Source: Flavobacterium ovatum (lineage in GTDB: Bacteria; Bacteroidota; Bacteroidia; Flavobacteriales; Flavobacteriaceae). Taken from it: a stretch of 64,000 bases of DNA. Made by a program: the position numbers and the translations under genes. Below are positions 1-64,000 of this stretch, one piece after another. The notes under the pieces are model-generated. The model saw only the letters and a program-made list of their open reading frames with translations, searched no databases and had not been told where the DNA came from. Where the stretch lies: positions 4,078,001 through 4,142,000 of the forward strand of contig NZ_CP160035.1 in NCBI RefSeq assembly GCF_040703125.1, in the 5' to 3' direction. Position 1 is the first letter of the stretch; each line of letters opens with the position of its first letter.

Positions 1-417
1 AGTGTTAAAGAAATGGGTTTTGCTGCACATTTTAGATACAACTGGATGGAACCCATAGTTTATAAATCAATTTTATACCTTCCTATTATGATTATTGGCG
101 GTGTGAATGTTCAAGATGTATTTATTGTCCATTTCATTAGTATTGCTATTGGACATCTCAATCATGCCAACATTGGATGGGATTATGGTTATCTAAAATA
201 CATACTCAACAACCCAAAAATGCACATTTGGCACCACAGCAAAAAGCTACCGAATAAATATGGTGTGAATTTTGGAATCTCATTAAGTCTTTGGGATTAT
301 TTATTTGGAACAAATTATATCCCTAGTGATGGGAAAAACATTGAATTGGGGTTTAAAAATGACCATCAATTCCCCCAAGATTTTTTAGAACAAGAACTTT
401 ATCCCTTAAAAAAATAA
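1..417 (+). CDS. Sterol desaturase / fatty acid hydroxylase family protein, 5'-truncated
   Basis: The reading frame is open from base 1, so this is the C-terminal part of a gene that begins outside the window. The visible 138 residues show the histidine clusters of the membrane fatty acid hydroxylase family: HLNHAN and then MHIWHHSKK, which are ligands of the di-iron centre, followed by NYGVNFG and a tail ending LYPLKK. Hydrophobic stretches before the histidines fit membrane segments. The family hydroxylates or desaturates lipids or sterol-like substrates at the membrane; the substrate cannot be told here. The next gene starts 62 bases downstream in the same direction, so it may be co-transcribed with the DUF547 gene. 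Confidence 0.85.
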   Translation, partial: SVKEMGFAAHFRYNWMEPIVYKSILYLPIMIIGGVNVQDVFIVHFISIAIGHLNHANIGWDYGYLKYILNNPKMHIWHHSKKLPNKYGVNFGISLSLWDYLFGTNYIPSDGKNIELGFKNDHQFPQDFLEQELYPLKK

Positions 418-479
418 GTTCATGGTGTCAGGAACATCAAAAAGCATCGTCTCTACTAACAAATAATTAAACTGTAATC

Positions 480-1238
480 ATGAAAAAGCTACTCCTAACA
501 CTATTATTAATACCGCTACTGTCCATGTGCAACAACCGCTCAAAAGCCGATAGCGCACCAGAACAAATTCCAATCAGCACTAATGAGGTAATAAAAGAGA
601 TAGATCACTCTAAATGGGATGCTTTATTGAAAAAACATGTTTCTGTATCAGGAAATGTCAACTACAAAGGTTTTCTTAAAGATAAAAGAGAATTGGAATC
701 CTACTTAGATGTTCTTGAAGCTAATACACCATCAAAATCTTGGAGTCGAAATGCAACTTTAGCGTATTGGATCAATGTTTATAATGCTTATACCGTAAAA
801 TTAATCGTTGACAATTATCCTGTAAAAAGCATCAAAGAAATCAGTAATCCTTGGGGTAAAAAATTCTTTACTCTAGGAGGAGAAAAATATAGTTTAGAAG
901 AAGTAGAACATAAAATACTTCGAAAAATGGGAGAACCTAGAATACATTTTGCTATTAATTGCGCCTCGTATTCTTGTCCAAATTTATTAAACGAAGCCTA
1001 TACTGAAGCTAAACTTAGTAAACAATTAGCCCAAGTTGCTAAAGATTTCATTAATGATAAAACTAAAAACACCATTACAACTTCAAGTATAGAAATCTCT
1101 GAAATTTTCAATTGGTTTGGTGGTGATTTCAAAACCAAAGGCTCTATAATTGATTTTCTAAACCAATACAGTACCGTAAAAATTAGTTCGAAAGCAAAAA
1201 CGTCTTTCAAAGACTATAACTGGAATTTAAATGAATAA
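480..1238 (+). CDS. DUF547 domain-containing lipoprotein
   Basis: This 252-residue protein begins with a hydrophobic signal ending in LLSMC, a plausible lipobox, so it is probably a lipoprotein. The DUF547 core covers about residues 95-185, with the WINVYNAYT segment and the hallmark HFAINCASYSCP near residues 158-169. The invariant Cys and His there resemble a thiol active site, but no reaction is established for the family. Its stop overlaps the start of the glycosyltransferase by 8 bases, which points to translational coupling. From memory, DUF547 genes recur next to TIGR04283 arsenosugar-type glycosyltransferases in Bacteroidota, so a role in that pathway is inferred only from context. 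Confidence 0.85.
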   Translation: MKKLLLTLLLIPLLSMCNNRSKADSAPEQIPISTNEVIKEIDHSKWDALLKKHVSVSGNVNYKGFLKDKRELESYLDVLEANTPSKSWSRNATLAYWINVYNAYTVKLIVDNYPVKSIKEISNPWGKKFFTLGGEKYSLEEVEHKILRKMGEPRIHFAINCASYSCPNLLNEAYTEAKLSKQLAQVAKDFINDKTKNTITTSSIEISEIFNWFGGDFKTKGSIIDFLNQYSTVKISSKAKTSFKDYNWNLNE

Positions 1239-1923
1239 AATTTCCATAATCATACCTATATATAATGAGGTTGAAAACATTCAATCCGCTTTAATGTATA
1301 TTGAACGTATGATTTCGAAAACTATTGGATATGAAATTATTATTGTCGACGGTGGCAGTACTGATGGTTCACAAGAAAAGATAAAACAATCTAAAACGAT
1401 TCGGTTTATCAATTCTCCAAAAGGCAGAGCCATTCAGATGAATGCTGGAGCAAAAGTTACCACAGGAACTATTTTATACTTTTTACATTGCGATAGTTTG
1501 CCTCCAGAAAATTTTGATTTATCTATTGTACAACAAATAGAAAAAGGCAATCAAGCAGGCTGTTTCCGAATGAAATTTGACTGGAATCATCCTGTTTTAT
1601 CTATTTCGCAATGGTTTACTAGATTCAATCACATTAGTTGTAGAGGCGGTGATCAATCCTTATTTGTGACTAAAGAGTTGTTCGATAGCATTAATGGTTT
1701 TGATGAAGCCTTTGTTATTTATGAAGACAACGAAATTATTAAACGATTGTATGCAAAAAAACAATTTGTGGTCATCCCACAATATGTGATTACATCGGCT
1801 AGAAAATATAAAAAAAATGGAGTTTGGCGTTTGCAATATCATTTTAGCATTATCCATCTCAAACGAAAAATGGGGCATTCAGTATCCAGTTTACAAACCT
1901 ATTACAGAAAAAACATTATCTAA
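1231..1923 (+). CDS. Family 2 glycosyltransferase, TIGR04283 arsenosugar-biosynthesis type
   Basis: This 230-residue GT-A fold enzyme has no membrane segments. It opens with ISIIIPIYNEVENI, has IIVDGGSTDGS near residue 40, a PKGRAIQMNAGA segment and FLHCDSLPP near residue 88, which takes the place of the DXD metal site. The PKGRA..MN..A pattern and the short length match the TIGR04283 family linked to arsenosugar biosynthesis. It would transfer a sugar or glycerol-type group in the cytoplasm; the actual acceptor is unknown. It overlaps the DUF547 gene by 8 bases and lies 16 bases before the next lipoprotein gene. The core arsenosugar genes arsM and arsS lie about 13 kb away on the other strand. 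Confidence 0.85.
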   Translation: MNKISIIIPIYNEVENIQSALMYIERMISKTIGYEIIIVDGGSTDGSQEKIKQSKTIRFINSPKGRAIQMNAGAKVTTGTILYFLHCDSLPPENFDLSIVQQIEKGNQAGCFRMKFDWNHPVLSISQWFTRFNHISCRGGDQSLFVTKELFDSINGFDEAFVIYEDNEIIKRLYAKKQFVVIPQYVITSARKYKKNGVWRLQYHFSIIHLKRKMGHSVSSLQTYYRKNII

Positions 1924-1939
1924 ATATTAAACACAAAAA

Positions 1940-2704
1940 ATGAATTTATTAAAACAATCAACGCTTTCAATTATTGTTCTAACTCTTAGTTTAACTGGAT
2001 GTAAAACCCCTCAAAAAGAAGAAAGTTTTGTTGAAAAATCCGAAAAAGCACATGAGAAAGAAATATTTAACAATCAGGAAGCGGTGCAATTTGATATAAA
2101 AATAGAGTTTGGAGGTACAGAAAGAATGGATGCGACCATGACTTTATTGACCAATTCTAGTAAAGGTTTGATTGAATTCAAAAATGGTTCTAAAATTATT
2201 TATAATAAAGACCAAGTGTTTTATTCGCCTGATGTACCTTCAGAAAAATCAGTTCGTTTTGATGCTTATACTTGGGCTTACTTTTTTATGTTTCCAAATA
2301 AAATGAGCGATGGAGGAACCATTTGGAATCCTTACGAAAACCCTGCGACCAATAAAGAGCAGTTCGAAACTCAAAAATTAACCTTTGAATCAGGAATAGG
2401 AGATGCTCCCGATGATTGGTATGTAGTCTATAGTAATACAGAAACGCATTTGATTGAGCAATTAGCCTACATTGTTACTGCAAAATCAAAAAAAGAAGAA
2501 GCTGAAAAAGAACCACACGGAATTCAATACAAAGATTTTCAAACTGTCAATGGAATTCCAATCGCCACTAAATGGCAATTTTGTTCTTGGAATGAAAAAG
2601 ATGAATTTGGAGAAACTATTGGAAACGCCAACCTTTCAAATATTAAATTTATTAGCGTCGAACCAGACACTTTTACGCCTGGAAAAGATTTCAAAACGAT
2701 TTAA
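1940..2704 (+). CDS. Lipoprotein of unknown function (DUF6503-like)
   Basis: This 254-residue protein has a signal peptide ending in LSLTGC, a clear lipobox, so it should be lipid-anchored in the envelope. The body is soluble and mixed, with features such as FDIKIEFGG, YNKDQVFYSPD and a C-terminal GIPIATKWQF segment. This is the style of the LolA/DUF6503-like outer-membrane lipoproteins common in Flavobacteria. I do not recognise a catalytic motif. It sits between the glycosyltransferase and the FAD oxidoreductase on the same strand, with 16 and 41 base gaps, so it is probably in one operon with them. The family name is a tentative reading. Confidence 0.7.
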   Translation: MNLLKQSTLSIIVLTLSLTGCKTPQKEESFVEKSEKAHEKEIFNNQEAVQFDIKIEFGGTERMDATMTLLTNSSKGLIEFKNGSKIIYNKDQVFYSPDVPSEKSVRFDAYTWAYFFMFPNKMSDGGTIWNPYENPATNKEQFETQKLTFESGIGDAPDDWYVVYSNTETHLIEQLAYIVTAKSKKEEAEKEPHGIQYKDFQTVNGIPIATKWQFCSWNEKDEFGETIGNANLSNIKFISVEPDTFTPGKDFKTI

Positions 2705-2745
2705 GTATTTTCAAAAACGAGTTTTCATTTTTAATACCACAACTT

Positions 2746-4047
2746 ATGAAACATATTGTAATCATCGGAAACGGAATATCTGGAGTTACTCTGGCTCGAT
2801 TCATTCGAAAAAAATCAGAGGCTAAAATCTCCATCATCTCTTCAGAAGCGAACTATTTCTTTTCACGCACAGCTTTGATGTATGTGTTTATGGGACATAT
2901 GAAATTTGAACACACGCAACCCTACGAAAATGATTTTTGGGAGAAAAACAATATTGACTTAATTCATAAAACAGTTACTCAAGTTTTTCCAAAAGAAAAA
3001 TCAATTGTAATAGAAGGTAATACTGTCATGAAATTTGACAAATTAGTGATTGCTACAGGCTCTAAATCTAATAAATTTGGCTGGCCAGGACAAGATTTAA
3101 AAGGTGTAACAGGCTTGTATCATAAACAAGATCTAGAAAACCTAGAACAATGGGCTTCAACTACTCAAAGAGCTGTAATTGTAGGTGGTGGCTTAATAGG
3201 AATTGAACTCGCTGAAATGTTGCGCGCTCGCAATATCGAAGTTACTTTTTTGGTTCGTGAAAAAAGTTTTTGGGATGGTGTTTTGCCTTTCGGCGAAAGC
3301 CAAATGATTAATCGTCATATTCTAGAACATCATATTGATTTGCGACTAGAAACGAGTTTAAAAGAAATTATTTCAGACGAAAATGGCAATGCCAAAGCCA
3401 TTATTACAGACAAAGACGAAACTATTGAATGCCAAATTGTAGGCTTAACAGCTGGCGTTTCTCCTAATGTTGATTTCTTGAAAGAATCAGGAATAGAACT
3501 AGGTCGTGGCGTAAAAGTCAATCGCTTTTTAGAAACCAATCACAAAGATATTTACGCCATTGGTGATTGTGCTGAACAAAACGAAGCCATTGGTGAACGA
3601 AGAGCTATAGAAGCCGTTTGGTACACAGGAAGAATGATGGGAGAAACGTTAGCACAAACATTAACTGGTACTCCTACGGAATACAAACCAGGACACTGGT
3701 TCAATTCGGCTAAATTTTTAGATATCGAGTATCAAACGTATGGTTGGGTTTGGGCAAAGCCAAAGGAAAACGAAACACAATTTTACTGGGAACATAAAGA
3801 CGGAAAGAAAGCCATCCGAATTGCTTTTGATAAAACAACCAGACAATTTATAGGTCTAAATACTTTCGGGATTCGAATGAGGCATGCCTTTTTTGATAAA
3901 GTCCTTTCTGAAAGCAAAACCGTTGATTATGTCATTGATCACTTAGCTGAAGCCAATTTTGATCCTGAATTTTATAACTCCTATAAAAAAGAAATCCAAA
4001 AAGAATTCACCAACCAATGTGTGGGACTTAAAACCGAATCAATATGA
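2746..4047 (+). CDS. NAD(P)/FAD-dependent oxidoreductase
   Basis: This 433-residue flavoprotein belongs to the pyridine nucleotide-disulfide oxidoreductase class I/NDH-2-like group. The FAD-binding GNGISG motif is at residues 7-12, a second Rossmann motif (VGGGLIG) near residue 146 should bind NAD(P)H, and YAIGDCAE near residue 270 is the C-terminal FAD contact. No redox-active CxxC disulfide is visible. Its last four bases overlap the start of the polyferredoxin membrane protein, a strong sign of coupled expression and perhaps of an electron path from NAD(P)H through FAD to Fe-S clusters in the membrane. The substrate is unknown. The start is the ATG after a 41-base gap. Confidence 0.85.
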   Translation: MKHIVIIGNGISGVTLARFIRKKSEAKISIISSEANYFFSRTALMYVFMGHMKFEHTQPYENDFWEKNNIDLIHKTVTQVFPKEKSIVIEGNTVMKFDKLVIATGSKSNKFGWPGQDLKGVTGLYHKQDLENLEQWASTTQRAVIVGGGLIGIELAEMLRARNIEVTFLVREKSFWDGVLPFGESQMINRHILEHHIDLRLETSLKEIISDENGNAKAIITDKDETIECQIVGLTAGVSPNVDFLKESGIELGRGVKVNRFLETNHKDIYAIGDCAEQNEAIGERRAIEAVWYTGRMMGETLAQTLTGTPTEYKPGHWFNSAKFLDIEYQTYGWVWAKPKENETQFYWEHKDGKKAIRIAFDKTTRQFIGLNTFGIRMRHAFFDKVLSESKTVDYVIDHLAEANFDPEFYNSYKKEIQKEFTNQCVGLKTESI

Positions 4048-5636
4048 GCAAATCAGTAAAAAATATATCCGTCGCTTCTCACGAAAACTCAACCTTAGAC
4101 GGCTTGCAAAAAACAGGAATAGCAATAGGACTCCTTGGACTTTTCATCATGGCACTAGCGCTTTTGAATGTTGAGTTTCCCAACAAAGAAATTTGGTTGA
4201 CTATTTCCATAGTCTCTATTTTTTCAGGAATCATTTTATATGCCAATAGAACATATTTGAATAGTCCAGAAGGCATCAAAAACAACCATGTTTGGACCTC
4301 AAATTTGACACACAAAGGAACAATTGCATGGATGGTTGGACTAATTCTGACCTCTTTTTATGTGGTTTTATATTGGTTTCCACAATATTTAGGACTCAAT
4401 GAAAACGGTGGTACAAATACTGGAATAGTTGGCTTTTTTGATCCTTTGAGCTTGATTTTGAACGGAAAACCTGCCAGTCAATGGTTTGTCTATGGAACTT
4501 TATATACTATTGCTATTCTGGGTCTAGGATACAAATTCATTTTAAAATACCGCCATAATAAATACCAATTGGTTCGTACCATTTCGGTTATGTTTTTCCA
4601 ATTGGGTTTTGCCTTTTTAATCCCCGAAATTCTAGAAAAACTAAACCCTGAGAAAGCCTATTTTGCTAAAGATTTGAAAAATATGTGGCCATTAAATTAT
4701 TACTTTTTTGACGAGTGGCATTTAAAAAATATGCTTGACGGAGGGAATTTAGGTTTGTTCATGCTTATTTTTGGAGTGGCTTTGATTTTTATCATCTCCC
4801 CTATTCTGACTTATTTCTATGGAAAACGTTGGTATTGCTCTTGGGTTTGTGGGTGTGGTGGATTGGCAGAAACTGCTGGAGATTCTTTCCGTCATTTGAG
4901 CGACAACTCAGTTAAAGCATGGAAAATTGAGCGTTGGATGATTCATTTGGTACTTGTGTTTTCATTTGTTAGTACTATAGCAGTGATTTTTACATTTCTC
5001 TCGAATAATCCTGGAATGAGTTTTATAACTAAAGACCAATTTGTTTGGGGAATCGTAATTTTTCTAGGGATTTTCACCTCTGCTTTATATTTTTTCAAAA
5101 GAAAAGAAATGGATATCGATGCGGTTTATACGATGCTTACTTTAGTTGCTATTATGGTTTTGGCTCTTTTGATGAATTATTTTTCAGGCAACCAAAACAT
5201 CTTCTTTATGGACAGTTATAAAATGAGAGAATGGTATGGTTTTGCGATTGGAGCTGCTTTTAGTGGTGTAATAGGTGTAGGTTTCTACCCAATTATGGGG
5301 AATCGTGTTTGGTGTCGTTTTGGTTGCCCTATGGCGGCTGTTTTAGGATTACAACAACGATTATTTTCTAAATTCAGAATCACGACTAATGGTGGTCAAT
5401 GCATCTCTTGTGGAAACTGTTCTACTTATTGTGAAATGGGAATCGATGTGAGAGCTTATGCTCAAAAAGGCGAAAATATTGTTCGTTCATCATGTGTGGG
5501 TTGTGGAATTTGTGCTGCAGTCTGTCCTCGTGGGGTTCTAAAGTTAGAAAATGATACTCCCGCTGGTCGAATTAATGCGAATGAAATATTGCTTGGAAAT
5601 GATGTAGATTTGATGGATTTGATTAATCAAAAATAA
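4044..5636 (+). CDS. NapH/NosR-like 4Fe-4S polyferredoxin membrane protein
   Basis: This 530-residue protein has about eight to ten hydrophobic segments. Two membrane-proximal cysteine motifs, WYCSWVCGCGG (near residue 264) and WCRFGCP (near residue 425), are typical of the NapH/CcoG/NosR group. The C-terminus carries a ferredoxin domain with CISCGNCSTYCEMG and SCVGCGICAAVCPRG, giving two [4Fe-4S] clusters. Such proteins pass electrons between the quinone pool and a periplasmic or membrane partner. It overlaps the upstream FAD oxidoreductase by four bases. The terminal reductase is not in the window, so its electron acceptor is unknown. Confidence 0.88.
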   Translation: MSKSVKNISVASHENSTLDGLQKTGIAIGLLGLFIMALALLNVEFPNKEIWLTISIVSIFSGIILYANRTYLNSPEGIKNNHVWTSNLTHKGTIAWMVGLILTSFYVVLYWFPQYLGLNENGGTNTGIVGFFDPLSLILNGKPASQWFVYGTLYTIAILGLGYKFILKYRHNKYQLVRTISVMFFQLGFAFLIPEILEKLNPEKAYFAKDLKNMWPLNYYFFDEWHLKNMLDGGNLGLFMLIFGVALIFIISPILTYFYGKRWYCSWVCGCGGLAETAGDSFRHLSDNSVKAWKIERWMIHLVLVFSFVSTIAVIFTFLSNNPGMSFITKDQFVWGIVIFLGIFTSALYFFKRKEMDIDAVYTMLTLVAIMVLALLMNYFSGNQNIFFMDSYKMREWYGFAIGAAFSGVIGVGFYPIMGNRVWCRFGCPMAAVLGLQQRLFSKFRITTNGGQCISCGNCSTYCEMGIDVRAYAQKGENIVRSSCVGCGICAAVCPRGVLKLENDTPAGRINANEILLGNDVDLMDLINQK

Positions 5637-5765
5637 AAAAAGTCGCCAAGACCCGAGCGATAGCGAACTGACGAAGTAATTTCACGAATTTTAAAATTAA
5701 ATAATTGTTATTCGAAATAAAACAGGAATAAAAATTGAATTGTAATTTTTATAATACTTTGCGAA

Positions 5766-5911
5766 AGGTCGCTCCTATGGAGCTTATTTTTAAAACATTA
5801 ATCAATCCTACAATCAATATTTCCCGATGGGACTAAAAAGAACTCCGATAGGAGTTAACTGTTTGAAGTGATTAATGTTTATGCGAGTATCTAGCTCCCT
5901 AGGAGCGACCT
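5766..5911. repeat. Palindromic intergenic repeat (GGTCGCTCC type)
   Basis: Two 19-base arms at 5766-5784 and 5893-5911 are reverse complements with one mismatch; the left arm reads AGGTCGCTCCTATGGAGCT. A second short hairpin, AACTCCGATAGGAGTT, lies inside at 5841-5856. The whole can fold into a cruciform-like structure and fills much of the gap between 5636 and 6111. It looks like a dispersed Flavobacterium-type intergenic repeat rather than a regulatory site. No coding potential is seen. Confidence 0.7.
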
Positions 5912-6005
5912 GTTTGTTTGGTATATTCCACTAATTGAAGTTGTAGAAGTATTTTTTTTATTTGCACAATTTTGCGTGAAGGAAAGTCCCGAAGTGTCGG
6001 GAGAA

Positions 6006-6044
6006 AATCCTTTTTTGGGGCTTTTTCTGCCCCAAAAAAGATTG
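6006..6044. repeat. Hairpin repeat, copy 1
   Basis: An 11-base perfect inverted repeat (CTTTTTTGGGG with CCCCAAAAAAG, 6010-6020 and 6030-6040) sits in a 39-base block. The same block occurs again, base for base, at 49064-49102. The stretch can be read through from a start at 5976 in the frame of the following gene, but the repeat indicates non-coding DNA and a later start for that gene. Confidence 0.65.
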
Positions 6045-6110
6045 AAGCGTCGGGAGCCTGACCCGCTTTTTCAACGTTCCGATAGCTATCGGGAGCCTAA
6101 AATTCATACA

Positions 6111-6503
6111 ATGGTAAAAGGATTATTTTTTCTAGTTTTAATCACGGTTTTTGGAACTTCAGAACAGAAGAAGTATTCCAAAAACTATTTCCCTAATGGC
6201 AATATACAATCCGAAGGTTGGTTAAACCAAAACGATAAAGTTGATTATTGGTTTTACTATTATGAAAACGGTTCCAAAAAAGAAGAAGGTCATTATCTTA
6301 AAAACCATAAAGAAAAATGGTGGATTTACTACAACGTAGAAAAAGAAATAATTAGAAAAACAGAATACAAAAATGACAAGCCAGACGGACTTTCCATAGT
6401 CTATAAATCCGGAAATATTATTAAAGCTGAAAAATACAAAATGGGTATCAAAATAAACGAATGGAACACCCTATTGGATTACCAAAAAGACCCTAATAAA
6501 TGA
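6111..6503 (+). CDS. MORN/YwqK-type repeat protein
   Basis: The likely start is the ATG at 6111. It gives 130 residues beginning with a short hydrophobic signal-like segment (MVKGLFFLVLITVFG); the frame is open further upstream but runs through the repeat at 6006-6044. The body has about four MORN-variant units (YFPNGNIQSEGW, YYENGSKKEEGHY, and so on), as in proteins annotated as YwqK family. These are structural repeats and the antitoxin label often attached to them is not supported here. It overlaps the next glycosyltransferase by four bases, so it is coupled to the glycan cluster. Confidence 0.75.
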   Translation: MVKGLFFLVLITVFGTSEQKKYSKNYFPNGNIQSEGWLNQNDKVDYWFYYYENGSKKEEGHYLKNHKEKWWIYYNVEKEIIRKTEYKNDKPDGLSIVYKSGNIIKAEKYKMGIKINEWNTLLDYQKDPNK

Positions 6504-7189
6504 ACACAATAGTTGTAATTATACCCGCTTTCAATGAAGAAAAAGCCATTGGTCATGTCATCAATGAAATCCCTAATATAGTTAGAGAAATCATTGTGGT
6601 AAACAACAACTCCAATGACAATACCGTTTTAGTAGCTCAAAAAGCGGGTGCAACCGTTTTATCCGAAAATAAAAAAGGATACGGCTATGCTTGTTTGAAA
6701 GGTTTAGAATATCTCGCCCAAAAAGAAACGAAACCCGATATTGTCGTTTTCTTAGATGGAGATTTTTCAGATTATCCGGAAGAATTGACTAAAATTGTCG
6801 GCCCTATTATCGAAGACAATATCGATTTTGTTATTGGGGCTAGAGTTGCTGCTTTACGTGAAAAATATTCCATGACACCACAACAAATTTTCGGGAATTG
6901 GCTAGCTACTTTTTTGATGAAAATGTTTTTTAAAGCTAATTTTTCCGATTTAGGTCCCTTTAGAGCTATTAAATACAAAAAATTGTTAGCTTTGAAAATG
7001 GAGGACCAAACTTATGGTTGGACGGTAGAAATGCAATTGAAAGTTCTCAAACAAAAAATGTCTTACGTAGAAATTCCGGTGCGCTATAAAAACCGAATTG
7101 GAGTTTCAAAAGTCTCTGGAACCGTAAAAGGAACTGTTATGGCTGGCATCAAAATCATAGGTTGGATTTTTAAATATACCTTCAAATAA
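6500..7189 (+). CDS. Family 2 glycosyltransferase (DPM/Ppm-like)
   Basis: This 229-residue enzyme starts with VVIIPAFNEEKAIG and has VNNNSNDNT near residue 35 and the metal-binding VVFLDGDFSDYPEE near residue 80. It matches the dolichyl- or polyprenyl-phosphate sugar synthase branch of GT2 and lacks the membrane anchor some members carry. Such enzymes load a hexose onto a polyprenyl phosphate carrier on the cytoplasmic side. The GT-C mannosyltransferase-like gene two positions downstream would be a natural user of that product. It overlaps the MORN-protein gene by four bases and lies four bases before the next glycosyltransferase. The sugar specificity is inferred from context only. Confidence 0.85.
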   Translation: MNTIVVIIPAFNEEKAIGHVINEIPNIVREIIVVNNNSNDNTVLVAQKAGATVLSENKKGYGYACLKGLEYLAQKETKPDIVVFLDGDFSDYPEELTKIVGPIIEDNIDFVIGARVAALREKYSMTPQQIFGNWLATFLMKMFFKANFSDLGPFRAIKYKKLLALKMEDQTYGWTVEMQLKVLKQKMSYVEIPVRYKNRIGVSKVSGTVKGTVMAGIKIIGWIFKYTFK

Positions 7190-7193
7190 TTCT

Positions 7194-8675
7194 ATGTTAT
7201 CACTTTATTATATTATTTTATTCCTTTACTGTTTATCAATTGTATTGATATTCTTTTATGGATTATCACAGTTCAACTTGTTGCTTAATTATTTAAAAAG
7301 CAAAAAAAAGAACGACGATAGTCCTCAATACAATTTTGAAAACGGCGATAGTTTCCCTAAAGTCACTATTCAATTACCTTTATACAACGAAAAATACGTT
7401 GTAGAACGTCTGTTGCGAACTATAGCTCAAATGGATTACCCTAGAGAACAACTCGAAATCCAAGTACTGGACGACAGTACAGACGATAGTGTTATAGTTA
7501 CCAAACAGTTAATTAATGAATTAGCACAATCTGGTTTAGACATCAAGCACATTACTCGTTCTAACAGAAAGGGTTATAAGGCAGGAGCATTAAAAGAAGG
7601 TTTGGCTGTAGCCAAAGGGGAATTAATCGCCATATTTGACGCTGATTTTGTTCCTCAGAAAAACTGGTTATTTCAAACGATTCCTTACTTTAAGGACCTT
7701 CAAATTGGTGTAGTTCAAACCCGTTGGGGACATTTGAACCGCAACTATTCGATCTTGACAAAAATACAAGCTTTTGCACTTGACGCACATTTTACTTTAG
7801 AACAAGTAGGACGTAATTCTCAATCACATTTTATCAATTTTAATGGAACAGCTGGAGTTTGGCGTAAATCCTGTATTCTGGATGCTGGAAACTGGCAAAG
7901 TGATACTTTAACCGAAGACTTGGATTTGAGCTACCGTGCGCAACTCAAAAACTGGAAATTCAAATACCTAGAAAATGTAGAAACTCCTGCCGAATTACCA
8001 GCAATTATTAGTGCGGCTCGTTCACAGCAATTCCGATGGAACAAAGGTGGAGCTGAAAATTTTAGTAAAAATGCCAAAAGGGTTCTGCAATCAAATACTA
8101 TCGGATTTAAAACTAAAGCACATGGAGTTTTACATTTATTGAATAGCTCGATGTTTATGGCTATTTTTGTGATGTCCGTTTTGAGTATTCCGGTTTTGTA
8201 CATCAAACAGGCATTTCCTCAATTTCATTTGTTGTTTAATTTTCTGTTATTTTTTATTATCACCTCGGTTTTGTTCTTTATCAGTTATTGGGTGACCTAT
8301 AAAAATATTCATGGAGGAGGTTTTCAAAATTTCCTGCAATATTGCGGGTTGTTTATCACCTTTTATACCATAGCTATGGGATTTTCTTTTCACAATACTA
8401 TTGCAGTATTAGAAGGTTTATGTGGCAAGAAAAGTGAATTTGTGCGAACGCCTAAATTAAACATCGAAGGCCTCAAAGATAAATGGAAACAAAATAGTTA
8501 TTTGACAAAAAAGATCTCTAAAAATGTTTTTTTTGAAGGTCTATTGATGTTTTATTTTTTCTTTGGTATTTATAGTGCTTTTTACTTAGTGGATTATAGC
8601 TTGCTTTTTTTACATCTGATGTTAGCTGTAGGTTATGGTTACGTTTTTTTTCAGTCCATAGTCGCCCCTAAATGA
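7194..8675 (+). CDS. Processive-type membrane glycosyltransferase, GT2
   Basis: This 493-residue protein has one N-terminal membrane segment, a GT-A domain (about residues 55-290) and four to five C-terminal membrane segments. The catalytic set of the cellulose synthase/CslA-like branch is visible: QLPLYNE, LDDSTDD, FDADF near residue 143, TEDLD near residue 240, and QQFRWNKGG near residue 278, which corresponds to the QxxRW-type motif. Enzymes of this type make beta-linked glucans or mannans, or glycolipids, at the inner membrane. It overlaps the next gene by four bases. The product is unknown; a mannan-like product is suggested by the GT-C and GH113-like neighbours. Confidence 0.88.
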
Positions 8676-10033
8676 TAATCCCCACCTTACATACTATCAA
8701 AACAGTTATTTATCTATTGATAAGTATATTTCTGTATGGGTATTTAGGTTATGAACTGGAGCGAACCGAGTTTGTGCCCCTACTAGTTAGTTTTACTACT
8801 TTGTTTTTTTGTACTTATCAAATGATTCAATTGCAAAAGCACAATATTTCGTTTCTTATTGGCATCAGCTTTGCCATTAGAATAAGTTTATTAAATGTTA
8901 TTCCCAATTTATCACAAGATTATTTTCGCTTTATATGGGACGGAAGATTGCTATTAGAAGGCCTCAACCCTTATTTATACTTACCCGATAATCTCATAAA
9001 CCAATCAAATTTTTCGATTGCTAATGCTAAGGTTTTGTATGACGGTATGGGAAGTTTGAGTTCAGGGCATTATTCTAATTACCCTCCCATCAACCAATTT
9101 TTATTTGCTCTAGCAGCATTTTTTAGTAATAATACTATTGATGGGGCAGTAATAGGAATGCGACTCATTACTATCCTTGCTGATTTAGGGACTTTATTTT
9201 TTGGACTCAAACTATTAAGACGTTTAGGGATAGATAAACATCGCATTTTCTGGTATTTACTGAATCCTTTAGTCATTTTAGAACTGACCGGCAATTTGCA
9301 TTTTGAAGGTGTTATGCTTTTCTTTTTGGTGTGGAGCATGTATCTATTGTACAAAAGAAAATGGAAAACTGCCGCATTAATTTTGGCTTTATCTATTTCA
9401 ACTAAATTATTGCCCTTACTTTTACTTCCTTTATTTTTTCAAAAAATAGGTTGGAAAAAAATCATTCCTTTTTACAGTATCGTTATTGGGATTAACCTAT
9501 TGCTATTCTTGCCTTTTCTCTCTCCTGAATTGATTCAGAATTACACCGAAACCATTGGGTTGTGGTTTACTAATTTTGAGTTTAATGCCAGTATTTATTA
9601 CCTCATTAGAGAAATAGGTTTTTGGATCACAGGCTACAATATTATTCAGATGACAGGGAAAATAATTCCAATTTGTATGGTTCTTTTTATTCTATACCAA
9701 AGTTTTATAGGAAAGAACAAAACCACTGTTCAACTCTTCCAAAGTTTTTTATTAGTGCTTACAGTTTACTTTTTGACGAGTACCACAGTGCATCCTTGGT
9801 ACATTATAAATCTTGTAGTCATTGGAATATTCACCTCCTTTAACTTTCCTATAATTTGGAGTCTAACAGTTATTTTAAGCTATAGTGCCTATAACAATAT
9901 TGAGTTCAAAGAGAATTTTTGGTTAATTGGATTAGAATACCTCATTTTGATTTTATATATAATTTATGAAGTCCGTGGTAATTTTCATTTCAAAAAATCA
10001 GTATATTTGAATAAATCAACCACTGAACGTTAA
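8672..10033 (+). CDS. GT-C polyprenyl-phosphomannose-dependent mannosyltransferase-like membrane protein
   Basis: This 453-residue protein has around ten to twelve hydrophobic segments. Its first periplasmic loop contains [17 protein letters not shown] near residue 90, with the Asp-rich signature of GT-C enzymes, followed by LNPYLYLPD and later [10 protein letters not shown], as in the GT87/DUF2029-like mannosyltransferases. These use a lipid-linked sugar on the outer face of the membrane. Its start overlaps the preceding glycosyltransferase stop (four bases) and the sigma factor starts four bases after its own stop. The donor could be the product of the Ppm-like enzyme at 6500. Substrate assignment is inference. 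Confidence 0.75.
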
Positions 10034-10037
10034 TTAA

Positions 10038-10619
10038 ATGAGTGTTACTGTCGAAAATTCAAAAACAGTTTTAGAAAATTGGGTTCATCAGTTTAGTGAT
10101 GAATTGTATTCTTGGGCCTTATATAAAACGACATCCAAAGAAACAGCCGAAGATTTGGTACAAGAAACATTCTTGGCCGCTTTTAACAAAATCGATAGTT
10201 TTCAAGGTAAAAGCCAACCCAAAACGTGGTTGTTTGCTATTTTAAACAATAAAGTAGTCGATTATTACCGTCTCAGTGCTCGCACAACCAAAAACAATTT
10301 TAGTTTGACAGAGGAAAGTGGTTATGAATTATCGGACGGACTATTCAACACTACTGAAAACTGGGTTAACATGGAATTAAATTCAATCTGGGAACAAGAG
10401 GGCGAATTGTTGGATAATGATGACTTTAATATGGTTTTTCAATATTGCATGGATGATTTACCCGAAAAATGGAAATTGGCCATTACATCAAAATATTTAA
10501 CCGACAATAAAGCGGAGGCCATATGTAAGGAACTTGAAATCACGGCGTCTAATTATTGGCAGATCATTCATAGAGCAAAATTGCTTTTGAAAAAATGCCT
10601 AGAAAATAAATGGAAATAA
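10038..10619 (+). CDS. ECF-type RNA polymerase sigma factor
   Basis: This 193-residue sigma-70 family protein has region 2 at about residues 15-85 (SWALYKTTSKETAEDLVQ, then SFQGKSQPKTWLFAI) and region 4 at about residues 130-190 (a helix-turn-helix around AEAICKELEITASNYWQIIHRAK). The region 2-region 4 linker is longer than usual and acidic. It lies four bases after the mannosyltransferase gene and overlaps a small zinc-finger gene by ten bases, an arrangement typical of a sigma/anti-sigma pair. Its target promoters are unknown; co-transcription with the glycan genes suggests control of envelope functions. Confidence 0.88.
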   Translation: MSVTVENSKTVLENWVHQFSDELYSWALYKTTSKETAEDLVQETFLAAFNKIDSFQGKSQPKTWLFAILNNKVVDYYRLSARTTKNNFSLTEESGYELSDGLFNTTENWVNMELNSIWEQEGELLDNDDFNMVFQYCMDDLPEKWKLAITSKYLTDNKAEAICKELEITASNYWQIIHRAKLLLKKCLENKWK

Positions 10620-10903
10620 CGGATTTCAATAAAATGAATAAACTCATGCTAATGCTACTTAAATCCTGCAAGACAACTTCTGAATTAATTGACAAACAAC
10701 AATTAACTCCTTTGTCTATTAAAGAAAAACTACAGTTACAAGCCCATAAAGCGTTGTGTAAAACTTGTAGCGCTTATGAAAGTCAATCCAAAACGATTGA
10801 CAACTTGATTATAAAATGGTTTGGAAATAGCAAACTAAATAAAATAGAAAAATTGAGTGATCAAAAGAAAGAGGCTATTATTAATAAAATAAACAAAGTA
10901 TAA
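10610..10903 (+). CDS. Small zinc-finger protein, putative soluble anti-sigma factor
   Basis: This 97-residue protein overlaps the sigma factor gene by ten bases. It has the ZAS-like pattern H-x3-C-x2-C (HKALCKTC near residues 44-51), with an upstream cysteine in LKSCKTT. There is no membrane segment, so if it is an anti-sigma factor it is a cytoplasmic one that would respond to redox or metal state rather than to a periplasmic signal. It lacks the extra conserved residues needed for a firm family assignment. The patatin gene starts 19 bases downstream. Confidence 0.65.
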   Translation: MEITDFNKMNKLMLMLLKSCKTTSELIDKQQLTPLSIKEKLQLQAHKALCKTCSAYESQSKTIDNLIIKWFGNSKLNKIEKLSDQKKEAIINKINKV

Positions 10904-10922
10904 ACCAAAAAACCAGGCCTTT

Positions 10923-11867
10923 ATGAGAGCATTAATCATATCAGGAGGCGGTAGCAAAGGAGCTTTTGCTGGCGGTATCGCTGAATATTTAATCAATGAT
11001 TGTTGCAACAAATACGAACTATTTGTAGGTTGCTCTACAGGTTGTTTGCTATTGCCTCATTTGGCGTTAGGTAAAATTGAAAAAATAAAAAAAATATATA
11101 CTTCTGTTTCTCAAGAAGATATTTTTAGCATCTCTCCTTTTATTATAAAAAAAACTAAGACAGGATATGATACTAAAATTAATCACTTCAACTCTGTTTT
11201 ATCTTTTATCAAAGGCTGCCCTACCTTTGGCGAAAGCCTAAACCTACGAAAACTCATCAAAAAAAGTATAACTTCCGATGAATTTGACCAACTAAAAGAA
11301 CAAAATAAAAAGGTTATCTTAACTGTTTCTAACCTAAGTTTAAATCAAATAGAATATTACAATTCTATGGATTGCAATCATGAAGATTTTTGTGATTGGT
11401 CCTGGGCATCATCTAATTATGTTCCGTTCATGAGTTTACTGACTAAAAATGGTTTCCAGTACGCTGATGGCGGTTTTGGTAATTTTGTACCCATATCTTG
11501 TGCTATCGAAAATGGAGCTACAGAAATAGATGTGATCATCCTTGAAAATGAAGTACAAACGATGCATCTACCAGAAGTAAAAAATGCCTTCTCTTTATTG
11601 TTTCGAACTTTTCAATTTATGAAAAACACGAATAACTCTAAAGATATTATCATAGGAAAGCTCATTGGTATGAATCAAAATATTAAAATCAACTTTTACT
11701 TCACCCCTGAACAACTTACCGACAACCCACTAATTTTTGATCCAACTGAAATGACACAATGGTGGAAAGATGGCTATGAATATGCCAAATCTAGACAACC
11801 AGATAGTTTTTGTCATATTCCTCAAAAAGAAAAAAAAACCACTGCCAGTCAAGAAGTTGAGGATTAA
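10923..11867 (+). CDS. Patatin-like phospholipase
   Basis: This 314-residue protein carries the patatin Ser-Asp dyad. The oxyanion-hole glycine run SGGGSKGAFAGG is at residues 7-18, the nucleophile elbow GCSTG is near residues 38-42, and DGG near residue 182 supplies the Asp. It has no signal peptide, so it is probably cytoplasmic. The family hydrolyses acyl chains from glycerolipids. The C-terminal tail is Lys-rich and Glu-rich and likely flexible. It follows the small zinc-finger gene by 19 bases in the same direction and may belong to the same unit as the sigma factor. Confidence 0.9.
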   Translation: MRALIISGGGSKGAFAGGIAEYLINDCCNKYELFVGCSTGCLLLPHLALGKIEKIKKIYTSVSQEDIFSISPFIIKKTKTGYDTKINHFNSVLSFIKGCPTFGESLNLRKLIKKSITSDEFDQLKEQNKKVILTVSNLSLNQIEYYNSMDCNHEDFCDWSWASSNYVPFMSLLTKNGFQYADGGFGNFVPISCAIENGATEIDVIILENEVQTMHLPEVKNAFSLLFRTFQFMKNTNNSKDIIIGKLIGMNQNIKINFYFTPEQLTDNPLIFDPTEMTQWWKDGYEYAKSRQPDSFCHIPQKEKKTTASQEVED

Positions 11868-11923
11868 ATCAACTTGAACAGCTTTTTTTTTAGATAAAAC
11901 TCAATTCAAGAAATTTAAAACTT

Positions 11924-12949
11924 ATGAAAAAGTCTGTTTTAGTATTACTCCTTTTTATCATCTTAATACTTAGCGCTGTTGGTTTTTGTGGTACAAATCC
12001 TTTTCTACCAAAAGATTCTAAAAAGACAGTTGATTATAAAGGAATGAATTTAGTTGCTCCGATCAAAGAAATTAATAATACTACATTTGAAGCACTCGTT
12101 CAGACTCATGTCAATGCAATTTCACTAATTCCTTATGCTTTTGTCAATATAGATAACGCTTCCGTATCCTACAATCATAAAAAACAATGGTGGGGCGAAA
12201 GCACTGCTGGAATTAGAACTTGTATCCAAAAAGCACATGCCTACAACATGAAAGTCATGCTCAAACCTCATCTATGGGTGAATCACCAATTTTACACAGG
12301 AAACCTCAACTTCACAACTACTTCCGAATGGGAAAATTGGGAAGCAGATTATGAAAAATATATTCTTGAATATGCCCGAATTGCACAAGATGAAAAAGTA
12401 GATTTATTTTGTTTTGGAACAGAACTACGCAATCCGATTGCCAAAAGACCACAATACTGGACGCAACTCATCACCAAAATCAAGAAAATTTATACCGGAA
12501 AATTGACCTATGCTGCTAACTGGGATGATTATGATAGCGTTCCGTTTTGGAGTCAAATGGATTACATTGGGATAGATGGTTATTTTCCGCTTTCGGACAA
12601 AGAAAATCCAAACGTCAGTGAACTAGAGAAAGACTGGCAAAAACATATAAAAAAAATGGATTTAACTCAAAAAAAGTGGCATAAAAAAATTCTCTTCACT
12701 GAGTTTGGGTACCGAAACTCTAATTTTGCGACTCAGGAACCTTGGAAGGAAAATCAAACTGAAGCAAACAACAATGCTCAAGCCAATGCTTTTCAAGCTT
12801 TGTTTACTACTTTAAATCATCAAAAATGGTACGCAGGAGGATTTGCTTGGAAATGGTATGCTGATGACTATCATAAAAGTAAAGAAGTGGATTATACGCC
12901 ACAAGGCAAGCCCGCATTAGAGATAATTGCTAAATGGTATAAAAAATAA
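11924..12949 (+). CDS. GH113-like glycoside hydrolase (possible beta-mannanase)
   Basis: This 341-residue protein has an N-terminal hydrophobic segment (signal or anchor) followed by a TIM-barrel body. Candidate acid/base and nucleophile glutamates lie at the ends of strands 4 and 7, in CFGTELRN near residue 166 and LFTEFGYRN near residue 257, the pattern of clan GH-A. KPHLWVN and WYAGGFAWKWYADD are typical of the GH113/GTA-TIM group. If the assignment is right it would cut beta-mannan-like glycans in the periplasm, which fits the neighbouring glycosyltransferases. The mannan specificity is inference. A 56-base gap separates it from the patatin gene. Confidence 0.75.
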   Translation: MKKSVLVLLLFIILILSAVGFCGTNPFLPKDSKKTVDYKGMNLVAPIKEINNTTFEALVQTHVNAISLIPYAFVNIDNASVSYNHKKQWWGESTAGIRTCIQKAHAYNMKVMLKPHLWVNHQFYTGNLNFTTTSEWENWEADYEKYILEYARIAQDEKVDLFCFGTELRNPIAKRPQYWTQLITKIKKIYTGKLTYAANWDDYDSVPFWSQMDYIGIDGYFPLSDKENPNVSELEKDWQKHIKKMDLTQKKWHKKILFTEFGYRNSNFATQEPWKENQTEANNNAQANAFQALFTTLNHQKWYAGGFAWKWYADDYHKSKEVDYTPQGKPALEIIAKWYKK

Positions 12950-13042
12950 AAGATTCTCAACTTCTCTCGAATTGACAAAATAAAAAGTCAAAAATTTGAA
13001 GACAAATTAAGAATCTCTTGAAGAATAAAAATTACAAATCAA

Positions 13043-13579
13043 TTATTTACCCTCTTGAAACAACATGGCTCCAGAGTTCATACAATAACGCAATCCTGTC
13101 GGTTGAGGACCATCATCAAATAAATGCCCTAAATGTCCTTCACAACGGGCACAAACAATTTCTCCTCGTACCATTCCGAGACTTTTATCTACTACTTCTT
13201 TAACTCTGTTTTTATCTAATACATCGTAAAAACTAGGCCATCCTGTACCCGACTCAAATTTGGTTGATGAAGAAAATAAAGGCAATTTACAAGCGGCACA
13301 AAAATAATTTCCTTTTTTGTGGTTGTCATATAAAGCATTTCGAAAAGGATATTCGGTACCTTTTTCTCTTAGAATATAGTATTGGTCTTTGGTTAGTTCT
13401 TTCTTCCATTCGGCATCCGACTTGGTTACTTTTTTTAATGAAGTATCCGTTAACGAAAGTTTTTCTTGTGTTGGTGAACTAATCTCCTGCATTTCGCTGC
13501 CTGTCTTTTTAGCTTGCATACAAGCCATAAAACTTACTGCGAGAAATGGAAGTGATACTAAATATAAATAGCGTTTCAT
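13043..13579 (-). CDS. msrB: Peptide-methionine (R)-S-oxide reductase MsrB, lipoprotein
   Basis: Read from the ATG at 13579 it has 178 residues and starts with a signal ending in SFMAC, a lipobox, so the enzyme is envelope-anchored. A further in-frame start exists at 13621, but the signal peptide supports 13579. The SelR domain shows zinc cysteine pairs CAACKLPLF and [10 protein letters not shown] and the catalytic RYCMNSGAM near the C-terminus. It reduces the R form of methionine sulfoxide in proteins. The MsrA gene lies 160 bases upstream on the same strand, so both repair enzymes are made together and both are exported. Confidence 0.95.
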
Positions 13580-13740
13580 AATATTGTGTTTTAAATGATT
13601 TGATTTGCTGCGAAGGCGCAAAATTTATTTTTTACCACGAAGACTCAAAAGCCCAAATTTTAAATAACTCATTGCAGCTACTTTTAAACATAAAGCTTAC
13701 CTTAAAAAACTTAGAGCCTTACAGCCTTTGTGGCAAATAA

Positions 13741-14358
13741 TTACTTTAGTTTCCCTTTATACGTCTTTTTAAACTGATTAAATCTCGGAATCGAAACTCC
13801 TTTTACATATCCTTGATTGGGATTGTGTTTCACATAATCTTGGTGATAGTCTTCGGCTTCATAAAAAGCAGAAACGGGTTTTACCTCCGTCACGATTGGC
13901 ATTGCAAAAACTTTGGCTGCTGTTAAAACTGCAATTTTATCGTTTATGATTTTCTTTTCGTCCAAATTACCGTAAAAAGCTATAGAGCGATAGGACGAAC
14001 CCACATCTGGTCCTTGCTGGTTGGGGGTGGTAGGGTCTTGAGAGGCAAAAAAAGCATCTACTAATTGTGCAAAAGAGACTTTTTTAGGGTCATAGAAAAC
14101 AGCAATAGCTTCGGCATGACCGGTTTGATTGGCTCCTACTTGGTGGTAGCTTGGATTCTTTGTCGTTCCTCCAGTATATCCCGAAATGGCTTCATCAACG
14201 CCGTAAACTGCTTCGAATACGTGTTCGCTACACCAGAAACAACCTTCGGCAAAAACAGCAACCGCTTTTCCAGGCTTGGGTTTCAGGCTCAATTCTTTGG
14301 TTTGCGATTGACAACTTACAATTGTAAAAAGCAACATTAAATAAGGTAGTATTTTCAT
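13741..14358 (-). CDS. msrA: Peptide-methionine (S)-S-oxide reductase MsrA, lipoprotein
   Basis: This 205-residue protein has a lipoprotein signal (LLFTIVSC) and the MsrA core with catalytic GCFWCSEHVFE near residue 39, GYTGG, HAEAI and a C-terminal YHQDYVKHNP segment. It reduces the S form of methionine sulfoxide. With the MsrB lipoprotein downstream it forms an envelope methionine repair pair. About 570 bases of repeats lie between it and arsM. Confidence 0.95.
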   Translation of the reverse strand: MKILPYLMLLFTIVSCQSQTKELSLKPKPGKAVAVFAEGCFWCSEHVFEAVYGVDEAISGYTGGTTKNPSYHQVGANQTGHAEAIAVFYDPKKVSFAQLVDAFFASQDPTTPNQQGPDVGSSYRSIAFYGNLDEKKIINDKIAVLTAAKVFAMPIVTEVKPVSAFYEAEDYHQDYVKHNPNQGYVKGVSIPRFNQFKKTYKGKLK

Positions 14359-14468
14359 CTTTTCTAGGTTTATACTAATATACGATGGATAAACGGGTTT
14401 GGTTTTGAAACAATTGCTAAACTTATGTTAGAAGTTTAAGCAAGTGCCTTAAAAAATTAACGATTTTT

Positions 14469-14885
14469 GATTAACGATTGTTGATTTTAGATTTCGTTGT
14501 GGTAAATCATAACTTTTGATTTAAAAGGATTCTTTCCATCTGAAATCTTAATTCGTTAATCTGCATTCGAAAATCATTTCTCGCCCCAGACAGGAACGGT
14601 AGCCCCGAATGAAAAACGCCATTTTTACGGGAGTTACAGAGCTATCAAAATTAACGATTGTTGATTAACGATTGTTGATTTTAGATTTCGTTGTGGTAAA
14701 TCATAACTTTTGATTTAAAAGGATTGTTTCCTTCTGAAATCATAAATCGTTAATCTGCATTCGAAAATCATTTCTCGCCCCAGACAGAAACGGCAGCCCC
14801 GAATGAAAAACGCCATTTTTACGGGAGTTACAGAGCGACCGGAGGAAGCTCCTGTAACGACCTAGTAAAAATAGCGTTTTGAATG
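14469..14885. repeat. Tandem pair of 174-base palindromic repeats
   Basis: Copy A (14469-14642) and copy B (14663-14836) are the same length and differ at only a few bases by eye. Each starts with GATTAACGATTGTTGATTTT, has an inverted partner (TCTGAAATC...CGTTAATC) in the middle, and ends ACGGGAGTTACAGAGC. Copy B is followed by the inverted arm of its 3' part (GTAAAAATAGCGTTTT near 14865), so the unit can fold. The core resembles the element at 40989-41159. Nothing coding is seen in the 14359-14927 gap. Confidence 0.8.
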
Positions 14886-14927
14886 AGGGCTAAAGTGTAT
14901 GCCTGGATTAGGCGCCAAATATTTTAA

Positions 14928-15896
14928 TTAACAACATCCTCCACCGTTATAATGAAAAGTACTTTCGGATATAAAAATGTCTTTTCGGTCTAAACTTGCA
15001 ATTGCCGCAGCGGTTTTATCGCATACTGCTAGGGGTTGGTTTTTCATCAAAACGTGGCCTTTTTTATCATCGAAATAAGATTCTTTTCCGTAATAAATTG
15101 CCGCTTTTCCTGTAAACACACAAGGCCCATCGGCAGGCATTGGGTCTTTGATGGCGCAAACTTCGATGCTTTCGATAAAAATCAACTCCTCGGTTGGGTA
15201 ATTTTCTGGATCTAAAATTCGGTACGGACGACGGCCACGAATTTCGATGGTTCCAAAACCTACATCGGTAAGTGCTTTGATATATTCCGCAATCGGAATA
15301 CTTCCACTCAAGCATAAGGCACGTAGGTGGTCGTCGTTACGTAATTCTTCATTCATTTCTTGCTCGCAAGTTGGGTCGCTCATCACCAATCGACCATGAG
15401 GCTTAAGGACACGATACATTTCTTGCAAGGCTTTCTTCAAATCTTCGGCTTTAAAAATATTGAATAAGCAGTTTTGAGCGGCTATGTCGATGCTTTCATT
15501 TTCGATAGGCAAATTTAAGGCATCTCCTTTTTTGAGTTCCACAAAATCAGACTGGAACCAATCATTTTGTTTTTCGGCTTCTAGAAAATTTTGACGGGAA
15601 GCTTCGAGCATTTCGTCTACAACATCAACTCCTACTACTCCCCCTTTTTGACGAGAGAAATAAGAAAATTGTAGTAACTCCATTCCGCCACCCACACCTA
15701 CATAAAGGACTTTTGGGTTATTGATTAGGTCTTGAGCCGAAATGGTACTTCCGCAACCGTAGTTCATCTCTTGCATGATGAGCGGAATTTCAAGGCCTGG
15801 GAATTTCCAAATGGGTGTGGTGGTGCAGCAAAGTCCAACATCTGGAGTTAGTGCTGCTTGTTTGTATAGGTCGTTGGTGGCATTTAGGTAGCTCAT
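14928..15896 (-). CDS. arsM: Arsenosugar-type arsenite S-adenosylmethionine methyltransferase ArsM
   Basis: This 322-residue class I methyltransferase has motif I VLYVGVGGGMELL near residue 70 and an acidic VGVDVVDEM that binds SAM. The N-terminal VGLCCTTTPIWKFPG (Cys23, Cys24) and MNYGCGST match the arsenosugar-linked ArsM branch of Bacteroidota. The family methylates arsenite to mono- and dimethyl forms. The C-terminus ends in GGGCC, a further Cys pair that could bind As(III). It is last in a minus-strand run with the AhpD-like gene, arsS and the phosphorylase, 77 bases after the phosphorylase. Confidence 0.92.
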   Translation of the reverse strand: MSYLNATNDLYKQAALTPDVGLCCTTTPIWKFPGLEIPLIMQEMNYGCGSTISAQDLINNPKVLYVGVGGGMELLQFSYFSRQKGGVVGVDVVDEMLEASRQNFLEAEKQNDWFQSDFVELKKGDALNLPIENESIDIAAQNCLFNIFKAEDLKKALQEMYRVLKPHGRLVMSDPTCEQEMNEELRNDDHLRALCLSGSIPIAEYIKALTDVGFGTIEIRGRRPYRILDPENYPTEELIFIESIEVCAIKDPMPADGPCVFTGKAAIYYGKESYFDDKKGHVLMKNQPLAVCDKTAAAIASLDRKDIFISESTFHYNGGGCC

Positions 15897-15973
15897 GTTT
15901 TTTTGTTTAGGGTTTAAAGGTTTAGGGTTTAATGTTGGTTTGCTAACTTGAAACCTTAAACTTGAAACTATTT

Positions 15974-16786
15974 TTACTTTCTAATCAACCCTTTGAAAAG
16001 CGTTACCATTTTTGGTTCGGCTTGACCTGCGATGGCGATAATTTCACCAATGTCAACAGGTTTTAAATCATCGGGATTGCATTCGTCTGTTAATACCGAA
16101 ACGGCAATTACAGGCAAACGCAAATGATTGGCGACAATAATTTCGGGTACAGTACTCATTCCAACCGCATCGGCACCGATGGTTTTTAGATAACGGTATT
16201 CGGCTCTGGTTTCAAGTTGTGGTCCTACTACGGCAACATACACTCCTTTGTGTAAAGTGATGTTATTTTCTTTAGCGACTTCTAGCATCATCGCGTTCAT
16301 AGTAGCGTCATAAGGGGCACACATATCGGTAAAACGGTCTCCAAAATCGGATACATTTTTGAAAGCCAATGGTGAACCACCTTGCAGGTTGATGTGGTCG
16401 TCAATCAGCATCATCTCTCCCTTTTTGTAAGTAAGATTGATTGCTCCAGCAGCATTAGACACTAATAATTTAGTAATTCCAAGTGCTTTCAATATTCGAA
16501 TCGGAAAAGTGATTTCTTGTAACGAATAGCCTTCGTACAAATGAAAACGACCTTGCATCACCAAAACTTTTTTCCCTTCAAGAGTTCCTAATAGCAATTT
16601 CCCTGAATGAGACTCAACTGTTGAAACTGGAAAATGTGGAATTTCGGTATAATCAATTGATTCCTCAATGGCAATATGGTCTACTAATTGTCCGAGTCCT
16701 GTACCGAGTACGATTCCGATTTCTGCGTTTATGAATCCTTTGGCTCGCAAGAAAGCAACCGTTTCGTTTATTATTTTGATATCCAT
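15974..16786 (-). CDS. Purine nucleoside phosphorylase, PNP-I family, arsenosugar-linked
   Basis: This 270-residue enzyme has the trimeric PNP signature: GTGLGQL near residue 28 (phosphate loop), FPVSTVESHSGK, GPQLETRAEYR near residue 188 and GADAVGMSTVPE near residue 204 (base and ribose contacts). It cleaves purine nucleosides with phosphate. Between arsS and arsM its natural substrate may be the 5'-deoxy-5'-dimethylarsinoyl-adenosine made by ArsM and ArsS, releasing adenine and an arsinoyl-ribose phosphate. That role is inference; it could also be the housekeeping enzyme. The 16790-16938 gap upstream contains short simple repeats (TTGACTTTTGACC type). Confidence 0.9.
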   Translation of the reverse strand: MDIKIINETVAFLRAKGFINAEIGIVLGTGLGQLVDHIAIEESIDYTEIPHFPVSTVESHSGKLLLGTLEGKKVLVMQGRFHLYEGYSLQEITFPIRILKALGITKLLVSNAAGAINLTYKKGEMMLIDDHINLQGGSPLAFKNVSDFGDRFTDMCAPYDATMNAMMLEVAKENNITLHKGVYVAVVGPQLETRAEYRYLKTIGADAVGMSTVPEIIVANHLRLPVIAVSVLTDECNPDDLKPVDIGEIIAIAGQAEPKMVTLFKGLIRK

Positions 16787-16938
16787 ATATGATTGACTTT
16801 TGATTTAACCGCAAAGCTCGCAAAGGTTATACGCAAAGCTCGCTAAGCTTTTTATTCAAGATTATATTTTTATTTTTGAAATTGACTTTTGACCTTTGAC
16901 CTTTGATTCTTGACTTTTAACTTTTAACTTTTAAAAAA

Positions 16939-17991
16939 CTAAACCACTGCCCCTTGACAACTACTGCCCGCTCCTGCAGTGCAGCCATAACAATGTTGCG
17001 AAATGATTATATTACGTTTCGACAAATTCTCCTCGTTGTATTGCGAAATGTGTCTCTCTTTGGTAGCGACTTTCAAACCTAACATTTGGTTGAAATCACA
17101 ATCGTACAGCCAACCATCCCAACTAACCGAGATGGTATTGGTACACATCACATTGGCGACCGCCGAAGGATTAAAGGCTTCGACCAAAGCATACATATAA
17201 TCATCGTAATTATCGGAGGCTATCAAATAATCTAAAAAACGGGAAATAGGCAAATTAGTAATCGCAAAAAGGGAATGGAACACGATATCAAAATCTTCTT
17301 TTAAGGCTTTTTTGAAATCGTGTTCCAAAGCTTTTTGGTCGGTTGGTAAAAAAGCGCCGGATGGATTGTAAACCAAATCGAGTTTTAAATTCGACCCTGC
17401 TTTTCCGTAGCCCACTTTATTCAACATTTGTAACGCTTTGATGGATTGGTCAAAAACACCATCACCTCGTTGTTTGTCTGTTTTTTCTTTTTTATAAAAA
17501 GGTAGGGACGAAATCACATGTACATTATGCTTAGCAAAAAACTCAGGTAAATCGTGGTACTTTTTATTGGCCAAAATAATGGTCAAATTGGAACGAACAA
17601 TAAAATCTTGCACTCCTAATAATGAAGCCTGTTCTACAAACCAACGAAAGTTAGGATTCATCTCTGGTGCTCCACCCGTTAAGTCTAAAGTATGTACTCC
17701 AGTATTTTTGATCACATCCAAACATTGCTGCATGGTTTCGACTGTCATAATTTCTTTACGGTCGGGACCAGCATCTACATGGCAATGTGCGCATACTTGG
17801 TTGCACATATACCCCACATTAAGTTGGAGGATTTCTATTTTTTTGGGCTGTAACGGAAAAGCGTTAACAGCTTTTATTTTATCTGCAAACGTAGGCAAAC
17901 TTCCATCTTTGAAAATTCCATTGGAAAGTATTTCCAGTTGTTTTTCGGTTTTGGATAGATCGCTATGTTTTGCATGAAGTGATTTGAGCAT
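16939..17991 (-). CDS. arsS: Arsenosugar biosynthesis radical SAM protein ArsS
   Basis: This 350-residue radical SAM enzyme has its cluster motif NVGYMCNQVCAHCHVD at about residues 59-72 (Cys63, Cys67, Cys70) and DLTGGAPEMNP near residue 105. Its C-terminal cysteines (QHCYGCTAGAGSSCQGAVV) are characteristic of the ArsS/TIGR04167 group. ArsS transfers the 5'-deoxyadenosyl group to dimethylarsinous acid, giving the arsenosugar precursor. It starts 17 bases after the AhpD-like gene. The extra C-terminal cysteines may bind an auxiliary cluster or arsenic. Confidence 0.93.
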   Translation of the reverse strand: MLKSLHAKHSDLSKTEKQLEILSNGIFKDGSLPTFADKIKAVNAFPLQPKKIEILQLNVGYMCNQVCAHCHVDAGPDRKEIMTVETMQQCLDVIKNTGVHTLDLTGGAPEMNPNFRWFVEQASLLGVQDFIVRSNLTIILANKKYHDLPEFFAKHNVHVISSLPFYKKEKTDKQRGDGVFDQSIKALQMLNKVGYGKAGSNLKLDLVYNPSGAFLPTDQKALEHDFKKALKEDFDIVFHSLFAITNLPISRFLDYLIASDNYDDYMYALVEAFNPSAVANVMCTNTISVSWDGWLYDCDFNQMLGLKVATKERHISQYNEENLSKRNIIISQHCYGCTAGAGSSCQGAVV

Positions 17992-18008
17992 TTCTTTTTT
18001 TATTTTTT

Positions 18009-18344
18009 TTACATCGAAAGTTTATCGTACTTATTCATCATTTGAACGCTATGAACCAAGGTAGCACCACCACGAATGGCTGCTGCTACATGAACCGCTT
18101 CCATCATTTCTTCTTTGGTAATTCCACGTTTCAAACCATCTCCTGTATAGGCATCTATGCAATACGGACATTGTACGGTATGCGAAACTGCTAAAGCAAT
18201 CAATGATTTCTCACGAGCAGACAAACTTCCTTCTTCGAATACTTTACCATAGTAATCAAAAAACTTATCTCCTAATTCGGCATTCCAATCGGATATTTTT
18301 CCGAATTTTTTCAAGTCGGCTGGGTCATAATAGGTTTTGTCCAT
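18009..18344 (-). CDS. AhpD/CMD-like peroxidase-family protein linked to arsenosugar synthesis
   Basis: This 111-residue all-alpha protein belongs to the carboxymuconolactone decarboxylase/AhpD family, with the redox motif QCPYCIDAYT (Cys59, Cys62) and the helix RGGATLVHSVQMM at the end. It matches the arsenosugar biosynthesis-associated peroxidase-like group. It could reduce pentavalent methylarsenicals or a thiol in ArsS or ArsM; no reaction is established. It is the first gene of the minus-strand arsenosugar run and starts 17 bases before arsS. Confidence 0.88.
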   Translation of the reverse strand: MDKTYYDPADLKKFGKISDWNAELGDKFFDYYGKVFEEGSLSAREKSLIALAVSHTVQCPYCIDAYTGDGLKRGITKEEMMEAVHVAAAIRGGATLVHSVQMMNKYDKLSM

Positions 18345-19037
18345 CTTTATAGTATAATTAATAGTTTGTTATTTCAAAAATACAATCTTGAATACAATAT
18401 AGACATACGTTTTAATTTAATTTTGGGTTTTAATATCCCTAAGACAATCCAAATTGTTATTATATGTGACGATGATTCTCAGAGTTCCTGACAAGAAATA
18501 CAAAAAAGTGGCATCCTCTACCCAATAAACCTCCATTTAGGATCTATCAACTTCTTCAAAACGGGCGAATTAGGCATTAACCGTTAGCATTACATAACCA
18601 TTTATAAAAACCATTTCATTTACAAAACACCCATAAAGCTCAAAAAACTAAAAACACTTACTACAAAACAATACCCCCATAAAAATTAGGGGCACAAGCT
18701 AAACATTAAACAAAAAACACCGTTACATAAATAAAAAACAACCAAAAAATACAATCTAACCATAAAATAAATAGGGTTTGCTCAAATATACCCATTATTA
18801 AAATCATAATAAATATTAAAAAAAACTATTATTTAATTATTATTTGACGTGAATTTTCAAGTATCAACAATTCGTCTCAAATAGTAACAAAAAGTTAGTC
18901 AATTCTTATTTCGATTTGGAAAAAGTTAATAAATTCGCTGAAATCAAATGAAATTTTAGCAATAAAGCAACATAACACGCCAAGTCTTTATTATAAAAAA
19001 AAGAAGCATTAACCTTTATTTCAAAAACAAATTAAAC
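18345..19037. other. AT-rich intergenic region between divergent arsenosugar and glnK-amtB genes
   Basis: These 693 bases must hold promoters for both directions. I see no open frame of note and no clear TAnnTTTG element near either start. A very AT-rich stretch without G (18650-18770) precedes glnK. No sigma-54 type TGGCAC-N5-TTGC sequence is visible. Confidence 0.4.
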
Positions 19038-19376
19038 ATGAAAAAAATTGAAGCAACGATTAGAAAATCAAAATTTTCTGATGTAAAAAAAGCATTACAT
19101 GAAGTAGGCGTAAGTTTCTTTACTTATTGGGATGTAACAGGATTAGGAAATGAAAAACAAGGTCACGTATATCGTGGAGTTACTTATAGTACGTCAGACA
19201 TACAAAGACGACAACTTTCAATAGTTGTAAACGATGATTTCGAAGAAGTAACAATCAAGGCCATTCTAGAGGCAGCATCAACAGGTCATGTTGGTGACGG
19301 TAAAATATTTGTATCTGAGGTACAAGAAGCATACAGGATCCGTACAGGAGCAAAAGGTGGAGAAACATTAAAATAA
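19038..19376 (+). CDS. glnK: P-II family nitrogen regulatory protein
   Basis: This 112-residue trimeric signal protein senses 2-oxoglutarate and ATP/ADP. The T-loop region is GHVYRGVTYSTSDIQRRQ, with Tyr50 at the place uridylylated in enteric GlnK. The B-loop TGHVGDGKIFV near residue 84 and the C-loop RIRTG near residue 103 are intact. It lies 15 bases before amtB, the usual arrangement in which P-II blocks the ammonium channel. The name glnK is chosen for the amtB linkage. Confidence 0.95.
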   Translation: MKKIEATIRKSKFSDVKKALHEVGVSFFTYWDVTGLGNEKQGHVYRGVTYSTSDIQRRQLSIVVNDDFEEVTIKAILEAASTGHVGDGKIFVSEVQEAYRIRTGAKGGETLK

Positions 19377-19391
19377 TAAAAAACATTACAC

Positions 19392-20624
19392 ATGGATACA
19401 GGATTATTAACAACAAACAACGTATGGATGATGCTATGTACAGCATTAGTATTCTTCATGCACTTAGGATTTTCATTTTTAGAAATTGGATTGACGAGAC
19501 AAAAAAATACGATAAACATCTTATTTAAAAACTTATTCATCATTTGTATTGGACTACTTCTATATTGCTTAGTAGGATTCAACTTGATGTACCCAGGAGA
19601 CTTTAATGGTTTCTTAGGATTTGCAGGTTTTGGTTTAGATGCCCCAATGAAAGATGGCGCTTTAGACTTAGCATACAATCAAGGTTACACCTATTGGACA
19701 GATTTCTTATTCCAAGGAATGTTTGCTGCTACTGCTGCAACTATCGTTTCTGGAGCTGTTGCTGAGAGAATAAAAATCAATTCATTCATGATCTTTGCTA
19801 TCATATACGTAGGAATTGTTTATCCTATTGCAGGTTCTTGGAAATGGGGTGGTGGATTCCTTGACGAAATGGGATTCTATGACTTCGCAGGTTCTACTTT
19901 AGTTCACTCTGTAGGTGGATGGGCAGCCTTAGTTGCTATCTATTTATTAGGAGCACGTATTGGTAAATTTGACGAAAACGGAAAACCAAAGGTTATTCCT
20001 GGTCACAACTTACCATTAGCTACTGGTGGTGTATTAATATTATGGTTAGGATGGTTTGGATTTAACGGAGGTTCTGTACTTTCTGCTGATCCAGCATTGA
20101 CTTCATTGACATTAGTAACAACCTGTTTAGCTGCCGCTGCAGGTGGAGTTGCCGCTATGATGTTCACACAATTTTTATACAAAAACTTAGATTTATCTAT
20201 GTTCCTTAATGGTGTATTAGCTGGATTAGTAGGTATTACTGCTGGAGCTGACCAAATGGGACCAACAGACGCTATCTTAATCGGTCTTATCGCTGGTATG
20301 TTAGTTGTTGGAGCTGTAGCCTTAGTTGACAAACTAAGATTAGATGATCCCGTTGGAGCGGTTGCAGTTCACTTAGTATGTGGTATCTGGGGAACTCTTG
20401 CTGTAGGTATCTTTGGTGCAATGGCAAGTGTAGATCAATTTTTAATTCAACTAACGGGTGTTGCTGCAATTGGTGCTTTCTGCGTCATTTCATCATTCAT
20501 CATCCTTATTATAATTAAGAAAACAATTGGACTAAGAGTTACTAAAGAAGAAGAAATTGAAGGACTTGATGAGCACGAACATGGAATGAGCGCTTATCCT
20601 GATTATAGAATGAACGACAACTAA
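19392..20624 (+). CDS. amtB: Ammonium transporter AmtB
   Basis: This 410-residue protein has eleven membrane segments. The family marks are FSFLEIGLTRQKN near the N-terminus, GDFNGFLGF, and the twin pore histidines in LVHSVGGWAAL (near residue 176) and AVHLVCGIWG (near residue 325). It conducts ammonium across the inner membrane. The N-terminus starts directly in the first helix without the extended signal seen in some homologues. A strong terminator follows 26 bases after the stop. It pairs with the P-II gene and links this end of the window to the nitrate genes at 42-62 kb. Confidence 0.96.
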   Translation: MDTGLLTTNNVWMMLCTALVFFMHLGFSFLEIGLTRQKNTINILFKNLFIICIGLLLYCLVGFNLMYPGDFNGFLGFAGFGLDAPMKDGALDLAYNQGYTYWTDFLFQGMFAATAATIVSGAVAERIKINSFMIFAIIYVGIVYPIAGSWKWGGGFLDEMGFYDFAGSTLVHSVGGWAALVAIYLLGARIGKFDENGKPKVIPGHNLPLATGGVLILWLGWFGFNGGSVLSADPALTSLTLVTTCLAAAAGGVAAMMFTQFLYKNLDLSMFLNGVLAGLVGITAGADQMGPTDAILIGLIAGMLVVGAVALVDKLRLDDPVGAVAVHLVCGIWGTLAVGIFGAMASVDQFLIQLTGVAAIGAFCVISSFIILIIIKKTIGLRVTKEEEIEGLDEHEHGMSAYPDYRMNDN

Positions 20625-20650
20625 TAGTGTAATTTATTTCAAATTTTTTA

Positions 20651-20690
20651 AAAGACCTGTTCGAAATTATCGAGCAGGTCTTTTTTTTTT
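20651..20690 (+). terminator. Intrinsic terminator of glnK-amtB
   Basis: The stem AGACCTGTTCGA pairs with TCGAGCAGGTCT (with one mismatch) around a short loop and is followed by a run of ten T. Confidence 0.9.
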
Positions 20691-20903
20691 AGACAAGGGG
20701 CTAAACATTCAGAAATAGAACTGTACTATTTACAATTACATAATCACAAAATGCTCTACAATTGATTGTTGGAGTCTTTATTTTAACATAAAAGTAAGAC
20801 TTCATTTAGAATAGTATAACTAAAATTTTCACCAACCGATAAACTAATTGCTTAATTTTAACCTTACAATTACTTTATTTAATCAATAAAAAAATATAGC
20901 CCT

Positions 20904-21164
20904 ATGTGTTTACTATCTAACAATGTGATCCCTGGTACTCGCGGAACATTATTTGGCACTGATGCCAAAGAGGAAAATGACTTAAAAAACATTCAAAACA
21001 TGATCTTAACCATTGACGGAATCAAAGAGGTTATGATTAATCTTTCACTATTTCCCAGAGAAATAAAAGTGTTTTCAAGCAAATTAATACCCGTACATCT
21101 AATTGAAACAAAAGTAAAATCAGTTGGATTTCATGCGATAAGCAAAGATCCTTTTCATATCTAA
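20904..21164 (+). CDS. Small HMA-like (heavy-metal-associated fold) protein, paralogue 1
   Basis: This 86-residue protein looks like a ferredoxin-fold HMA domain: a beta strand, a helix (LKNIQNMILTIDGIKEV), paired strands (FPREIKVFSS) and a second helix (VHLIETKVKSVGFHA). The metal-binding CxxC of HMA domains is missing; only one Cys near the N-terminus remains. Its neighbour at 21362 is a paralogue of the same length with about 48 of 86 residues identical by eye. Function is unknown. The genes sit between amtB and the arsenic operon. A terminator follows at once, so each paralogue is its own unit. Confidence 0.75.
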   Translation: MCLLSNNVIPGTRGTLFGTDAKEENDLKNIQNMILTIDGIKEVMINLSLFPREIKVFSSKLIPVHLIETKVKSVGFHAISKDPFHI

Positions 21165-21188
21165 ATAAAATATTGAATTTTAAATTCA

Positions 21189-21233
21189 AAAAACATCCTT
21201 TATCTGTGTTGAAGATAAAGGATGTTTTTTTTT
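21189..21233 (+). terminator. Intrinsic terminator
   Basis: The perfect stem AAACATCCTTTATCT / AGATAAAGGATGTTT is followed by a T run and lies 25 bases after the stop of the first HMA-like gene. Confidence 0.9.
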
Positions 21234-21361
21234 ACCCATATTTCTCCATCATAACTATTACTCCTATAAGTTGAGTATTTGCTTATAATTGCTTAATTTT
21301 AAAAAACAAAGACAGCCAAAGATCTAAATCGAAATTTGTATCACCTTAAAAAAAAATTATC

Positions 21362-21622
21362 ATGAGTCTAATTACAAATAACATCATCCCTGGAAATCAC
21401 GGACGGGTTTTCGGGACTAATGCAAAAGAAGATTCCGATTTAAAATCTATTGAAAAAAGTATCTTAGAAATTAACGGAGTCAAAGAAGTCGCTATAAACA
21501 ATCATGTTTTCCCCAGAGAAATCACCGTTTATTCCACCAAAATCATCAACATCAATGAAATTGAAACTAAAGTAAAATCAATAGGATTTCATGTTATTCC
21601 TAAAGAAAATTTAGACGTATAA
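21362..21622 (+). CDS. Small HMA-like protein, paralogue 2
   Basis: This 86-residue paralogue of the 20904 gene aligns without gaps. It keeps NNIIPG, VFGTNAKED, the FPREI strand and IETKVKSIGFH, and again lacks CxxC. A 17-base sequence, TAATTGCTTAATTTTAA, is present upstream of both copies (20844-20860 and 21286-21302), so the duplication included the 5' region or the two share a control site. It is upstream of arsR on the same strand with 93 bases between. Function is unknown; a metal or metalloid role is only suggested by the fold and neighbours. Confidence 0.75.
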   Translation: MSLITNNIIPGNHGRVFGTNAKEDSDLKSIEKSILEINGVKEVAINNHVFPREITVYSTKIININEIETKVKSIGFHVIPKENLDV

Positions 21623-21679
21623 TAACACAGTTGCAAAGTACAATTTCAAAAAAATAATCACTATATTTTTTTTACATCA

Positions 21680-21716
21680 ATATATATCGTAATATTGCAA
21701 TATAAATATATAGCGA
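21680..21716 (+). promoter_or_regulatory. arsR promoter with palindromic operator
   Basis: A perfect 12-base palindrome ATATTGCAATAT (21692-21703) overlaps a -7-like TAATATTG and sits 13 bases before the arsR ATG. It lies in a wider imperfect dyad from ATATCG to GCGAT. This position and AT-rich dyad form are typical of SmtB/ArsR autoregulatory operators. Confidence 0.65.
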
Positions 21717-22048
21717 TGGGGACAACAAAAACCGAACACTTCACAACAGAACAAAACGAACTAGCAACGTTGACCAAAGCCATTGGACATCCGGCTCGCA
21801 TTGCCATTATCCAACACCTTATCAAAGTGAACAGTTGTATTTGCGGAGACATCGTAAACGAGTTGCCGCTCTCCCAGCCTACCGTTTCCCAACATTTGAA
21901 AGAATTGAAAAACGCAGGATTAATCAAAGGAAGTTTGGAAGGGAATACAATTTGTTATTGTCTTGACGATGTAGGCTTTTCGAAAATAAAAGGCTTCTTT
22001 GAGATCATAGACACATATTTAACCAATAAAAACAGTTCTTGCTGCTAG
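21716..22048 (+). CDS. arsR: ArsR family arsenic-responsive repressor
   Basis: I take the ATG at 21716 as start (110 residues) because the possible upstream TTG at 21695 lies inside the operator palindrome. The winged helix-turn-helix has LPLSQPTVSQHLKELKNAG as recognition region. The As(III) site is the helix segment NSCICGDIV (Cys41, Cys43), like the CVC of classic ArsR. The protein ends NSSCC, two more Cys that could help to bind As(III). It should release the operator when arsenite binds and so open the ars operon downstream. Confidence 0.93.
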   Translation: MGTTKTEHFTTEQNELATLTKAIGHPARIAIIQHLIKVNSCICGDIVNELPLSQPTVSQHLKELKNAGLIKGSLEGNTICYCLDDVGFSKIKGFFEIIDTYLTNKNSSCC

Positions 22049-22252
22049 AAATCAAACACAGATTGCACAGATTAGCACAGATTCAATTCTCACAAACTTT
22101 GCTTGCTAACAAAAATAATAAGGCACGCAGATTAATAAAGATTTAAGCAAATAAAAAAAATAAAATCCGCCCTTAATCCGTGGCTTCGCGATAGCGAATC
22201 CGTTTCATCAGCATACTATCTAACACAATACAAATTTTAAAACACATACAAT

Positions 22253-22720
22253 ATGAAACTATCAGAAATTAAACCGATCTTAAACACTGTAGAAACAGTA
22301 GCCTTTGTTTTACCAAACGGAACTTTCGTTCCAGAACACTTTCACGTAACCGAAGTAGGTCTAATCACCAAAAACTTCATCGATTGCGGCGGAACCGTAC
22401 GCAAAGAAACGGTTGTAAACTTCCAATTATGGAACGCCAACGATTTTGAACACCGTCTAAAACCAGCCAAATTAGCAAGCATCATCGCTTTGTCTGAAAA
22501 AGTATTGGGTATCGAAGATTACGAAATCGAAGTCGAATACCAATCAGAAACTATTGGGAAATATGACTTGGGTTTCAACGGAACTGCTTTTACATTACTT
22601 AACAAACAAACCGCTTGTCTAGCTGAAGACGCGTGCGGAATTCCACCAGCAAAACAAAAAGTAAAAATCGCAGATGCAAGCAACGAACCATGTTGTTCTC
22701 CTGAAGGAAACTGCTGTTAA
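22253..22720 (+). CDS. DUF6428 family protein
   Basis: This 155-residue soluble protein has a conserved HFHVTEVGLITKNFIDCGG segment near residue 28 and a Cys-rich tail (EDACGIPP, EPCCSPEGNCC). The family is often found between arsR and arsC in Bacteroidota arsenic operons. Function is unknown; the His/Cys content and the tail suggest binding or passing of As(III). The 22049-22252 gap before it holds common CACAGATT-type repeats. Confidence 0.85.
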   Translation: MKLSEIKPILNTVETVAFVLPNGTFVPEHFHVTEVGLITKNFIDCGGTVRKETVVNFQLWNANDFEHRLKPAKLASIIALSEKVLGIEDYEIEVEYQSETIGKYDLGFNGTAFTLLNKQTACLAEDACGIPPAKQKVKIADASNEPCCSPEGNCC

Positions 22721-22734
22721 TACAAACTGTCCGT

Positions 22735-22909
22735 CTGAGCCTGTCGAAGACCTCGTTTTAAAAAAATACTTCGACAAGCTCAGTGTGACAAACGTTTTCA
22801 AAATAATATTCAGTAGCCACCTGTCAGTCTGTCCCGATCCCGACGCTTCGGGACGGGAGTCGAAGACCTCGCTAGAACAAAGTACTTCGACAAACTCAGT
22901 ATGACAAAT
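22735..22909. repeat. CTTCGACAAGCTCAG-type repeat pair
   Basis: TACTTCGACAAGCTCAGTGT (22768) recurs with two changes at 22883, and inverted partners (CTGAGCCTGTCGAAGA at 22735, GAGTCGAAGACC at 22858) allow hairpins. This is a dispersed intergenic repeat common in Flavobacteria, filling the DUF6428-ArsC gap. Confidence 0.7.
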
Positions 22910-22941
22910 CGATAAAAAATCACATAAAAACCGAAACTTAT

Positions 22942-23553
22942 ATGTTATTCCAATCCATCCAAAATCTAGTCGCTACACTAGACTTTACTTCCATTTCTGA
23001 AGAGCGAAAAGCAACTCTACAACCGCTTGTTGATTTTATTCAAACCAAGTACGCAGACAAAAAAGAAATCGCTCTTAATTTCATTTGCACGCACAACTCC
23101 CGTCGTAGTCACCTATCACAAGTTTGGGCGCAAGCTGCCGCAGCACATTACAACATTCCACAAGTAGTTTGTTATTCTGGCGGAACCGAAGCAACAGCCC
23201 TATTCCCGATGGCGGCAAAAACATTGGAAAATGCTGGTTTCCAAATCCAAATGCTATCCGAAGGCACAAACCCTGTTTACGCTATCAAATACAATCAAAA
23301 CAACCATCCAATCATTTGCTTTTCAAAAACTTTTGATGATGCTTTCAATCCGCAATCTGGTTTTGCAGCCATTTTGACCTGCTCTAGTGCCGACCAAGGT
23401 TGTCCGTTCATCGCAGGAGCCGAAAAACGGATTCCGATTACGTTTGAAGACCCAAAAGCTTTTGACCACACACCACAACAAGCAGAAAAATACCAAGAAA
23501 GAAGCGTTCAAATCGCTACCGAACTATTTTATGTTTTTTCACAGATTAATTAA
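22942..23553 (+). CDS. ArsC-type low-molecular-weight phosphatase-family arsenate reductase
   Basis: This 203-residue protein has the phosphatase loop FICTHNSRRSH (CX5R, Cys49 to Arg55) as in thioredoxin-linked ArsC. It is longer than the usual 130-140 residues, with an N-terminal helical extension and an inserted segment, as in the Bacteroidota protein-tyrosine-phosphatase type. Further Cys in ILTCSSADQGCPF can serve as the resolving residues. It would reduce arsenate to arsenite for export by the ACR3 pump or for methylation by ArsM. It is the third gene of the ars operon. Confidence 0.88.
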   Translation: MLFQSIQNLVATLDFTSISEERKATLQPLVDFIQTKYADKKEIALNFICTHNSRRSHLSQVWAQAAAAHYNIPQVVCYSGGTEATALFPMAAKTLENAGFQIQMLSEGTNPVYAIKYNQNNHPIICFSKTFDDAFNPQSGFAAILTCSSADQGCPFIAGAEKRIPITFEDPKAFDHTPQQAEKYQERSVQIATELFYVFSQIN

Positions 23554-23638
23554 AATTAGACACGAATTTCACGAATTAGCACGAACTACATTGAACAGAG
23601 ATTTCACAAATTTTCATAGATTTAGTGTTAGCCCGTCA

Positions 23639-23778
23639 CGTCAGTTCGAGTGTTTTTTACGCAGCGGAGCGGAGAAAAAAAATGTATCGAGAACCCGTCT
23701 GGTTTACCGCAAAAGTTCTCGATACACTTTTACTTCCAAAGGCTATCGCATTTGAAAGCAGAAGCACTCGAACTGACG
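23639..23778. repeat. Nested palindromic repeat upstream of the ACR3 gene
   Basis: The perfect 14-base outer arms CGTCAGTTCGAGTG (23639-23652) and CACTCGAACTGACG (23765-23778) enclose inner arms GTATCGAGAAC (23684) and GTTCTCGATAC (23715). The element lies in the arsC-acr3 gap and is fortuitously open in the pump frame. Confidence 0.8.
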
Positions 23779-23819
23779 ATTATAATAAACGATCAGAAAA
23801 AATAAACGAATTCAGAAAA

Positions 23820-24890
23820 ATGTCATCAAACAACTGCGCACCAGCCGCCAACCGAAAAAAACTAAGTTTCCTAGACAGCTACCTTACCTTATGGATCTTC
23901 CTTGCCATGGCAATCGGAGTGGCTATTGGATACTTCATTCCGTCCAGCAGTGGGTTTATCAACTCGTTTTCCTCAGGAACGACTAATATTCCATTGGCGA
24001 TCGGACTCATATTAATGATGTATCCGCCACTTGCCAAAGTGAACTACTCACAAATGGGAGCCGTTTTCAAAAACACCAAAATCCTAGGCGCATCCTTACT
24101 GCTCAACTGGGTCGTTGGACCCATTTTGATGTTTGCCCTCGCCTTACTTTTTCTCAACGGCTATCCCGAATACATGATTGGTGTCATCCTCATTGGTCTT
24201 GCCCGCTGCATCGCTATGGTCGTGGTGTGGAATGACCTCGCCGAAGGAAACCGCGAATATGCTGCTGGATTAATCGCCCTCAACTCCATATTTCAGGTGC
24301 TATTGTACAGTGTTTATGCCTATATTTTTATCACCGTTTTGCCACCTTATTTTGGTTACACTGGTTTTGAAGTCAACATCAGCATCGCACAAATCGCCGA
24401 AAGCGTCGGGATCTACCTCGGTCTTCCGTTTGCACTCGGTATCATCAGTCGTTATGGATTGATTGCCCTCAAAGGCGAAGAATGGTTTCAAACCAAATAC
24501 ATCCCGTTCATCTCCCCAATCACCCTCATCGCTTTGCTGTTTACCATCGTCATCATGTTCAGCCTCAAAGGCGAATTGATTGTACAAATCCCAATGGATG
24601 TCGTGCGCATAGCCATTCCGCTAGTGATTTATTTCACCTTGATGTTCGTGAGCAGCTTCTATTTAGGAAAATACTTCGGAGCCGATTATTCCAAAGCCAC
24701 CGCCATTGCCTTCACCGCCACCGGAAACAATTTTGAACTCGCCATCGCAGTAGCCATTGGAGTCTTCGGCATCAACAGTGGCCAAGCATTCGCCGGTGTC
24801 ATCGGTCCCTTGGTCGAAGTTCCCGCCCTAATCGCATTGGTAAACTTGGCCTTCTGGTTCCAGAAAAAATATTACACAGTTAGCGCCTAA
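23820..24890 (+). CDS. acr3: ACR3 family arsenite efflux permease
   Basis: The start is set at the ATG at 23820 (356 residues, the family's normal size). The frame is open back to 23625 but that part is the palindromic repeat. Ten membrane segments are visible. The conserved transport Cys is in [20 protein letters not shown], together with the conserved Asn-Asp, and the helix [18 protein letters not shown] is typical of ACR3. It exports arsenite from the cytoplasm. It is the last gene of the ars operon. Codon use is richer in G and C than in neighbouring genes, which may hint at transfer. Confidence 0.95.
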
Positions 24891-24914
24891 AAAATTATTA
24901 TTTGGGCGTGACCC

Positions 24915-24969
24915 CATTACTCAAAAACGGGCTCCTTACTTTGCGGTGAGGAGCCCGTTTTCAGTAATG
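24915..24969. repeat. Hairpin repeat after the ACR3 gene (possible terminator)
   Basis: CATTACTCAAAAACGGGCTCC pairs with GGAGCCCGTTTTCAGTAATG (one mismatch) over a 12-base loop. It is followed by GCGGTCGGGCTTTCGCC and AATCCCTCACGCA, a composition seen in a dispersed Flavobacterium repeat. It may stop transcription of the ars operon. The rest of the 24891-25229 gap shows nothing else. Confidence 0.65.
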
Positions 24970-25229
24970 CGGTCGGGCTTTCGCCGCTACTTCGGTAGCT
25001 TGCCTCAATCCCTCACGCAAGACTACGTTCATCAATAAATTTTACTTATTATTTGCACGCATATTTCGCAGGTTCCCGCAGATAAAAAAGAAAAATATGC
25101 CAAAATCTGCTAAATATGCGTGCCAAACTTTTATGCGCCTTTTCAAATTATAGCCACCAAAAACCGCAAACAAAAACCCAACAATCTCTTACTTTTTCGT
25201 AGATTTAATACACCCTAAAAACAATTAAA

Positions 25230-25685
25230 ATGAAAAACAAAACAGCCACTTTACTCGAACTCTGGATAGAATCAAGAACCCGATTCACCAAACAACTCAA
25301 TACCCTTACCGAAGCCGACCTTGCCAAAAAACTAGCCCCATCACCCAACTGTGTCGGATTCATAGTTCGTCATATTGGCGATATCGAACTCTTATTTGCT
25401 AAAAACGTATTTGGAGCCAGCGATGTCAAAGTAGTTGCCAAAACCGTAATCGCAAAACAAGACAGCGGCGAATGGACCAACCTACAAGAACTCAAAGACT
25501 ATGTAACCCATTCTTTCGAAACCCTACAAGCCATCATTCAACAACAAACTAACGAAGACTGGGAAACCATCATCAACACCAACGAATTTGGAACCAAAAC
25601 CAAAGCCGAAGCTTTTGGTAGGATTGTGTCGCATACCGCTTATCATGCGGGACAAATGGGGATTGTTTTGAAGTATGGGGGATAG
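25230..25685 (+). CDS. DinB family protein
   Basis: This 151-residue four-helix bundle protein has the three metal-type histidines: FIVRHIGDIELLFA near residue 48 and VSHTAYHAGQMGIVLKY near the C-terminus. DinB proteins include thiol-dependent transferases and damage-induced proteins of unknown reaction. It is monocistronic by appearance, with an ATG start 24 bases after a T-rich tract. Confidence 0.88.
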   Translation: MKNKTATLLELWIESRTRFTKQLNTLTEADLAKKLAPSPNCVGFIVRHIGDIELLFAKNVFGASDVKVVAKTVIAKQDSGEWTNLQELKDYVTHSFETLQAIIQQQTNEDWETIINTNEFGTKTKAEAFGRIVSHTAYHAGQMGIVLKYGG

Positions 25686-26501
25686 GAATGGAAATCGAAT
25701 TTAAATATAAAAATAACCTATCACCAATATAGCTTTAATGAGAAATCAAAACAATTAAGGTTTTTTCGTATATAAAAATCCTAGTCAAATAAAATTACAA
25801 GCATTAAATAAATTAGCAATTCATTATTTTTTTCTAAATTAGTCCTTTCTCTAGAGGCTTAATTAGCCTAAATAATTTTTCACGCCCCAAGAGAAAAATA
25901 CTAAACAAATTCGAATCTAGAAAATTAAAATGATTAACGACCAAAACAAAATACCAAATCCATTTTACTTTTCTTGGTTAGTTGTCTAATTTAACACTTA
26001 TACAAACATAGGATGACTAAGTTTGTTAAAATTCTTTGTAACTTCTCCGCTTTTCGAAGCCTTCACAAATCGTATTAAAAGTCCTGAAGCTGTGCGTACT
26101 CTCCCGACTTCGTACACAATCCAATATCCCGTTCCAGTTTAAAAAACTTGACAATTAAACTCCCCTTTACGGCCATGATTTAAATCTAAATAGTATACAT
26201 GTTAAAGCAAATAGGAACGGGTACAAAGTCAAAAAGTGGTCACACCCGACCGCTCGGATTTGTAACCAATTAGTTAGCAGAATTGCATCCTGTCTCGTCC
26301 TAAAATAAGTGTACCTATTTATACTATATTGGATTTCATACCTCGACCAAAACAAAGCACAACCACTATGACTAGTTACATCCAAAAACTATTTCAGTAT
26401 CACAACAAATTTAATTGTAGTTTTGACGTTCATTGGTCAGGTATGAAAAAGGAGCACTACTTGCTTCCTTAACTTGTCCAGAAAAACAAAACTCCAAACA
26501 C
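25686..26501. other. Decayed intergenic region with IS-end-like motif
   Basis: No gene can be supported in these 816 bases; the minus-strand frames are short. CGTCCTAAAATAAGTGTAC (26300-26318) resembles CGTCCTGAAATAAGTTTAC at 30253, which may be leftover ends of the same insertion element. No transposase fragment is visible. Confidence 0.4.
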
Positions 26502-27095
26502 ATGTGGTGGCAATATCTATTAGTTTTTTTTGGTGCTTTATTATTTGACATAGTCCCTTTTCCGTTTGCACCAGCGTTTACAATAATGGTATTTCTTCAA
26601 ATCCTTTTTGATTTAAATGTTTGGGCAGTGATTATTATTGGAGTTGCGGGCTCTGTTTTGGGTCGGTCTATTCTTCTATTATATGCTCCACTACTGGCTA
26701 ACAAGTATTTAAAACCATCCAAAAATGAAGACATAAAGTTTCTTGGAGATAAAATGAACCAAAATAAATGGAAAGGTATTTTAGTGGTACTTGCTTATTC
26801 TTTGTTGCCTCTTCCTACCACACCACTTTTCTTAGGTGGGGGAATTTCAAAGATAAAACCCATTTATATCATTGCTCCTTTTTTAATAGGGAAATTTACT
26901 AGTGACTCTATCGCCTTACATTTAGGGAAATTTGCATCCGAAAACCAACAAAGTATCATTGATAATATGTTTTCGTGGCAGTCTATTGCTAGTTTTGTTT
27001 TGGGGTTTGTGATGCTATTTTGTTTGTTTTTTATAAATTGGCGTACCTTAATTCAAACTAAAAAATTAGCCTTTGATTTTAAAATCTTAAATTAA
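26502..27095 (+). CDS. VTT/DedA-like small membrane protein
   Basis: With start at the ATG at 26502 (197 residues) the protein begins MWWQYLLVFFGALLFDIVPF, directly in a membrane helix; a longer frame from 26433 adds a polar stretch unlike a signal. The amphipathic re-entrant segment with LLPLPTTPLFLGGGISKI, and GKFTSD later, resemble the VTT (SNARE-associated, DedA) family of lipid scramblase-like proteins. It is shorter than most members. Function remains unknown. It is isolated from neighbours by gaps. Confidence 0.6.
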   Translation: MWWQYLLVFFGALLFDIVPFPFAPAFTIMVFLQILFDLNVWAVIIIGVAGSVLGRSILLLYAPLLANKYLKPSKNEDIKFLGDKMNQNKWKGILVVLAYSLLPLPTTPLFLGGGISKIKPIYIIAPFLIGKFTSDSIALHLGKFASENQQSIIDNMFSWQSIASFVLGFVMLFCLFFINWRTLIQTKKLAFDFKILN

Positions 27096-27502
27096 GTTTT
27101 TCAACCCGACCCCTTGATACATAAAATAGCAAAGGGTTAAACTGCTCACGAAAAGCAGGGTAAAAATGCTTAATTTTGATATATCTATCATACGTAGATA
27201 CTATTTATTTTTTATAGGAATATGGAATTGCTTCGGCTGTTCGCAAAAGCTCGAGTCGCTTATTTTCATTGGTTTTCACGACCAAATCCTGTTGCTGCTC
27301 ATTTCATTCTGCAAAGGTGAGCTGAACTTTCTAGAGCCGCTGCGCCGCTTTTCTAAATAAGTATACCAAAATGGAAATTTGTTATTTAAAATAGAGCTAC
27401 AACTACATTTATTTTTTGGCTCTACCCAACTTACAAGGATTCTCACTGCCTTTCCTAATTATTGTTTTATATTTGAAGAATTAAATTCGATTAAAAGAAG
27501 AA
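27096..27502. other. Intergenic region without supported gene
   Basis: A 64-codon open frame at 27166-27360 is present, but it has no recognisable domain and its tail resembles repeat-derived sequence, so it is not called. Nothing else is seen. Confidence 0.4.
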
Positions 27503-28963
27503 GTGAAAAAAGCTGAAATCAAGCACAATAGTTGGACTTTTTGTCCTGACTGTCAAGGACGAGGAAAAAAAAGTAGAAGAATCAACAAAAAAGTACGACT
27601 CGATTACCAAAAAGCACTGGAACAATTTGAAAAATCGAATGGCGAAGGAGAAGCTCCTATTCGTCCTACGGCGCACCTAGATTCTTGCTCGAATTGTTCT
27701 GGATCGGGCTTGATTCCTGCCGTAAACCCTCCTATTACAGATACAGAAAACTACCCCAACGTTGCTATAATAGGCGGCGGTATTGGTGGAGTTGCTTTGG
27801 CTGTGGCTTGTTTGCACCGCGGAATTCCGTTTACTCTTTATGAACGCGATAGCGGCTTCGAGGCTCGTTCACAAGGCTATGGACTCACTTTGCAACAAGC
27901 GAGTAAAGCGATCGAGGGATTAGGTATTTTCAATTTAGAAAAAGGAGTCGTTTCTACCCGACATTTGGTTCATACTACAGATGGAAAAGTAATTGGGGAA
28001 TGGGGAATGAGAAAGTGGATGCAAGGCGAGGAAAAAAAATCTCCCAAGCGTACCAATATCCATATCGCGCGGCAGTCGTTGCGGTTAGCACTACTGGAAC
28101 AACTCGGCGGACACGATACTTTACAGTGGGGACATCAGTTAATCAACTTTAAGCAGTCTGACGATGAAAAAATGGACCTCAGCTTTGAAGTAAATGGACA
28201 AATAAAGACCACCAAGGCAGATCTTATCGTTGGAGCAGATGGTATTCGGAGTTCGGTTCGGAAGTTACTGATTGGTGATGACCGTAGCCCTTTGCGTTAC
28301 CTAGATTGTATTGTGATATTAGGAATTTGTCCTTTGGCAGCTCTCAAAGGTATTGAGAGCCCATTGCTAGATTCAGCGACAGTATTTCAAACGGCCAATG
28401 GTAAAGAACGCATTTACATCATGCCTTATGCTTCAGACTCGGTAATGTGGCAACTGAGTTTTCCAATGCCCGAAGAACAGGCAAAAGTATTAAGTTCGAA
28501 AGGAGCACAAGCACTCAAAGAAGAAGCCTGTCGTAGAACGCAGTGGCACGATCCTATTCCACAAATTTTAGCAGCGACACTAGAAGCTCAGGTTTCTGGA
28601 TACCCCGTCTATGACCGAGAATTACTGGATTCCGATTTGTTAGAAAAAATAGGACTTGTCACGCTAATTGGGGATGCGGCTCACCCTATGAGTCCGTTCA
28701 AAGGACAAGGAGCCAATCAAGCACTGCTCGATGCTTTGGCTCTGGCTCGAATGATCAAAAGAGAATGCAGACCCTTATCCCATTGGAGAGAAGCCGGACT
28801 TAGGAAAAGTGTATTAACTAATTTTGAATCCGAAATGCTAGAACGTTCTGCTATCAAAGTAAAACATTCAGCGGAAGCCGCACAGTTCCTACATTCGGAT
28901 ATTGTGCTGCATGAAGGTGATGAGCCTAGAGGAAGGATTCTAACGAAAAAAAACAAAAAATAA
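27503..28963 (+). CDS. FAD-dependent monooxygenase (TetX-like) with N-terminal zinc-ribbon-like segment
   Basis: This 486-residue protein starts at a GTG with AGAAG just upstream. Residues 1-72 carry two DnaJ-like CxxCxGxG motifs, CPDCQGRG (Cys14, Cys17) and CSNCSGSG (Cys62, Cys65), probably a zinc site. From residue 87 a class A flavin monooxygenase follows: IIGGGIGG at 89-96, VGADGIRSSVR near residue 246, and TLIGDAAHPMSPFKGQGANQAL near residue 385. It is in the same superfamily as TetX but that does not show tetracycline activity; the substrate is unknown. A hairpin terminator follows. The long N-terminal addition is unusual for the family. Confidence 0.85.
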   Translation: MKKAEIKHNSWTFCPDCQGRGKKSRRINKKVRLDYQKALEQFEKSNGEGEAPIRPTAHLDSCSNCSGSGLIPAVNPPITDTENYPNVAIIGGGIGGVALAVACLHRGIPFTLYERDSGFEARSQGYGLTLQQASKAIEGLGIFNLEKGVVSTRHLVHTTDGKVIGEWGMRKWMQGEEKKSPKRTNIHIARQSLRLALLEQLGGHDTLQWGHQLINFKQSDDEKMDLSFEVNGQIKTTKADLIVGADGIRSSVRKLLIGDDRSPLRYLDCIVILGICPLAALKGIESPLLDSATVFQTANGKERIYIMPYASDSVMWQLSFPMPEEQAKVLSSKGAQALKEEACRRTQWHDPIPQILAATLEAQVSGYPVYDRELLDSDLLEKIGLVTLIGDAAHPMSPFKGQGANQALLDALALARMIKRECRPLSHWREAGLRKSVLTNFESEMLERSAIKVKHSAEAAQFLHSDIVLHEGDEPRGRILTKKNKK

Positions 28964-29030
28964 TGACATTATTTAACTTGCCAACAAGTTAATCATAACC
29001 GATTGCTTCCGCAGTTCCCAGAACTACACG

Positions 29031-29067
29031 AAACTCCGCAAAATCACCCGACTTTTGCGGAGTTTTT
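29031..29067 (+). terminator. CCGCAAA-type hairpin terminator 1
   Basis: AACTCCGCAAAA (29032-29043) pairs perfectly with TTTTGCGGAGTT (29053-29064), followed by T. It lies 68 bases after the monooxygenase stop and is the first of four related hairpins. The rest of the 28964-29401 gap shows no gene. Confidence 0.8.
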
Positions 29068-29401
29068 ATTTATTGGACTATGGTCAATTTTAAAATAACC
29101 TAACTGTCTTTCACCATAGAATAGATCGCTAAACAACCATAAACAACTGATATTCAATTACTTTTTTTAAGTTTTACGGTAAACACAATCACTTATTTTC
29201 GTAACTTCGTTTTTCCCCAACTACATATAGAATTACTTTCCAAAGCGCAAACGGCACCTACTGCCTTGACGTTACTCTTTATTTATAATATTATAACTAA
29301 TTATACCCAAGCACCTTATTTTAGGTAACCAAAAAAAAAGTCTGAATAGGTCGAAAAAGGACTAGAAAAAGGAGTAGACAACAACATTTAAATTTTTAAT
29401 T

Positions 29402-30226
29402 ATGATACGTAAATATTCTTTTTTAATGCTTAGTATTTGTGCTCTATTAATCATTAGCTGTAGTGACGATGATAATCCTCCTGCAAAGACACTCACGCAA
29501 TCTTTTAATATTGCGTTAAACAATGCAAACTCAATCCCTATGGTAACGGGCAGAAGTGAAACTGGAACTATACTGATGAGTTTGTTTGATGACAATTCGT
29601 TAGAATTTACCATTACTATAAATAATCTTTCTGCAACTGATGCTTTAACGACTGCTCATGTACATATAGGTGATGTAGTTACAGCAGGTGCCGTAGCGAT
29701 AACTTTAGTTAATGGTAGCACTATCAAATTTTCAGGAAATACTGCTAAAGGAACTGTTTCATTAACAGCTGCTGAAGTTTTAACTTTAAAAGGTAGTAAC
29801 GTATATGTTAATGTTCATTCTTCACTAAATCCTTTAGGTTTGGTAAGAGGACAAATAGACCAAACTATAGATAAGGCCTATAATGTAGCTTTATCCCCTG
29901 CAAACGAACTACCTGCCATAACAGGAAGAAGTGAAACAGGAACTGCTCATTTCAGGTTGGTAGGTACAACTATGTATTACAAAGCTATAGTAAATAATTT
30001 GGCTAGCACTGACGCTATTGTCGGAGGCCATATCCATGAAGGGAGCTCAACTGTTAATGGAGGAGTACTCATTAATCTTGACTTAACAAGTAGTACACAA
30101 CTCAATATTACAAAAACGCTTACTTTAAGTGCAACTAACATTACCAAGATAAATAATGATGCCTTATATGTGAATATTCACTCAACCCAAATGGCAGGAG
30201 GTTTGTTACGTGGTCAGATTCGCTAA
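29402..30226 (+). CDS. Lipoprotein with two CHRD domains
   Basis: This 274-residue protein has a signal ending LLIISC (lipobox) followed by an acidic SDDDN linker, typical for surface or outer-membrane lipoproteins of Bacteroidota. Two CHRD domains follow, about residues 35-155 and 160-274. Each has the repeats NSIPMVTGRSETGT or ELPAITGRSETGT, a TTAHVHIGD or VGGHIHEGS stretch and an LVRGQI or LLRGQI end. CHRD domains are found in chordin and many bacterial envelope proteins; no binding partner is known. It appears monocistronic. Confidence 0.9.
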   Translation: MIRKYSFLMLSICALLIISCSDDDNPPAKTLTQSFNIALNNANSIPMVTGRSETGTILMSLFDDNSLEFTITINNLSATDALTTAHVHIGDVVTAGAVAITLVNGSTIKFSGNTAKGTVSLTAAEVLTLKGSNVYVNVHSSLNPLGLVRGQIDQTIDKAYNVALSPANELPAITGRSETGTAHFRLVGTTMYYKAIVNNLASTDAIVGGHIHEGSSTVNGGVLINLDLTSSTQLNITKTLTLSATNITKINNDALYVNIHSTQMAGGLLRGQIR

Positions 30227-30311
30227 TTATAAGTCTATCACACGGAATTGGTGCGTCCTGAAATAAGTTTACATATTCAATCAGCGCCACAAAGAGTTTC
30301 CTTATAATACA

Positions 30312-30345
30312 AAGTTCCGCAAAGTTACCCGACTTTGCGGAACTT
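30312..30345 (+). terminator. CCGCAAA-type hairpin terminator 2
   Basis: AAGTTCCGCAAAGT pairs perfectly with ACTTTGCGGAACTT over a six-base loop, 85 bases after the CHRD gene. Upstream, CGTCCTGAAATAAGTTTAC (30253) is the partner of the IS-end-like motif at 26300. Confidence 0.75.
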
Positions 30346-30566
30346 CTATATTTATAAACGACTCATAATCAAAGCGCTGGAGAATATATACTTTAATAGT
30401 TTGGTCTTTTTAATATCCGTCGATTGCAACGTCAGACCATCAACAAAACCAACTGGATTTCTGATAAATAGGAAATTCAAAAAAACAACTAATTATAGGG
30501 CATTGCCGCAACATTTTATATATGTTAAATATGCACATTACGTTTCTTTCACAAGTCTATTTTCGT

Positions 30567-30574
30567 TATATTTG
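30567..30574 (+). promoter_or_regulatory. Candidate -7 promoter element of the DJ-1 gene
   Basis: TATATTTG matches the Bacteroidota -7 consensus TAnnTTTG and lies 80 bases before the start at 30655. Confidence 0.5.
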
Positions 30575-30654
30575 AGAGTACTATACAGTAGTTTTCCACA
30601 TACTGATATGGACTTCCATTTGTGAAAAATAATTTAAATTTAAAGAAATAAATA

Positions 30655-31230
30655 ATGACAAAAATACTATTCTTAACAGGAGATTATACCGAAGACTATG
30701 AAACAATGGTTCCTTTTCAAATGCTTGAAATGGTAGGTTATGAAGTGCATACCGTATGTCCAGATAAAAAAAAGGGAGATACTATTAAAACCGCAATTCA
30801 TGATTTTGAAGGTGACCAAACGTATTCTGAAAAACCAGGGCATAATTTTGTATTGAATTACAGTTTTGATCAAGTAAAAGTGGAAGATTATGATGGCTTA
30901 GTAATTGCCGGAGGTAGAGCACCCGAATATTTAAGACTAAATAAAAAGATACTCGATATCGTGAAATATTTTTTCTTAACCAACAAACCTGTCGCCGCAA
31001 TCTGCCACGGTATTCAGATATTGACGGCTGCTGATGTTGTCAAAGGAAGGAAATTAACTGCCTATCCTGCAGTTGGACCAGAAGTAACAATGGCAGGAGG
31101 AGAATTCCAATCGATCCCCGCTGACGAAGCTTATGTAGATGGTAATCTTGTCACCTCTCCAGCTTGGCCTGGTCATCCTAGCTTTATAAGAGAGTTTTTA
31201 AAAATAATGGGGGCGACTATTAGTGTCTAA
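30655..31230 (+). CDS. DJ-1/PfpI family protein
   Basis: This 191-residue protein has the nucleophile elbow AAICHGIQ (Cys117-His118), [12 protein letters not shown] near residue 83, and the conserved Glu in GDYTEDYE near residues 13-16. The superfamily includes glutamine amidotransferase-like chaperones, glyoxalases and peptidases. The length and the motif fit the PfpI-like branch, but activity cannot be assigned. It is a single-gene unit between hairpins. Confidence 0.92.
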
Positions 31231-31303
31231 AACTACTGAATAACACCCATTTTAAAATTATTTGAAAAAGAAACTAATTCTGAAATGAGTTTAATAGTAA
31301 ACC

Positions 31304-31339
31304 ATGTTCTGCAAAGTCCGCACTTTGCAGAACATTTTT
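31304..31339 (+). terminator. CCGCAAA-type hairpin terminator 3
   Basis: ATGTTCTGCAAAGT pairs perfectly with ACTTTGCAGAACAT, with a four-base loop and TTTTT after it, 73 bases after the DJ-1 gene. The sequence is a variant of the other hairpins, with both arms changed in a compensating way. Confidence 0.85.
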
Positions 31340-31441
31340 AGACTCAAAATCATAGTATTACACCAACCAAAAGTCATTAATTCGTTTATTATTAAGATTT
31401 AAATAACAAACCTTTCTAAAATTAGTTTGTATACTTGCAAA

Positions 31442-31825
31442 GTGAAACAAAAACTGAACATAAAAAGCATTACGAACTTAGCCTCTCTTATTGGGTTAGC
31501 GCTTTTACTATTAGTTTCACCTTGTAAGGTTCGAAATTTTATTCAGGCAGAGCTTGGAGTTCCTCAAACAAAGGTCGTAAACAAGAATCAAACAACCTTT
31601 AGCAATTCTAATTGCCATACCGTTGCTATTGCTGAAAAAACATTCGATACAACAAAACCTTCTACTCCATTTTTACCTACCCTAACGGCAAAAATTACGC
31701 ACTTTTATTTTAGTGGAGTCGATTATATCAATCGATCAACTCCTCCTTACAAAACTAGAAATCACTCGACTTCAGTCGCTCCTTACTACATTCTATTTCA
31801 AAACCTAAAAATTTATCTATCGTAA
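31442..31825 (+). CDS. Small exported protein with SPCKVRN motif
   Basis: The frame opens at 31427 but the likely start is the GTG at 31442 (127 residues). A hydrophobic segment (LASLIGLALLLLVSPCKVRNFIQ) looks like a signal or anchor and is followed by ELGVPQTKVVNKNQTTFSNSNC. I recognise this SPCKVRN..ELG.PQT pattern as recurring in small Bacteroidota proteins but know no function. The rest is low-complexity and Thr/Ser-rich. A -7-like TATACTTG ends five bases before the GTG, so the mRNA may be leaderless or the element may be chance. It precedes the DoxX/DsrE genes. Confidence 0.6.
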   Translation: MKQKLNIKSITNLASLIGLALLLLVSPCKVRNFIQAELGVPQTKVVNKNQTTFSNSNCHTVAIAEKTFDTTKPSTPFLPTLTAKITHFYFSGVDYINRSTPPYKTRNHSTSVAPYYILFQNLKIYLS

Positions 31826-31887
31826 TTTTTCTTTAAAAAGTTAACCAGTTTTCTCGAACTGGAATTTATTAATTATAGATAAACCCT

Positions 31888-32298
31888 ATGAATATTCAAG
31901 ATAAAAAACTTGAAGTAAGCTACCTATCGTTAGTTTTACTTCGGGTAATGCTTAGTTTTATATTTATTGTAGCAAGCATCAACCACTTATTCAATACCGA
32001 AAAAACAGTACATAAATTAGAAGTTGCCACTATGGGCTTTTTAGGAAAACTACTAGGACCACCCGAATTGGCAATAATCCTGTCTGGAATCGTAATGCTT
32101 ATGGCTGGATTTTCCTTACTGATCGGTTTTAAAACACGCTTTGCAGCAATCCTTCTTATTACTCTATTAATCCCAATTACGGTCACTGTTCAAGTAGGCC
32201 AAACAGCAACGTTAGGCCCCCTTTTCAAGAATGTGGCTATACTTGGTGGCCTTCTCTTTTTTAGTATTAATTCAAATTTAAAAAATCAAAAACAATGA
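31888..32298 (+). CDS. DoxX family membrane protein
   Basis: This 136-residue protein has four membrane helices with RVMLSFIFIVASINHLF in helix 1 and a central LLGPPELAIILSGIVMLMAGFSLLIGF, the DoxX pattern. DoxX proteins are linked to thiol and sulfur redox at the membrane. Its last four bases overlap the start of the DsrE-family gene. Confidence 0.85.
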   Translation: MNIQDKKLEVSYLSLVLLRVMLSFIFIVASINHLFNTEKTVHKLEVATMGFLGKLLGPPELAIILSGIVMLMAGFSLLIGFKTRFAAILLITLLIPITVTVQVGQTATLGPLFKNVAILGGLLFFSINSNLKNQKQ

Positions 32299-32717
32299 AA
32301 AATCTTTTTACATACATCGTCTTAATTTGCTTTCTAATAGCGGGAACTACCCAAATAAAAGCGCAAAATTTCAACCCCAAAAAAAATAATTATTTAGTGC
32401 TTTCGCAAAACATTCAACAACTTGAACCCATCTTGCTAACCGCAGAAGCACTAGCTCAAGAGGATGGTAAAAAATACGGCGATTTTTATGTGATTATTTG
32501 TGGTAAAACGGTAAATGATCTAATAAACAATTCTAGTCTAAATGAATTATTAAAACATGCAAAAGAAAAAAACGTAACTATTTATGCTTGTGGAATTTCG
32601 CTTAAAAAATTCAATATCACCCCAGATCAATTACCCGATAATCTAACGGTTGTTGAAAATGGAATTTTATATGGACTTCAACTCAATAAAAAAGGCTTTA
32701 TAACTATTAGTATTTAA
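32295..32717 (+). CDS. DsrE family protein, exported
   Basis: This 140-residue protein has a signal peptide (YIVLICFLIAGTTQIKAQ) and a DsrE/DsrF-like fold: NNYLVLSQNIQQLEPILLTAEALAQE..., FYVIICGKTV, and a conserved Cys in VTIYACGISLKKF near residue 99. DsrE-type proteins carry or transfer sulfur; export is unusual and places it in the periplasm. It overlaps the DoxX gene by four bases. A terminator follows. Confidence 0.8.
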   Translation: MKNLFTYIVLICFLIAGTTQIKAQNFNPKKNNYLVLSQNIQQLEPILLTAEALAQEDGKKYGDFYVIICGKTVNDLINNSSLNELLKHAKEKNVTIYACGISLKKFNITPDQLPDNLTVVENGILYGLQLNKKGFITISI

Positions 32718-32737
32718 TCACCAACGCCGATGTAAAT

Positions 32738-32766
32738 AAACCTCAGACATTGTCTGAGGTTTGTAT
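32738..32766 (+). terminator. Intrinsic terminator after the DsrE gene
   Basis: The perfect stem ACCTCAGACA / TGTCTGAGGT has a two-base loop and is followed by TTGT. Confidence 0.75.
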
Positions 32767-32844
32767 CTTATAAACTACATTTTCAAACTACAAACTAATA
32801 CCGTCAAAGAAATCTTCTTGGTATTTATCTAATAGAGAATAAAA

Positions 32845-33864
32845 ATGAAAAATAAAAATATAAAAAATGACGCAGGACTCTTAACTCTTGCCCTGAGATT
32901 GGTCATCGGTTGGACCTACTTTTCTGCCTTTTTCAGACGAACTATTCTAACCAATAAATTAGATACCGAAGTAGCAGACTACATCGGTGAAAAATTCAAT
33001 CACTTTTTGCCCAATGCACTCGGAATAAAACCTGTAATCCAATATTTAGTTGAAAATCCAGACATTTTATGGATAAACATGGTCGTATTCACCATTATTG
33101 AAGGTATCGTTGGACTCTTTATCCTTTTGGGTTTATTTACTCGTTTAATGAGTGTTGGTGTATTTTTACTAGCAATGGGAATTCTTCTGGCCTCAGGATG
33201 GATAGGCACCACTTGTTTAGACGAATGGCAAATTGGCGTTTTGGGTATAGCAGCTGGTTTTGTATTATTCCTAACAGGTAGTAGCCATTATTCTTTGGAT
33301 AATTATTTGATGAAAAATAATTATCCAATCTCCAAAAAGAAATCGTTTACCTGGATTGCTTCTGGCGAATTACTAATTAAAGAGAAAGTTGTTCTGAGAA
33401 TAGTATTAATAGGTTCCCTTTTTGTTTTTGGAATGACATTAATGACCAATCAAATTTTTCATGGTGGATTATGGGGCACCCTTCATAACAAATCGGTAAA
33501 ACCAAAAATCGAAATAACCGAAGGTAAAATTGAGAATAATAAACTATCGTTTGACGTTTATAGAACAGAAGGTGTTGATGTATATGGCTCTTGGGTAATT
33601 GGCATCGAATTATTGGATGAACAAAACAACACCATTATTCACTATTCACAGGAAGACTTAGCCTCACTGCAAGAGAACAATTTTGACAACTATTATGTGG
33701 CCAAAATCAAATCTGGAAAACATAGTATGATTGTCCCCTTGGGAGCAAAAGCAAAAATAAACCTAAAGAGTCCACTGATAGAAAAGTTGTCAAACGGAAA
33801 ATACACCATTAAAATCACCGATATTAGTGGCGTTTTTTGGAAACATGAATTTACCAAATTATAA
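32845..33864 (+). CDS. Fused DoxD-DoxA thiosulfate:quinone oxidoreductase-like protein
   Basis: This 339-residue protein starts with a DoxD-type membrane part (residues 10-155, four helices, with LRLVIGWTYFSAFFRRT and GTTCLDEWQIG). A further helix near residue 185 follows, then a periplasmic DoxA-like domain (residues 210-339, GGLWGTLHNKSVKPKI, YGSWVIGIEL, KYTIKITDISG). In archaea DoxD and DoxA are separate subunits that oxidise thiosulfate and reduce quinone; here both are in one chain. DoxX and DsrE genes just upstream support a sulfur role, though a terminator separates them. Thiosulfate as substrate is inferred. Confidence 0.85.
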   Translation: MKNKNIKNDAGLLTLALRLVIGWTYFSAFFRRTILTNKLDTEVADYIGEKFNHFLPNALGIKPVIQYLVENPDILWINMVVFTIIEGIVGLFILLGLFTRLMSVGVFLLAMGILLASGWIGTTCLDEWQIGVLGIAAGFVLFLTGSSHYSLDNYLMKNNYPISKKKSFTWIASGELLIKEKVVLRIVLIGSLFVFGMTLMTNQIFHGGLWGTLHNKSVKPKIEITEGKIENNKLSFDVYRTEGVDVYGSWVIGIELLDEQNNTIIHYSQEDLASLQENNFDNYYVAKIKSGKHSMIVPLGAKAKINLKSPLIEKLSNGKYTIKITDISGVFWKHEFTKL

Positions 33865-33920
33865 CAATTGAGATAGAATCATTATTTGAATCCTTAGGTC
33901 ATAACTCGTTTCTAATTTAA

Positions 33921-33962
33921 CAAGATTTCGCAAAGCCAACCTGTTTTGCGGAATTACTTTTT
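33921..33962 (+). terminator. CCGCAAA-type hairpin terminator 4
   Basis: ATTTCGCAAA (33925-33934) pairs with TTTGCGGAAT (33945-33954) with one mismatch and is followed by T. It is the fourth hairpin of this type and lies 61 bases after the DoxD-DoxA gene. The remaining gap to 34182 shows no gene. Confidence 0.7.
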
Positions 33963-34182
33963 TACAGATGTAATTCTAATATTTAAACCTTCAGCGTTAA
34001 AAAAGGGCTATTAGCAAAGCAAATTCAGTCCTATATAGCTTCCCTACATGATTAGTGTTCGTTACAACAAAATGCATTGGACATTTAAAAAACATAAAAA
34101 TTCAGCATTTTAATAGACAAATCCAAAAAAACATATAAACTTGCAATTCTTAAGTAGTTTGCTACAAGTAAAAAAACACCAT

Positions 34183-35016
34183 ATGCCAATAGAAAACATA
34201 CCTGAAATTTATTTTCAGAATCAAGAAACACCACAAGACCTATTTGTTTATGATTTTAAAATGACAAGCGATGTTGTAAAAAGCAAGGTTAATTTAAGCA
34301 TGAATATGTTCAGCTTTTTACAAGTTGGTAAAAAGCAAGTGCATTTTGCAAACACCTCTATGGCCGTAAACAGTAAGCAATCTTTACTGCTAAAAAAAGG
34401 AAATTGGCTGTGGACAGAACTACTCGACACCGAAGCCATTTATTATTGTAAGCTCTTCTTTTTTTCTGAAAAGAAACTCACCGATTTTCTAAGCAAATAC
34501 ACTAACAATGTAAAGCCATCTAAGGAAGATGTGCCGTATTTTGTAATTGAAAACGATGATTACATTGCCGCTTTTATAACCTCTCTATCGTCTAGCACCT
34601 TTTCAAATCACAGTTATAGCGATGCTTTATTAGTTTTAAAATTTGAAGAGATTATGTTGTATTTGCTAAATAAATATGGCAATGAGTTTGAAAATTATTT
34701 GCATTCTTTAATTTCGAAAGAAGTTTCTCCCTTTAAAAACATCGTAGAAAGTAATGTACATTCGAATTTAAAATTGGAGGAAATCGCCTTTTTATGCAAT
34801 ATGAGTCTATCGACCTTTAAACGTCATTTTACTTCAGAGTATAATGAAGCTCCTGGGAAATGGCTACAAGACAAACGCCTACAGAAAGCCAAAGTCCTAC
34901 TACAAACTGGTGATTTAAAAGCGTCTGATATCTATTTAGAAATTGGATATAACAACCTATCTAACTTTAGCATAGCTTTTAAAAACAAATTCGGAATCAG
35001 TCCAACCGAAATCTAA
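34183..35016 (+). CDS. AraC family transcriptional regulator
   Basis: From the ATG at 34183 it has 277 residues; an upstream TTG at 34141 would add 14 residues but lies inside a possible -7 region (TATAAACTTGC). The C-terminal 100 residues contain the two helix-turn-helix units of AraC: LEEIAFLCNMSLSTFKRHF and ASDIYLEIGYNNLSNFSIAFKNKFGISPTE. The N-terminal part is a cupin-like sensor domain of the kind that binds small molecules. It lies 217 bases before the aldehyde dehydrogenase, its probable target. The ligand is unknown; an aldehyde or alcohol is a guess. Confidence 0.9.
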   Translation: MPIENIPEIYFQNQETPQDLFVYDFKMTSDVVKSKVNLSMNMFSFLQVGKKQVHFANTSMAVNSKQSLLLKKGNWLWTELLDTEAIYYCKLFFFSEKKLTDFLSKYTNNVKPSKEDVPYFVIENDDYIAAFITSLSSSTFSNHSYSDALLVLKFEEIMLYLLNKYGNEFENYLHSLISKEVSPFKNIVESNVHSNLKLEEIAFLCNMSLSTFKRHFTSEYNEAPGKWLQDKRLQKAKVLLQTGDLKASDIYLEIGYNNLSNFSIAFKNKFGISPTEI

Positions 35017-35159
35017 AATCAAATAAAAGCAACAACAAATACCTATTTTAGAGGACTTTTAAGCCAGAATAATATCGAAAAACACACAAACTAAAAACAT
35101 TGAACCTTTTTCATAAGATTTTGAACCAAATCAATAACTAGAGACTTTAACTCCCGACC

Positions 35160-35167
35160 TACATTTG
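35160..35167 (+). promoter_or_regulatory. Candidate -7 element of the aldehyde dehydrogenase gene
   Basis: TACATTTG matches TAnnTTTG and lies 67 bases before the ATG at 35234, between the AraC gene and its likely target. Confidence 0.55.
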
Positions 35168-35233
35168 CAGTGTAATTAAAACAAAGCATTTTTGAAAAAT
35201 AATTACACCTATATAATTTAAAAAAATCTAATT

Positions 35234-36736
35234 ATGGCAAATGTAACTAAACCCGTTTTCAAAGAAAGATACGGGAATTTTATCGGCGGAAAATTCGTAG
35301 CCCCAGTTAAAGGACAATATTTTGATAACGTTTCTCCAGTTGATGGTAAAGTATTTACTCAAGCAGCTCGTTCAACACAAGAAGATATCGATCTTGCTTT
35401 GGATGCAGCACACGAAGCATTCCCATCTTGGAGTACTTCATCTGCAACAGAGCGTAGTAATGCACTATTAAAAATTGCGCAAGCAATGGAAGACAACTTC
35501 GAGTACTTAGCAACATTAGAAACTATCGACAACGGTAAACCAATTCGTGAATCCAGAGCGGCAGATATTCCTTATTGTATTGATCACTTCCGTTATTTTG
35601 CAGGGGTTATCCGTGCAGACGAAGGAAGCATCTCTGAGCATGACAAAAACACAGTAAGTATTGTTTTACACGAACCTATTGGAGTCGTTGGTGAAATCAT
35701 TCCTTGGAACTTCCCAATGTTAATGCTTGCTTGGAAAATTGCTCCAGCTTTAGCAGCTGGTTGTACTGCAGTTGTGAAACCAGCAGAACAAACGCCTACA
35801 AGTGTTATCATGTTAATGGAACTTATTGGTGATATTTTACCTGCAGGTGTATTAAACATCGTAACTGGTTTTGGTGCAGAAGCAGGACAAGCTTTAGCAA
35901 CATCTAAGCGTATTGCTAAACTTTCATTTACTGGTTCTACTGAAACAGGACGTAAAGTTTTACACAATGCTGCTGAGAACATTATTCCTGTAACAATGGA
36001 ATTAGGCGGAAAATCTCCAAACATTTTCTTCCCATCGGTAGCAGATCACAACGATGATTTCTTTAGCAAAGCTATCGAAGGTGCATTGATGTTTGCTCTT
36101 AATCAAGGGGAAATTTGTACAGCTCCGTCTCGTATATTGGTTCACGAAGATATTGCTGATCGTTTTATCGAAAGAATGAAAGAGCGTTTGGGAGCAATCA
36201 AAACAGGTAATCCGCTAGATCCTGAAACAATGATTGGTTCTCAAGTTTCTAAACCACAATACGAAAAAATTCTTAACTATATCAAAATTGGTAAAGAAGA
36301 AGGTGCTGAAGTATTAGCTGGTGGTGACGCTGGTAACTACGAAGGAGAAATTTCGGAAGGATACTACATCCAACCAACAGTATTAAAAGGAACAAACAAC
36401 ATGCGTGTTTTCCAAGAAGAAATTTTTGGACCAGTTGTAGCCTTAACAACTTTTAGTTCTACTGAAGAAGCTATCGCTATCGCTAACGATACTCCTTACG
36501 GATTAGGTGCTGGTGTTTGGTCTCGTGATGCTCACGAATTATTCCAAGTTCCACGTGCTATCCAAGCGGGTAGAGTTTGGGTAAACCAATATCATACGTA
36601 TCCTGCACACGCTCCTTTTGGTGGTGTGAAAGAATCTGGATTTGGTCGTGAAAACCACAAAATGGCATTAGATCATTACCGTGTTGTAAAAAACATGTTG
36701 ATCTCTTACGACAAAAAACCTATGGGATTCTTTTAA
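35234..36736 (+). CDS. NAD-dependent aldehyde dehydrogenase (ExaC/AldB-like)
   Basis: This 500-residue enzyme has all family marks: [18 protein letters not shown] near residue 153, KPAEQTP, the NAD-binding FTGSTETG, the general base in ELGGKSPN (about Glu256) and the catalytic Cys in [11 protein letters not shown] (about Cys295). [11 protein letters not shown] is of the ExaC/AldB type that oxidises acetaldehyde and related aldehydes. It is controlled probably by the AraC gene upstream. Codon use is strongly biased, as in well expressed genes. A decayed copy of its 3' end lies 1.5 kb downstream. A terminator follows. Confidence 0.94.
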
Positions 36737-36756
36737 TTGAAACCTATAAATAAATT

Positions 36757-36786
36757 AAAACCCTGGCATTGCCGGGGTTTTCTTGT
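36757..36786 (+). terminator. Intrinsic terminator of the aldehyde dehydrogenase gene
   Basis: AAAACCCTGGC / GCCGGGGTTTT forms a compact stem with a G-T pair, followed by CTTG; it lies 20 bases after the stop. Confidence 0.8.
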
Positions 36787-36832
36787 TTTAATCAAATGCA
36801 CTTTTTGTTATAGTTGCGTACTAAATTTTGAT

Positions 36833-38008
36833 TTAAGCAACCAATTTCTCTTTGGTGATTTTATCCACAATCAAGGCTATTGCACCGTCTCCTGTAACGT
36901 TGCAGGCAGTACCAAAACTATCCATTGCAATATATAAAGCAATCATTAACCCAATCATTTCTTCGCTGAATCCTAACATCGATTGCAAAATCCCTACAGC
37001 CGCCATAATCGCTCCTCCAGGAACCCCCGGAGCCGCAACCATAGCAATTCCTAGCATAAAAATAAAACCTGCAAATAAGGTAAAATCAAAAGGCAGTCCC
37101 TCTAAAATCATTAATGCCATCGCACAAGCGGTAATTTTCATGATACTTCCTGAAAGATGAATGGTAGCACATAACGGAATGACAAATCCAGCTATTTTCT
37201 CTGAAACACCATTTTTTAAAGTTTGCTCCAAGGTAACAGGAATAGTTGCCGCCGAAGACTGTGTTCCTAATGCAGTGAAATAGGCCGGCATCATCTTCGC
37301 TAATAATTTAAAAGGATTCTTCTTGGTAATCGCACCTGCAATGGTATATTGAAGCAGTAATAAGATTAGATGTAAAGCGAAAATTACCCCAATAATATTT
37401 ATAAAAACCGAAAGGATTGAAAACACTTTTCCGCTAAAGGACATCCTCGCGAATATACCCAATATGAATAATGGCAATAGTGGGACTATGACGTTTTCTA
37501 TTAATTGCATGATGATCTTCTCAAAGTCTTTGACTACTAATTTTAAGCTTGATTTTTCTTGGTATGAAAGCCCTAAACCAATCACAAATGCCAAAACTAA
37601 AGAGGTCATAACATCCAGTGCTGGCGGAATGGTAATGCTAAAATAGGGGGTTAATTCGGGACCTGAAGCACCAACTTGCGCAACCTCATTTACATGAGAT
37701 ACTAAAAGTTGAGGAAATATACCAGAGGCGACAAAATAGGTCATAAAGCCCGAAAATAAAGTCGAACCGTAGGCAATAGCAGCCGTAAGTAACAATAATT
37801 TACCAGCACCTTTTCCTAGGTCGGAGATGGCTGGCATTATCAACCCCATGATAATTAAAGGGATGGAGAAACTTAAAAACTGTCCGAAGAAAGCATTAAA
37901 AGTGGTAAATATTCTGTTTATTGATTCGGGTAAATATAGTCCGAAAACAATTCCTAGAACGATAGCTATAAAAACTTTAAAAAGTAAGTTCGAAAATAAA
38001 TGCTTCAT
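36833..38008 (-). CDS. Dicarboxylate/amino acid:cation symporter (DAACS family)
   Basis: This 391-residue protein has eight membrane helices and two hairpin loops. Key motifs are TQSSAATIPVTLE (near residue 250, the serine-rich HP1 motif), ATIHLSGSIMKI in helix 7 and AAPGVPGGAIMAAVGIL in HP2. The family imports C4-dicarboxylates, glutamate or serine with sodium or protons. It is convergent with the aldehyde dehydrogenase and stands alone on its strand. Substrate cannot be decided from the motifs. Confidence 0.92.
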   Translation of the reverse strand: MKHLFSNLLFKVFIAIVLGIVFGLYLPESINRIFTTFNAFFGQFLSFSIPLIIMGLIMPAISDLGKGAGKLLLLTAAIAYGSTLFSGFMTYFVASGIFPQLLVSHVNEVAQVGASGPELTPYFSITIPPALDVMTSLVLAFVIGLGLSYQEKSSLKLVVKDFEKIIMQLIENVIVPLLPLFILGIFARMSFSGKVFSILSVFINIIGVIFALHLILLLLQYTIAGAITKKNPFKLLAKMMPAYFTALGTQSSAATIPVTLEQTLKNGVSEKIAGFVIPLCATIHLSGSIMKITACAMALMILEGLPFDFTLFAGFIFMLGIAMVAAPGVPGGAIMAAVGILQSMLGFSEEMIGLMIALYIAMDSFGTACNVTGDGAIALIVDKITKEKLVA

Positions 38009-38194
38009 AATACAGATGCTAATGGATAAAAGACGGTCAATGTCTTAATGTAGATTTTTTTTAAGATTGCGAATATACTGCCAATGTTAGGAAAGTACGT
38101 TTTACAGCTCGTCTTTTTTTTCCCCTTTTTAATTCTCTTCGTTTTATATTTCCTTTGAAGTCTCTTTTAAACAAATGTTTTATAAGTATAGCCC

Positions 38195-38500
38195 AATTCC
38201 TTTTCAGGAAATTTGAACAAGTTTTGTAGCCTTAACATACAGTTCAATTGAACAAGCAATTACTGACGAAACTCCTTGAGGATTAGGTATTGGTGTCTAG
38301 CCTGGTGATACTGCCAAATTATTCCAATTTGCAACTGCTATCCAAGCTGGAAGAGTTTGCTTAAAATGATTTCATATGTATCCCACACATGCTCCTTTTG
38401 GTGGTATTAACAAATCTGTATTTAGTCGTGAAAACTACAAAATGCCACTAAATAATTACCCTGTTATAAAAAACACGTTGATCTCTTAGGTCTAGAAATC
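38195..38500 (+). pseudogene. Decayed 3' end of an aldehyde dehydrogenase gene
   Basis: From about 38200 the sequence aligns base by base with the end of the gene at 35234 (its region from about 36405 to 36715): for example TTGTAGCCTTAAC, GAAACTCCTTGAGGATTAGG, CTATCCAAGC-GG, CACATGCTCCTTTTGGTGGT and AACACGTTGATCTCTTA. It carries in-frame stops (TGA in place of the Gly codon, TAG for TGG), small indels and many substitutions, and there is no 5' part. It is a relic of a duplication or of an older second copy. The remaining 38009-38913 gap holds no gene; TATATTTG at 38661 may be a -7 element. Confidence 0.85.
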
Positions 38501-38913
38501 TTGTTTTTTTTTTAATTGAAAACGCTATAAAGTTTAAAACAAAAAATTCCATTCAAAATAAAAAGGAACAAAATAAAAGACAGCTATAAAGACTGACAAA
38601 CATAATAAACATACTTGGTTAACTTTTATAAAATCCTGTCTAATTATTCAATTAATGTTCTATATTTGCTAGGAATGGCATTACATCAAACCACTTTCGC
38701 TAGTTGTAAAACAACAGTTTAGATTACTAAGTTATTGGCAATAACAACTCCATAAAGCAGTAAATCTATATCATAACGAAAGATTCAAAGAAAACCACAA
38801 TAAAGAAAAATCAGCAATCTTGCCTTTTGACAGAATAGATATTATAAAAGTCTATTGTAACAACCTGAGAATATTACATTCAAATAGTATTCTTATTCTA
38901 ATGAAATATCCTT

Positions 38914-40665
38914 ATGTTCCCAATTGATATTCGCACCATTTATCTTAGCTTCATTATAATTAACATCATTAATCTGGTATTAATTAGTTCATTATATTTT
39001 CAAATAAAAAAGAGGTTCCCAGGAACGTTCTTAATCCTTCTGAGCTTTTTCATGAGTGCAACTGGAAACATTTTGGTATTTTTACGCAATTCAATTCCCA
39101 ATTGGATTTCAATCCCTTTAGCCAATGTTCTAATCGTTTCATCAACCGTTGTATTACTGATTGGATTCGAGCAATTCGTCAAGAAAAAAGGATATCAAGT
39201 TCAAAACTATATTTTAATCGTTGTTTTTCTTCTAATTCATTCTTATTTTACTTTTGAAAAACCCGATTTACACGCCAGAAATATTAACATTTCAGCTGTT
39301 TACGTGCTGATTAGCGTTCAAATCGCTTATCTCATGCTAAAAAGAACCCCTTTATCGATGCGTAAGATAACGCGTCCAGTTGGCATAGTGTTCTTTACTG
39401 TTTGTATCATTCAACTTTTTCGTGTTTATTATCTTTTACAATTTCACCAATCACCAACTGAATTATTTAAATCAAATTCATCGGAATCTCTATTTCTATT
39501 AATTTGGGAAAGCATTATCATACTACTTGCTTATAGCATTTCATTGATGTACAATAAGCGTCTAATTATTGACATGAATGCCCAAGAGGAGAAGTTTTCC
39601 AAAGCATTCCATGCTGCCCCCTTCATGATCATGTTATCTAAATTTACAGATGGGAAAATTTTTGAAGTAAACAAAAATGTTCAATCAATTTCTGGCTATC
39701 ATCCTAATGAGTTAATTGGCTTCAAATCATCAGAATTACATATTTGGGAACAAGATGAGGATCGTAATAAATTCATCACAGATTTAAACTCAAAGGGAGT
39801 AGTTTTCGAAAATGAATATGTCTATCGCAAAAAATCCGGCGAACTATTCCCTGGCTTAATGACAGCTGAAATAATCACGATAAATAATGAAAAATGTATT
39901 ATTTCAGTAATACAAGACATAACCATTAGAAAACAAGCTGACCTTAAACTTATAAATAGTGAGGCTACTTTAAGAGAATTAAATGCAACAAAAGACAAGT
40001 TCTTTTCCATCATTGCACACGACTTAAAAAGTCCCTTTAACGGCATTATAGGTTTTAGTGAAATACTAAAAGAACAAGTTAAAGAAAATGATTATGAAGG
40101 AATTTATCAATATGCTGAGATTATTAATACTTCTTCACATCATGCCATGGATTTATTATCGAACTTGATGGAATGGTCGCAGTCACAAACTGGTCGCATG
40201 AAGTACAATCCAGAATACGTTGATATTGTTCTACTAATTAAATCTACTCTAGAATTACTAAATACATCATCTGAACAAAAATTAATCAACATTAACAAAA
40301 ACACCCCTTTAGGTCTTGTCATACATGCAGATAAAGCAATGATAGAAGCCGTGCTACGAAATCTTATTTCTAATGCAATAAAATTTACCCCTCAGGAAGG
40401 AACAATTATTATTACTGCTGAAGAAAAAGAGAATACCTATTTAATTTCGGTAGCAGATAGAGGAGTTGGCATCGAAAACCGTAATGTTGAAAAATTATTC
40501 AAAATCGACAGCTCCTACTCCACTCTAGGTACCAATAACGAAGTTGGTACAGGGCTAGGACTCATACTTTGCAAAGACTTTATCGAATATCACAAAGGAA
40601 AAATTTGGGTAGAAAGTGAACTTGGTGTTGGAAGTACTTTTTATTTTTCGATTCCAAAAGTATAA
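38914..40665 (+). CDS. Membrane PAS-domain sensor histidine kinase
   Basis: This 583-residue kinase has six to seven membrane helices (residues 5-215), a PAS domain (about 225-345, with FEVNKNVQSISGYHPNELIG), a HisKA domain with the phosphorylated His in FFSIIAHDLKSPFNGIIGF near residue 369, and an ATPase domain with the N-box NLISNAIKFTP, DRGVGI and GTGLGLILCKDF. The many-helix sensor resembles 7TM-type modules that detect membrane or small-molecule signals. No response regulator is next to it, so it is an orphan in this window. The signal is unknown. Confidence 0.92.
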   Translation: MFPIDIRTIYLSFIIINIINLVLISSLYFQIKKRFPGTFLILLSFFMSATGNILVFLRNSIPNWISIPLANVLIVSSTVVLLIGFEQFVKKKGYQVQNYILIVVFLLIHSYFTFEKPDLHARNINISAVYVLISVQIAYLMLKRTPLSMRKITRPVGIVFFTVCIIQLFRVYYLLQFHQSPTELFKSNSSESLFLLIWESIIILLAYSISLMYNKRLIIDMNAQEEKFSKAFHAAPFMIMLSKFTDGKIFEVNKNVQSISGYHPNELIGFKSSELHIWEQDEDRNKFITDLNSKGVVFENEYVYRKKSGELFPGLMTAEIITINNEKCIISVIQDITIRKQADLKLINSEATLRELNATKDKFFSIIAHDLKSPFNGIIGFSEILKEQVKENDYEGIYQYAEIINTSSHHAMDLLSNLMEWSQSQTGRMKYNPEYVDIVLLIKSTLELLNTSSEQKLININKNTPLGLVIHADKAMIEAVLRNLISNAIKFTPQEGTIIITAEEKENTYLISVADRGVGIENRNVEKLFKIDSSYSTLGTNNEVGTGLGLILCKDFIEYHKGKIWVESELGVGSTFYFSIPKV

Positions 40666-40988
40666 GTAGTGCGACTATTTTTGTTACTCTGTATTCCCTT
40701 ATGAGTATCTCAGTGAGACTAATTCAACAAAAAAGCTACTCAACCATTTGTAGAAAAATATTCTTTATAGACAAGGTTAAAGAAATCAAAATTATACCAA
40801 AACTAGTCTAATATAGTCCAATCTAATTTTTATCACATCGAGGAGTAATTTTTATTCGACAAAAGGCAATATAAAATGACGTTATTTGACTGTTTACACT
40901 TCTAATTCCCCTCTTGAGAGGGGCTAGGGGTGTGTTTTTTTTTAAGTATTTATATTCCAGCTATTTAAAGTAAAACGTCATAGATAGC

Positions 40989-41159
40989 GCAATGTCATTA
41001 AGTTAAGAGATTTTTGAACGAAGATTAACGATTTCAGATTTGGTATTAGTAAATAAAAAATTTGTTGATTCTAAGCGGTTTCGTCCATCTGAAATCAAAA
41101 ATCGTTAATCAAAAATCTTAAATTATTTTATAGATTCATCCTTAACTTAATGACATTGC
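40989..41159. mobile_element. MITE-like palindromic element with 19-base terminal inverted repeats
   Basis: GCAATGTCATTAAGTTAAG (40989-41007) is a perfect inverted match to 41141-41159. Inside, GATTAACGATTTCAGATT pairs with AATCTGAAATC..CGTTAATC-like arms, so the 171-base element can fold on itself. The core is related to the tandem units at 14469-14836. No coding frame and no obvious target duplication are seen. Just upstream, 40905-40935 holds another small repeat (CCCCTCTTGAGAGGGG). Confidence 0.75.
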
Positions 41160-41201
41160 ACTCGATGTGACAATTGAACTATTTCATAAACATTATTCGT
41201 A

Positions 41202-41719
41202 TTAGTTTTTCTTAATCAGAAGTTTCTCTTTTAAAAGTTCTTTTAATTTAGCTACTATCTCAGGATGAGCATCGGCAATGTTTATCGATTCTTTTTCTTT
41301 TGAACTGTGATCGTATAATTCCATTGCTCCTTTTTCATGCACTGTCATTCGGTACTTATCCGTCCTAATTGAGTTTTCCTTTGAATTATAACTTAATCTG
41401 GTATGTCCAATTTTGCTAGGGTTTTCTAACATGGAAATTAAAGATTCTCCATTTGCAAAATTTGGAATTTTAATTCCTGTTAAATCACACAAAGTTGGAA
41501 AAACAGCTACTGTTTCTACTATTCCAGTTGTTTTCTTCCCCTTATATTTAAGGGCTGGATAAGCAATAATCAGTGGCGACCTTACTCCTTCTTCAAATAA
41601 ATTATGTCTCCCCCAGATGGCATGTTCTCCCAAACATTTTGTGCTTTTTTTGATTGTGAGCTCAGTAAATTACAGTTTATTCCAGCCTTAAGAACATAAA
41701 GAACAATTAGCATTTTCAT
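41202..41719 (-). pseudogene. Sulfatase gene with large internal deletion
   Basis: The C-terminal 143 residues (from 41633 down) are a sulfatase end: LGEHAIWGRHNLFEEGVRSPLIIAYP followed by FPTLCDLTGI and RTDKYRMTVHE. The catalytic Cys/Ser motif and the N-terminal domain of about 300 residues are missing. An ATG at 41719 opens a short signal-like peptide (MKMLIVLYVLKAG) in another frame that stops inside this region. This fits a deletion that joined the first codons to the last third. It cannot be an active enzyme. Confidence 0.8.
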
Positions 41720-42086
41720 CTTACTTCAGCTAAATTTTAGAAATTGCAAGGTATTTATTAATTTCTACTAAATTCATTTTAACTAGAAATCCACTACTAT
41801 TTTCGATAGAAACAAAAAACCTCAACTAAGTAAACAACTTAAAAATAGTTTCACCAAAACATATATCGCACAAAACTACGTATCAATCCTTCAATAAAAA
41901 CACAAAACATTCATGATGAAAAATTACAAAAAAATCACATAATCCTACCAAAATGAAGGAACAACATTAAAAACGAACGATTATACTAAAATAAATCGTT
42001 AATTAATTACACAAAACACATTTTTTAATCAAAATTTTAAGAAATCCCCAATTAAGTATAAAAATATCAATTCTAAGCATTGTAAT
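41720..42086. other. AT-rich region upstream of nirB
   Basis: Nothing coding is seen. The 3' end merges into the nirB promoter and operator. Confidence 0.4.
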
Positions 42087-42122
42087 TAAGTATAACTACG
42101 TATATTTGCTACGTAATACTTA
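42087..42122 (+). promoter_or_regulatory. nirB promoter with AAGTA-N4-TACGT operator
   Basis: AAGTA-TAAC-TACGT (42088-42101) runs into the -7 element TATATTTG (42101-42108). A second inverted arm, TACGTAATACTTA, follows at 42110-42122. TTG at 42080-42082 is a possible -33 element (18-base spacing). The same half-sites with four-base spacing occur at the narK, FNR-like and porin genes. Confidence 0.7.
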
Positions 42123-42133
42123 ATAATGATATT

Positions 42134-44647
42134 ATGATTAAAATAATAGTAGTCGGAAACGGCATGGTGGGTTTCAAATTTTGCGAAAAATTTATCTCAA
42201 AATCTGGACAAGAAAAATATCAAATTACCGTATTTGGTGAAGAACCAAGACGTGCTTATGACCGCGTTCACCTTAGTGAATATTTTGCAGGAAAAACAGC
42301 TGATGATTTATCAATGTCAACCGCAAATTGGTACGAAGAAAATAATATCATATTAAATACTTCTGAATTAATAACAGATATTCATAAAGAAAGCAAAACC
42401 ATTACTACTCATTTAGAAAAAACACATTCTTATGACTATTTGGTTTTAGCTACAGGATCATCTGCTTTTGTACCTCCAATTGAAGGAGTAGAAAAAGAAG
42501 GGGTTTTTGTTTATAGAACCATCGAAGATCTTGATGCTATTATGGCTTACGCCAAAAAAATAAAAGCAAACGGTTCGACTGAAGCTGCCGTTTTAGGTGG
42601 TGGATTACTAGGTCTTGAAGCTGCCAAAGCTGTTCGTGATTTGGGATTAAATCCTCATGTAGTTGAATTTGCGCCTCGATTGATGCCAAGACAATTGGAC
42701 AAAGGAGCAAGTAATATGTTGCAATCAAAAATTGAAGCATTAAATATAGGAATACACCTTAACAAATCGACTCAATATATTGCCGGAAAGGACGCTATAA
42801 CAGGCATGATGTTTGAAGGTGATCATTTACTTAAAGTAGATATGTTAGTAATCTCTGCAGGTATCAAACCAAGAGACGAATTAGGAAAAGGTGCGGGTCT
42901 AGAAGTAGGCGTACGTGGTGGTATTGTGGTAAATAACAAAATGCAAACTTCAGACCCAAACATTTTTGCTATTGGAGAAGTCGCTTTGTACAATCATATG
43001 ATTTACGGATTGGTTGCTCCAGGTTATGAAATGGCCGATGTAGCTGCTGAACAAATTATAGGGTCAGATAAACTGATGAGAGAAACCATAGATATGTCGA
43101 CTCAATTGAAATTGATCGGTGTTGAAGTGGCTAGTTTTGGAGATCCTTTTATCGAAAACGAAGAGGTTACGGCTATTGTTTTCGAAAATAAATTCAATGG
43201 CACTTACAAAAGAATCAATGTAACCAAAGACGGGAAAACATTATTAGGAGGAATTCTAGTGGGTGATTCTAGCGATTATAACGGTTTATTCCAAATATAT
43301 AGTAATGCAATGGCATTACCCCCAAATCCCGAGGACTTAATCTTAGGATCAAGAGGTGGCGAAGGTTCTACATTAGGAAACGCAATGGACTTACCCGATA
43401 CTGCGGTAATTTGTTCTTGCGAAAATGTAACCAAAGGTGCAATTTGTTGCTCCATTACTGACGGAACCTGCGAAACTATGGGTGATGTTGTAAAATTGAC
43501 CAAAGCAACTTCTGGTTGTGGTGGTTGTAAACCAATGGTTGTTGACTTGGTAAAAGCGGCTCAAAAATCGATTGGTAAAGAAGTAAAAGAAAGTATTTGT
43601 GAACACTTTCATTATACGAGACAAGAGTTATTTGATATTGTAAAAATCAACAAATATACCAACTTTTACGAAGTAGTCGATCATCACGGAAACGGAGATG
43701 GTTGCGAGGTTTGTAAACCAGTTGTTGCCTCTATTTTCTCTAGTATCTATAACGATACTGCCAACAAGCACGTTACGACTCAAGATACCAACGATAGATA
43801 CTTAGCCAACATTCAACGTAACGGAACCTATTCTGTAGTTCCTAGAATTGCTGGAGGTGAAATCACTCCTGAGAAACTTGTTGTTATTGGTGAAGTTGCC
43901 AAACAATTTGGATTGTATACTAAAATTACGGGTGCACAACGTCTCGATTTATTTGGAGCAACCTTAAATGATTTGCCTGCTATCTGGAAAATACTAATCG
44001 ATAATGGATTTGAAAGCGGTCACGCTTACGGAAAATCATTAAGAGCAGTTAAGAGTTGTGTAGGTAATGCATGGTGTCGCTACGGTATGGATGACAGTAC
44101 AACTTTTGCAATCGAATTGGAAAACCGTTACAAAGGAATTCGTTCTCCTCATAAATTAAAAGGTGGTGTTTCTGCTTGTATTAGAGAATGTGCCGAAGCT
44201 AGAGGTAAAGATTTTGGTGTAATCGCTGTTGAAGGTGGGTGGAACTTATACATCTGTGGAAACGGTGGAGCCAATCCAAAACACGCTGTTCTTTTGGCCG
44301 AAACAATAGACAAAGAAACCGTTTTCAAATACATGGATCGTTTCTTAATGTACTATGTACGCACCGCAGGACCATTAGTACGTACTTCTACTTGGTTAGA
44401 AAAACTAGATGGTGGATTGGACTACTTAAAAGAAGTAATTATTCATGACCGTATTGGAATTTGTGAAGCTTTGGAAGCTGAAATGCAATCACTTATTGGT
44501 ACTTACGAATGCGAATGGAAACAAGTACTAGAAAAACCAAGGTTGATGAAACGTTTTAGCCATTTTGTAAACTCAGATGACAAAGACGATAACATCGAAT
44601 ATGTACCAATCAGAGACCAACACATGCCAAAATCTTGGAATTTTTAA
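42134..44647 (+). CDS. nirB: Assimilatory nitrite reductase large subunit NirB
   Basis: This 837-residue protein reduces nitrite to ammonium with NAD(P)H. The N-terminal FAD/NAD domain (1-400) has GNGMVG and LGGGLLGLEAAK. Two Bfd-like [2Fe-2S] domains follow, with CSCENVTKG near residue 427 plus SGCGGCKP near 461, and a second CEVCKP near 524. The sulfite/nitrite reductase part has the siroheme-[4Fe-4S] cysteines SCVGNAWC (about 641 and 647) and CIREC (about 682 and 686). The length is normal. It is followed by a 249-base repeat-filled gap and nirD. The operator upstream ties it to the nitrate regulon proposed here. Confidence 0.97.
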   Translation: MIKIIVVGNGMVGFKFCEKFISKSGQEKYQITVFGEEPRRAYDRVHLSEYFAGKTADDLSMSTANWYEENNIILNTSELITDIHKESKTITTHLEKTHSYDYLVLATGSSAFVPPIEGVEKEGVFVYRTIEDLDAIMAYAKKIKANGSTEAAVLGGGLLGLEAAKAVRDLGLNPHVVEFAPRLMPRQLDKGASNMLQSKIEALNIGIHLNKSTQYIAGKDAITGMMFEGDHLLKVDMLVISAGIKPRDELGKGAGLEVGVRGGIVVNNKMQTSDPNIFAIGEVALYNHMIYGLVAPGYEMADVAAEQIIGSDKLMRETIDMSTQLKLIGVEVASFGDPFIENEEVTAIVFENKFNGTYKRINVTKDGKTLLGGILVGDSSDYNGLFQIYSNAMALPPNPEDLILGSRGGEGSTLGNAMDLPDTAVICSCENVTKGAICCSITDGTCETMGDVVKLTKATSGCGGCKPMVVDLVKAAQKSIGKEVKESICEHFHYTRQELFDIVKINKYTNFYEVVDHHGNGDGCEVCKPVVASIFSSIYNDTANKHVTTQDTNDRYLANIQRNGTYSVVPRIAGGEITPEKLVVIGEVAKQFGLYTKITGAQRLDLFGATLNDLPAIWKILIDNGFESGHAYGKSLRAVKSCVGNAWCRYGMDDSTTFAIELENRYKGIRSPHKLKGGVSACIRECAEARGKDFGVIAVEGGWNLYICGNGGANPKHAVLLAETIDKETVFKYMDRFLMYYVRTAGPLVRTSTWLEKLDGGLDYLKEVIIHDRIGICEALEAEMQSLIGTYECEWKQVLEKPRLMKRFSHFVNSDDKDDNIEYVPIRDQHMPKSWNF

Positions 44648-44659
44648 TACTAACTAAGG

Positions 44660-44885
44660 AGGAAATATTCAGTTTCTAAGTTACTAAGACGCTGAGTTTC
44701 TAAGTTTTTTTTGATGATGGTTATATATTTTATAATTGGTCGAATAAATCTTAGGAACTCAAAATTCAAAAACTTAGGAACTTAGATACTCAGAAACTAC
44801 TCAAGACTTACAAAAAAGTTATAAACTAAGCTAAAAGCTACTTACCAAAAGCTAAAAGCTACTTACAAAAAGCTAAAAGCTAAAA
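44660..44885. repeat. Simple and inverted repeats between nirB and nirD
   Basis: TTCTAAGTTACTAAGACGCT and its inverted relative GGAACTTAGATACTCAGAAACT flank the gap, and AAAAGCTACTTAC/AAAGCTAAAAGC units are repeated in tandem at 44830-44885. A related CTAAGTTTCTAAG repeat occurs at 60493-60640 in the nrt operon. No terminator is seen. Confidence 0.6.
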
Positions 44886-44896
44886 AATTAAAGAAC

Positions 44897-45274
44897 ATGG
44901 AACACGTATTAGACAAATATAAAACGGTTACTCTTGAAGATGTAAAAGTTTGGTTTAAAGCCGGAACACTTAAAGATTTCCCAAGTAACAGAGGAGGTTG
45001 CGTAAAATACAAAGACAAACAAATTGCTGTTTTTAACTTTGAAAGAAGAAATGAATGGTATGCCTGTCAAAATGTTTGCCCTCACAAGCTAGAAATGGTT
45101 CTTTCGAGAGGAATGACTGGATCTGCCGATAACGTTCCTAAAATCGCTTGTCCAATGCATAAGAAAACATTTTCACTTGTGGACGGTAGCAACTTGAATG
45201 GTGAAGATTATTCGATTGCAACTTATCCCGTAAAAGTTGTTGAAGGAGAAGTATTGATTGGGTTTATTGATTAA
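44897..45274 (+). CDS. nirD: Nitrite reductase small subunit NirD (Rieske-like)
   Basis: This 125-residue Rieske-fold protein pairs with NirB. All four cluster ligands are visible: Cys61-Pro-His63 and Cys85-Pro-Met-His88. Some enteric NirD proteins have lost these, so here a real [2Fe-2S] cluster is likely. The N-terminal part (VTLEDVKVWFKAGTLKDFP) is typical for NirD. The DUF4202 gene starts 35 bases downstream. Confidence 0.95.
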   Translation: MEHVLDKYKTVTLEDVKVWFKAGTLKDFPSNRGGCVKYKDKQIAVFNFERRNEWYACQNVCPHKLEMVLSRGMTGSADNVPKIACPMHKKTFSLVDGSNLNGEDYSIATYPVKVVEGEVLIGFID

Positions 45275-45309
45275 AGTATGTATATTTGAAGTATCAAAAA
45301 ATACTCCAA

Positions 45310-45897
45310 ATGACAACTACACCCTTCCAACAAGCAAGCCAATGGATTGATGCCGAAAACGCTCAAGATCCAAATATAGAAATACACGAATCCATAAGTT
45401 TTCCAAAAGAACTATTATACTCTAATAGAATGTTTGCAAAACTTATGGATTTTTATCCTTCTGCCTCAGAAGAAGTACAAATAGCTTCCAAAGCACAACA
45501 CATCTGTCGTTGGAAAATCGCCCGTGACTCCTACCCAATGGATCGTGTAGGTTATTTGAAATGGAGAGAAGATTTGAAAAAATTTCATGCCAAAACTACG
45601 GCCGAGATACTTGGCAAAGCAGGTTATGATGCTGAATTTATTGCTAGAGTTACTTTCTTGATCGAAAAGAAATTACTTAAAAAAGATGCTGAAACTCAAT
45701 TACTGGAAGATGTTATCTGTCTGGTATTTCTAGAGTACTACTTAGAACCTTTTGTAGCAAAACACGACACAGAAAAATTAAAAAACATCATTCTTAAGAC
45801 ATGGAATAAAATGTCTGAAGCGGGACACCAAGCTGCTTTAAAAATCAATTACACAGCAGCAAATCTTGATTTGATCAAAGAAGCACTTGGACTATAA
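45310..45897 (+). CDS. DUF4202 domain-containing protein
   Basis: From the ATG at 45310 it has 195 residues, the usual family length; an upstream TTG at 45286 is less likely. The protein is helical with conserved HICRWKIARDSYPMDRVGYLKWR near residue 72, DAEFIARVTFLIEKKLL, and EDVICLVFLEYYL. DUF4202 genes are frequently found in nitrate and nitrite reductase clusters, but the reaction is unknown. The arrangement of His and acidic residues resembles HD-like helical proteins. It lies four bases before the sensor kinase gene. Confidence 0.88.
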   Translation: MTTTPFQQASQWIDAENAQDPNIEIHESISFPKELLYSNRMFAKLMDFYPSASEEVQIASKAQHICRWKIARDSYPMDRVGYLKWREDLKKFHAKTTAEILGKAGYDAEFIARVTFLIEKKLLKKDAETQLLEDVICLVFLEYYLEPFVAKHDTEKLKNIILKTWNKMSEAGHQAALKINYTAANLDLIKEALGL

Positions 45898-45901
45898 GCC
45901 T

Positions 45902-47710
45902 ATGAATAAAAATCTATCTGAATCTACCAGAAACTTTAACTTCAAAAGCTTAAAGAAGCGTTATATTTTTGCGCTAGTCACTATTGCCATAACGGTATTA
46001 TTGAGTCAATTATTGATTCAATATAATATCAATACGCAAATGGATGACTCCCGATTAATCAACATCTCTGGAAAACAAAGAATGTTGAGTCAAAAATTAG
46101 TAAAAGAGATTCTGATACTCAATACCATTTCCGATTCAGATAAAATAAACCAGCAAATCAACCAAATCCAGGAAACAGTTGCTATCTGGAAAGGGACTCA
46201 AATAGGACTGCAATTTGGAAACGAAAGTTTGAATTTTCCGGCTGATCATAGTGCCAAAATGACCGCTTTATTCGAAAGTATCAATCCAAATTTTGATTCG
46301 ATTGTACAAACTACAACACTCATTTTACAAAATCGAAAAGCAGGTGATGGTCCAATTGAAAACCAATCTTTAATTCAAAAAATACTAGACAATCAGGCTC
46401 TTTTCTTAAAAAAAATGAATCTGATTGTAGGACAATATGAAAAAGAGGCTTACCACAAAGTAACCTTACAGCGCAATATAGAATACGGCATTTTAGCCTT
46501 CACCTTAATGGTTTTGTTACTGGAATTTCATTTTATTTTTAAACCCACCAATAAAAGGATCGAGGAGCTTATTTTTCAGCTTTTAAGTTCTGAGAAGAAA
46601 GCACTCAAACTCGCCTACAATACCGAAGTTTTGAGCGAACTAAAAGAGAATTCTGTCAAGGAGTTGAAATCGCTCAACTATGCGATGGAGAATACCTTGC
46701 TCTACTGCCGTGTCGCCAATGACGGAACGATTATTCATATTGGAGAAAAATTCGCCAAACTCATCAACTATACCGCTTTTCAGGCTGATAAGAAGTTCTC
46801 AAAAATACTGACACCTATAGAAAGCGAACAACTTTTTGTTGATCGAATTATAAGCGGAAAACAACGAAACGGCTGGCAAGGCGAACTAAACCTTACAAAT
46901 AACAATAACGAATCGATTTGGTTTGACTTATCTATGATTCCGGTTTCTATCCGTAAAGAAGAATCAGAGTTGTTAATTATTTGTTTTGATATTACTATTC
47001 GAAAAAATGCAGAGCAAGAAGTAGAACGCTTGAGCGCTGAAAACATAGCCGAAAAAATAAACCAACAAAAAATCATTTCGAGTAGAATTGTCGAAAACCA
47101 AGAAAACGAACAAAACCGAATTGCCAGAGAAATTCACGACGGAATTGGTCAAATGTTAACGGGCTTAAAATTTAGTCTCGAAAGCATTAATTTGGACGAC
47201 AAAGAGAAGTCGGCACAGAAAATTGAGTACCTTAAAAAATTATCTTTAGACATTATTAAAGGTGTTCGAACAGCTACTTTCAACTTAATGCCGCCCGAAT
47301 TAAGCGATCATGGAATTGTATCCTCAATTGCCAAACTAACACAAGAACTATCCAAATTGACTGGGAAAAATATTTTGTTTTACAACAAAACTAATTTTGA
47401 CCAACGACTCGATTCATTAATAGAAATAAATTTATATCGACTAACCCAAGAAGCGATTAACAATGCCATTAAATATGCGGATTCCTCACACATTATAGTG
47501 CAACTTTCGCACAGTAGCAACCTACTAAGTATTACCATTGACGACAATGGCAAAGGTTTTGACCTAAGTACGGTAGACCAAAAGAAAACCAGTGAATCTG
47601 GTATGGGATTGCTATTTATGAAAGAGCGAATTCAATACATAAACGGTCGTGTGTTTTTTAACTCTATTGTTGGCGAAGGAACTAGAATTACTTTCAATAT
47701 TCCTATTTAA
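45902..47710 (+). CDS. NarX-like nitrate/nitrite sensor histidine kinase
   Basis: The start ATG at 45902 gives 602 residues. Two membrane helices (about residues 20-40 and 196-216) enclose a periplasmic PilJ/NarX-type helical domain with RLINISGKQRMLSQKL, comparable to the P-box of NarX that binds nitrate. A coiled linker and a PAS domain (about 250-380) follow. The HisKA_3 motif is REIHDGIGQML with His near residue 413, and the ATPase domain has DDNGKGFDL and GMGLLFMKER. It lacks a DNA-binding part and probably phosphorylates the response regulator at 48014. Nitrate as ligand is inferred from the domain and the neighbours. Confidence 0.9.
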   Translation: MNKNLSESTRNFNFKSLKKRYIFALVTIAITVLLSQLLIQYNINTQMDDSRLINISGKQRMLSQKLVKEILILNTISDSDKINQQINQIQETVAIWKGTQIGLQFGNESLNFPADHSAKMTALFESINPNFDSIVQTTTLILQNRKAGDGPIENQSLIQKILDNQALFLKKMNLIVGQYEKEAYHKVTLQRNIEYGILAFTLMVLLLEFHFIFKPTNKRIEELIFQLLSSEKKALKLAYNTEVLSELKENSVKELKSLNYAMENTLLYCRVANDGTIIHIGEKFAKLINYTAFQADKKFSKILTPIESEQLFVDRIISGKQRNGWQGELNLTNNNNESIWFDLSMIPVSIRKEESELLIICFDITIRKNAEQEVERLSAENIAEKINQQKIISSRIVENQENEQNRIAREIHDGIGQMLTGLKFSLESINLDDKEKSAQKIEYLKKLSLDIIKGVRTATFNLMPPELSDHGIVSSIAKLTQELSKLTGKNILFYNKTNFDQRLDSLIEINLYRLTQEAINNAIKYADSSHIIVQLSHSSNLLSITIDDNGKGFDLSTVDQKKTSESGMGLLFMKERIQYINGRVFFNSIVGEGTRITFNIPI

Positions 47711-47938
47711 GTCTACATTTGGCACGAAAGTACAAAGTCTCTATGTTTTAAAAAAGCAGACAGGTTCATTAGAACAAACACAACAGTAATTTTTGGCCAC
47801 AACCCGACCGAAAACGAACAGGCGAAGCAATCACACCACATTCAAATTCGTTACCATTCGTGTAATTCGTGGCTGAATATTTTATTTTAAAACCTCATCC
47901 GTATACACTAACGCCTCTACTCTTTTTTTTCAAAACTA

Positions 47939-47960
47939 AAGAATTAATACGTATATTGCA
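47939..47960 (+). promoter_or_regulatory. Candidate promoter of the response regulator gene with imperfect operator
   Basis: AAGAA-TTAA-TACGT (47939-47952) runs into TATATTG, the same layout as at nirB but with a weaker left arm. A second TACGT lies at 47979. The other bases of the 47711-48013 gap are common repeat-like sequence. Confidence 0.45.
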
Positions 47961-48013
47961 GCCTATTTTAGTGTTTAATACGTAACACATTCTTATTTTA
48001 ACTTAAGTACATT

Positions 48014-48670
48014 ATGAGTGATATTATTCGAGTAGTTCTAGCAGATGACCATGTTTTTGTACGAGATGGAGTAAAATCCTTGTTAGAATCTGAAGAAAAC
48101 ATAGTCGTTGTTGGCGAAGCAACAGATGGCCTTGAAGCCCTTACAGTTGTTGAAGAAACCAAACCCGACTTACTGATTATCGATATTCGTATGCCAAATA
48201 TGACTGGTATTGAAGCCGTAGATAAACTACGTAAATCTGGAAATTTCGTCAAAGCAATTGTACTCTCTATGCACGACTCAGAAGAATACGTATTGAAAGC
48301 AATCCAAGCTGGTGCAGACGGCTACTTACTAAAAGGATCTAGCAAAGAAGAATTCTTGAAAGCATTGCATACCGTAAGTAATGGCGGTAAGTACTTCACA
48401 GGAGATATTTCGTCTATATTAATCAACCAATTGTCAAACGGCGGTGCGGTTGAGCAAAAAAGCCCAATGGCCGAGGAATTGACAATCACCAAAAGAGAAA
48501 AAGAAATTTTAAAATTATTGCTTTCTGGTAAAGGAAATAAAGAAATCGCCGAAACACTCGAAATCAGTAAACGAACTGCCGAAGTACACCGTTTCAACCT
48601 GATGAAGAAATTAAAAGTCAAAAATTTAATGGAACTTTCGAATAAAGCAACTGAATATTCTTTGTTGTAA
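48014..48670 (+). CDS. NarL/FixJ family response regulator
   Basis: This 218-residue regulator has a receiver domain (ADDHVFVRDG, phosphorylated Asp in LLIIDIRMPN near residue 57, and LSMHDSEEYV with the conserved switch Ser) and a LuxR-type DNA-binding domain at residues 150-210 (LTKREKEILKLL..GKGNKEIAETLEISKRTAEVHRFNLM). It follows the NarX-like kinase by 303 bases and is its likely partner. A strong terminator follows. Target genes are not known. Confidence 0.93.
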   Translation: MSDIIRVVLADDHVFVRDGVKSLLESEENIVVVGEATDGLEALTVVEETKPDLLIIDIRMPNMTGIEAVDKLRKSGNFVKAIVLSMHDSEEYVLKAIQAGADGYLLKGSSKEEFLKALHTVSNGGKYFTGDISSILINQLSNGGAVEQKSPMAEELTITKREKEILKLLLSGKGNKEIAETLEISKRTAEVHRFNLMKKLKVKNLMELSNKATEYSLL

Positions 48671-48694
48671 ATCTAAAGTTTAAAAAACATATTG

Positions 48695-48736
48695 TCCGTT
48701 CCTTCAAAAAACAATTTTGAAGGAACGGATTTTTTT
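48695..48736 (+). terminator. Intrinsic terminator of the response regulator gene
   Basis: The perfect 15-base stem TCCGTTCCTTCAAAA / TTTTGAAGGAACGGA is followed by a T run. Confidence 0.93.
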
Positions 48737-49063
48737 ATACTCCATTTTAAGGTTGAGGCATCAAAGGTTTTTGACACGAATTAACACGAATAGGCACGAA
48801 TTAAAATAAAATTCCACGAATTCCTTTCGCACTTAGAATGAGAAGTTTTGCAATAATTTGTAAATCACAATTCAATAGAATCGGGTTTTAACCTGATTAC
48901 ACAATACAATCCGCACAGGGCTTTAGCCAAAATAATGGAATCTAAAAACATTGTACCTCATCAATCCTAAAACATCGGGATAAATCCCGACGCAATTCAA
49001 CAAATCTCCTTTCAATAAATACTCAAATCGAAACTTTTTTTTTGCATGAGGGATAGTAGTGGA

Positions 49064-49102
49064 AATCCTTTTTTGGGGCTTTTTCTGCCCCAAAAAAGAT
49101 TG
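49064..49102. repeat. Hairpin repeat, copy 2
   Basis: This copy is identical over 39 bases to 6006-6044, with the CTTTTTTGGGG / CCCCAAAAAAG stem. The 48671-49327 gap otherwise holds CACGAATT-type repeats at 48776-48830 and the narK control region. Confidence 0.75.
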
Positions 49103-49222
49103 GAACGGATAGCCCGGCCCGCGTTTTTCAGCGGGACATGCCCAAATAAACCATCATATCACTATGAATAAACCTCAAAAAACGCCTGAAAATAAACGAA
49201 AATCTCAAAAACAACAAAAACT

Positions 49223-49306
49223 ACGTATTATTACGTAAAAATACGTATTTATTTTTCAAAAACTGCGTTTTCGCAGGTTTTCACTAGCATTTACTACTTA
49301 TCTTTG
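49223..49306 (+). promoter_or_regulatory. narK control region: two overlapping perfect ACGTA-N4-TACGT dyads and -7 element
   Basis: ACGTA-TTAT-TACGT (49223-49236) and ACGTA-AAAA-TACGT (49233-49246) share a TACGTA core; both arms are perfect in each. TATCTTTG at 49299-49306 fits the -7 consensus, so the dyads lie upstream of the promoter, a position expected for activation. Confidence 0.7.
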
Positions 49307-49327
49307 TCAAAAAAAATATAAGTACAT

Positions 49328-50809
49328 ATGGAAAATACAACTTCTTTATCAAAATCACACCGCATGTTATTCCTCAACACGCTGGCATTTACAATTTGCT
49401 TTGCTTGTTGGACATTAAATGGTGTACTAGTTACCTTCTTAGTAGACAAAGGTATTTTTAACTGGAGCGTTGTACAAGTAGGATGGTTATTGGGAATCCC
49501 GATTTTAACCGGTTCTATCATGCGTTTACCAATTGGAATCCTAACAGATAAATATGGCGGAAAATATGTTTTTGCCACCTTACTTCTCTTATGCTCTATT
49601 CCGCTTTTCCTTTTACCATTGGCCGATAGCTTTTTCATGTTTGCTATTTTAAGCTTTTTGTTTGGATTGGTAGGAACCAGCTTTGCCGTTGGAATTGGAT
49701 ACACTTCAATATTTTATCCAAAAGAATGGCAAGGTAGAGCATTGGGGATTTTTGGAATGGGTAATGCAGGCGCCGCTATTACAACTTTTGTAGCGCCATC
49801 ATTACTAAATCAATTCTCTATTGCAGACCCTGAAAACGGATGGAAAATGCTTCCAATAGTTTATGGAGCTGTTTTATTAGTCATTGGATTAATCTTCTTA
49901 TTTTTTGCAGAAAACAGAAAATTAGAAAAATCAAACCGTACGATTCCGCAAATGCTTACTACCTTAAAAAGTGCTAGAGTTTGGCGTTTTGGAGCGTATT
50001 ATTTCTTAGTATTTGGATGTTTTGTAGCGTATTCACAATGGTTACTACCCAACTTTATGAATGTTTACTCAACAAGTTTGGTCATGGGTGGAATGTTTGC
50101 CACCATGTTTAGCTTACCGTCTGGAGTAATTCGTGCTTTTGGAGGATATTTGTCTGATAAATTTGGAGCTCGTAAAGTAATGTATTGGGTATTGAGTTCT
50201 TCAGTTATTTTGAGTGCTTTGTTGATGATTCCAAAAATGGAAATCACCACTGCAGGACCAGGTGTTATGGCTGGTAAAAAAGGAATCGTGACCGCAATCT
50301 CACCAGAGAAAGTATCTATTGGAGACAAAGAATATGCCATTGATTCCAAACCAGAAGCCACAGAACAAGGGAATATTTTCCCAACTAAGTCCTCTTGGCA
50401 AAAAGTAATTGTGGAGCAAAACCAAGAAGTAAACAAGAAAGAATTAATTGCCAAAGGAGTAACAAGAATCAACTTTGACGCCAATATGTGGGTGTTCTTA
50501 GTCTTAGTAATCTTGATTGGTATTTCATGGGGAATTGGTAAAGCAGCGGTGTACAAACACATCCCAGAATATTTCCCTACCGAAATCGGTGTTGTTGGTG
50601 GAATGGTAGGATTACTAGGTGGACTAGGTGGCTTCTTTTGTCCAATTATCTTTAGTTACCTATTAACTACAACTGGAATCTGGTCTAGTTCTTGGATTTT
50701 TGTATTGCTTTTCTCTGCAATTTGTTTGATCTGGATGCACGTAACCATCACCAACATGATGAACGAAAAACAACCCGGAATGGCAAATCAAATCGATAGA
50801 AAAAATTAA
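49328..50809 (+). CDS. narK: NarK-type nitrate/nitrite transporter (MFS)
   Basis: This 493-residue major facilitator has twelve membrane helices with nitrate signature regions GWLLGIPILTGSIMRLPIGILTDKYGG (near residue 60) and GMGNAGAAITTF (near residue 140), plus GGLGGFFCPIIFSY in the C-half. It takes up nitrate or exports nitrite. Between helices of the C-half there is an extra hydrophilic segment (about residues 303-380) with GVMAGKKGIVTAISPEKVSIG, longer than in classic NarK. It follows a separate promoter with two dyad operators. Confidence 0.95.
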   Translation: MENTTSLSKSHRMLFLNTLAFTICFACWTLNGVLVTFLVDKGIFNWSVVQVGWLLGIPILTGSIMRLPIGILTDKYGGKYVFATLLLLCSIPLFLLPLADSFFMFAILSFLFGLVGTSFAVGIGYTSIFYPKEWQGRALGIFGMGNAGAAITTFVAPSLLNQFSIADPENGWKMLPIVYGAVLLVIGLIFLFFAENRKLEKSNRTIPQMLTTLKSARVWRFGAYYFLVFGCFVAYSQWLLPNFMNVYSTSLVMGGMFATMFSLPSGVIRAFGGYLSDKFGARKVMYWVLSSSVILSALLMIPKMEITTAGPGVMAGKKGIVTAISPEKVSIGDKEYAIDSKPEATEQGNIFPTKSSWQKVIVEQNQEVNKKELIAKGVTRINFDANMWVFLVLVILIGISWGIGKAAVYKHIPEYFPTEIGVVGGMVGLLGGLGGFFCPIIFSYLLTTTGIWSSSWIFVLLFSAICLIWMHVTITNMMNEKQPGMANQIDRKN

Positions 50810-50837
50810 TATTAACTTCTTGGTTTTATAAAATAAC

Positions 50838-50871
50838 AAATCCCGTTTTCAGATGATGAAAACGGGATTTT
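50838..50871. terminator. Bidirectional terminator between narK and the T9SS protein gene
   Basis: AAATCCCGTTTTC pairs with GAAAACGGGATTT over a short loop and is flanked by A and T runs on both sides. It can serve narK (plus) and the convergent cobalamin locus (minus). Confidence 0.9.
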
Positions 50872-50896
50872 ATAGTTAAACTCTACTTTAAACGGA

Positions 50897-51868
50897 TTAC
50901 TGCACGACAATCTTCTTGATTGTTTTTTGTTTCCCAACAACAAATTCGACCAAATAATTCCCAGGAACTAAATCAGAAACGCGCATTTCTTTTCCCTGTG
51001 TACTATTACTATTTTTAATCAAACGACCCGTAAAATCGTAAACAGTTACCGTAAATTCCTCCTCTGTTTCAATATACAAAACATCTGAAACAGGATTAGG
51101 ATAAACAGAAAGCGAAGCAATAGCGTTAAAATTACTAACCGCCAAATTTTCGTTTTGATTGATAACACCCACTGCGTCTAAGTCAAACCCTCCAGAGGCA
51201 AAAGGAGTGCTATACAGTTCATTTATAATATTTCCTTTGCTATCATAAGAAGCATACAAAGGATCAATGGTACCAATAACATCTATTATTTTGATATGAG
51301 TGATTATATCTTTATTCAATAAAACATTATCTTCAAGATCTGATAAATCAAATGGCGTTCCATAATTGGATTTATACTTACCTGCAAGATTATGAATGTA
51401 TGTTGCATTTACAGAACCAAAACCACCAATTTGAGTTGTAGTTTGTGTTTCGCTGTGCGAAGGGAATCTGAAAAAATGCACTCCATCTGAACTCACCTCA
51501 ACAAAAGCTAATTCTAAAAAGGTATCCGAAAAGCCATTCTCAAAAACGGCAAAATCAAAACCATCTCCATTCATAATTGGCTTTGCAAAAGTTACAATGG
51601 CACTACCACCATCGCCCAAACTCACTACACCCGAACCATTGGGCGCGCCTAGAGCACTATCTGCTGTACCTACCGTAGCTACTGGTCCTGTTGGATTTTT
51701 GATATCTTGTGGCCCACGAGTAATTGTTGCTCCGGTTGCCCAAGCTTTAAAAACAGAACTTGTTCCTGCTATAGCCGTCGAACCTGCCTGTCCTGCTGGA
51801 CCTGGATACGATTGTGAATACCCACAAATAGTCAATAAAAATAGACTTAAAAATAATTTTCCTTTCAT
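50897..51868 (-). CDS. Secreted protein with T9SS type A sorting domain, cobalamin locus
   Basis: This 323-residue protein has a signal peptide (LFLSLFLLTICGYSQ), a globular body (residues 20-240) with AVFENGFSDTFLELAFVEVSSDG and a C-terminal type IX sorting domain (SLSVYPNPVSDVLYIE...LVPGNYLVEFVVGKQKTIKKIVVQ). It is exported across the outer membrane and fixed to the cell surface. It lies downstream of the BtuG-like and BtuB-like genes under the cobalamin riboswitch, with a 174-base gap that includes a long inverted repeat (CTTTTTAGAC type, 51889-52018). A role in cobalamin capture is inferred. Confidence 0.88.
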   Translation of the reverse strand: MKGKLFLSLFLLTICGYSQSYPGPAGQAGSTAIAGTSSVFKAWATGATITRGPQDIKNPTGPVATVGTADSALGAPNGSGVVSLGDGGSAIVTFAKPIMNGDGFDFAVFENGFSDTFLELAFVEVSSDGVHFFRFPSHSETQTTTQIGGFGSVNATYIHNLAGKYKSNYGTPFDLSDLEDNVLLNKDIITHIKIIDVIGTIDPLYASYDSKGNIINELYSTPFASGGFDLDAVGVINQNENLAVSNFNAIASLSVYPNPVSDVLYIETEEEFTVTVYDFTGRLIKNSNSTQGKEMRVSDLVPGNYLVEFVVGKQKTIKKIVVQ

Positions 51869-52042
51869 AATTTCTTCTTTTTAGTGCATAAAAAAACCGT
51901 CTAAAAAGCCTATCTGCATCCAAGATCTATTACTTTTTTAAAATTTAGTATTAGATATTAGTTTTAGGATAGCTATTTAATTTTTCCCTTTGGGATAAAA
52001 AAAATACTTTTTAGACAGTTCTTATTTGATTATAATTTTAAT

Positions 52043-53074
52043 TTATTTGTTTGAGTAAAAGCTATTTGGACCTTTGCCTACCGTAAATGTTTTAACCACA
52101 GTCCCTGTTGAATTGTACACCGTAACTGTACCATCGGCTGTAAATCCATTGGCATCTGCCGTATAGATATTCCCATCTATAACATTAAATCCATAAAAAG
52201 TAGAATAAGGAGTATACGCTACTGAGATTAAAGCTGTTTCAGAAAAACTAGTTGCGGTAGTATTCATCACATAAACTCCTGCACCACTTGTATAATAAAT
52301 TTTATCTCCTTCAACATCCATGTTCAACGATCCTGTCAATGTGGTAGACTCAAAAGAAGTTGCCGTATCTGAAGAAGAATTAATTTTAAACAATTTACTT
52401 CTAGCTGAATTTCCGCATAAAACATACACCACTCCATTTTTTTCTTCGATAGAATTAACACCTTCTTCAACAGTAATGGTCGATACAATAGCTTTTGTTG
52501 TTGGGTTTACAACCGTTACTTGATTTCCGTACCCATAAGCACCATTCATTACGTATAACTTTCCGTTTGCAGTTACAATTTTTTCGGCTGTTTTATTCAA
52601 CTCAATTGAAGCAATATAGCTGAATGTAGTTGCGTCATAAATAGTAATTGCTTTAGAAGTTGCATTTGTAACATACAATTTCCCGTTAAGAACAACACTA
52701 AAACGTGGATTTTTTATGTTTTCAGTTATCGTTCCCAAACTTTCAAAAGTATATCGATTTACTACTTCGACTTTGTTCGAATTATTTATAACAATATAGG
52801 CCTTGTCATTGTCAAAACTCATAGATTGTGCTACATCTCCTAATACTTTAGTTGGATTAACAGTCAAGAAAATATTGTTTTGAAATGTCAAAAAGTCATT
52901 TGAAATATAGGAAATTGATGCGTTTGGAGTACCATAATTCCCTTCATTCAAAATTAAAATACCGTTATCATAGGCTCCTAACGGAACATCATTTTCTGCA
53001 ACATCATCCTTTGTACAAGAAGCAAACAAAAAGGCAATGGCAAGAATGCTTACATAGTGTTTTTTAAATTTCAT
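52043..53074 (-). CDS. Beta-propeller lipoprotein, YncE/DUF5074 type (BtuG-like)
   Basis: This 343-residue protein has a lipobox (FLFASC) and a run of beta-propeller blades of the YncE/DUF5074 type (NSNKVEVVNRYTFESLGTI, GKLYVTNATSKAITIYDATT, and so on). It starts three bases after the BtuB-like gene and is under the cobalamin riboswitch. In Bacteroides the BtuG surface propeller binds cobalamin tightly and lids BtuB; the same gene pairing and fold here make BtuG function likely. The sequence itself does not prove ligand binding. Confidence 0.85.
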   Translation of the reverse strand: MKFKKHYVSILAIAFLFASCTKDDVAENDVPLGAYDNGILILNEGNYGTPNASISYISNDFLTFQNNIFLTVNPTKVLGDVAQSMSFDNDKAYIVINNSNKVEVVNRYTFESLGTITENIKNPRFSVVLNGKLYVTNATSKAITIYDATTFSYIASIELNKTAEKIVTANGKLYVMNGAYGYGNQVTVVNPTTKAIVSTITVEEGVNSIEEKNGVVYVLCGNSARSKLFKINSSSDTATSFESTTLTGSLNMDVEGDKIYYTSGAGVYVMNTTATSFSETALISVAYTPYSTFYGFNVIDGNIYTADANGFTADGTVTVYNSTGTVVKTFTVGKGPNSFYSNK

Positions 53075-53077
53075 TTT

Positions 53078-54913
53078 TTAATAATTAAGATTCAAATAAA
53101 TAGTTAAATTTCGCCCAGGCATATAGCGGCTAGGTAGCGCTTGATAATTTTCGTTCCAAAGATTGGCTGCTTTTATACCTACTTTAAAAATATTTTTTTT
53201 GCTAAAATTATAATCAACCCCTACATTAGAAACAGTGTAAGCATTTAGAATATACTTAGGACTATTATCTGAAGTTGTAAAAACATCACCAGTGTACATC
53301 AACTGATAATAGGCAGCTACTTTTTTGTAATTGTATTGCAATGCTCCCGTAAGTTTATGGTATGGCACGTAGAAAAGTTGTTTTTGAGTTCTCTCGTCTT
53401 TTGAAACCGTATAAGAGTAGGTTCCACTAAAACCAAAACTATGCGAATTCCATTTTTTTGAATACCCCAACAAAGCTTCAGCACCATAAATAGCAACCTT
53501 ATCGGTATTGATAGGTGACCAATTCCCGGAGTTTGTAGGCAACCAGCGAATCATATCATCAATCTTGGAACCGTAAGCCGTAACTGTTGCTCGAAAACCA
53601 TTATAGTGAAAATCATTTCCAATTTCTATTTGATAGGATTGCTCCGGTTTTAAATCTAAATTTCCGCTTCCGACCCAATACAAATCATTAAAGGTTGGAA
53701 TTCTATAATTTTTAGAAAAATTAAACTTTAAGTCATATACTTTAGAAAAAGAATATCGAGATCCAACAGAAAAAAGCACGGGACTTTTATATACATTTGA
53801 GAATTCTTTCCTCAGACTTCCTTCGTAATTCCATTGCTGCGTTAATTGTTGTTTCCACAGAAGGCTAGCACCTGCAATGTCACGACTATTTTTTTCTATT
53901 CCAGAACCCGTTCCATTGTTCCTTGTATAATCAATAAGAGTGGTTATTTTAGTATTTTTAAATACTGTATAATCAAGACTGTACTTTCCAATAAAGCTTC
54001 TCACGCCTCCAGAACTAAGTCCGTCCCTATTGATATCTTCAAAATAATTATAGTGCTCTGTAATATAAGCTAACTTTAAATCGGTCGTAAAAATCCCAAA
54101 TGAGCTGCCCCAACTCAGTAAATTTCGAGTATTAAAATCTTGGTATTTTGTTTTGGTTGCATTTGGAGAGGTTAGGGAAAAATGACGTTCACCATCATAA
54201 ATTTCGCTATAAAATTTCAAGCTATTCTTGTGATTTATTTTATATCCAAAAGCTACATCTAGCACATTATTATAATATTGCCCATTTAAATTCCGATCTT
54301 CTTTACCAACAAACTTAAAATCATTATCAGAACTAGTGCGAGAAAAACTAGCATCAAAACTGATGTTTTGGGTTGCAGCTGTAATTCCATATACCGCACT
54401 TAGCGTATTAAAATCACCGTAGTTAATTTGCAAATCATTGGTAAATGTATCGGTAAATTTTAAGTCATTATTCAAATGAATTGTACCACCAACAGCACCA
54501 CTACCATAGACAACGCTTCCGCCACCTGCTTTTACATCAATCGAATTAAAGCCACGAGTTGAGATCGTATTGAAATCGGTTTGCCCTAAAAGTTGTGAAT
54601 TAATGTTTATTCCGTTCCAAATTACTGCTGTTTGCTGTGCCGAAGTCCCTCTAAAAGATGGAGAAGAAACCATTCCCAGACCATTTTCTTTAAAATAAAG
54701 TACCGTGTTGAAATTCAAAAGTGAGGTAAGCGAAGCTCCATTTCGACTGATTAAGGAATCATTCAAATGCTGAATAGACTGCGTATTCTTAAACTGTTTA
54801 AGGTAAGTGTCTGAAACGACAACTTCCTTTAACTTATGAATACTGTCGGATTGTGCCCATACAAACTGGCACATCAAAAATAAGATGTAAAAAATCGAGT
54901 TATTTCTTGTCAT
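53078..54913 (-). CDS. btuB: TonB-dependent outer-membrane receptor, BtuB-like
   Basis: This 611-residue protein has a signal peptide (LFLMCQFVWAQ), a plug domain (residues 30-150, with SLTSLLNFNTVLYFKENG, SSPSFRGTSAQQTAVIWNGI and GSGAVGGTIHL), and a 22-strand barrel ending in a typical aromatic terminus (LTIYLNLNY). The size and the riboswitch directly upstream identify it as a cobalamin receptor. Import would need TonB and an inner-membrane BtuCDF, which are not in the window. It is the first gene of the minus-strand unit with the BtuG-like and T9SS genes. Confidence 0.92.
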   Translation of the reverse strand: MTRNNSIFYILFLMCQFVWAQSDSIHKLKEVVVSDTYLKQFKNTQSIQHLNDSLISRNGASLTSLLNFNTVLYFKENGLGMVSSPSFRGTSAQQTAVIWNGININSQLLGQTDFNTISTRGFNSIDVKAGGGSVVYGSGAVGGTIHLNNDLKFTDTFTNDLQINYGDFNTLSAVYGITAATQNISFDASFSRTSSDNDFKFVGKEDRNLNGQYYNNVLDVAFGYKINHKNSLKFYSEIYDGERHFSLTSPNATKTKYQDFNTRNLLSWGSSFGIFTTDLKLAYITEHYNYFEDINRDGLSSGGVRSFIGKYSLDYTVFKNTKITTLIDYTRNNGTGSGIEKNSRDIAGASLLWKQQLTQQWNYEGSLRKEFSNVYKSPVLFSVGSRYSFSKVYDLKFNFSKNYRIPTFNDLYWVGSGNLDLKPEQSYQIEIGNDFHYNGFRATVTAYGSKIDDMIRWLPTNSGNWSPINTDKVAIYGAEALLGYSKKWNSHSFGFSGTYSYTVSKDERTQKQLFYVPYHKLTGALQYNYKKVAAYYQLMYTGDVFTTSDNSPKYILNAYTVSNVGVDYNFSKKNIFKVGIKAANLWNENYQALPSRYMPGRNLTIYLNLNY

Positions 54914-54959
54914 AATACTTGAAACCCCTTTTTCCCGAGAGATTTATATTAGTTAAGAA

Positions 54960-55160
54960 AAAAGGCAGGTCTCCTGGCTTGCGTCTTGTTGTTTACCTTC
55001 TCATTCGCCAAGGGGAACAATGGTTGTGTAGATAACAACAAGCTTTCTAGCTTACAGTTGCGGGAACAGCTCAGGATTTTAGATTAATTTTTATTGGCAA
55101 AAGCAATGATTAATCTACCACCTGATTCCCTTTTAATGCTCTTTAAAATTTAAAAAGCAA
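54960..55160 (-). ncRNA. Cobalamin riboswitch
   Basis: On the minus strand the conserved elements appear in order: GGGAATCAGGTG near 55130, CTGAGCTGTTCCCGCAACTG and TAAGC near 55055-55075, and AAGCCAGGAGACCTGCC at 54964-54980 as the closing paired element. It lies about 50 bases before the BtuB-like start, so it should repress translation or transcription when adenosylcobalamin is bound. A minus-strand -7 element TACATTTG is at 55182-55175, upstream of the RNA. Confidence 0.93.
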
Positions 55161-55403
55161 CCTCAATTCGAGCGCAAATGTAGTTTTATATTTGCCTTTA
55201 AACTAAATAAAAATTGTATTTTTTTTCACAGTTGGGACACAACTACCCAAATTGAACGGCTTAATTTTGGTCTAAATTAATAAAACGGCAATTGCAAAAC
55301 CAATATAAATTAGTGTCTAATTTTGCTTAATAACTAGAATAACCCTATCTAATTACCAAATTCTCAAATACACAAAAACGAATTACTTTAATCGATACAA
55401 TTA

Positions 55404-55417
55404 AGTATAAATACGTA
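55404..55417 (+). promoter_or_regulatory. AAGTA-N4-TACGT operator upstream of the FNR-like gene
   Basis: AAGTA-TAAA-TACGT lies 52 bases before the start at 55470 and runs into TATTTTTA, a degenerate -7. It is identical in 13 of 14 positions or better to the nirB and porin sites. Its position suggests autoregulation. Confidence 0.65.
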
Positions 55418-55469
55418 TTTTTAACTAAATTTATAAGAAATAGAAGAAATCTTCTAAAATCAAAACGTC

Positions 55470-56174
55470 ATGCAAAGATTAAACGCCGATTGTAGTACTT
55501 GTGAAAATGCAAGCTGTTTTATAAAAAAACACCTGCATCTAGAAAAGATGCAAGATTTTGTATTGCAAAAAAATACTTTTGCTTGCAAAAAAGGTCAGCA
55601 GTTCATGATTGAAGGCGCACCAATACAAGGGTTATACTTTTTATACCAAGGAAAAGTAAAAATTATAAAAACGGGAATTTATGGCAAAGAGCAAATCGTT
55701 CGTTTGGCAGTTCAAGGAGATACTATAGGATTTAGAGGATTTGGAACAAGAAACCGTTACCTTATAGGAGCAGCTGCTATAGAAGATACTGTATTATGTA
55801 ATTTCAGTAATGAAATCATGGAAAGCATACTCAAAACCATTCCTGAGTTCACCTATGATATGATGCTATTTTATGCCGAAGAACTCAATAAGAGCGAAAA
55901 TAAAGTAAAAAAAATTGCCCAAATGAATGTACGCGAAAGAGTAATTGACACCTTATTACACTTATACAACAAATTTGGACATACCAACAATCTTATCAAT
56001 GTGAGTTTGTCTCGAAAAGAAATTGCCGATTTTGCAGGAACTACAGATGAGCAAGTGACGCGTATCTTCTCGAGTCTCAAAAAAGAAGCTTTAATAAATA
56101 CCGTAGGTAAAAAAATAAGCCTCGTACAAATTAACAAACTACAAGGAGAAATAGTAGAACACAAACAATTCTAA
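55470..56174 (+). CDS. Crp/FNR family regulator with FNR-like cysteines
   Basis: This 234-residue regulator has a cyclic-nucleotide-binding-like domain (residues 30-130) and a winged helix-turn-helix (residues 155-215). The N-terminus has C-x2-C-x4-C (Cys8, Cys11, Cys16), and VLCNFSN gives a fourth central Cys110. This is close to FNR, which holds a [4Fe-4S] cluster with C-x2-C-x5-C plus one central Cys. The recognition helix TTDEQVTRIFSSL has the E-xx-[ST]-R pattern that in FNR reads the G of TTGAT. It lies between the cobalamin locus and the nitrate transport operon. I infer it senses oxygen or nitric oxide and controls the dyads described here. Confidence 0.9.
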   Translation: MQRLNADCSTCENASCFIKKHLHLEKMQDFVLQKNTFACKKGQQFMIEGAPIQGLYFLYQGKVKIIKTGIYGKEQIVRLAVQGDTIGFRGFGTRNRYLIGAAAIEDTVLCNFSNEIMESILKTIPEFTYDMMLFYAEELNKSENKVKKIAQMNVRERVIDTLLHLYNKFGHTNNLINVSLSRKEIADFAGTTDEQVTRIFSSLKKEALINTVGKKISLVQINKLQGEIVEHKQF

Positions 56175-56198
56175 ATTCCCACTACAAATACATTTCAT

Positions 56199-56228
56199 AA
56201 AGCTCATTTTTAATGAGCTTTTTTTATG
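56199..56228 (+). terminator. Intrinsic terminator of the FNR-like gene
   Basis: AAGCTCATT / AATGAGCTT is followed by a T run, 25 bases after the stop. Confidence 0.88.
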
Positions 56229-56255
56229 CCTTATACTCAAAAACACTAAATACTT

Positions 56256-56269
56256 ACGTAAGAATACTC
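56256..56269 (+). promoter_or_regulatory. Weak extra ACGTA-N4-TACTC half-matching site
   Basis: ACGTA-AGAA-TACTC matches 8 of 10 arm positions of the proposed operator. It may be a second site for the porin promoter or chance. Confidence 0.3.
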
Positions 56270-56427
56270 GATTCTAACAAACAAAAAAACAAAAACCACA
56301 AGTTCACATACCACTAACAAACAGATGATTAGCTAAAAAACATGTCAAACAACAGTTTTTTATCTGTACTATATTTGATAAAACACCGCTTAAAAACCTA
56401 TTCTTTATTGTTTTTTACAATACATAT

Positions 56428-56452
56428 AAGTATAAATACGTACGTATATTTG
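56428..56452 (+). promoter_or_regulatory. Porin/nrt operon promoter with AAGTA-N4-TACGT operator
   Basis: AAGTA-TAAA-TACGT (56428-56441) is followed by CG and the -7 element TATATTTG (56445-56452), 46 bases before the porin start. The layout copies that at nirB. Confidence 0.7.
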
Positions 56453-56498
56453 CCTTATCAATAATTAGAAAAACAATTATCAATCTAAACCCATTATT

Positions 56499-57758
56499 AT
56501 GAAGCTACTTAAAACAATTTCCTTTTCAGTATTAGGATTAATTAGCGCTAGTACCTACGCACAAGAATTTAACGCCGACATTCAAATTAGACCACGTTAT
56601 GAATATACAAACGGTTTTGGAACTTTATTAACTCCAACCACAGAACATACTTCTTTTATAGGGCAACGTTCTAGAGTAAACTTAAACTACGGTGATTCTA
56701 AATTAAAAGTAAAAGTGGCATTGCAAAATCTACGTACTTGGGGAGATAGAAATACGATTCCAAAAAGTGATGTAAACGGAGTTGCCATTTATGAAGGATG
56801 GGCACAATATAGTTTTACTGATAAATGGAGTACAAAAATTGGTCGTCAAGTACTATCTTATGATAACCAACGTATTTTAGGAGGTTTGGATTGGGCTAAT
56901 CAAGGTCGTAGCCATGATGCTGCTTTAATCACTTACAAAGACAGTAAAAATCAATTGGATTTAGGATTTGTATTAAATGCAGATAACGAAAACAAAGTCG
57001 CTCCATCTACTCCATACAACACAGATCACAAAAACATGCAATATGCTTGGTACCATACCAATGCAAACAAAGTAGGATTGAGTTTCTTGGCAATGAACGT
57101 AGGTAGGGATTACTTAAAAGCTCCTGCTGAAATTGAAACCAATTACAATCAAACATTAGGTACATATATAACCTATAAAGGCAAAAAGGTAGCTTTAGAC
57201 TTTAGTTTTTACGGACAAACAGGAAAAATTGGAACTAACAAAGTTTCTGCCTACAACGCTTCTGCCAATGCAACTTTCGCATTAAGTTCAAAAGTAAAAG
57301 CAACTCTAGGATATGAATTTTTATCAGGAAAAGATCAAAACGATTTAAGCACAGATGTAAAATCTTTCAACCCTCTTTTTGGAACCAACCACGCTTTCAA
57401 TGGTTTTATGGATTACTTCTACGTTGGGAACCACGCAGGTTCTGTAGGATTGCAAGATGTATCGTTAAAATTGGATTTCCCAATCAAAAAAGTAAATCTT
57501 TCTTTGACTCCACACCTATTCTATGCTCCTAATAAAGTATTCGCTGGACCAGTTGAAAAAGACGCTTACTTAGGAACAGAGGTGGATTTAACAGCTGCAT
57601 ACAAACTATATAAAGATGTCGTTGTTGTAGCAGGATATTCTCAAATGTTTGGATCAAGCACGATGGAAACCCTTAAAGGTGGAATTGCAGGAACTACCAA
57701 CAACTGGGCTTGGGTAATGGTAAACATCAATCCACAAATCTTTTCAAGTAAAAAATAA
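56499..57758 (+). CDS. Outer-membrane porin-like protein (alginate export family), nitrate cluster
   Basis: This 419-residue protein has a signal peptide (FSVLGLISASTYAQ) and a beta-barrel pattern of alternating residues with regular turn segments (IQIRPRYEYTNGFGT, KIGRQVLSYDNQRILGGLDW, ending NINPQIFSSKK). It matches the alginate_exp/AlgE-like porins, a fold often used for anions and not only for alginate. Its place at the head of the nitrate transport genes, 30 bases before the binding protein, suggests a nitrate/nitrite channel. The promoter carries the proposed operator. Confidence 0.85.
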   Translation: MKLLKTISFSVLGLISASTYAQEFNADIQIRPRYEYTNGFGTLLTPTTEHTSFIGQRSRVNLNYGDSKLKVKVALQNLRTWGDRNTIPKSDVNGVAIYEGWAQYSFTDKWSTKIGRQVLSYDNQRILGGLDWANQGRSHDAALITYKDSKNQLDLGFVLNADNENKVAPSTPYNTDHKNMQYAWYHTNANKVGLSFLAMNVGRDYLKAPAEIETNYNQTLGTYITYKGKKVALDFSFYGQTGKIGTNKVSAYNASANATFALSSKVKATLGYEFLSGKDQNDLSTDVKSFNPLFGTNHAFNGFMDYFYVGNHAGSVGLQDVSLKLDFPIKKVNLSLTPHLFYAPNKVFAGPVEKDAYLGTEVDLTAAYKLYKDVVVVAGYSQMFGSSTMETLKGGIAGTTNNWAWVMVNINPQIFSSKK

Positions 57759-57788
57759 TCAAGTTATAAAGAACTAAAAACAAATAAG

Positions 57789-59168
57789 ATGAAAAAATTA
57801 GTATTTAAAATTTCATTACTAGCCATAACTGCTTTAGGAGTTATCAGCTGTAAAAAAGACGCAAAAAAAGAAGGAGCTGCAGAAGCAACAACTGAAACTT
57901 CTTCTACCACAGAAAAACTAACTTTGGAGAAACCACAAGTAACTTTAGGTTTTATCAAATTGACCGATATGGCGCCACTGGCCATCGCCAAAGAAAAAGG
58001 ATTCTTTGAAGACGAAGGATTGTTTGTAACACTAGAAGCACAATCCAACTGGAAAAACGTTTTGGACCGTGTAATTGATGAACAGATTGATGGTTCACAC
58101 ATGTTGGCAGGTCAACCGATTGCTGCGGCAGTTGGATTTGGAAGACAAGCCAAATTGGTAACGACTTTCTCCATGGACTTGAACGGAAACGCAATTACAG
58201 TTTCTAACGATGTTTGGTCAAAAATGAAACCAGGATTGCCGTTGAAAGATGGAAAGCCAGTGCACCCAATTAGTGCAAGCGCCCTTCTTCCTGTAATTAA
58301 GGAATATAAAAACGCTAACAAGCCTTTCAAAATGGGTATGGTATTCCCCGTTTCAACACACAACTACCAACTGCGTTATTGGTTGGCAGCAGGCGGAATC
58401 AACCCTGGAATGTACACCAAAGACAATGCACAAGGTATGATCAATGCCGAAGCGCTATTATCAGTAACTCCTCCGCCACAAATGCCAGCAACTCTGGAAG
58501 CAGGAACAATCAACGGATATTGTGTAGGAGAACCTTGGAACCAACAAGCAGTTAGTAAAGGAATTGGAGTTCCGGTAATTACTTCAAATGACATTTGGAA
58601 AAACCACCCTGAGAAGGTATTTGTAATGACCAAAGCATTCGTAGAGAAAAATCCAAATACAGCCATTGCCATTACCAAAGCTTTAATTAGAGCTGGAAAA
58701 TGGTTGGATGATCCAAAAAACAGAGACGAAGCAGTGAAAATATTATCGAGTCCTGCTTATGTAGGTGCAGACGAAGCGGTTTTGAAAAACTCAATGACAG
58801 GAACTTTCGAATATGAAAAAGGAGACAAACGTGATGCAGCAGATTTCAATGTTTTCTTCAAACACAACGCAACTTACCCTTTCTATTCTGACGGAGTTTG
58901 GTACATGACACAAATGAGACGTTGGGGACAAATCACAGAAGCACAACCAGCAGATTGGTATGCATCAAAAATCAAAGAAGTGTATTTACCAGAAATTTGG
59001 ACCAAAGCAGCTGAATTATTAGTCAAAGAAGGAAACTTAGAGCAAGCTGATATTCCAACAACCGACGGTTACAAAGAAGCAACATCTGACTTTATTGACG
59101 GTCTTCAATACGACGGTAAAAAACCATTGGAGTATATTAAGAGTATGAAAATTGGGAATAAGAATTAA
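57789..59168 (+). CDS. nrtA: Nitrate ABC transporter substrate-binding lipoprotein (NrtA/CmpA family)
   Basis: This 459-residue protein has a lipobox (ALGVISC) and a Thr/Glu-rich linker. The NrtA/CmpA core has [25 protein letters not shown] near residue 58 and [37 protein letters not shown] near 230, the nitrate pocket region of NrtA. It hands nitrate or nitrite to the permease. It may equally take other oxyanions of this family (bicarbonate, taurine), but the context supports nitrate. A strong hairpin follows before the permease gene. Confidence 0.93.
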
Positions 59169-59263
59169 GGTGAAAAAGTTATGAGTTATGGGTTATGAGT
59201 TTTGGTAGGCGTGGATAGTTGTACCTACTCGATCTAAAAACTTAAAATAAAATAAAAAGCATT

Positions 59264-59304
59264 TAAAATTGAGGATGCTGTAGTGGCATCCTTAATTTTT
59301 TAAA
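59264..59304 (+). terminator. Hairpin between nrtA and nrtB
   Basis: AAAATTGAGGATGC pairs with GGCATCCTTAATTTTT (one mismatch) and is followed by T. It sits inside the transport operon, so it may be an attenuator that favours binding-protein mRNA. Confidence 0.75.
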
Positions 59305-59403
59305 ATAAAATAAACTAGATCAGAATAATTTAAAAAGTACGAATCACATTTTACGAAATACCATTCTCCTTTTTAAAACCAACATTAATAAATAAAACAG
59401 ACT

Positions 59404-60492
59404 ATGAAGACATTAACAATAAAAACCGTGAATTTTATGGGATTGGGTTATCTAGAACCGCTCATTCGATTAATAACAGGTGAAGAAGTGAAAAAAAACG
59501 CTACAGCTACTTTCAAAAGAATACTTTTTCCTTTGCTATCTGTACTTCTATTTATTCTTTTATGGCAATCATTTTCGAATTATTTAGCTAATGTAGATTC
59601 GCAAATAAAAATCGAAAAAGCGCTTAAAGATCAAGGACCCGAAGCAGCAAAAAAATTAGAAGACTGCATTGCTTCTGGAGATATCAGTTGCAGACCCAAT
59701 TCGTTGCCTTCTCCAGTGATGGTAGTAGGTGCTTTAGGAAAATTATGGGATGATCACCTAATAATGGCTACTAAAAAAGCGGATTTTATAGACAAATACT
59801 CCACTATAAATGCTGAACGAATTGCCAACGGAGAAACTGAAATTGTTTACACAGGACGTCCATCATTTGTAGACCAAATAAAAACGAGTTTGAAAACCGT
59901 TTTTGCTGGATTCTTATTATCAATTATTATCGCTGTGCCACTCGGAATCGTATTGGGATTGAGTGATACCTTAAGAACTTCGTTCAACTGGTTAATCCAA
60001 ATTTTAAAACCCGTTTCTCCTGTTGTTTGGTTATTACTAGTTTCGATGATCGTAAAAACAATGCTTACAAATGTTGATGTCGAAAAATCATTTGTTATTT
60101 CATTTATCAGTGTGGGATTATGCTCGATGTGGGCGACTTTGGTTAACACCAGCGTTGGAGTTTCATCGGTTGACAAAGATTTCATGAACGTTGCCAAAGT
60201 ATTGCAATTGGGAACTTTCAAAAAAATATTCAAAATTATCCTTCCATCTTCTTTCCCAATGATTTTTACGGGATTGCGTATCACGCTTTCAGTAGCTTGG
60301 ATGGTATTAATTGCGATCGAATTATTAGCACAAAGCCCAGGTTTAGGATCATTTGTTTGGGAGGAATTCCAAAATGGTTCAAGTGATTCGAATTCGAAAA
60401 TTATTGTTGCCATGTTTGTTATTGGTATTATCGGTTTCATGCTAGACAGAGTGATGATGATTTTCCAAAAATTACTAACGTTTACGGATTAG
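59404..60492 (+). CDS. nrtB: Nitrate ABC transporter permease (NrtB)
   Basis: This 362-residue permease has one N-terminal helix, a long periplasmic segment (about residues 60-155) with two cysteines (DCIASGDISC), then five helices with the permease EAA-like loop near residue 250 (NVAKVLQLGTFKKIFKIILPSSFPMIFTGL). The periplasmic stretch is longer than in usual NrtB of about 280 residues. It forms a dimer in the inner membrane with the two ATPases. Confidence 0.92.
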   Translation: MKTLTIKTVNFMGLGYLEPLIRLITGEEVKKNATATFKRILFPLLSVLLFILLWQSFSNYLANVDSQIKIEKALKDQGPEAAKKLEDCIASGDISCRPNSLPSPVMVVGALGKLWDDHLIMATKKADFIDKYSTINAERIANGETEIVYTGRPSFVDQIKTSLKTVFAGFLLSIIIAVPLGIVLGLSDTLRTSFNWLIQILKPVSPVVWLLLVSMIVKTMLTNVDVEKSFVISFISVGLCSMWATLVNTSVGVSSVDKDFMNVAKVLQLGTFKKIFKIILPSSFPMIFTGLRITLSVAWMVLIAIELLAQSPGLGSFVWEEFQNGSSDSNSKIIVAMFVIGIIGFMLDRVMMIFQKLLTFTD

Positions 60493-60640
60493 AGAGTTGC
60501 TAAGAGGCTAAGTTTCTAAGAAAAATAGTCACTTAGAAACTAACAACCAATGAATAAACAAACTAAAGGGCTTAGCAATTATGATACACCTGCTCTAAAG
60601 AACTTAGAAACTTAGGCACTCAGAAACTCAGCAACTTAAA
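60493..60640. repeat. CTAAGTTTCTAAG-type repeats
   Basis: GCTAAGAGGCTAAGTTTCTAAG and the inverted AACTTAGAAACTTAGG-type partner flank the gap between permease and first ATPase gene. They are related to those at 44660-44790. Confidence 0.6.
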
Positions 60641-60651
60641 AAAAGAAAAAC

Positions 60652-61491
60652 ATGGCATATTTAGAACTAAAAAATGTTTGTAAATCATACGGTGAAGGCA
60701 AGAACAAAACCGAAGTTTTAAGAAACATCAATTTAAGAATAGAAGAAGGCGAATTTGTAGCTATCGTAGGATTTACAGGAAGTGGCAAAACTACTTTGGT
60801 CAATTTATTAGCTGGATTAATCGAACCGGATTCGGGTGAAATATTATTTAAAGGACAACCAATCTCAGGAACCAGTCACGAACGTGGAATTATTTTTCAA
60901 AACTACTCTTTACTTCCTTGGTTGAGTGTTTATGAAAATATCGCCATGGCAGTGAAAGCCGTTTTTCCAGCTTGGACAAACAAAGAAGTAGAAGCGCATG
61001 TTATTTCTTTTATCGAAAAAGTAAATCTTGCTCATGCTACTCATAAAAAACCACGAGAACTTTCTGGAGGTATGCGCCAACGTGTGGCGGTAGCGAGAGC
61101 TTTGGCTATGAAACCCGAACTAATCTTGATGGATGAACCGTTGGGTGCACTAGATGCCTTGACTAGAGGAAACTTGCAAGAAGAGATACTTTCGATTTGG
61201 AGCGAAGACAAACGCACCGCTTTATTGATTACCAATGATGTAGACGAAGGCGTTTTTATGGCTGACAGAGTGATTCCGTTGCGACCAGGACCAAAAGCAA
61301 CTTTGGGACCAGAATTTGACATTGCTATTGAACGTCCAAGAAACAAAATCGCATTGAACCACAATGACAATTTCAAAAAACTTAGAAACAAGATTATTGA
61401 ATATTTAATGCAAATTGGGCAAGAAAGAACCGCAGGATTAGAAGTTCCACAATATGAATTGCCTGATTTGGTTCCAATGAAATTTGATTAA
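60652..61491 (+). CDS. Nitrate ABC transporter ATP-binding protein 1
   Basis: This 279-residue ATPase has Walker A GFTGSGKTT (near residue 40), Q-loop QNYSLLPW, signature LSGGMRQR, Walker B LILMDEP and the H-loop replaced: LLITNDVDE, where Asn-Asp stands in place of His-Asp. It belongs to the NrtC/NrtD/SsuB family; it lacks the C-terminal binding-protein domain seen in cyanobacterial NrtC. The changed switch residue suggests a degenerate site that works together with the second ATPase. Confidence 0.9.
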   Translation: MAYLELKNVCKSYGEGKNKTEVLRNINLRIEEGEFVAIVGFTGSGKTTLVNLLAGLIEPDSGEILFKGQPISGTSHERGIIFQNYSLLPWLSVYENIAMAVKAVFPAWTNKEVEAHVISFIEKVNLAHATHKKPRELSGGMRQRVAVARALAMKPELILMDEPLGALDALTRGNLQEEILSIWSEDKRTALLITNDVDEGVFMADRVIPLRPGPKATLGPEFDIAIERPRNKIALNHNDNFKKLRNKIIEYLMQIGQERTAGLEVPQYELPDLVPMKFD

Positions 61492-61617
61492 ACATTATTT
61501 CTGGGAAAACAAATTTTAGAAATTAAAGAAATACAACAAAGATTTCACAGATTAAAAAATTTGACACTGAGGAAATCAGAATTAATCCTTTTAATCAGTG
61601 GCTAAAAATTAAAAATC

Positions 61618-62439
61618 ATGACAGATACAACAACTCTTACTCAAAATACTCCCCGTGATCTACAAGGATTTGAAAAATACATGTTGGAATTATCCAATAT
61701 TACCAAAGTCTACCCCACTCCAAAGGGTGATTTTGTAGTACTCGAAAATTTGAACTTAAAAATAAAAGAAGGCGAATTCGTTTCCATTATCGGACATTCT
61801 GGTTGTGGAAAAACAACTTTACTATCCATGATTGCAGGATTGAACCCAATTACAAGTGGCGAAATTATCTTGGACGGAACCCCAATTAAAGGTCCTGGAC
61901 CAGACCGAGGCGTGATCTTTCAATCGCCTAGTTTGTTGCCTTGGATGAGCGCTCTAGAAAATGTACAATTGGGCGTTGACAAAGTTTTTGCCAATGCTAC
62001 CAAAAAACAACGTCAAGACATTTGCAAATATTACCTCAGCAAAGTCGGACTTGATGGAGCTTTCGACAAAAAAGCCAAAGACCTTTCACAAGGAATGAAA
62101 CAACGTGTGGGAATCGCAAGAGCCTTGGCACTAAAACCTCAAGTATTGCTTTTAGACGAACCTTTCGGAATGCTAGATTCCTTAACAAGAGGAGAATTGC
62201 AAGATGTTTTACTCGAAGTTCTCGATAAAGAAAAAACAACAGGAATTATGATTACCCACGATGTCGATGAATCTATTTTCTTGGCCGATAGAGTGATTAT
62301 GATGACCTCGGGACCAAGAGCACAAATTGGCGACATTCTAGACATTACCTACGATCGCCCCCGAAACCGTAAAGCGATTTTAGAACACGAAACCTATTAC
62401 AGCAATAGAGAACACTTAATCAATTTCTTGGAGCATTAA
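61618..62439 (+). CDS. nrtD: Nitrate ABC transporter ATP-binding protein 2
   Basis: This 273-residue ATPase has Walker A GHSGCGKTT, Q-loop QSPSLLPW, signature LSQGMKQR (Gly to Gln change at the second position), Walker B LLLDEPF and a normal H-loop MITHDVDE. It is of the NrtD type. With the first ATPase, which lacks the switch His, it would make a heterodimer in which one site has full function. An intrinsic terminator closes the operon. Confidence 0.92.
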   Translation: MTDTTTLTQNTPRDLQGFEKYMLELSNITKVYPTPKGDFVVLENLNLKIKEGEFVSIIGHSGCGKTTLLSMIAGLNPITSGEIILDGTPIKGPGPDRGVIFQSPSLLPWMSALENVQLGVDKVFANATKKQRQDICKYYLSKVGLDGAFDKKAKDLSQGMKQRVGIARALALKPQVLLLDEPFGMLDSLTRGELQDVLLEVLDKEKTTGIMITHDVDESIFLADRVIMMTSGPRAQIGDILDITYDRPRNRKAILEHETYYSNREHLINFLEH

Positions 62440-62465
62440 TATTTTGCCCCAAATCTATTAATTCC

Positions 62466-62508
62466 AAAAAAACCGAACAGGAGATATTTTCTTGTTCGGT
62501 TTTTTTTG
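62466..62508 (+). terminator. Terminator of the nitrate transport operon
   Basis: AAAACCGAACA(G) pairs with (T)TGTTCGGTTTT over a loop and is followed by a T run. The 62440-62754 gap shows nothing else of note apart from a GAGCTC-type small dyad near 62639. Confidence 0.9.
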
Positions 62509-62754
62509 TACGTATTTAAACTTTTTCTTTATTTGTCAGCAATTCCACCTAAATATATTTTATACTCCAATATCGTATTGATAGCTAATATGCGTAACAA
62601 ATCAAACCACCCCAAAAAAAATGAGCCCGATACACTATCGAGCTCATTATTAACAAAACTAACTTAAATTTACCTAAACTTTTGGGTGTAGTCTAGTGTT
62701 TCAATTTGCACTTAAAAGAAACACCTATTTGACTTATAATAAGCTATCCCGTCT

Positions 62755-63108
62755 CTAATTTTCTACTTGGACAATTGCATTGTTCTTATTTACGTTTTTT
62801 ACCCAAGGTCCGTGATTTTTATAGGCTGGCCCAGTTAAATTTCGGCTTTCACTACCCGATGTACTTACTAGAACTAAGTCTTTTTCTCTTGTATCTCTCG
62901 ACACTTGATGATTTTTGTATGCTGGTCCTTTGAGCGCTTGTTTATTATTATCTGTATATATTTTAATTGGCTCAGATTTATCCATCCAAACTTTATAATT
63001 TTTATAAGCGGGCCCTTTTAAATCACTCTGTTTCACATTAGTTTCTGCTTGTGCAAACGCACTAAAAGAAATTAATAAAACTCCTAAAATCATTGCTACT
63101 TCTTTCAT
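62755..63108 (-). CDS. Small secreted protein with three GPAYKN repeats
   Basis: This 117-residue protein has a signal peptide (ILGVLLISFSAFAQA). The mature part holds three repeats, LKGPAYKNYKVW, LKGPAYKNHQVS and LTGPAYKNHGPW, about 30 residues apart and separated by charged or Ser-rich spacers. I know no function for this motif. It could be a surface-associated structural protein or a precursor cut between repeats. It stands alone between convergent neighbours on a strand shared with the response regulator at 63224. Confidence 0.75.
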   Translation of the reverse strand: MKEVAMILGVLLISFSAFAQAETNVKQSDLKGPAYKNYKVWMDKSEPIKIYTDNNKQALKGPAYKNHQVSRDTREKDLVLVSTSGSESRNLTGPAYKNHGPWVKNVNKNNAIVQVEN

Positions 63109-63223
63109 GGCTATTACTTTTTTTGTTCCTTACAAAGATACATTCAGTAATAGGTGTTTAGAATTATGGGAATCTACCCAATCTCCATCCGTATAAATAC
63201 GGATAGCGACTATTTTTAAAGTG

Positions 63224-63856
63224 TTATACCAAATTCATTTCTGTTGCTTTTTTAATGAGTTCGGCGGTATTTTTTACTTCCAATTTTTTCAAAATATTGG
63301 CGCGATGGGTTTCTATGGTACGGGAACTTACAAATAGTTTAGCAGCAATTCCCTTGGTTGTCAAACCCGTAGCGATCAATCCCAAAACTTCTGTTTCTTT
63401 ATTTGACAAAATGTTTTCACTAATGCTTTGAGTGGACATAAAGTTGATCATTTTTTCAGAAATCTCGGCGCTGAAATATTTTTTTCCTTTATTCACTGTT
63501 CGAATGGCAAGGATCAATTCAGCTTCATCTGTGTTTTTTAATAGATAGCCATAAGCACCCATTTTGGCACATTTTGCGATGTAATTGCCATCATTGTGCA
63601 TCGATATCACAATAGGTTTGATACCTGAATCTGTTGCTTGTAATTCTTTCAAAACCTGAAAACCATCCATATTAGGCATGGTAATGTCTAGCAAAACAAT
63701 ATCTGCTTCAAACTGATTATTAATCAGCTCCATAAACTCAATACCATCAGCAACACTTTTGACTATTTTTATGTCGTCCTGTTTTCGTAGTAACTCTGCA
63801 AGTCCTTTTCGAAAAAGTTCATGATCATCGGCTATTATTAATTTGATTTCGTTCAT
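63224..63856 (-). CDS. NarL/FixJ family response regulator
   Basis: This 210-residue regulator has a receiver domain (IADDHELFRKG, Asp in IVLLDITMPN near residue 57, VISMHNDGN) and a LuxR helix-turn-helix (LSNKETEVLGLIATGLTTKGIAAKLFVSSRTIETHRANIL). It overlaps the kinase gene upstream by four bases (ATGA), so the two are a two-component pair. The paralogue at 48014 has the same architecture. Its targets are unknown; closeness to the nitrate operon makes a nitrogen or redox role possible. Confidence 0.93.
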   Translation of the reverse strand: MNEIKLIIADDHELFRKGLAELLRKQDDIKIVKSVADGIEFMELINNQFEADIVLLDITMPNMDGFQVLKELQATDSGIKPIVISMHNDGNYIAKCAKMGAYGYLLKNTDEAELILAIRTVNKGKKYFSAEISEKMINFMSTQSISENILSNKETEVLGLIATGLTTKGIAAKLFVSSRTIETHRANILKKLEVKNTAELIKKATEMNLV

Positions 63857-64000
63857 AATTCTATGGGTAATTCAATTTCAAAGGTTGTGTTTCCAGGTAC
63901 TTCATTGATGGTAATGGTACCATTGCAAATTTCTACCCGCTCTTTGATGTTACTAATTCCTAAACCTAATTTGACTGTGCAAATATCAAAACCAATTCCG
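63853..64000 (-). CDS. Sensor histidine kinase, C-terminal end (cut by window)
   Basis: The last 48 residues of a kinase are visible: GIGFDICTVKLGLGISNIKERV, the G-box region of a HisKA_3-type ATPase domain, ending FEIELPIEL. The rest lies beyond the window. It overlaps the response regulator start by four bases. Confidence 0.88.
   Translation of the reverse strand, partial: GIGFDICTVKLGLGISNIKERVEICNGTITINEVPGNTTFEIELPIEL

Follow-up and report, generated by a model that had tools for sequence, protein, structure and literature searches.

A 16-bp dyad, TAMGTA-N4-TACKTA, lies upstream of nitrate-assimilation genes in Flavobacterium ovatum and its relatives. It is probably the operator of the Bacteroidota NarHK-NarRR system governing nitrate assimilation, with the NarL-type response regulator NarRR (48014–48670) as the predicted reader. 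We analysed 64,000 nt of F. ovatum DNA (GCF_040703125.1, NZ_CP160035.1, positions 4,078,001–4,142,000 of the forward strand), hereafter the window; coordinates are those of the window, and all features described in it are on its forward strand.

Dyads in the nitrate region of F. ovatum

A first-pass annotation of this DNA had reported a dyad shared by promoters of the nitrate region. Every reported site was found in the sequence, and all but one of the coordinates were exact, the exception being the site before the FNR-like gene, which lies at 55403–55416 and had been given as 55404–55417, one base off. The 16-mer TAMGTA-N4-TACKTA occurs exactly five times in the window, at the five full dyads already reported and, as the annotation had held, in no other gap. 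With up to two mismatches, ACGTA-N4-TACGT has 35 matches in the window, compared with 17.3 expected and a maximum of 28 in 100 shuffles.

The dyad TAAGTATAACTACGTA (42087–42102, core 42088–42101) precedes nirB (42134–44647), which encodes the large subunit of NAD(P)H nitrite reductase (NCBIfam nirB, above cut-off); it overlaps a -7-like box, TATATTTG (42101–42108), and an extra TACGTA lies beyond the dyad at 42110–42115. Two overlapping dyads, TACGTATTATTACGTAAAAATACGTA (49222–49247, cores 49223–49236 and 49233–49246), form three hexamers 10 bp apart before the gene for a narK-type nitrate/nitrite transporter (49328–50809, MFS_1; the NarK family model is its best match, at a score under the cut-off), and near 49299–49306 the half-site TACTTAT is fused to a -7-like box, TATCTTTG. 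The dyad TAAGTATAAATACGTA occurs both before the gene for the FNR-like regulator FNR1 (dyad 55402–55417, core 55403–55416; gene 55470–56174) and before an operon of a porin and a nitrate-type ABC transporter (dyad 56427–56442, core 56428–56441; operon 56499–62439). The operon comprises the porin gene (56499–57758) and genes that we name nrtA/B/C/D (57789–62439), for which the nrtB model is the best match, under its cut-off. At the porin, TATATTTG starts 3 bp beyond the dyad, and the adjoining boxes at nirB and the porin are as originally described. Half-sites joined to a -7 box are frequent in the target promoters, that of narB included.

In the 4.25-Mb genome, we identified 22 exact AMGTA-N4-TACGT sites, of which 11 fall inside one 38-kb nitrate-assimilation region (9 intergenic, 2 within nirB) and 11 fall outside it (9 coding, 2 counted as intergenic). 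The region holds 9 of the 11 intergenic exact sites of the genome. The clustering has p ~ 2 × 10−17, with region bounds drawn from the sites themselves. Beyond the window, the region goes on to include narB, nrtA2, cobA and another FNR paralog (FNR2); narB encodes 1171 aa with molybdopterin, flavin and BFD domains. Judged by its gene content (narB, nirBD, narK, nrt and cobA), the candidate regulon is assimilatory. One of the two intergenic sites outside the region, L009, falls in an 80-aa ORF with a TTG start that we took as spurious.

Conservation of the dyad across relatives

One search for relatives was limited to the best 80 of 89. Set A is FNR-positive by construction, and genomes of the same genus are non-independent samples. 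Genes were called as greedy ORFs, with some approximate starts; the promoter tally skips genes whose upstream sequence runs off the contig, and one per-gene tally skips genes that start less than 300 bases from the upstream end of the locus. In a search of 81 loci for all perfect palindromic 5-mers at spacings of 0–12, with no motif given beforehand, ACGTA at N4 occurred at 83 intergenic and 2 coding positions, compared with 0–5 intergenic positions at other spacings. Perfect TTGAT-N4-ATCAA dyads occurred at 0 intergenic positions in the 81 loci (own region included) and at 2 coding positions.

Among Flavobacterium relatives, the dyad lies upstream of narB in 81/81 cases, narK in 63/64 and nirB in 11/11, compared with 0/406 control genes over all sets; the dyad is not as common at unrelated genes, a possibility that the first-pass annotation had raised. 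Its candidate nitrate regulon with a shared, predicted operator is strongly supported by this conservation. By set, the dyad precedes nirB in 4/4 cases in set A, 7/7 in set B, 5/5 in set C and 1/3 in set D, narK in 50/51, 13/13, 4/4 and 1/1, respectively, and FNR1-type genes in 16/16 (set A). For narB in set C the count is 5/9, a total that takes in napA-like genes labelled narB at ~35% identity. The porin dyad is poorly conserved (21/70 in set A, 2/14 in B, 0/6 in B2, 0/15 in C and 2/3 in D).

At the promoter of the response regulator gene, the weak match at 47939–47952 is located as given, but a full dyad is present in 0/50, 0/13 and 0/6 regulator promoters of Flavobacterium relatives, and these carry single heptamers instead. 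In the window there are two (47948–47984), TACGTAT at 47948–47954 and ATACGTA at 47978–47984, with a spacing of 23 bp and no full dyad; both heptamers recur in 56 of 63 regulator promoters, 25 bp apart in 48. A logo of 330 distinct sites (at most one mismatch accepted; L166 (G104) and set D excluded) has an outer T in 85% of sites, at a position outside the selection, and G (0.90) at heptamer position 4.

A NarL-type system as the candidate reader

Two genes of the window encode the proposed system. The NarX-type nitrate-sensor histidine kinase narHK (45887–47710, starting at TTG 45887 or ATG 45902) matches, in Pfam, a PilJ/NarX-like sensor (PilJ E 4.3 × 10−10), PAS, HisKA_3 and HATPase domains, with no match to HAMP or GAF. 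Its P-box reads INISGKQRMLS and contains G-x-x-R; of 75 kinases so labelled, at least 63 have the box INx[ASG]GxxRMxS. Among those listed without it, GxxR survives within a variant box in three, and the remainder seem to be fragments or other kinases. The response regulator narRR (48014–48670, Response_reg and GerE) has E. coli NarL (1a04, E 2.5 × 10−39) as its nearest solved relative. It scores 161.8 bits against NCBIfam NarL (cut-off 250) and 186.5 bits, above the NarL score, against MctR (cut-off 300); because both scores are below cut-off, it is the equivalog of neither. The recognition-helix core E-x-HRF is present in 80 of 82 collected regulators, the exceptions being L109 (HRY) and the relative in G844 (D-x-HRY).

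We propose that nitrate would act on the P-box of narHK, which would phosphorylate NarRR. A NarRR dimer would recognise inverted heptamers TAMGTAT as 7-2-7 sites (TAMGTAT-NN-ATACKTA), often in overlapping arrays in 10-bp phase, and would induce genes of uptake (narK, porin-nrt), reduction (narB, nirB) and siroheme synthesis (cobA). FNR-like genes, where present, would also be induced by NarRR and then supply an oxygen or NO input; FNR1 is probably a target and not the main reader of the dyad. As to direction, we lean towards induction by nitrate; the sites that abut -7 boxes are odd for an activator.

The NarL heptamer consensus is TACYYMT, and the base-contacting residues of NarL are K188, V189 and K192; regulators of the 48014 type have E and F in the recognition helix where NarL has K and K. 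Common to NarX/NarQ-NarL/NarP and the system proposed here is a NarL-type regulator with a P-box kinase. Unlike those of the E. coli NarL/NarP system, the Flavobacterium targets are assimilatory by gene content and the promoters are of the type described by the consensus TAnnTTTG; proteobacterial NarX/NarQ have HAMP and a GAF-like linker, whereas narHK has PAS only. The NarL/NarP operators, as presented in PMC4549865, include an engineered NarL 7-2-7 site, TACCCCTAAAGGGGTA, with the heptamer TACCCCT, and single heptamers. They are like the dyad in their 16-bp length, inverted heptamers 2 bp apart, outer TAC..GTA and use of single heptamers, and differ from it in the heptamer itself, which is TAMGTAT here, with a G at position 4 that is unlike NarL.

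The accessible part of a 2021 review (PMC8199190) describes Bacteroidetes narHK/narRR as having a sensor and PAS, without HAMP and GAF, beside nitrate genes, which the architecture and neighbourhood of narHK match. That part gives no binding site or regulon for narHK/narRR, and names as open questions the role of the sensor in different hosts and signalling in GAF-less Bacteroidetes sensors. We recognised no published operator or regulon matching the dyad in the open-access literature, a scope that excludes most subscription journals. The dyad would provide the nitrate sensors of Bacteroidetes with a candidate operator and a set of genes, and the contrast between FNR-plus and FNR-minus species would be a natural experiment. 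It also suggests how a major environmental phylum could use for nitrate assimilation a NarL-type system of the sort known from respiration.

The dyad with and without FNR

The first-pass annotation had noted that the 5-N4-5 geometry equals that of the FNR site TTGAT-N4-ATCAA and that the key G sits at the corresponding place in the arm, and had implied the FNR-like protein encoded at 55470 as reader. The geometry and the G are indeed shared, although the arms differ. The hexamer spacing N4 equals a heptamer spacing N2, and because 7-2-7 sites of NarL likewise span 16 bp, equal geometry alone fits both and cannot tell whether a site belongs to FNR or to NarL. Presence and absence across 298 Flavobacterium genomes are strictly nested: 84 have FNR, 99 have narB and 107 have the response regulator. 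Each of the 84 FNR-positive genomes also has the regulator, so these cannot separate the two; the divergent genomes that have both FNR and a dyad likewise contain an ortholog of the regulator (16/16, 55–77% identity). In narB-positive genomes without FNR, the narB dyad was kept in 15/15, with the same double, 10-bp-phased arrangement in 13 of these, and the dyad was found at narK in 13/13 and at nirB in 7/7 where upstream sequence was covered. In the 8 genomes with the regulator and neither narB nor FNR, a dyad lies right after the regulator gene in 6/6 examined, and no narX-type kinase was recognised beside it in 5 of these 6.

Sites also occur in other families, two genomes of which lack an FNR ortholog (best CRP/FNR match 28% and 33%). 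Both genome-wide TAMGTA-N4-TACKTA matches in G835 and 4 of 5 in G880 lie within the nitrate cluster (6 of 7 pooled). Intergenic AMGTA-N4-TACKT sites in 40-kb regions number 4 vs. 0.03 shuffled in G880 and 2 vs. 0.015 in G835. G844, whose relative of the regulator lies outside a nitrate cluster, has one match, elsewhere. In G952 (regulator identity 53%) there are 0 N4 dyads, and TACGTA hexamers before nirB and narB/porin have other spacings, e.g. N6; within the other-family set, narB (0/3) and nrtA1 (0/2) lack the dyad and nirB has it in only 1/3.

Genome-wide counts follow FNR to some extent, with mean matches of 9.0 in FNR-positive genomes, 6.7 in FNR-less narB-positive genomes and 4.3 in controls; genomes with the regulator and without narB have no excess (3.4 vs. 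4.8 in controls). Because this genome-count excess is weak (6.7 vs. 4.3) or absent (3.4 vs. 4.8), the promoter-level tests carry the argument. The narK dyad is ~85 nt from the start codon in most listed FNR-positive loci and 34–61 nt in FNR-less loci. Both the richer genomes and the shift at narK would fit two readers of one 16-bp dyad, a NarL-type regulator everywhere and, in genomes that have them, FNR1/FNR2 as competitors or partners; two-fold symmetric sites of such length are bound by both families, and FNR genes mostly have a dyad upstream or lie behind a dyad-bearing gene. The FNR paralogs would then have converged on TAMGTA arms, and nitrate and redox signals would compete at the same promoters. 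We consider two readers unlikely: narB promoters are alike by eye in FNR-positive and FNR-less loci (~10 each), and 24 loci of distant FNR homologs have 0 perfect intergenic ACGTA-N4 and 0 perfect intergenic AAGTA-N4 dyads, though a few one-mismatch matches. The dyads that these 24 loci did yield were weak, of TGAT type, and none was shared by more than 5 loci.

Slightly less likely still is that the dyad is an altered FNR site with ACGTA arms, through which FNR1/FNR2, members of the FNR family that probably contain a [4Fe-4S] cluster, place nitrate genes under oxygen or NO control. Besides the shared geometry, match counts and narK distances, this agrees with the conservation among close homologs of E194 and R198 (99/99) and of C8/C11/C16/C110 (98–99 of 99; L121 is without C8 and C110), and with dyads at FNR1 (16/16), FNR2 (63/66, its gap being the narB gap) and set C FNR genes (11/17). 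In FNR1, C8, C11, C16, C39 and C110 are conserved, C110 aligning with the VCEI Cys (C122 position) of solved FNR; the N-terminal Cys cluster and this Cys are present in proteins 55470 and L023:9300-10001:-. The Cys pattern of the family is found in FNR1/FNR2. The dyad, however, persists at narB, narK and nirB in FNR-less Flavobacterium genomes, is present in genomes of other families that have no FNR ortholog, and goes together with the NarL-type regulator, and we rejected FNR1/FNR2 as the main reader. The half-site is, moreover, extended by the outer T, and a separate CRP/FNR-like dyad, TATGAT-N4-ATCATA, occurs in the same clusters. A different CRP/FNR paralog may read the dyad in FNR-less genomes.

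The NtcA site of the CRP family, GTA-N8-TAC, shares GTA/TAC half-sites and nitrogen assimilation with the dyad; an NtcA-type site was rejected on spacing, which is N4 and not N8, and the NtcA model scores FNR1 at 42.6 bits, far under its cut-off of 245. An origin as a by-product of AT-rich promoters or as a mobile repeat, in favour of which some Flavobacterium genomes contain TACGTATTTATACGTA-type dyads in pairs within a dispersed repeat, has a negligible probability and was rejected on the palindrome search, repeat inspection and the 0/406 controls: dyads are concentrated before nitrate genes in several families, at start-codon distances that are similar within a set, and the hexamers recur even in a stretch of 61% GC. 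Against the NarL-type regulator as reader, dyads are also seen where it is missing: among 191 Flavobacterium genomes without the response regulator, 12 have at least 5 matches (both strands summed); of the 7 inspected, at least four (G053, G199, G236 and G271) carry the dispersed paired repeat, G104 has an array and G113 has dyads.

The dyad in the window and in the genome

The first-pass annotation had proposed that a dyad of the ACGTA-N4-TACGT type is shared by four or five promoters of the nitrate region. The five full dyads are real, and they are the sole matches to the outer form TAMGTA-N4-TACKTA within the 64 kb window. The site before the FNR-like gene at 55470 (FNR1) is present, at 55403-55416, one base to the left of where it had been placed, and the weaker site reported before the NarL-type response regulator gene at 48014 (hereafter, the regulator) is half a dyad only. 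Allowing up to two mismatches, we counted 35 dyads in the window vs. 17.3 in shuffled sequence (maximum 28 in 100 shuffles), an approximately 2-fold excess.

The window is part of a single-contig genome of 4.25 Mb that contains 22 exact AMGTA-N4-TACGT sites, 11 of which fall in 4,120,088-4,157,851. Nine of these 11 are intergenic (nirB, narK (2), FNR1, porin, nrtA2, the narB/FNR2 gap (2) and cobA), and the other 2 lie within nirB. Given the exact sites at the narB/FNR2 gap, nrtA2 and cobA, the regulon extends beyond the window, where we identified the nitrate reductase NarB (a single 1171-aa protein combining molybdopterin, flavin and BFD domains), a second FNR paralog (FNR2, 68% identity to the first), a second nrtA, and cobA (TP_methylase). 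The 11 exact sites outside the nitrate region comprise 9 coding and 2 counted as intergenic, one of the latter only if an 80-aa TTG ORF is taken as spurious. One outside intergenic dyad (L008, genome position 3,072,743) lies about 20 bp upstream of a gene that by eye resembles alanine dehydrogenase.

Without presetting a word, we also tallied every perfect palindromic 5-mer at each spacing from 0 to 12 in our region and the best 80 of 89 relatives' loci. In these 81 loci, ACGTA at N4 occurred 83 times in intergenic vs. 2 times in coding DNA, and at any other spacing it had 0-5 intergenic occurrences; the dyads ranking above it consist of A/T words only. TTGAT-N4-ATCAA was found 0 times in intergenic DNA and twice in coding DNA of the same loci.

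Genes preceded by the dyad

We searched for AMGTA-N4-TACKT in 200 bp upstream plus 30 bp of each gene. In 81 Flavobacterium loci with FNR (set A), the dyad preceded narB in 66/66 cases, narK in 50/51, nirB in 4/4, FNR1 in 16/16 and FNR2, which shares its gap with narB, in 63/66; the frequencies were 21/70 for the porin, 2/9 for cobA, 1/19 for nrtA2, 0/8 for nrtA1, 0/50 for the regulator, 0/253 for control or operon-internal genes and 10/632 for unlabelled genes. The 15 narB-positive Flavobacterium genomes without FNR (set B) carried it before narB (15/15), narK (13/13), nirB (7/7) and the porin (2/14; regulator 0/13, controls 0/55, unlabelled 0/91). Six genomes with the regulator and neither narB nor FNR (set B2) had no dyad within the test limit (porin 0/6, cobA 0/3, regulator 0/6, controls 0/7, unlabelled 0/80); the dyads of this set sit beyond that limit, 291-411 nt upstream of the porin. 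Among 16 divergent FNR loci, 15 of them from outside the genus (set C), the dyad preceded nirB (5/5), narK (4/4), cobA (4/4), nrtA1 (14/16), FNR genes (11/17), narB (5/9) and the regulator (1/9), with 0/15 for the porin, 0/73 for controls and 12/122 for unlabelled genes. For three genomes from other families (set D), the counts were nirB 1/3, narK 1/1, porin 2/3, regulator 1/3, narB 0/3, nrtA1 0/2, cobA 0/2, controls 0/18 and unlabelled 2/50. In the pooled sets A, B, B2, C and D, 0/406 controls carry the dyad. The per-gene counts are not independent because the genomes are related; one genus dominates the comparison, and ORF calls were simple.

Regulator or FNR as the reader

The first-pass annotation implied the FNR-like protein as the reader of the dyad. 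Within 298 Flavobacterium genomes sampled from a larger set, we identified FNR in 84 (E up to 1e-60), narB in 99 (1e-200) and the regulator in 107 (1e-70), and the three sets are strictly nested. A dyad at narB persists in all 15 genomes with narB and the regulator that lack FNR (in 13 as a double dyad in 10-bp phase), and the narK and nirB dyads are kept wherever the gene and its upstream region are in the fetched stretch. Of the 8 genomes with the regulator that lack both narB and FNR, 6 were examined; the dyad directly follows the regulator gene in all 6, and no NarX-type kinase was recognised beside the regulator in 5. The regulator, at 55-77% identity, is present in 16/16 divergent genomes carrying FNR and the dyad, the two proteins being inseparable as readers in FNR-positive genomes. 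A different CRP/FNR paralog may instead be the reader in FNR-less genomes. Also counting against the regulator as reader, the distance from the narK dyad to the start differs among the loci listed, at about 85 nt in FNR-positive vs. 34-61 nt in FNR-less genomes. The FNR paralogs, apparently targets of the regulon, retain the cysteine set expected of a [4Fe-4S] sensor.

Among 326 genomes of the class, a relative of the regulator (E up to 1e-58) occurs in 4 that lie outside the order. Of these, 3 (G835, G880 and G952) carry the nitrate cluster but lack an FNR ortholog, their best CRP/FNR matches being 27-33%. Both TAMGTA-N4-TACKTA matches in the 7.7 Mb of G835 and 4 of the 5 in G880 sit in the nitrate cluster. 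G952 has 0 such matches; TACGTA hexamers at N5, N6 and N8 precede nirB and narB/porin (L189/L190) in a stretch of 61% GC, possibly reflecting a changed dimer spacing. In G844, the regulator relative lies outside any nitrate cluster, with no exact site in the surrounding 40 kb and 1 elsewhere in the genome; its FNR relative is at 47%.

A further point against the regulator is that at least 5 dyad matches were found in 12 of 191 regulator-less Flavobacterium genomes; of the 7 examined, at least 4 (G053, G199, G236 and G271) carry a dispersed paired repeat, while G104 and G113 carry other dyads. In the repeat, two TACGTATTTATACGTA-type dyads are spaced by 33 bp (e.g., L129, L133, L136); match counts reach 28-29 per strand in a single genome, and these genomes have neither regulator nor FNR. 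G104, where the cutoffs applied yielded no NarRR, narB or FNR, has four TACGTA hexamers, 10 bp apart, at about 6939-6974 of L166, in the gap between two divergent genes and close to an unrelated two-component pair.

Site shape and promoter layout

Built from 330 distinct sites in intergenic DNA of sets A, B, B2 and C (at most 1 mismatch), the mirrored logo reads T(.85) A(.98) A/C G(.90) T(.97) A(.95) T(.58) T(.58), the outer T having played no part in site selection. The hexamers at N4 can therefore be read as TAMGTAT heptamers at N2, which is the 7-2-7 arrangement of NarL, the nearest solved relative of the regulator (1a04). NarL K188 and K192 contact bases. The recognition helix reads E-x-HRF in 80 of 82 collected regulators vs. 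K-V-HVK in NarL, which fits a changed heptamer. PMC4549865 uses the engineered NarL site TACCCCTAAAGGGGTA. The kinase at 45887 has a NarX-type sensor, a P-box GxxR and a PAS domain, with no HAMP or GAF match, a layout described for Bacteroidetes in PMC8199190. A search of an open-access library recognised no published operator; the relevant text of PMC8510549 treats other CRP/FNR proteins.

Most likely, nitrate would activate the kinase, which would phosphorylate the regulator, and the phosphorylated regulator would bind the heptamers and induce the assimilation genes, the direction of control being inferred from physiology. The -7 box consensus is TAnnTTTG. Half-site TACK is fused to this box in 123/501 target upstreams vs. 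15/383 controls and 8/852 unlabelled upstreams, a position that would suit repression equally well.

A second dyad, TATGAT-N4-ATCATA, looks like a separate CRP/FNR-type site. It lies about 60 nt before the porin in many Flavobacterium loci, including FNR-less ones (e.g., L072:14623, L110:10847, L111:11178). With at most 2 mismatches, it also precedes nrtA1 by about 80 nt in 10/16 genes from other genera, vs. 28/260 for the remaining genes and 422/3200 in shuffles.

The FNR gene of some other genera adjoins a molybdopterin reductase (napA-like, 35% to NarB) and/or globin, flavin/2Fe-2S reductase and multihaem cytochrome genes (L112:3108-14125, L117:10905-14422; Pfam on L112 only). The FNR cluster is also adjoined by moeA (L119:10814-11992, L109:17441-18619; Pfam on the L119 copy) and genes resembling molybdopterin synthesis. 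A dyad lies 39-46 bp upstream of the globin-like gene in L112, L113, L114 and L117, and 43 bp upstream of the L109 moeA copy.
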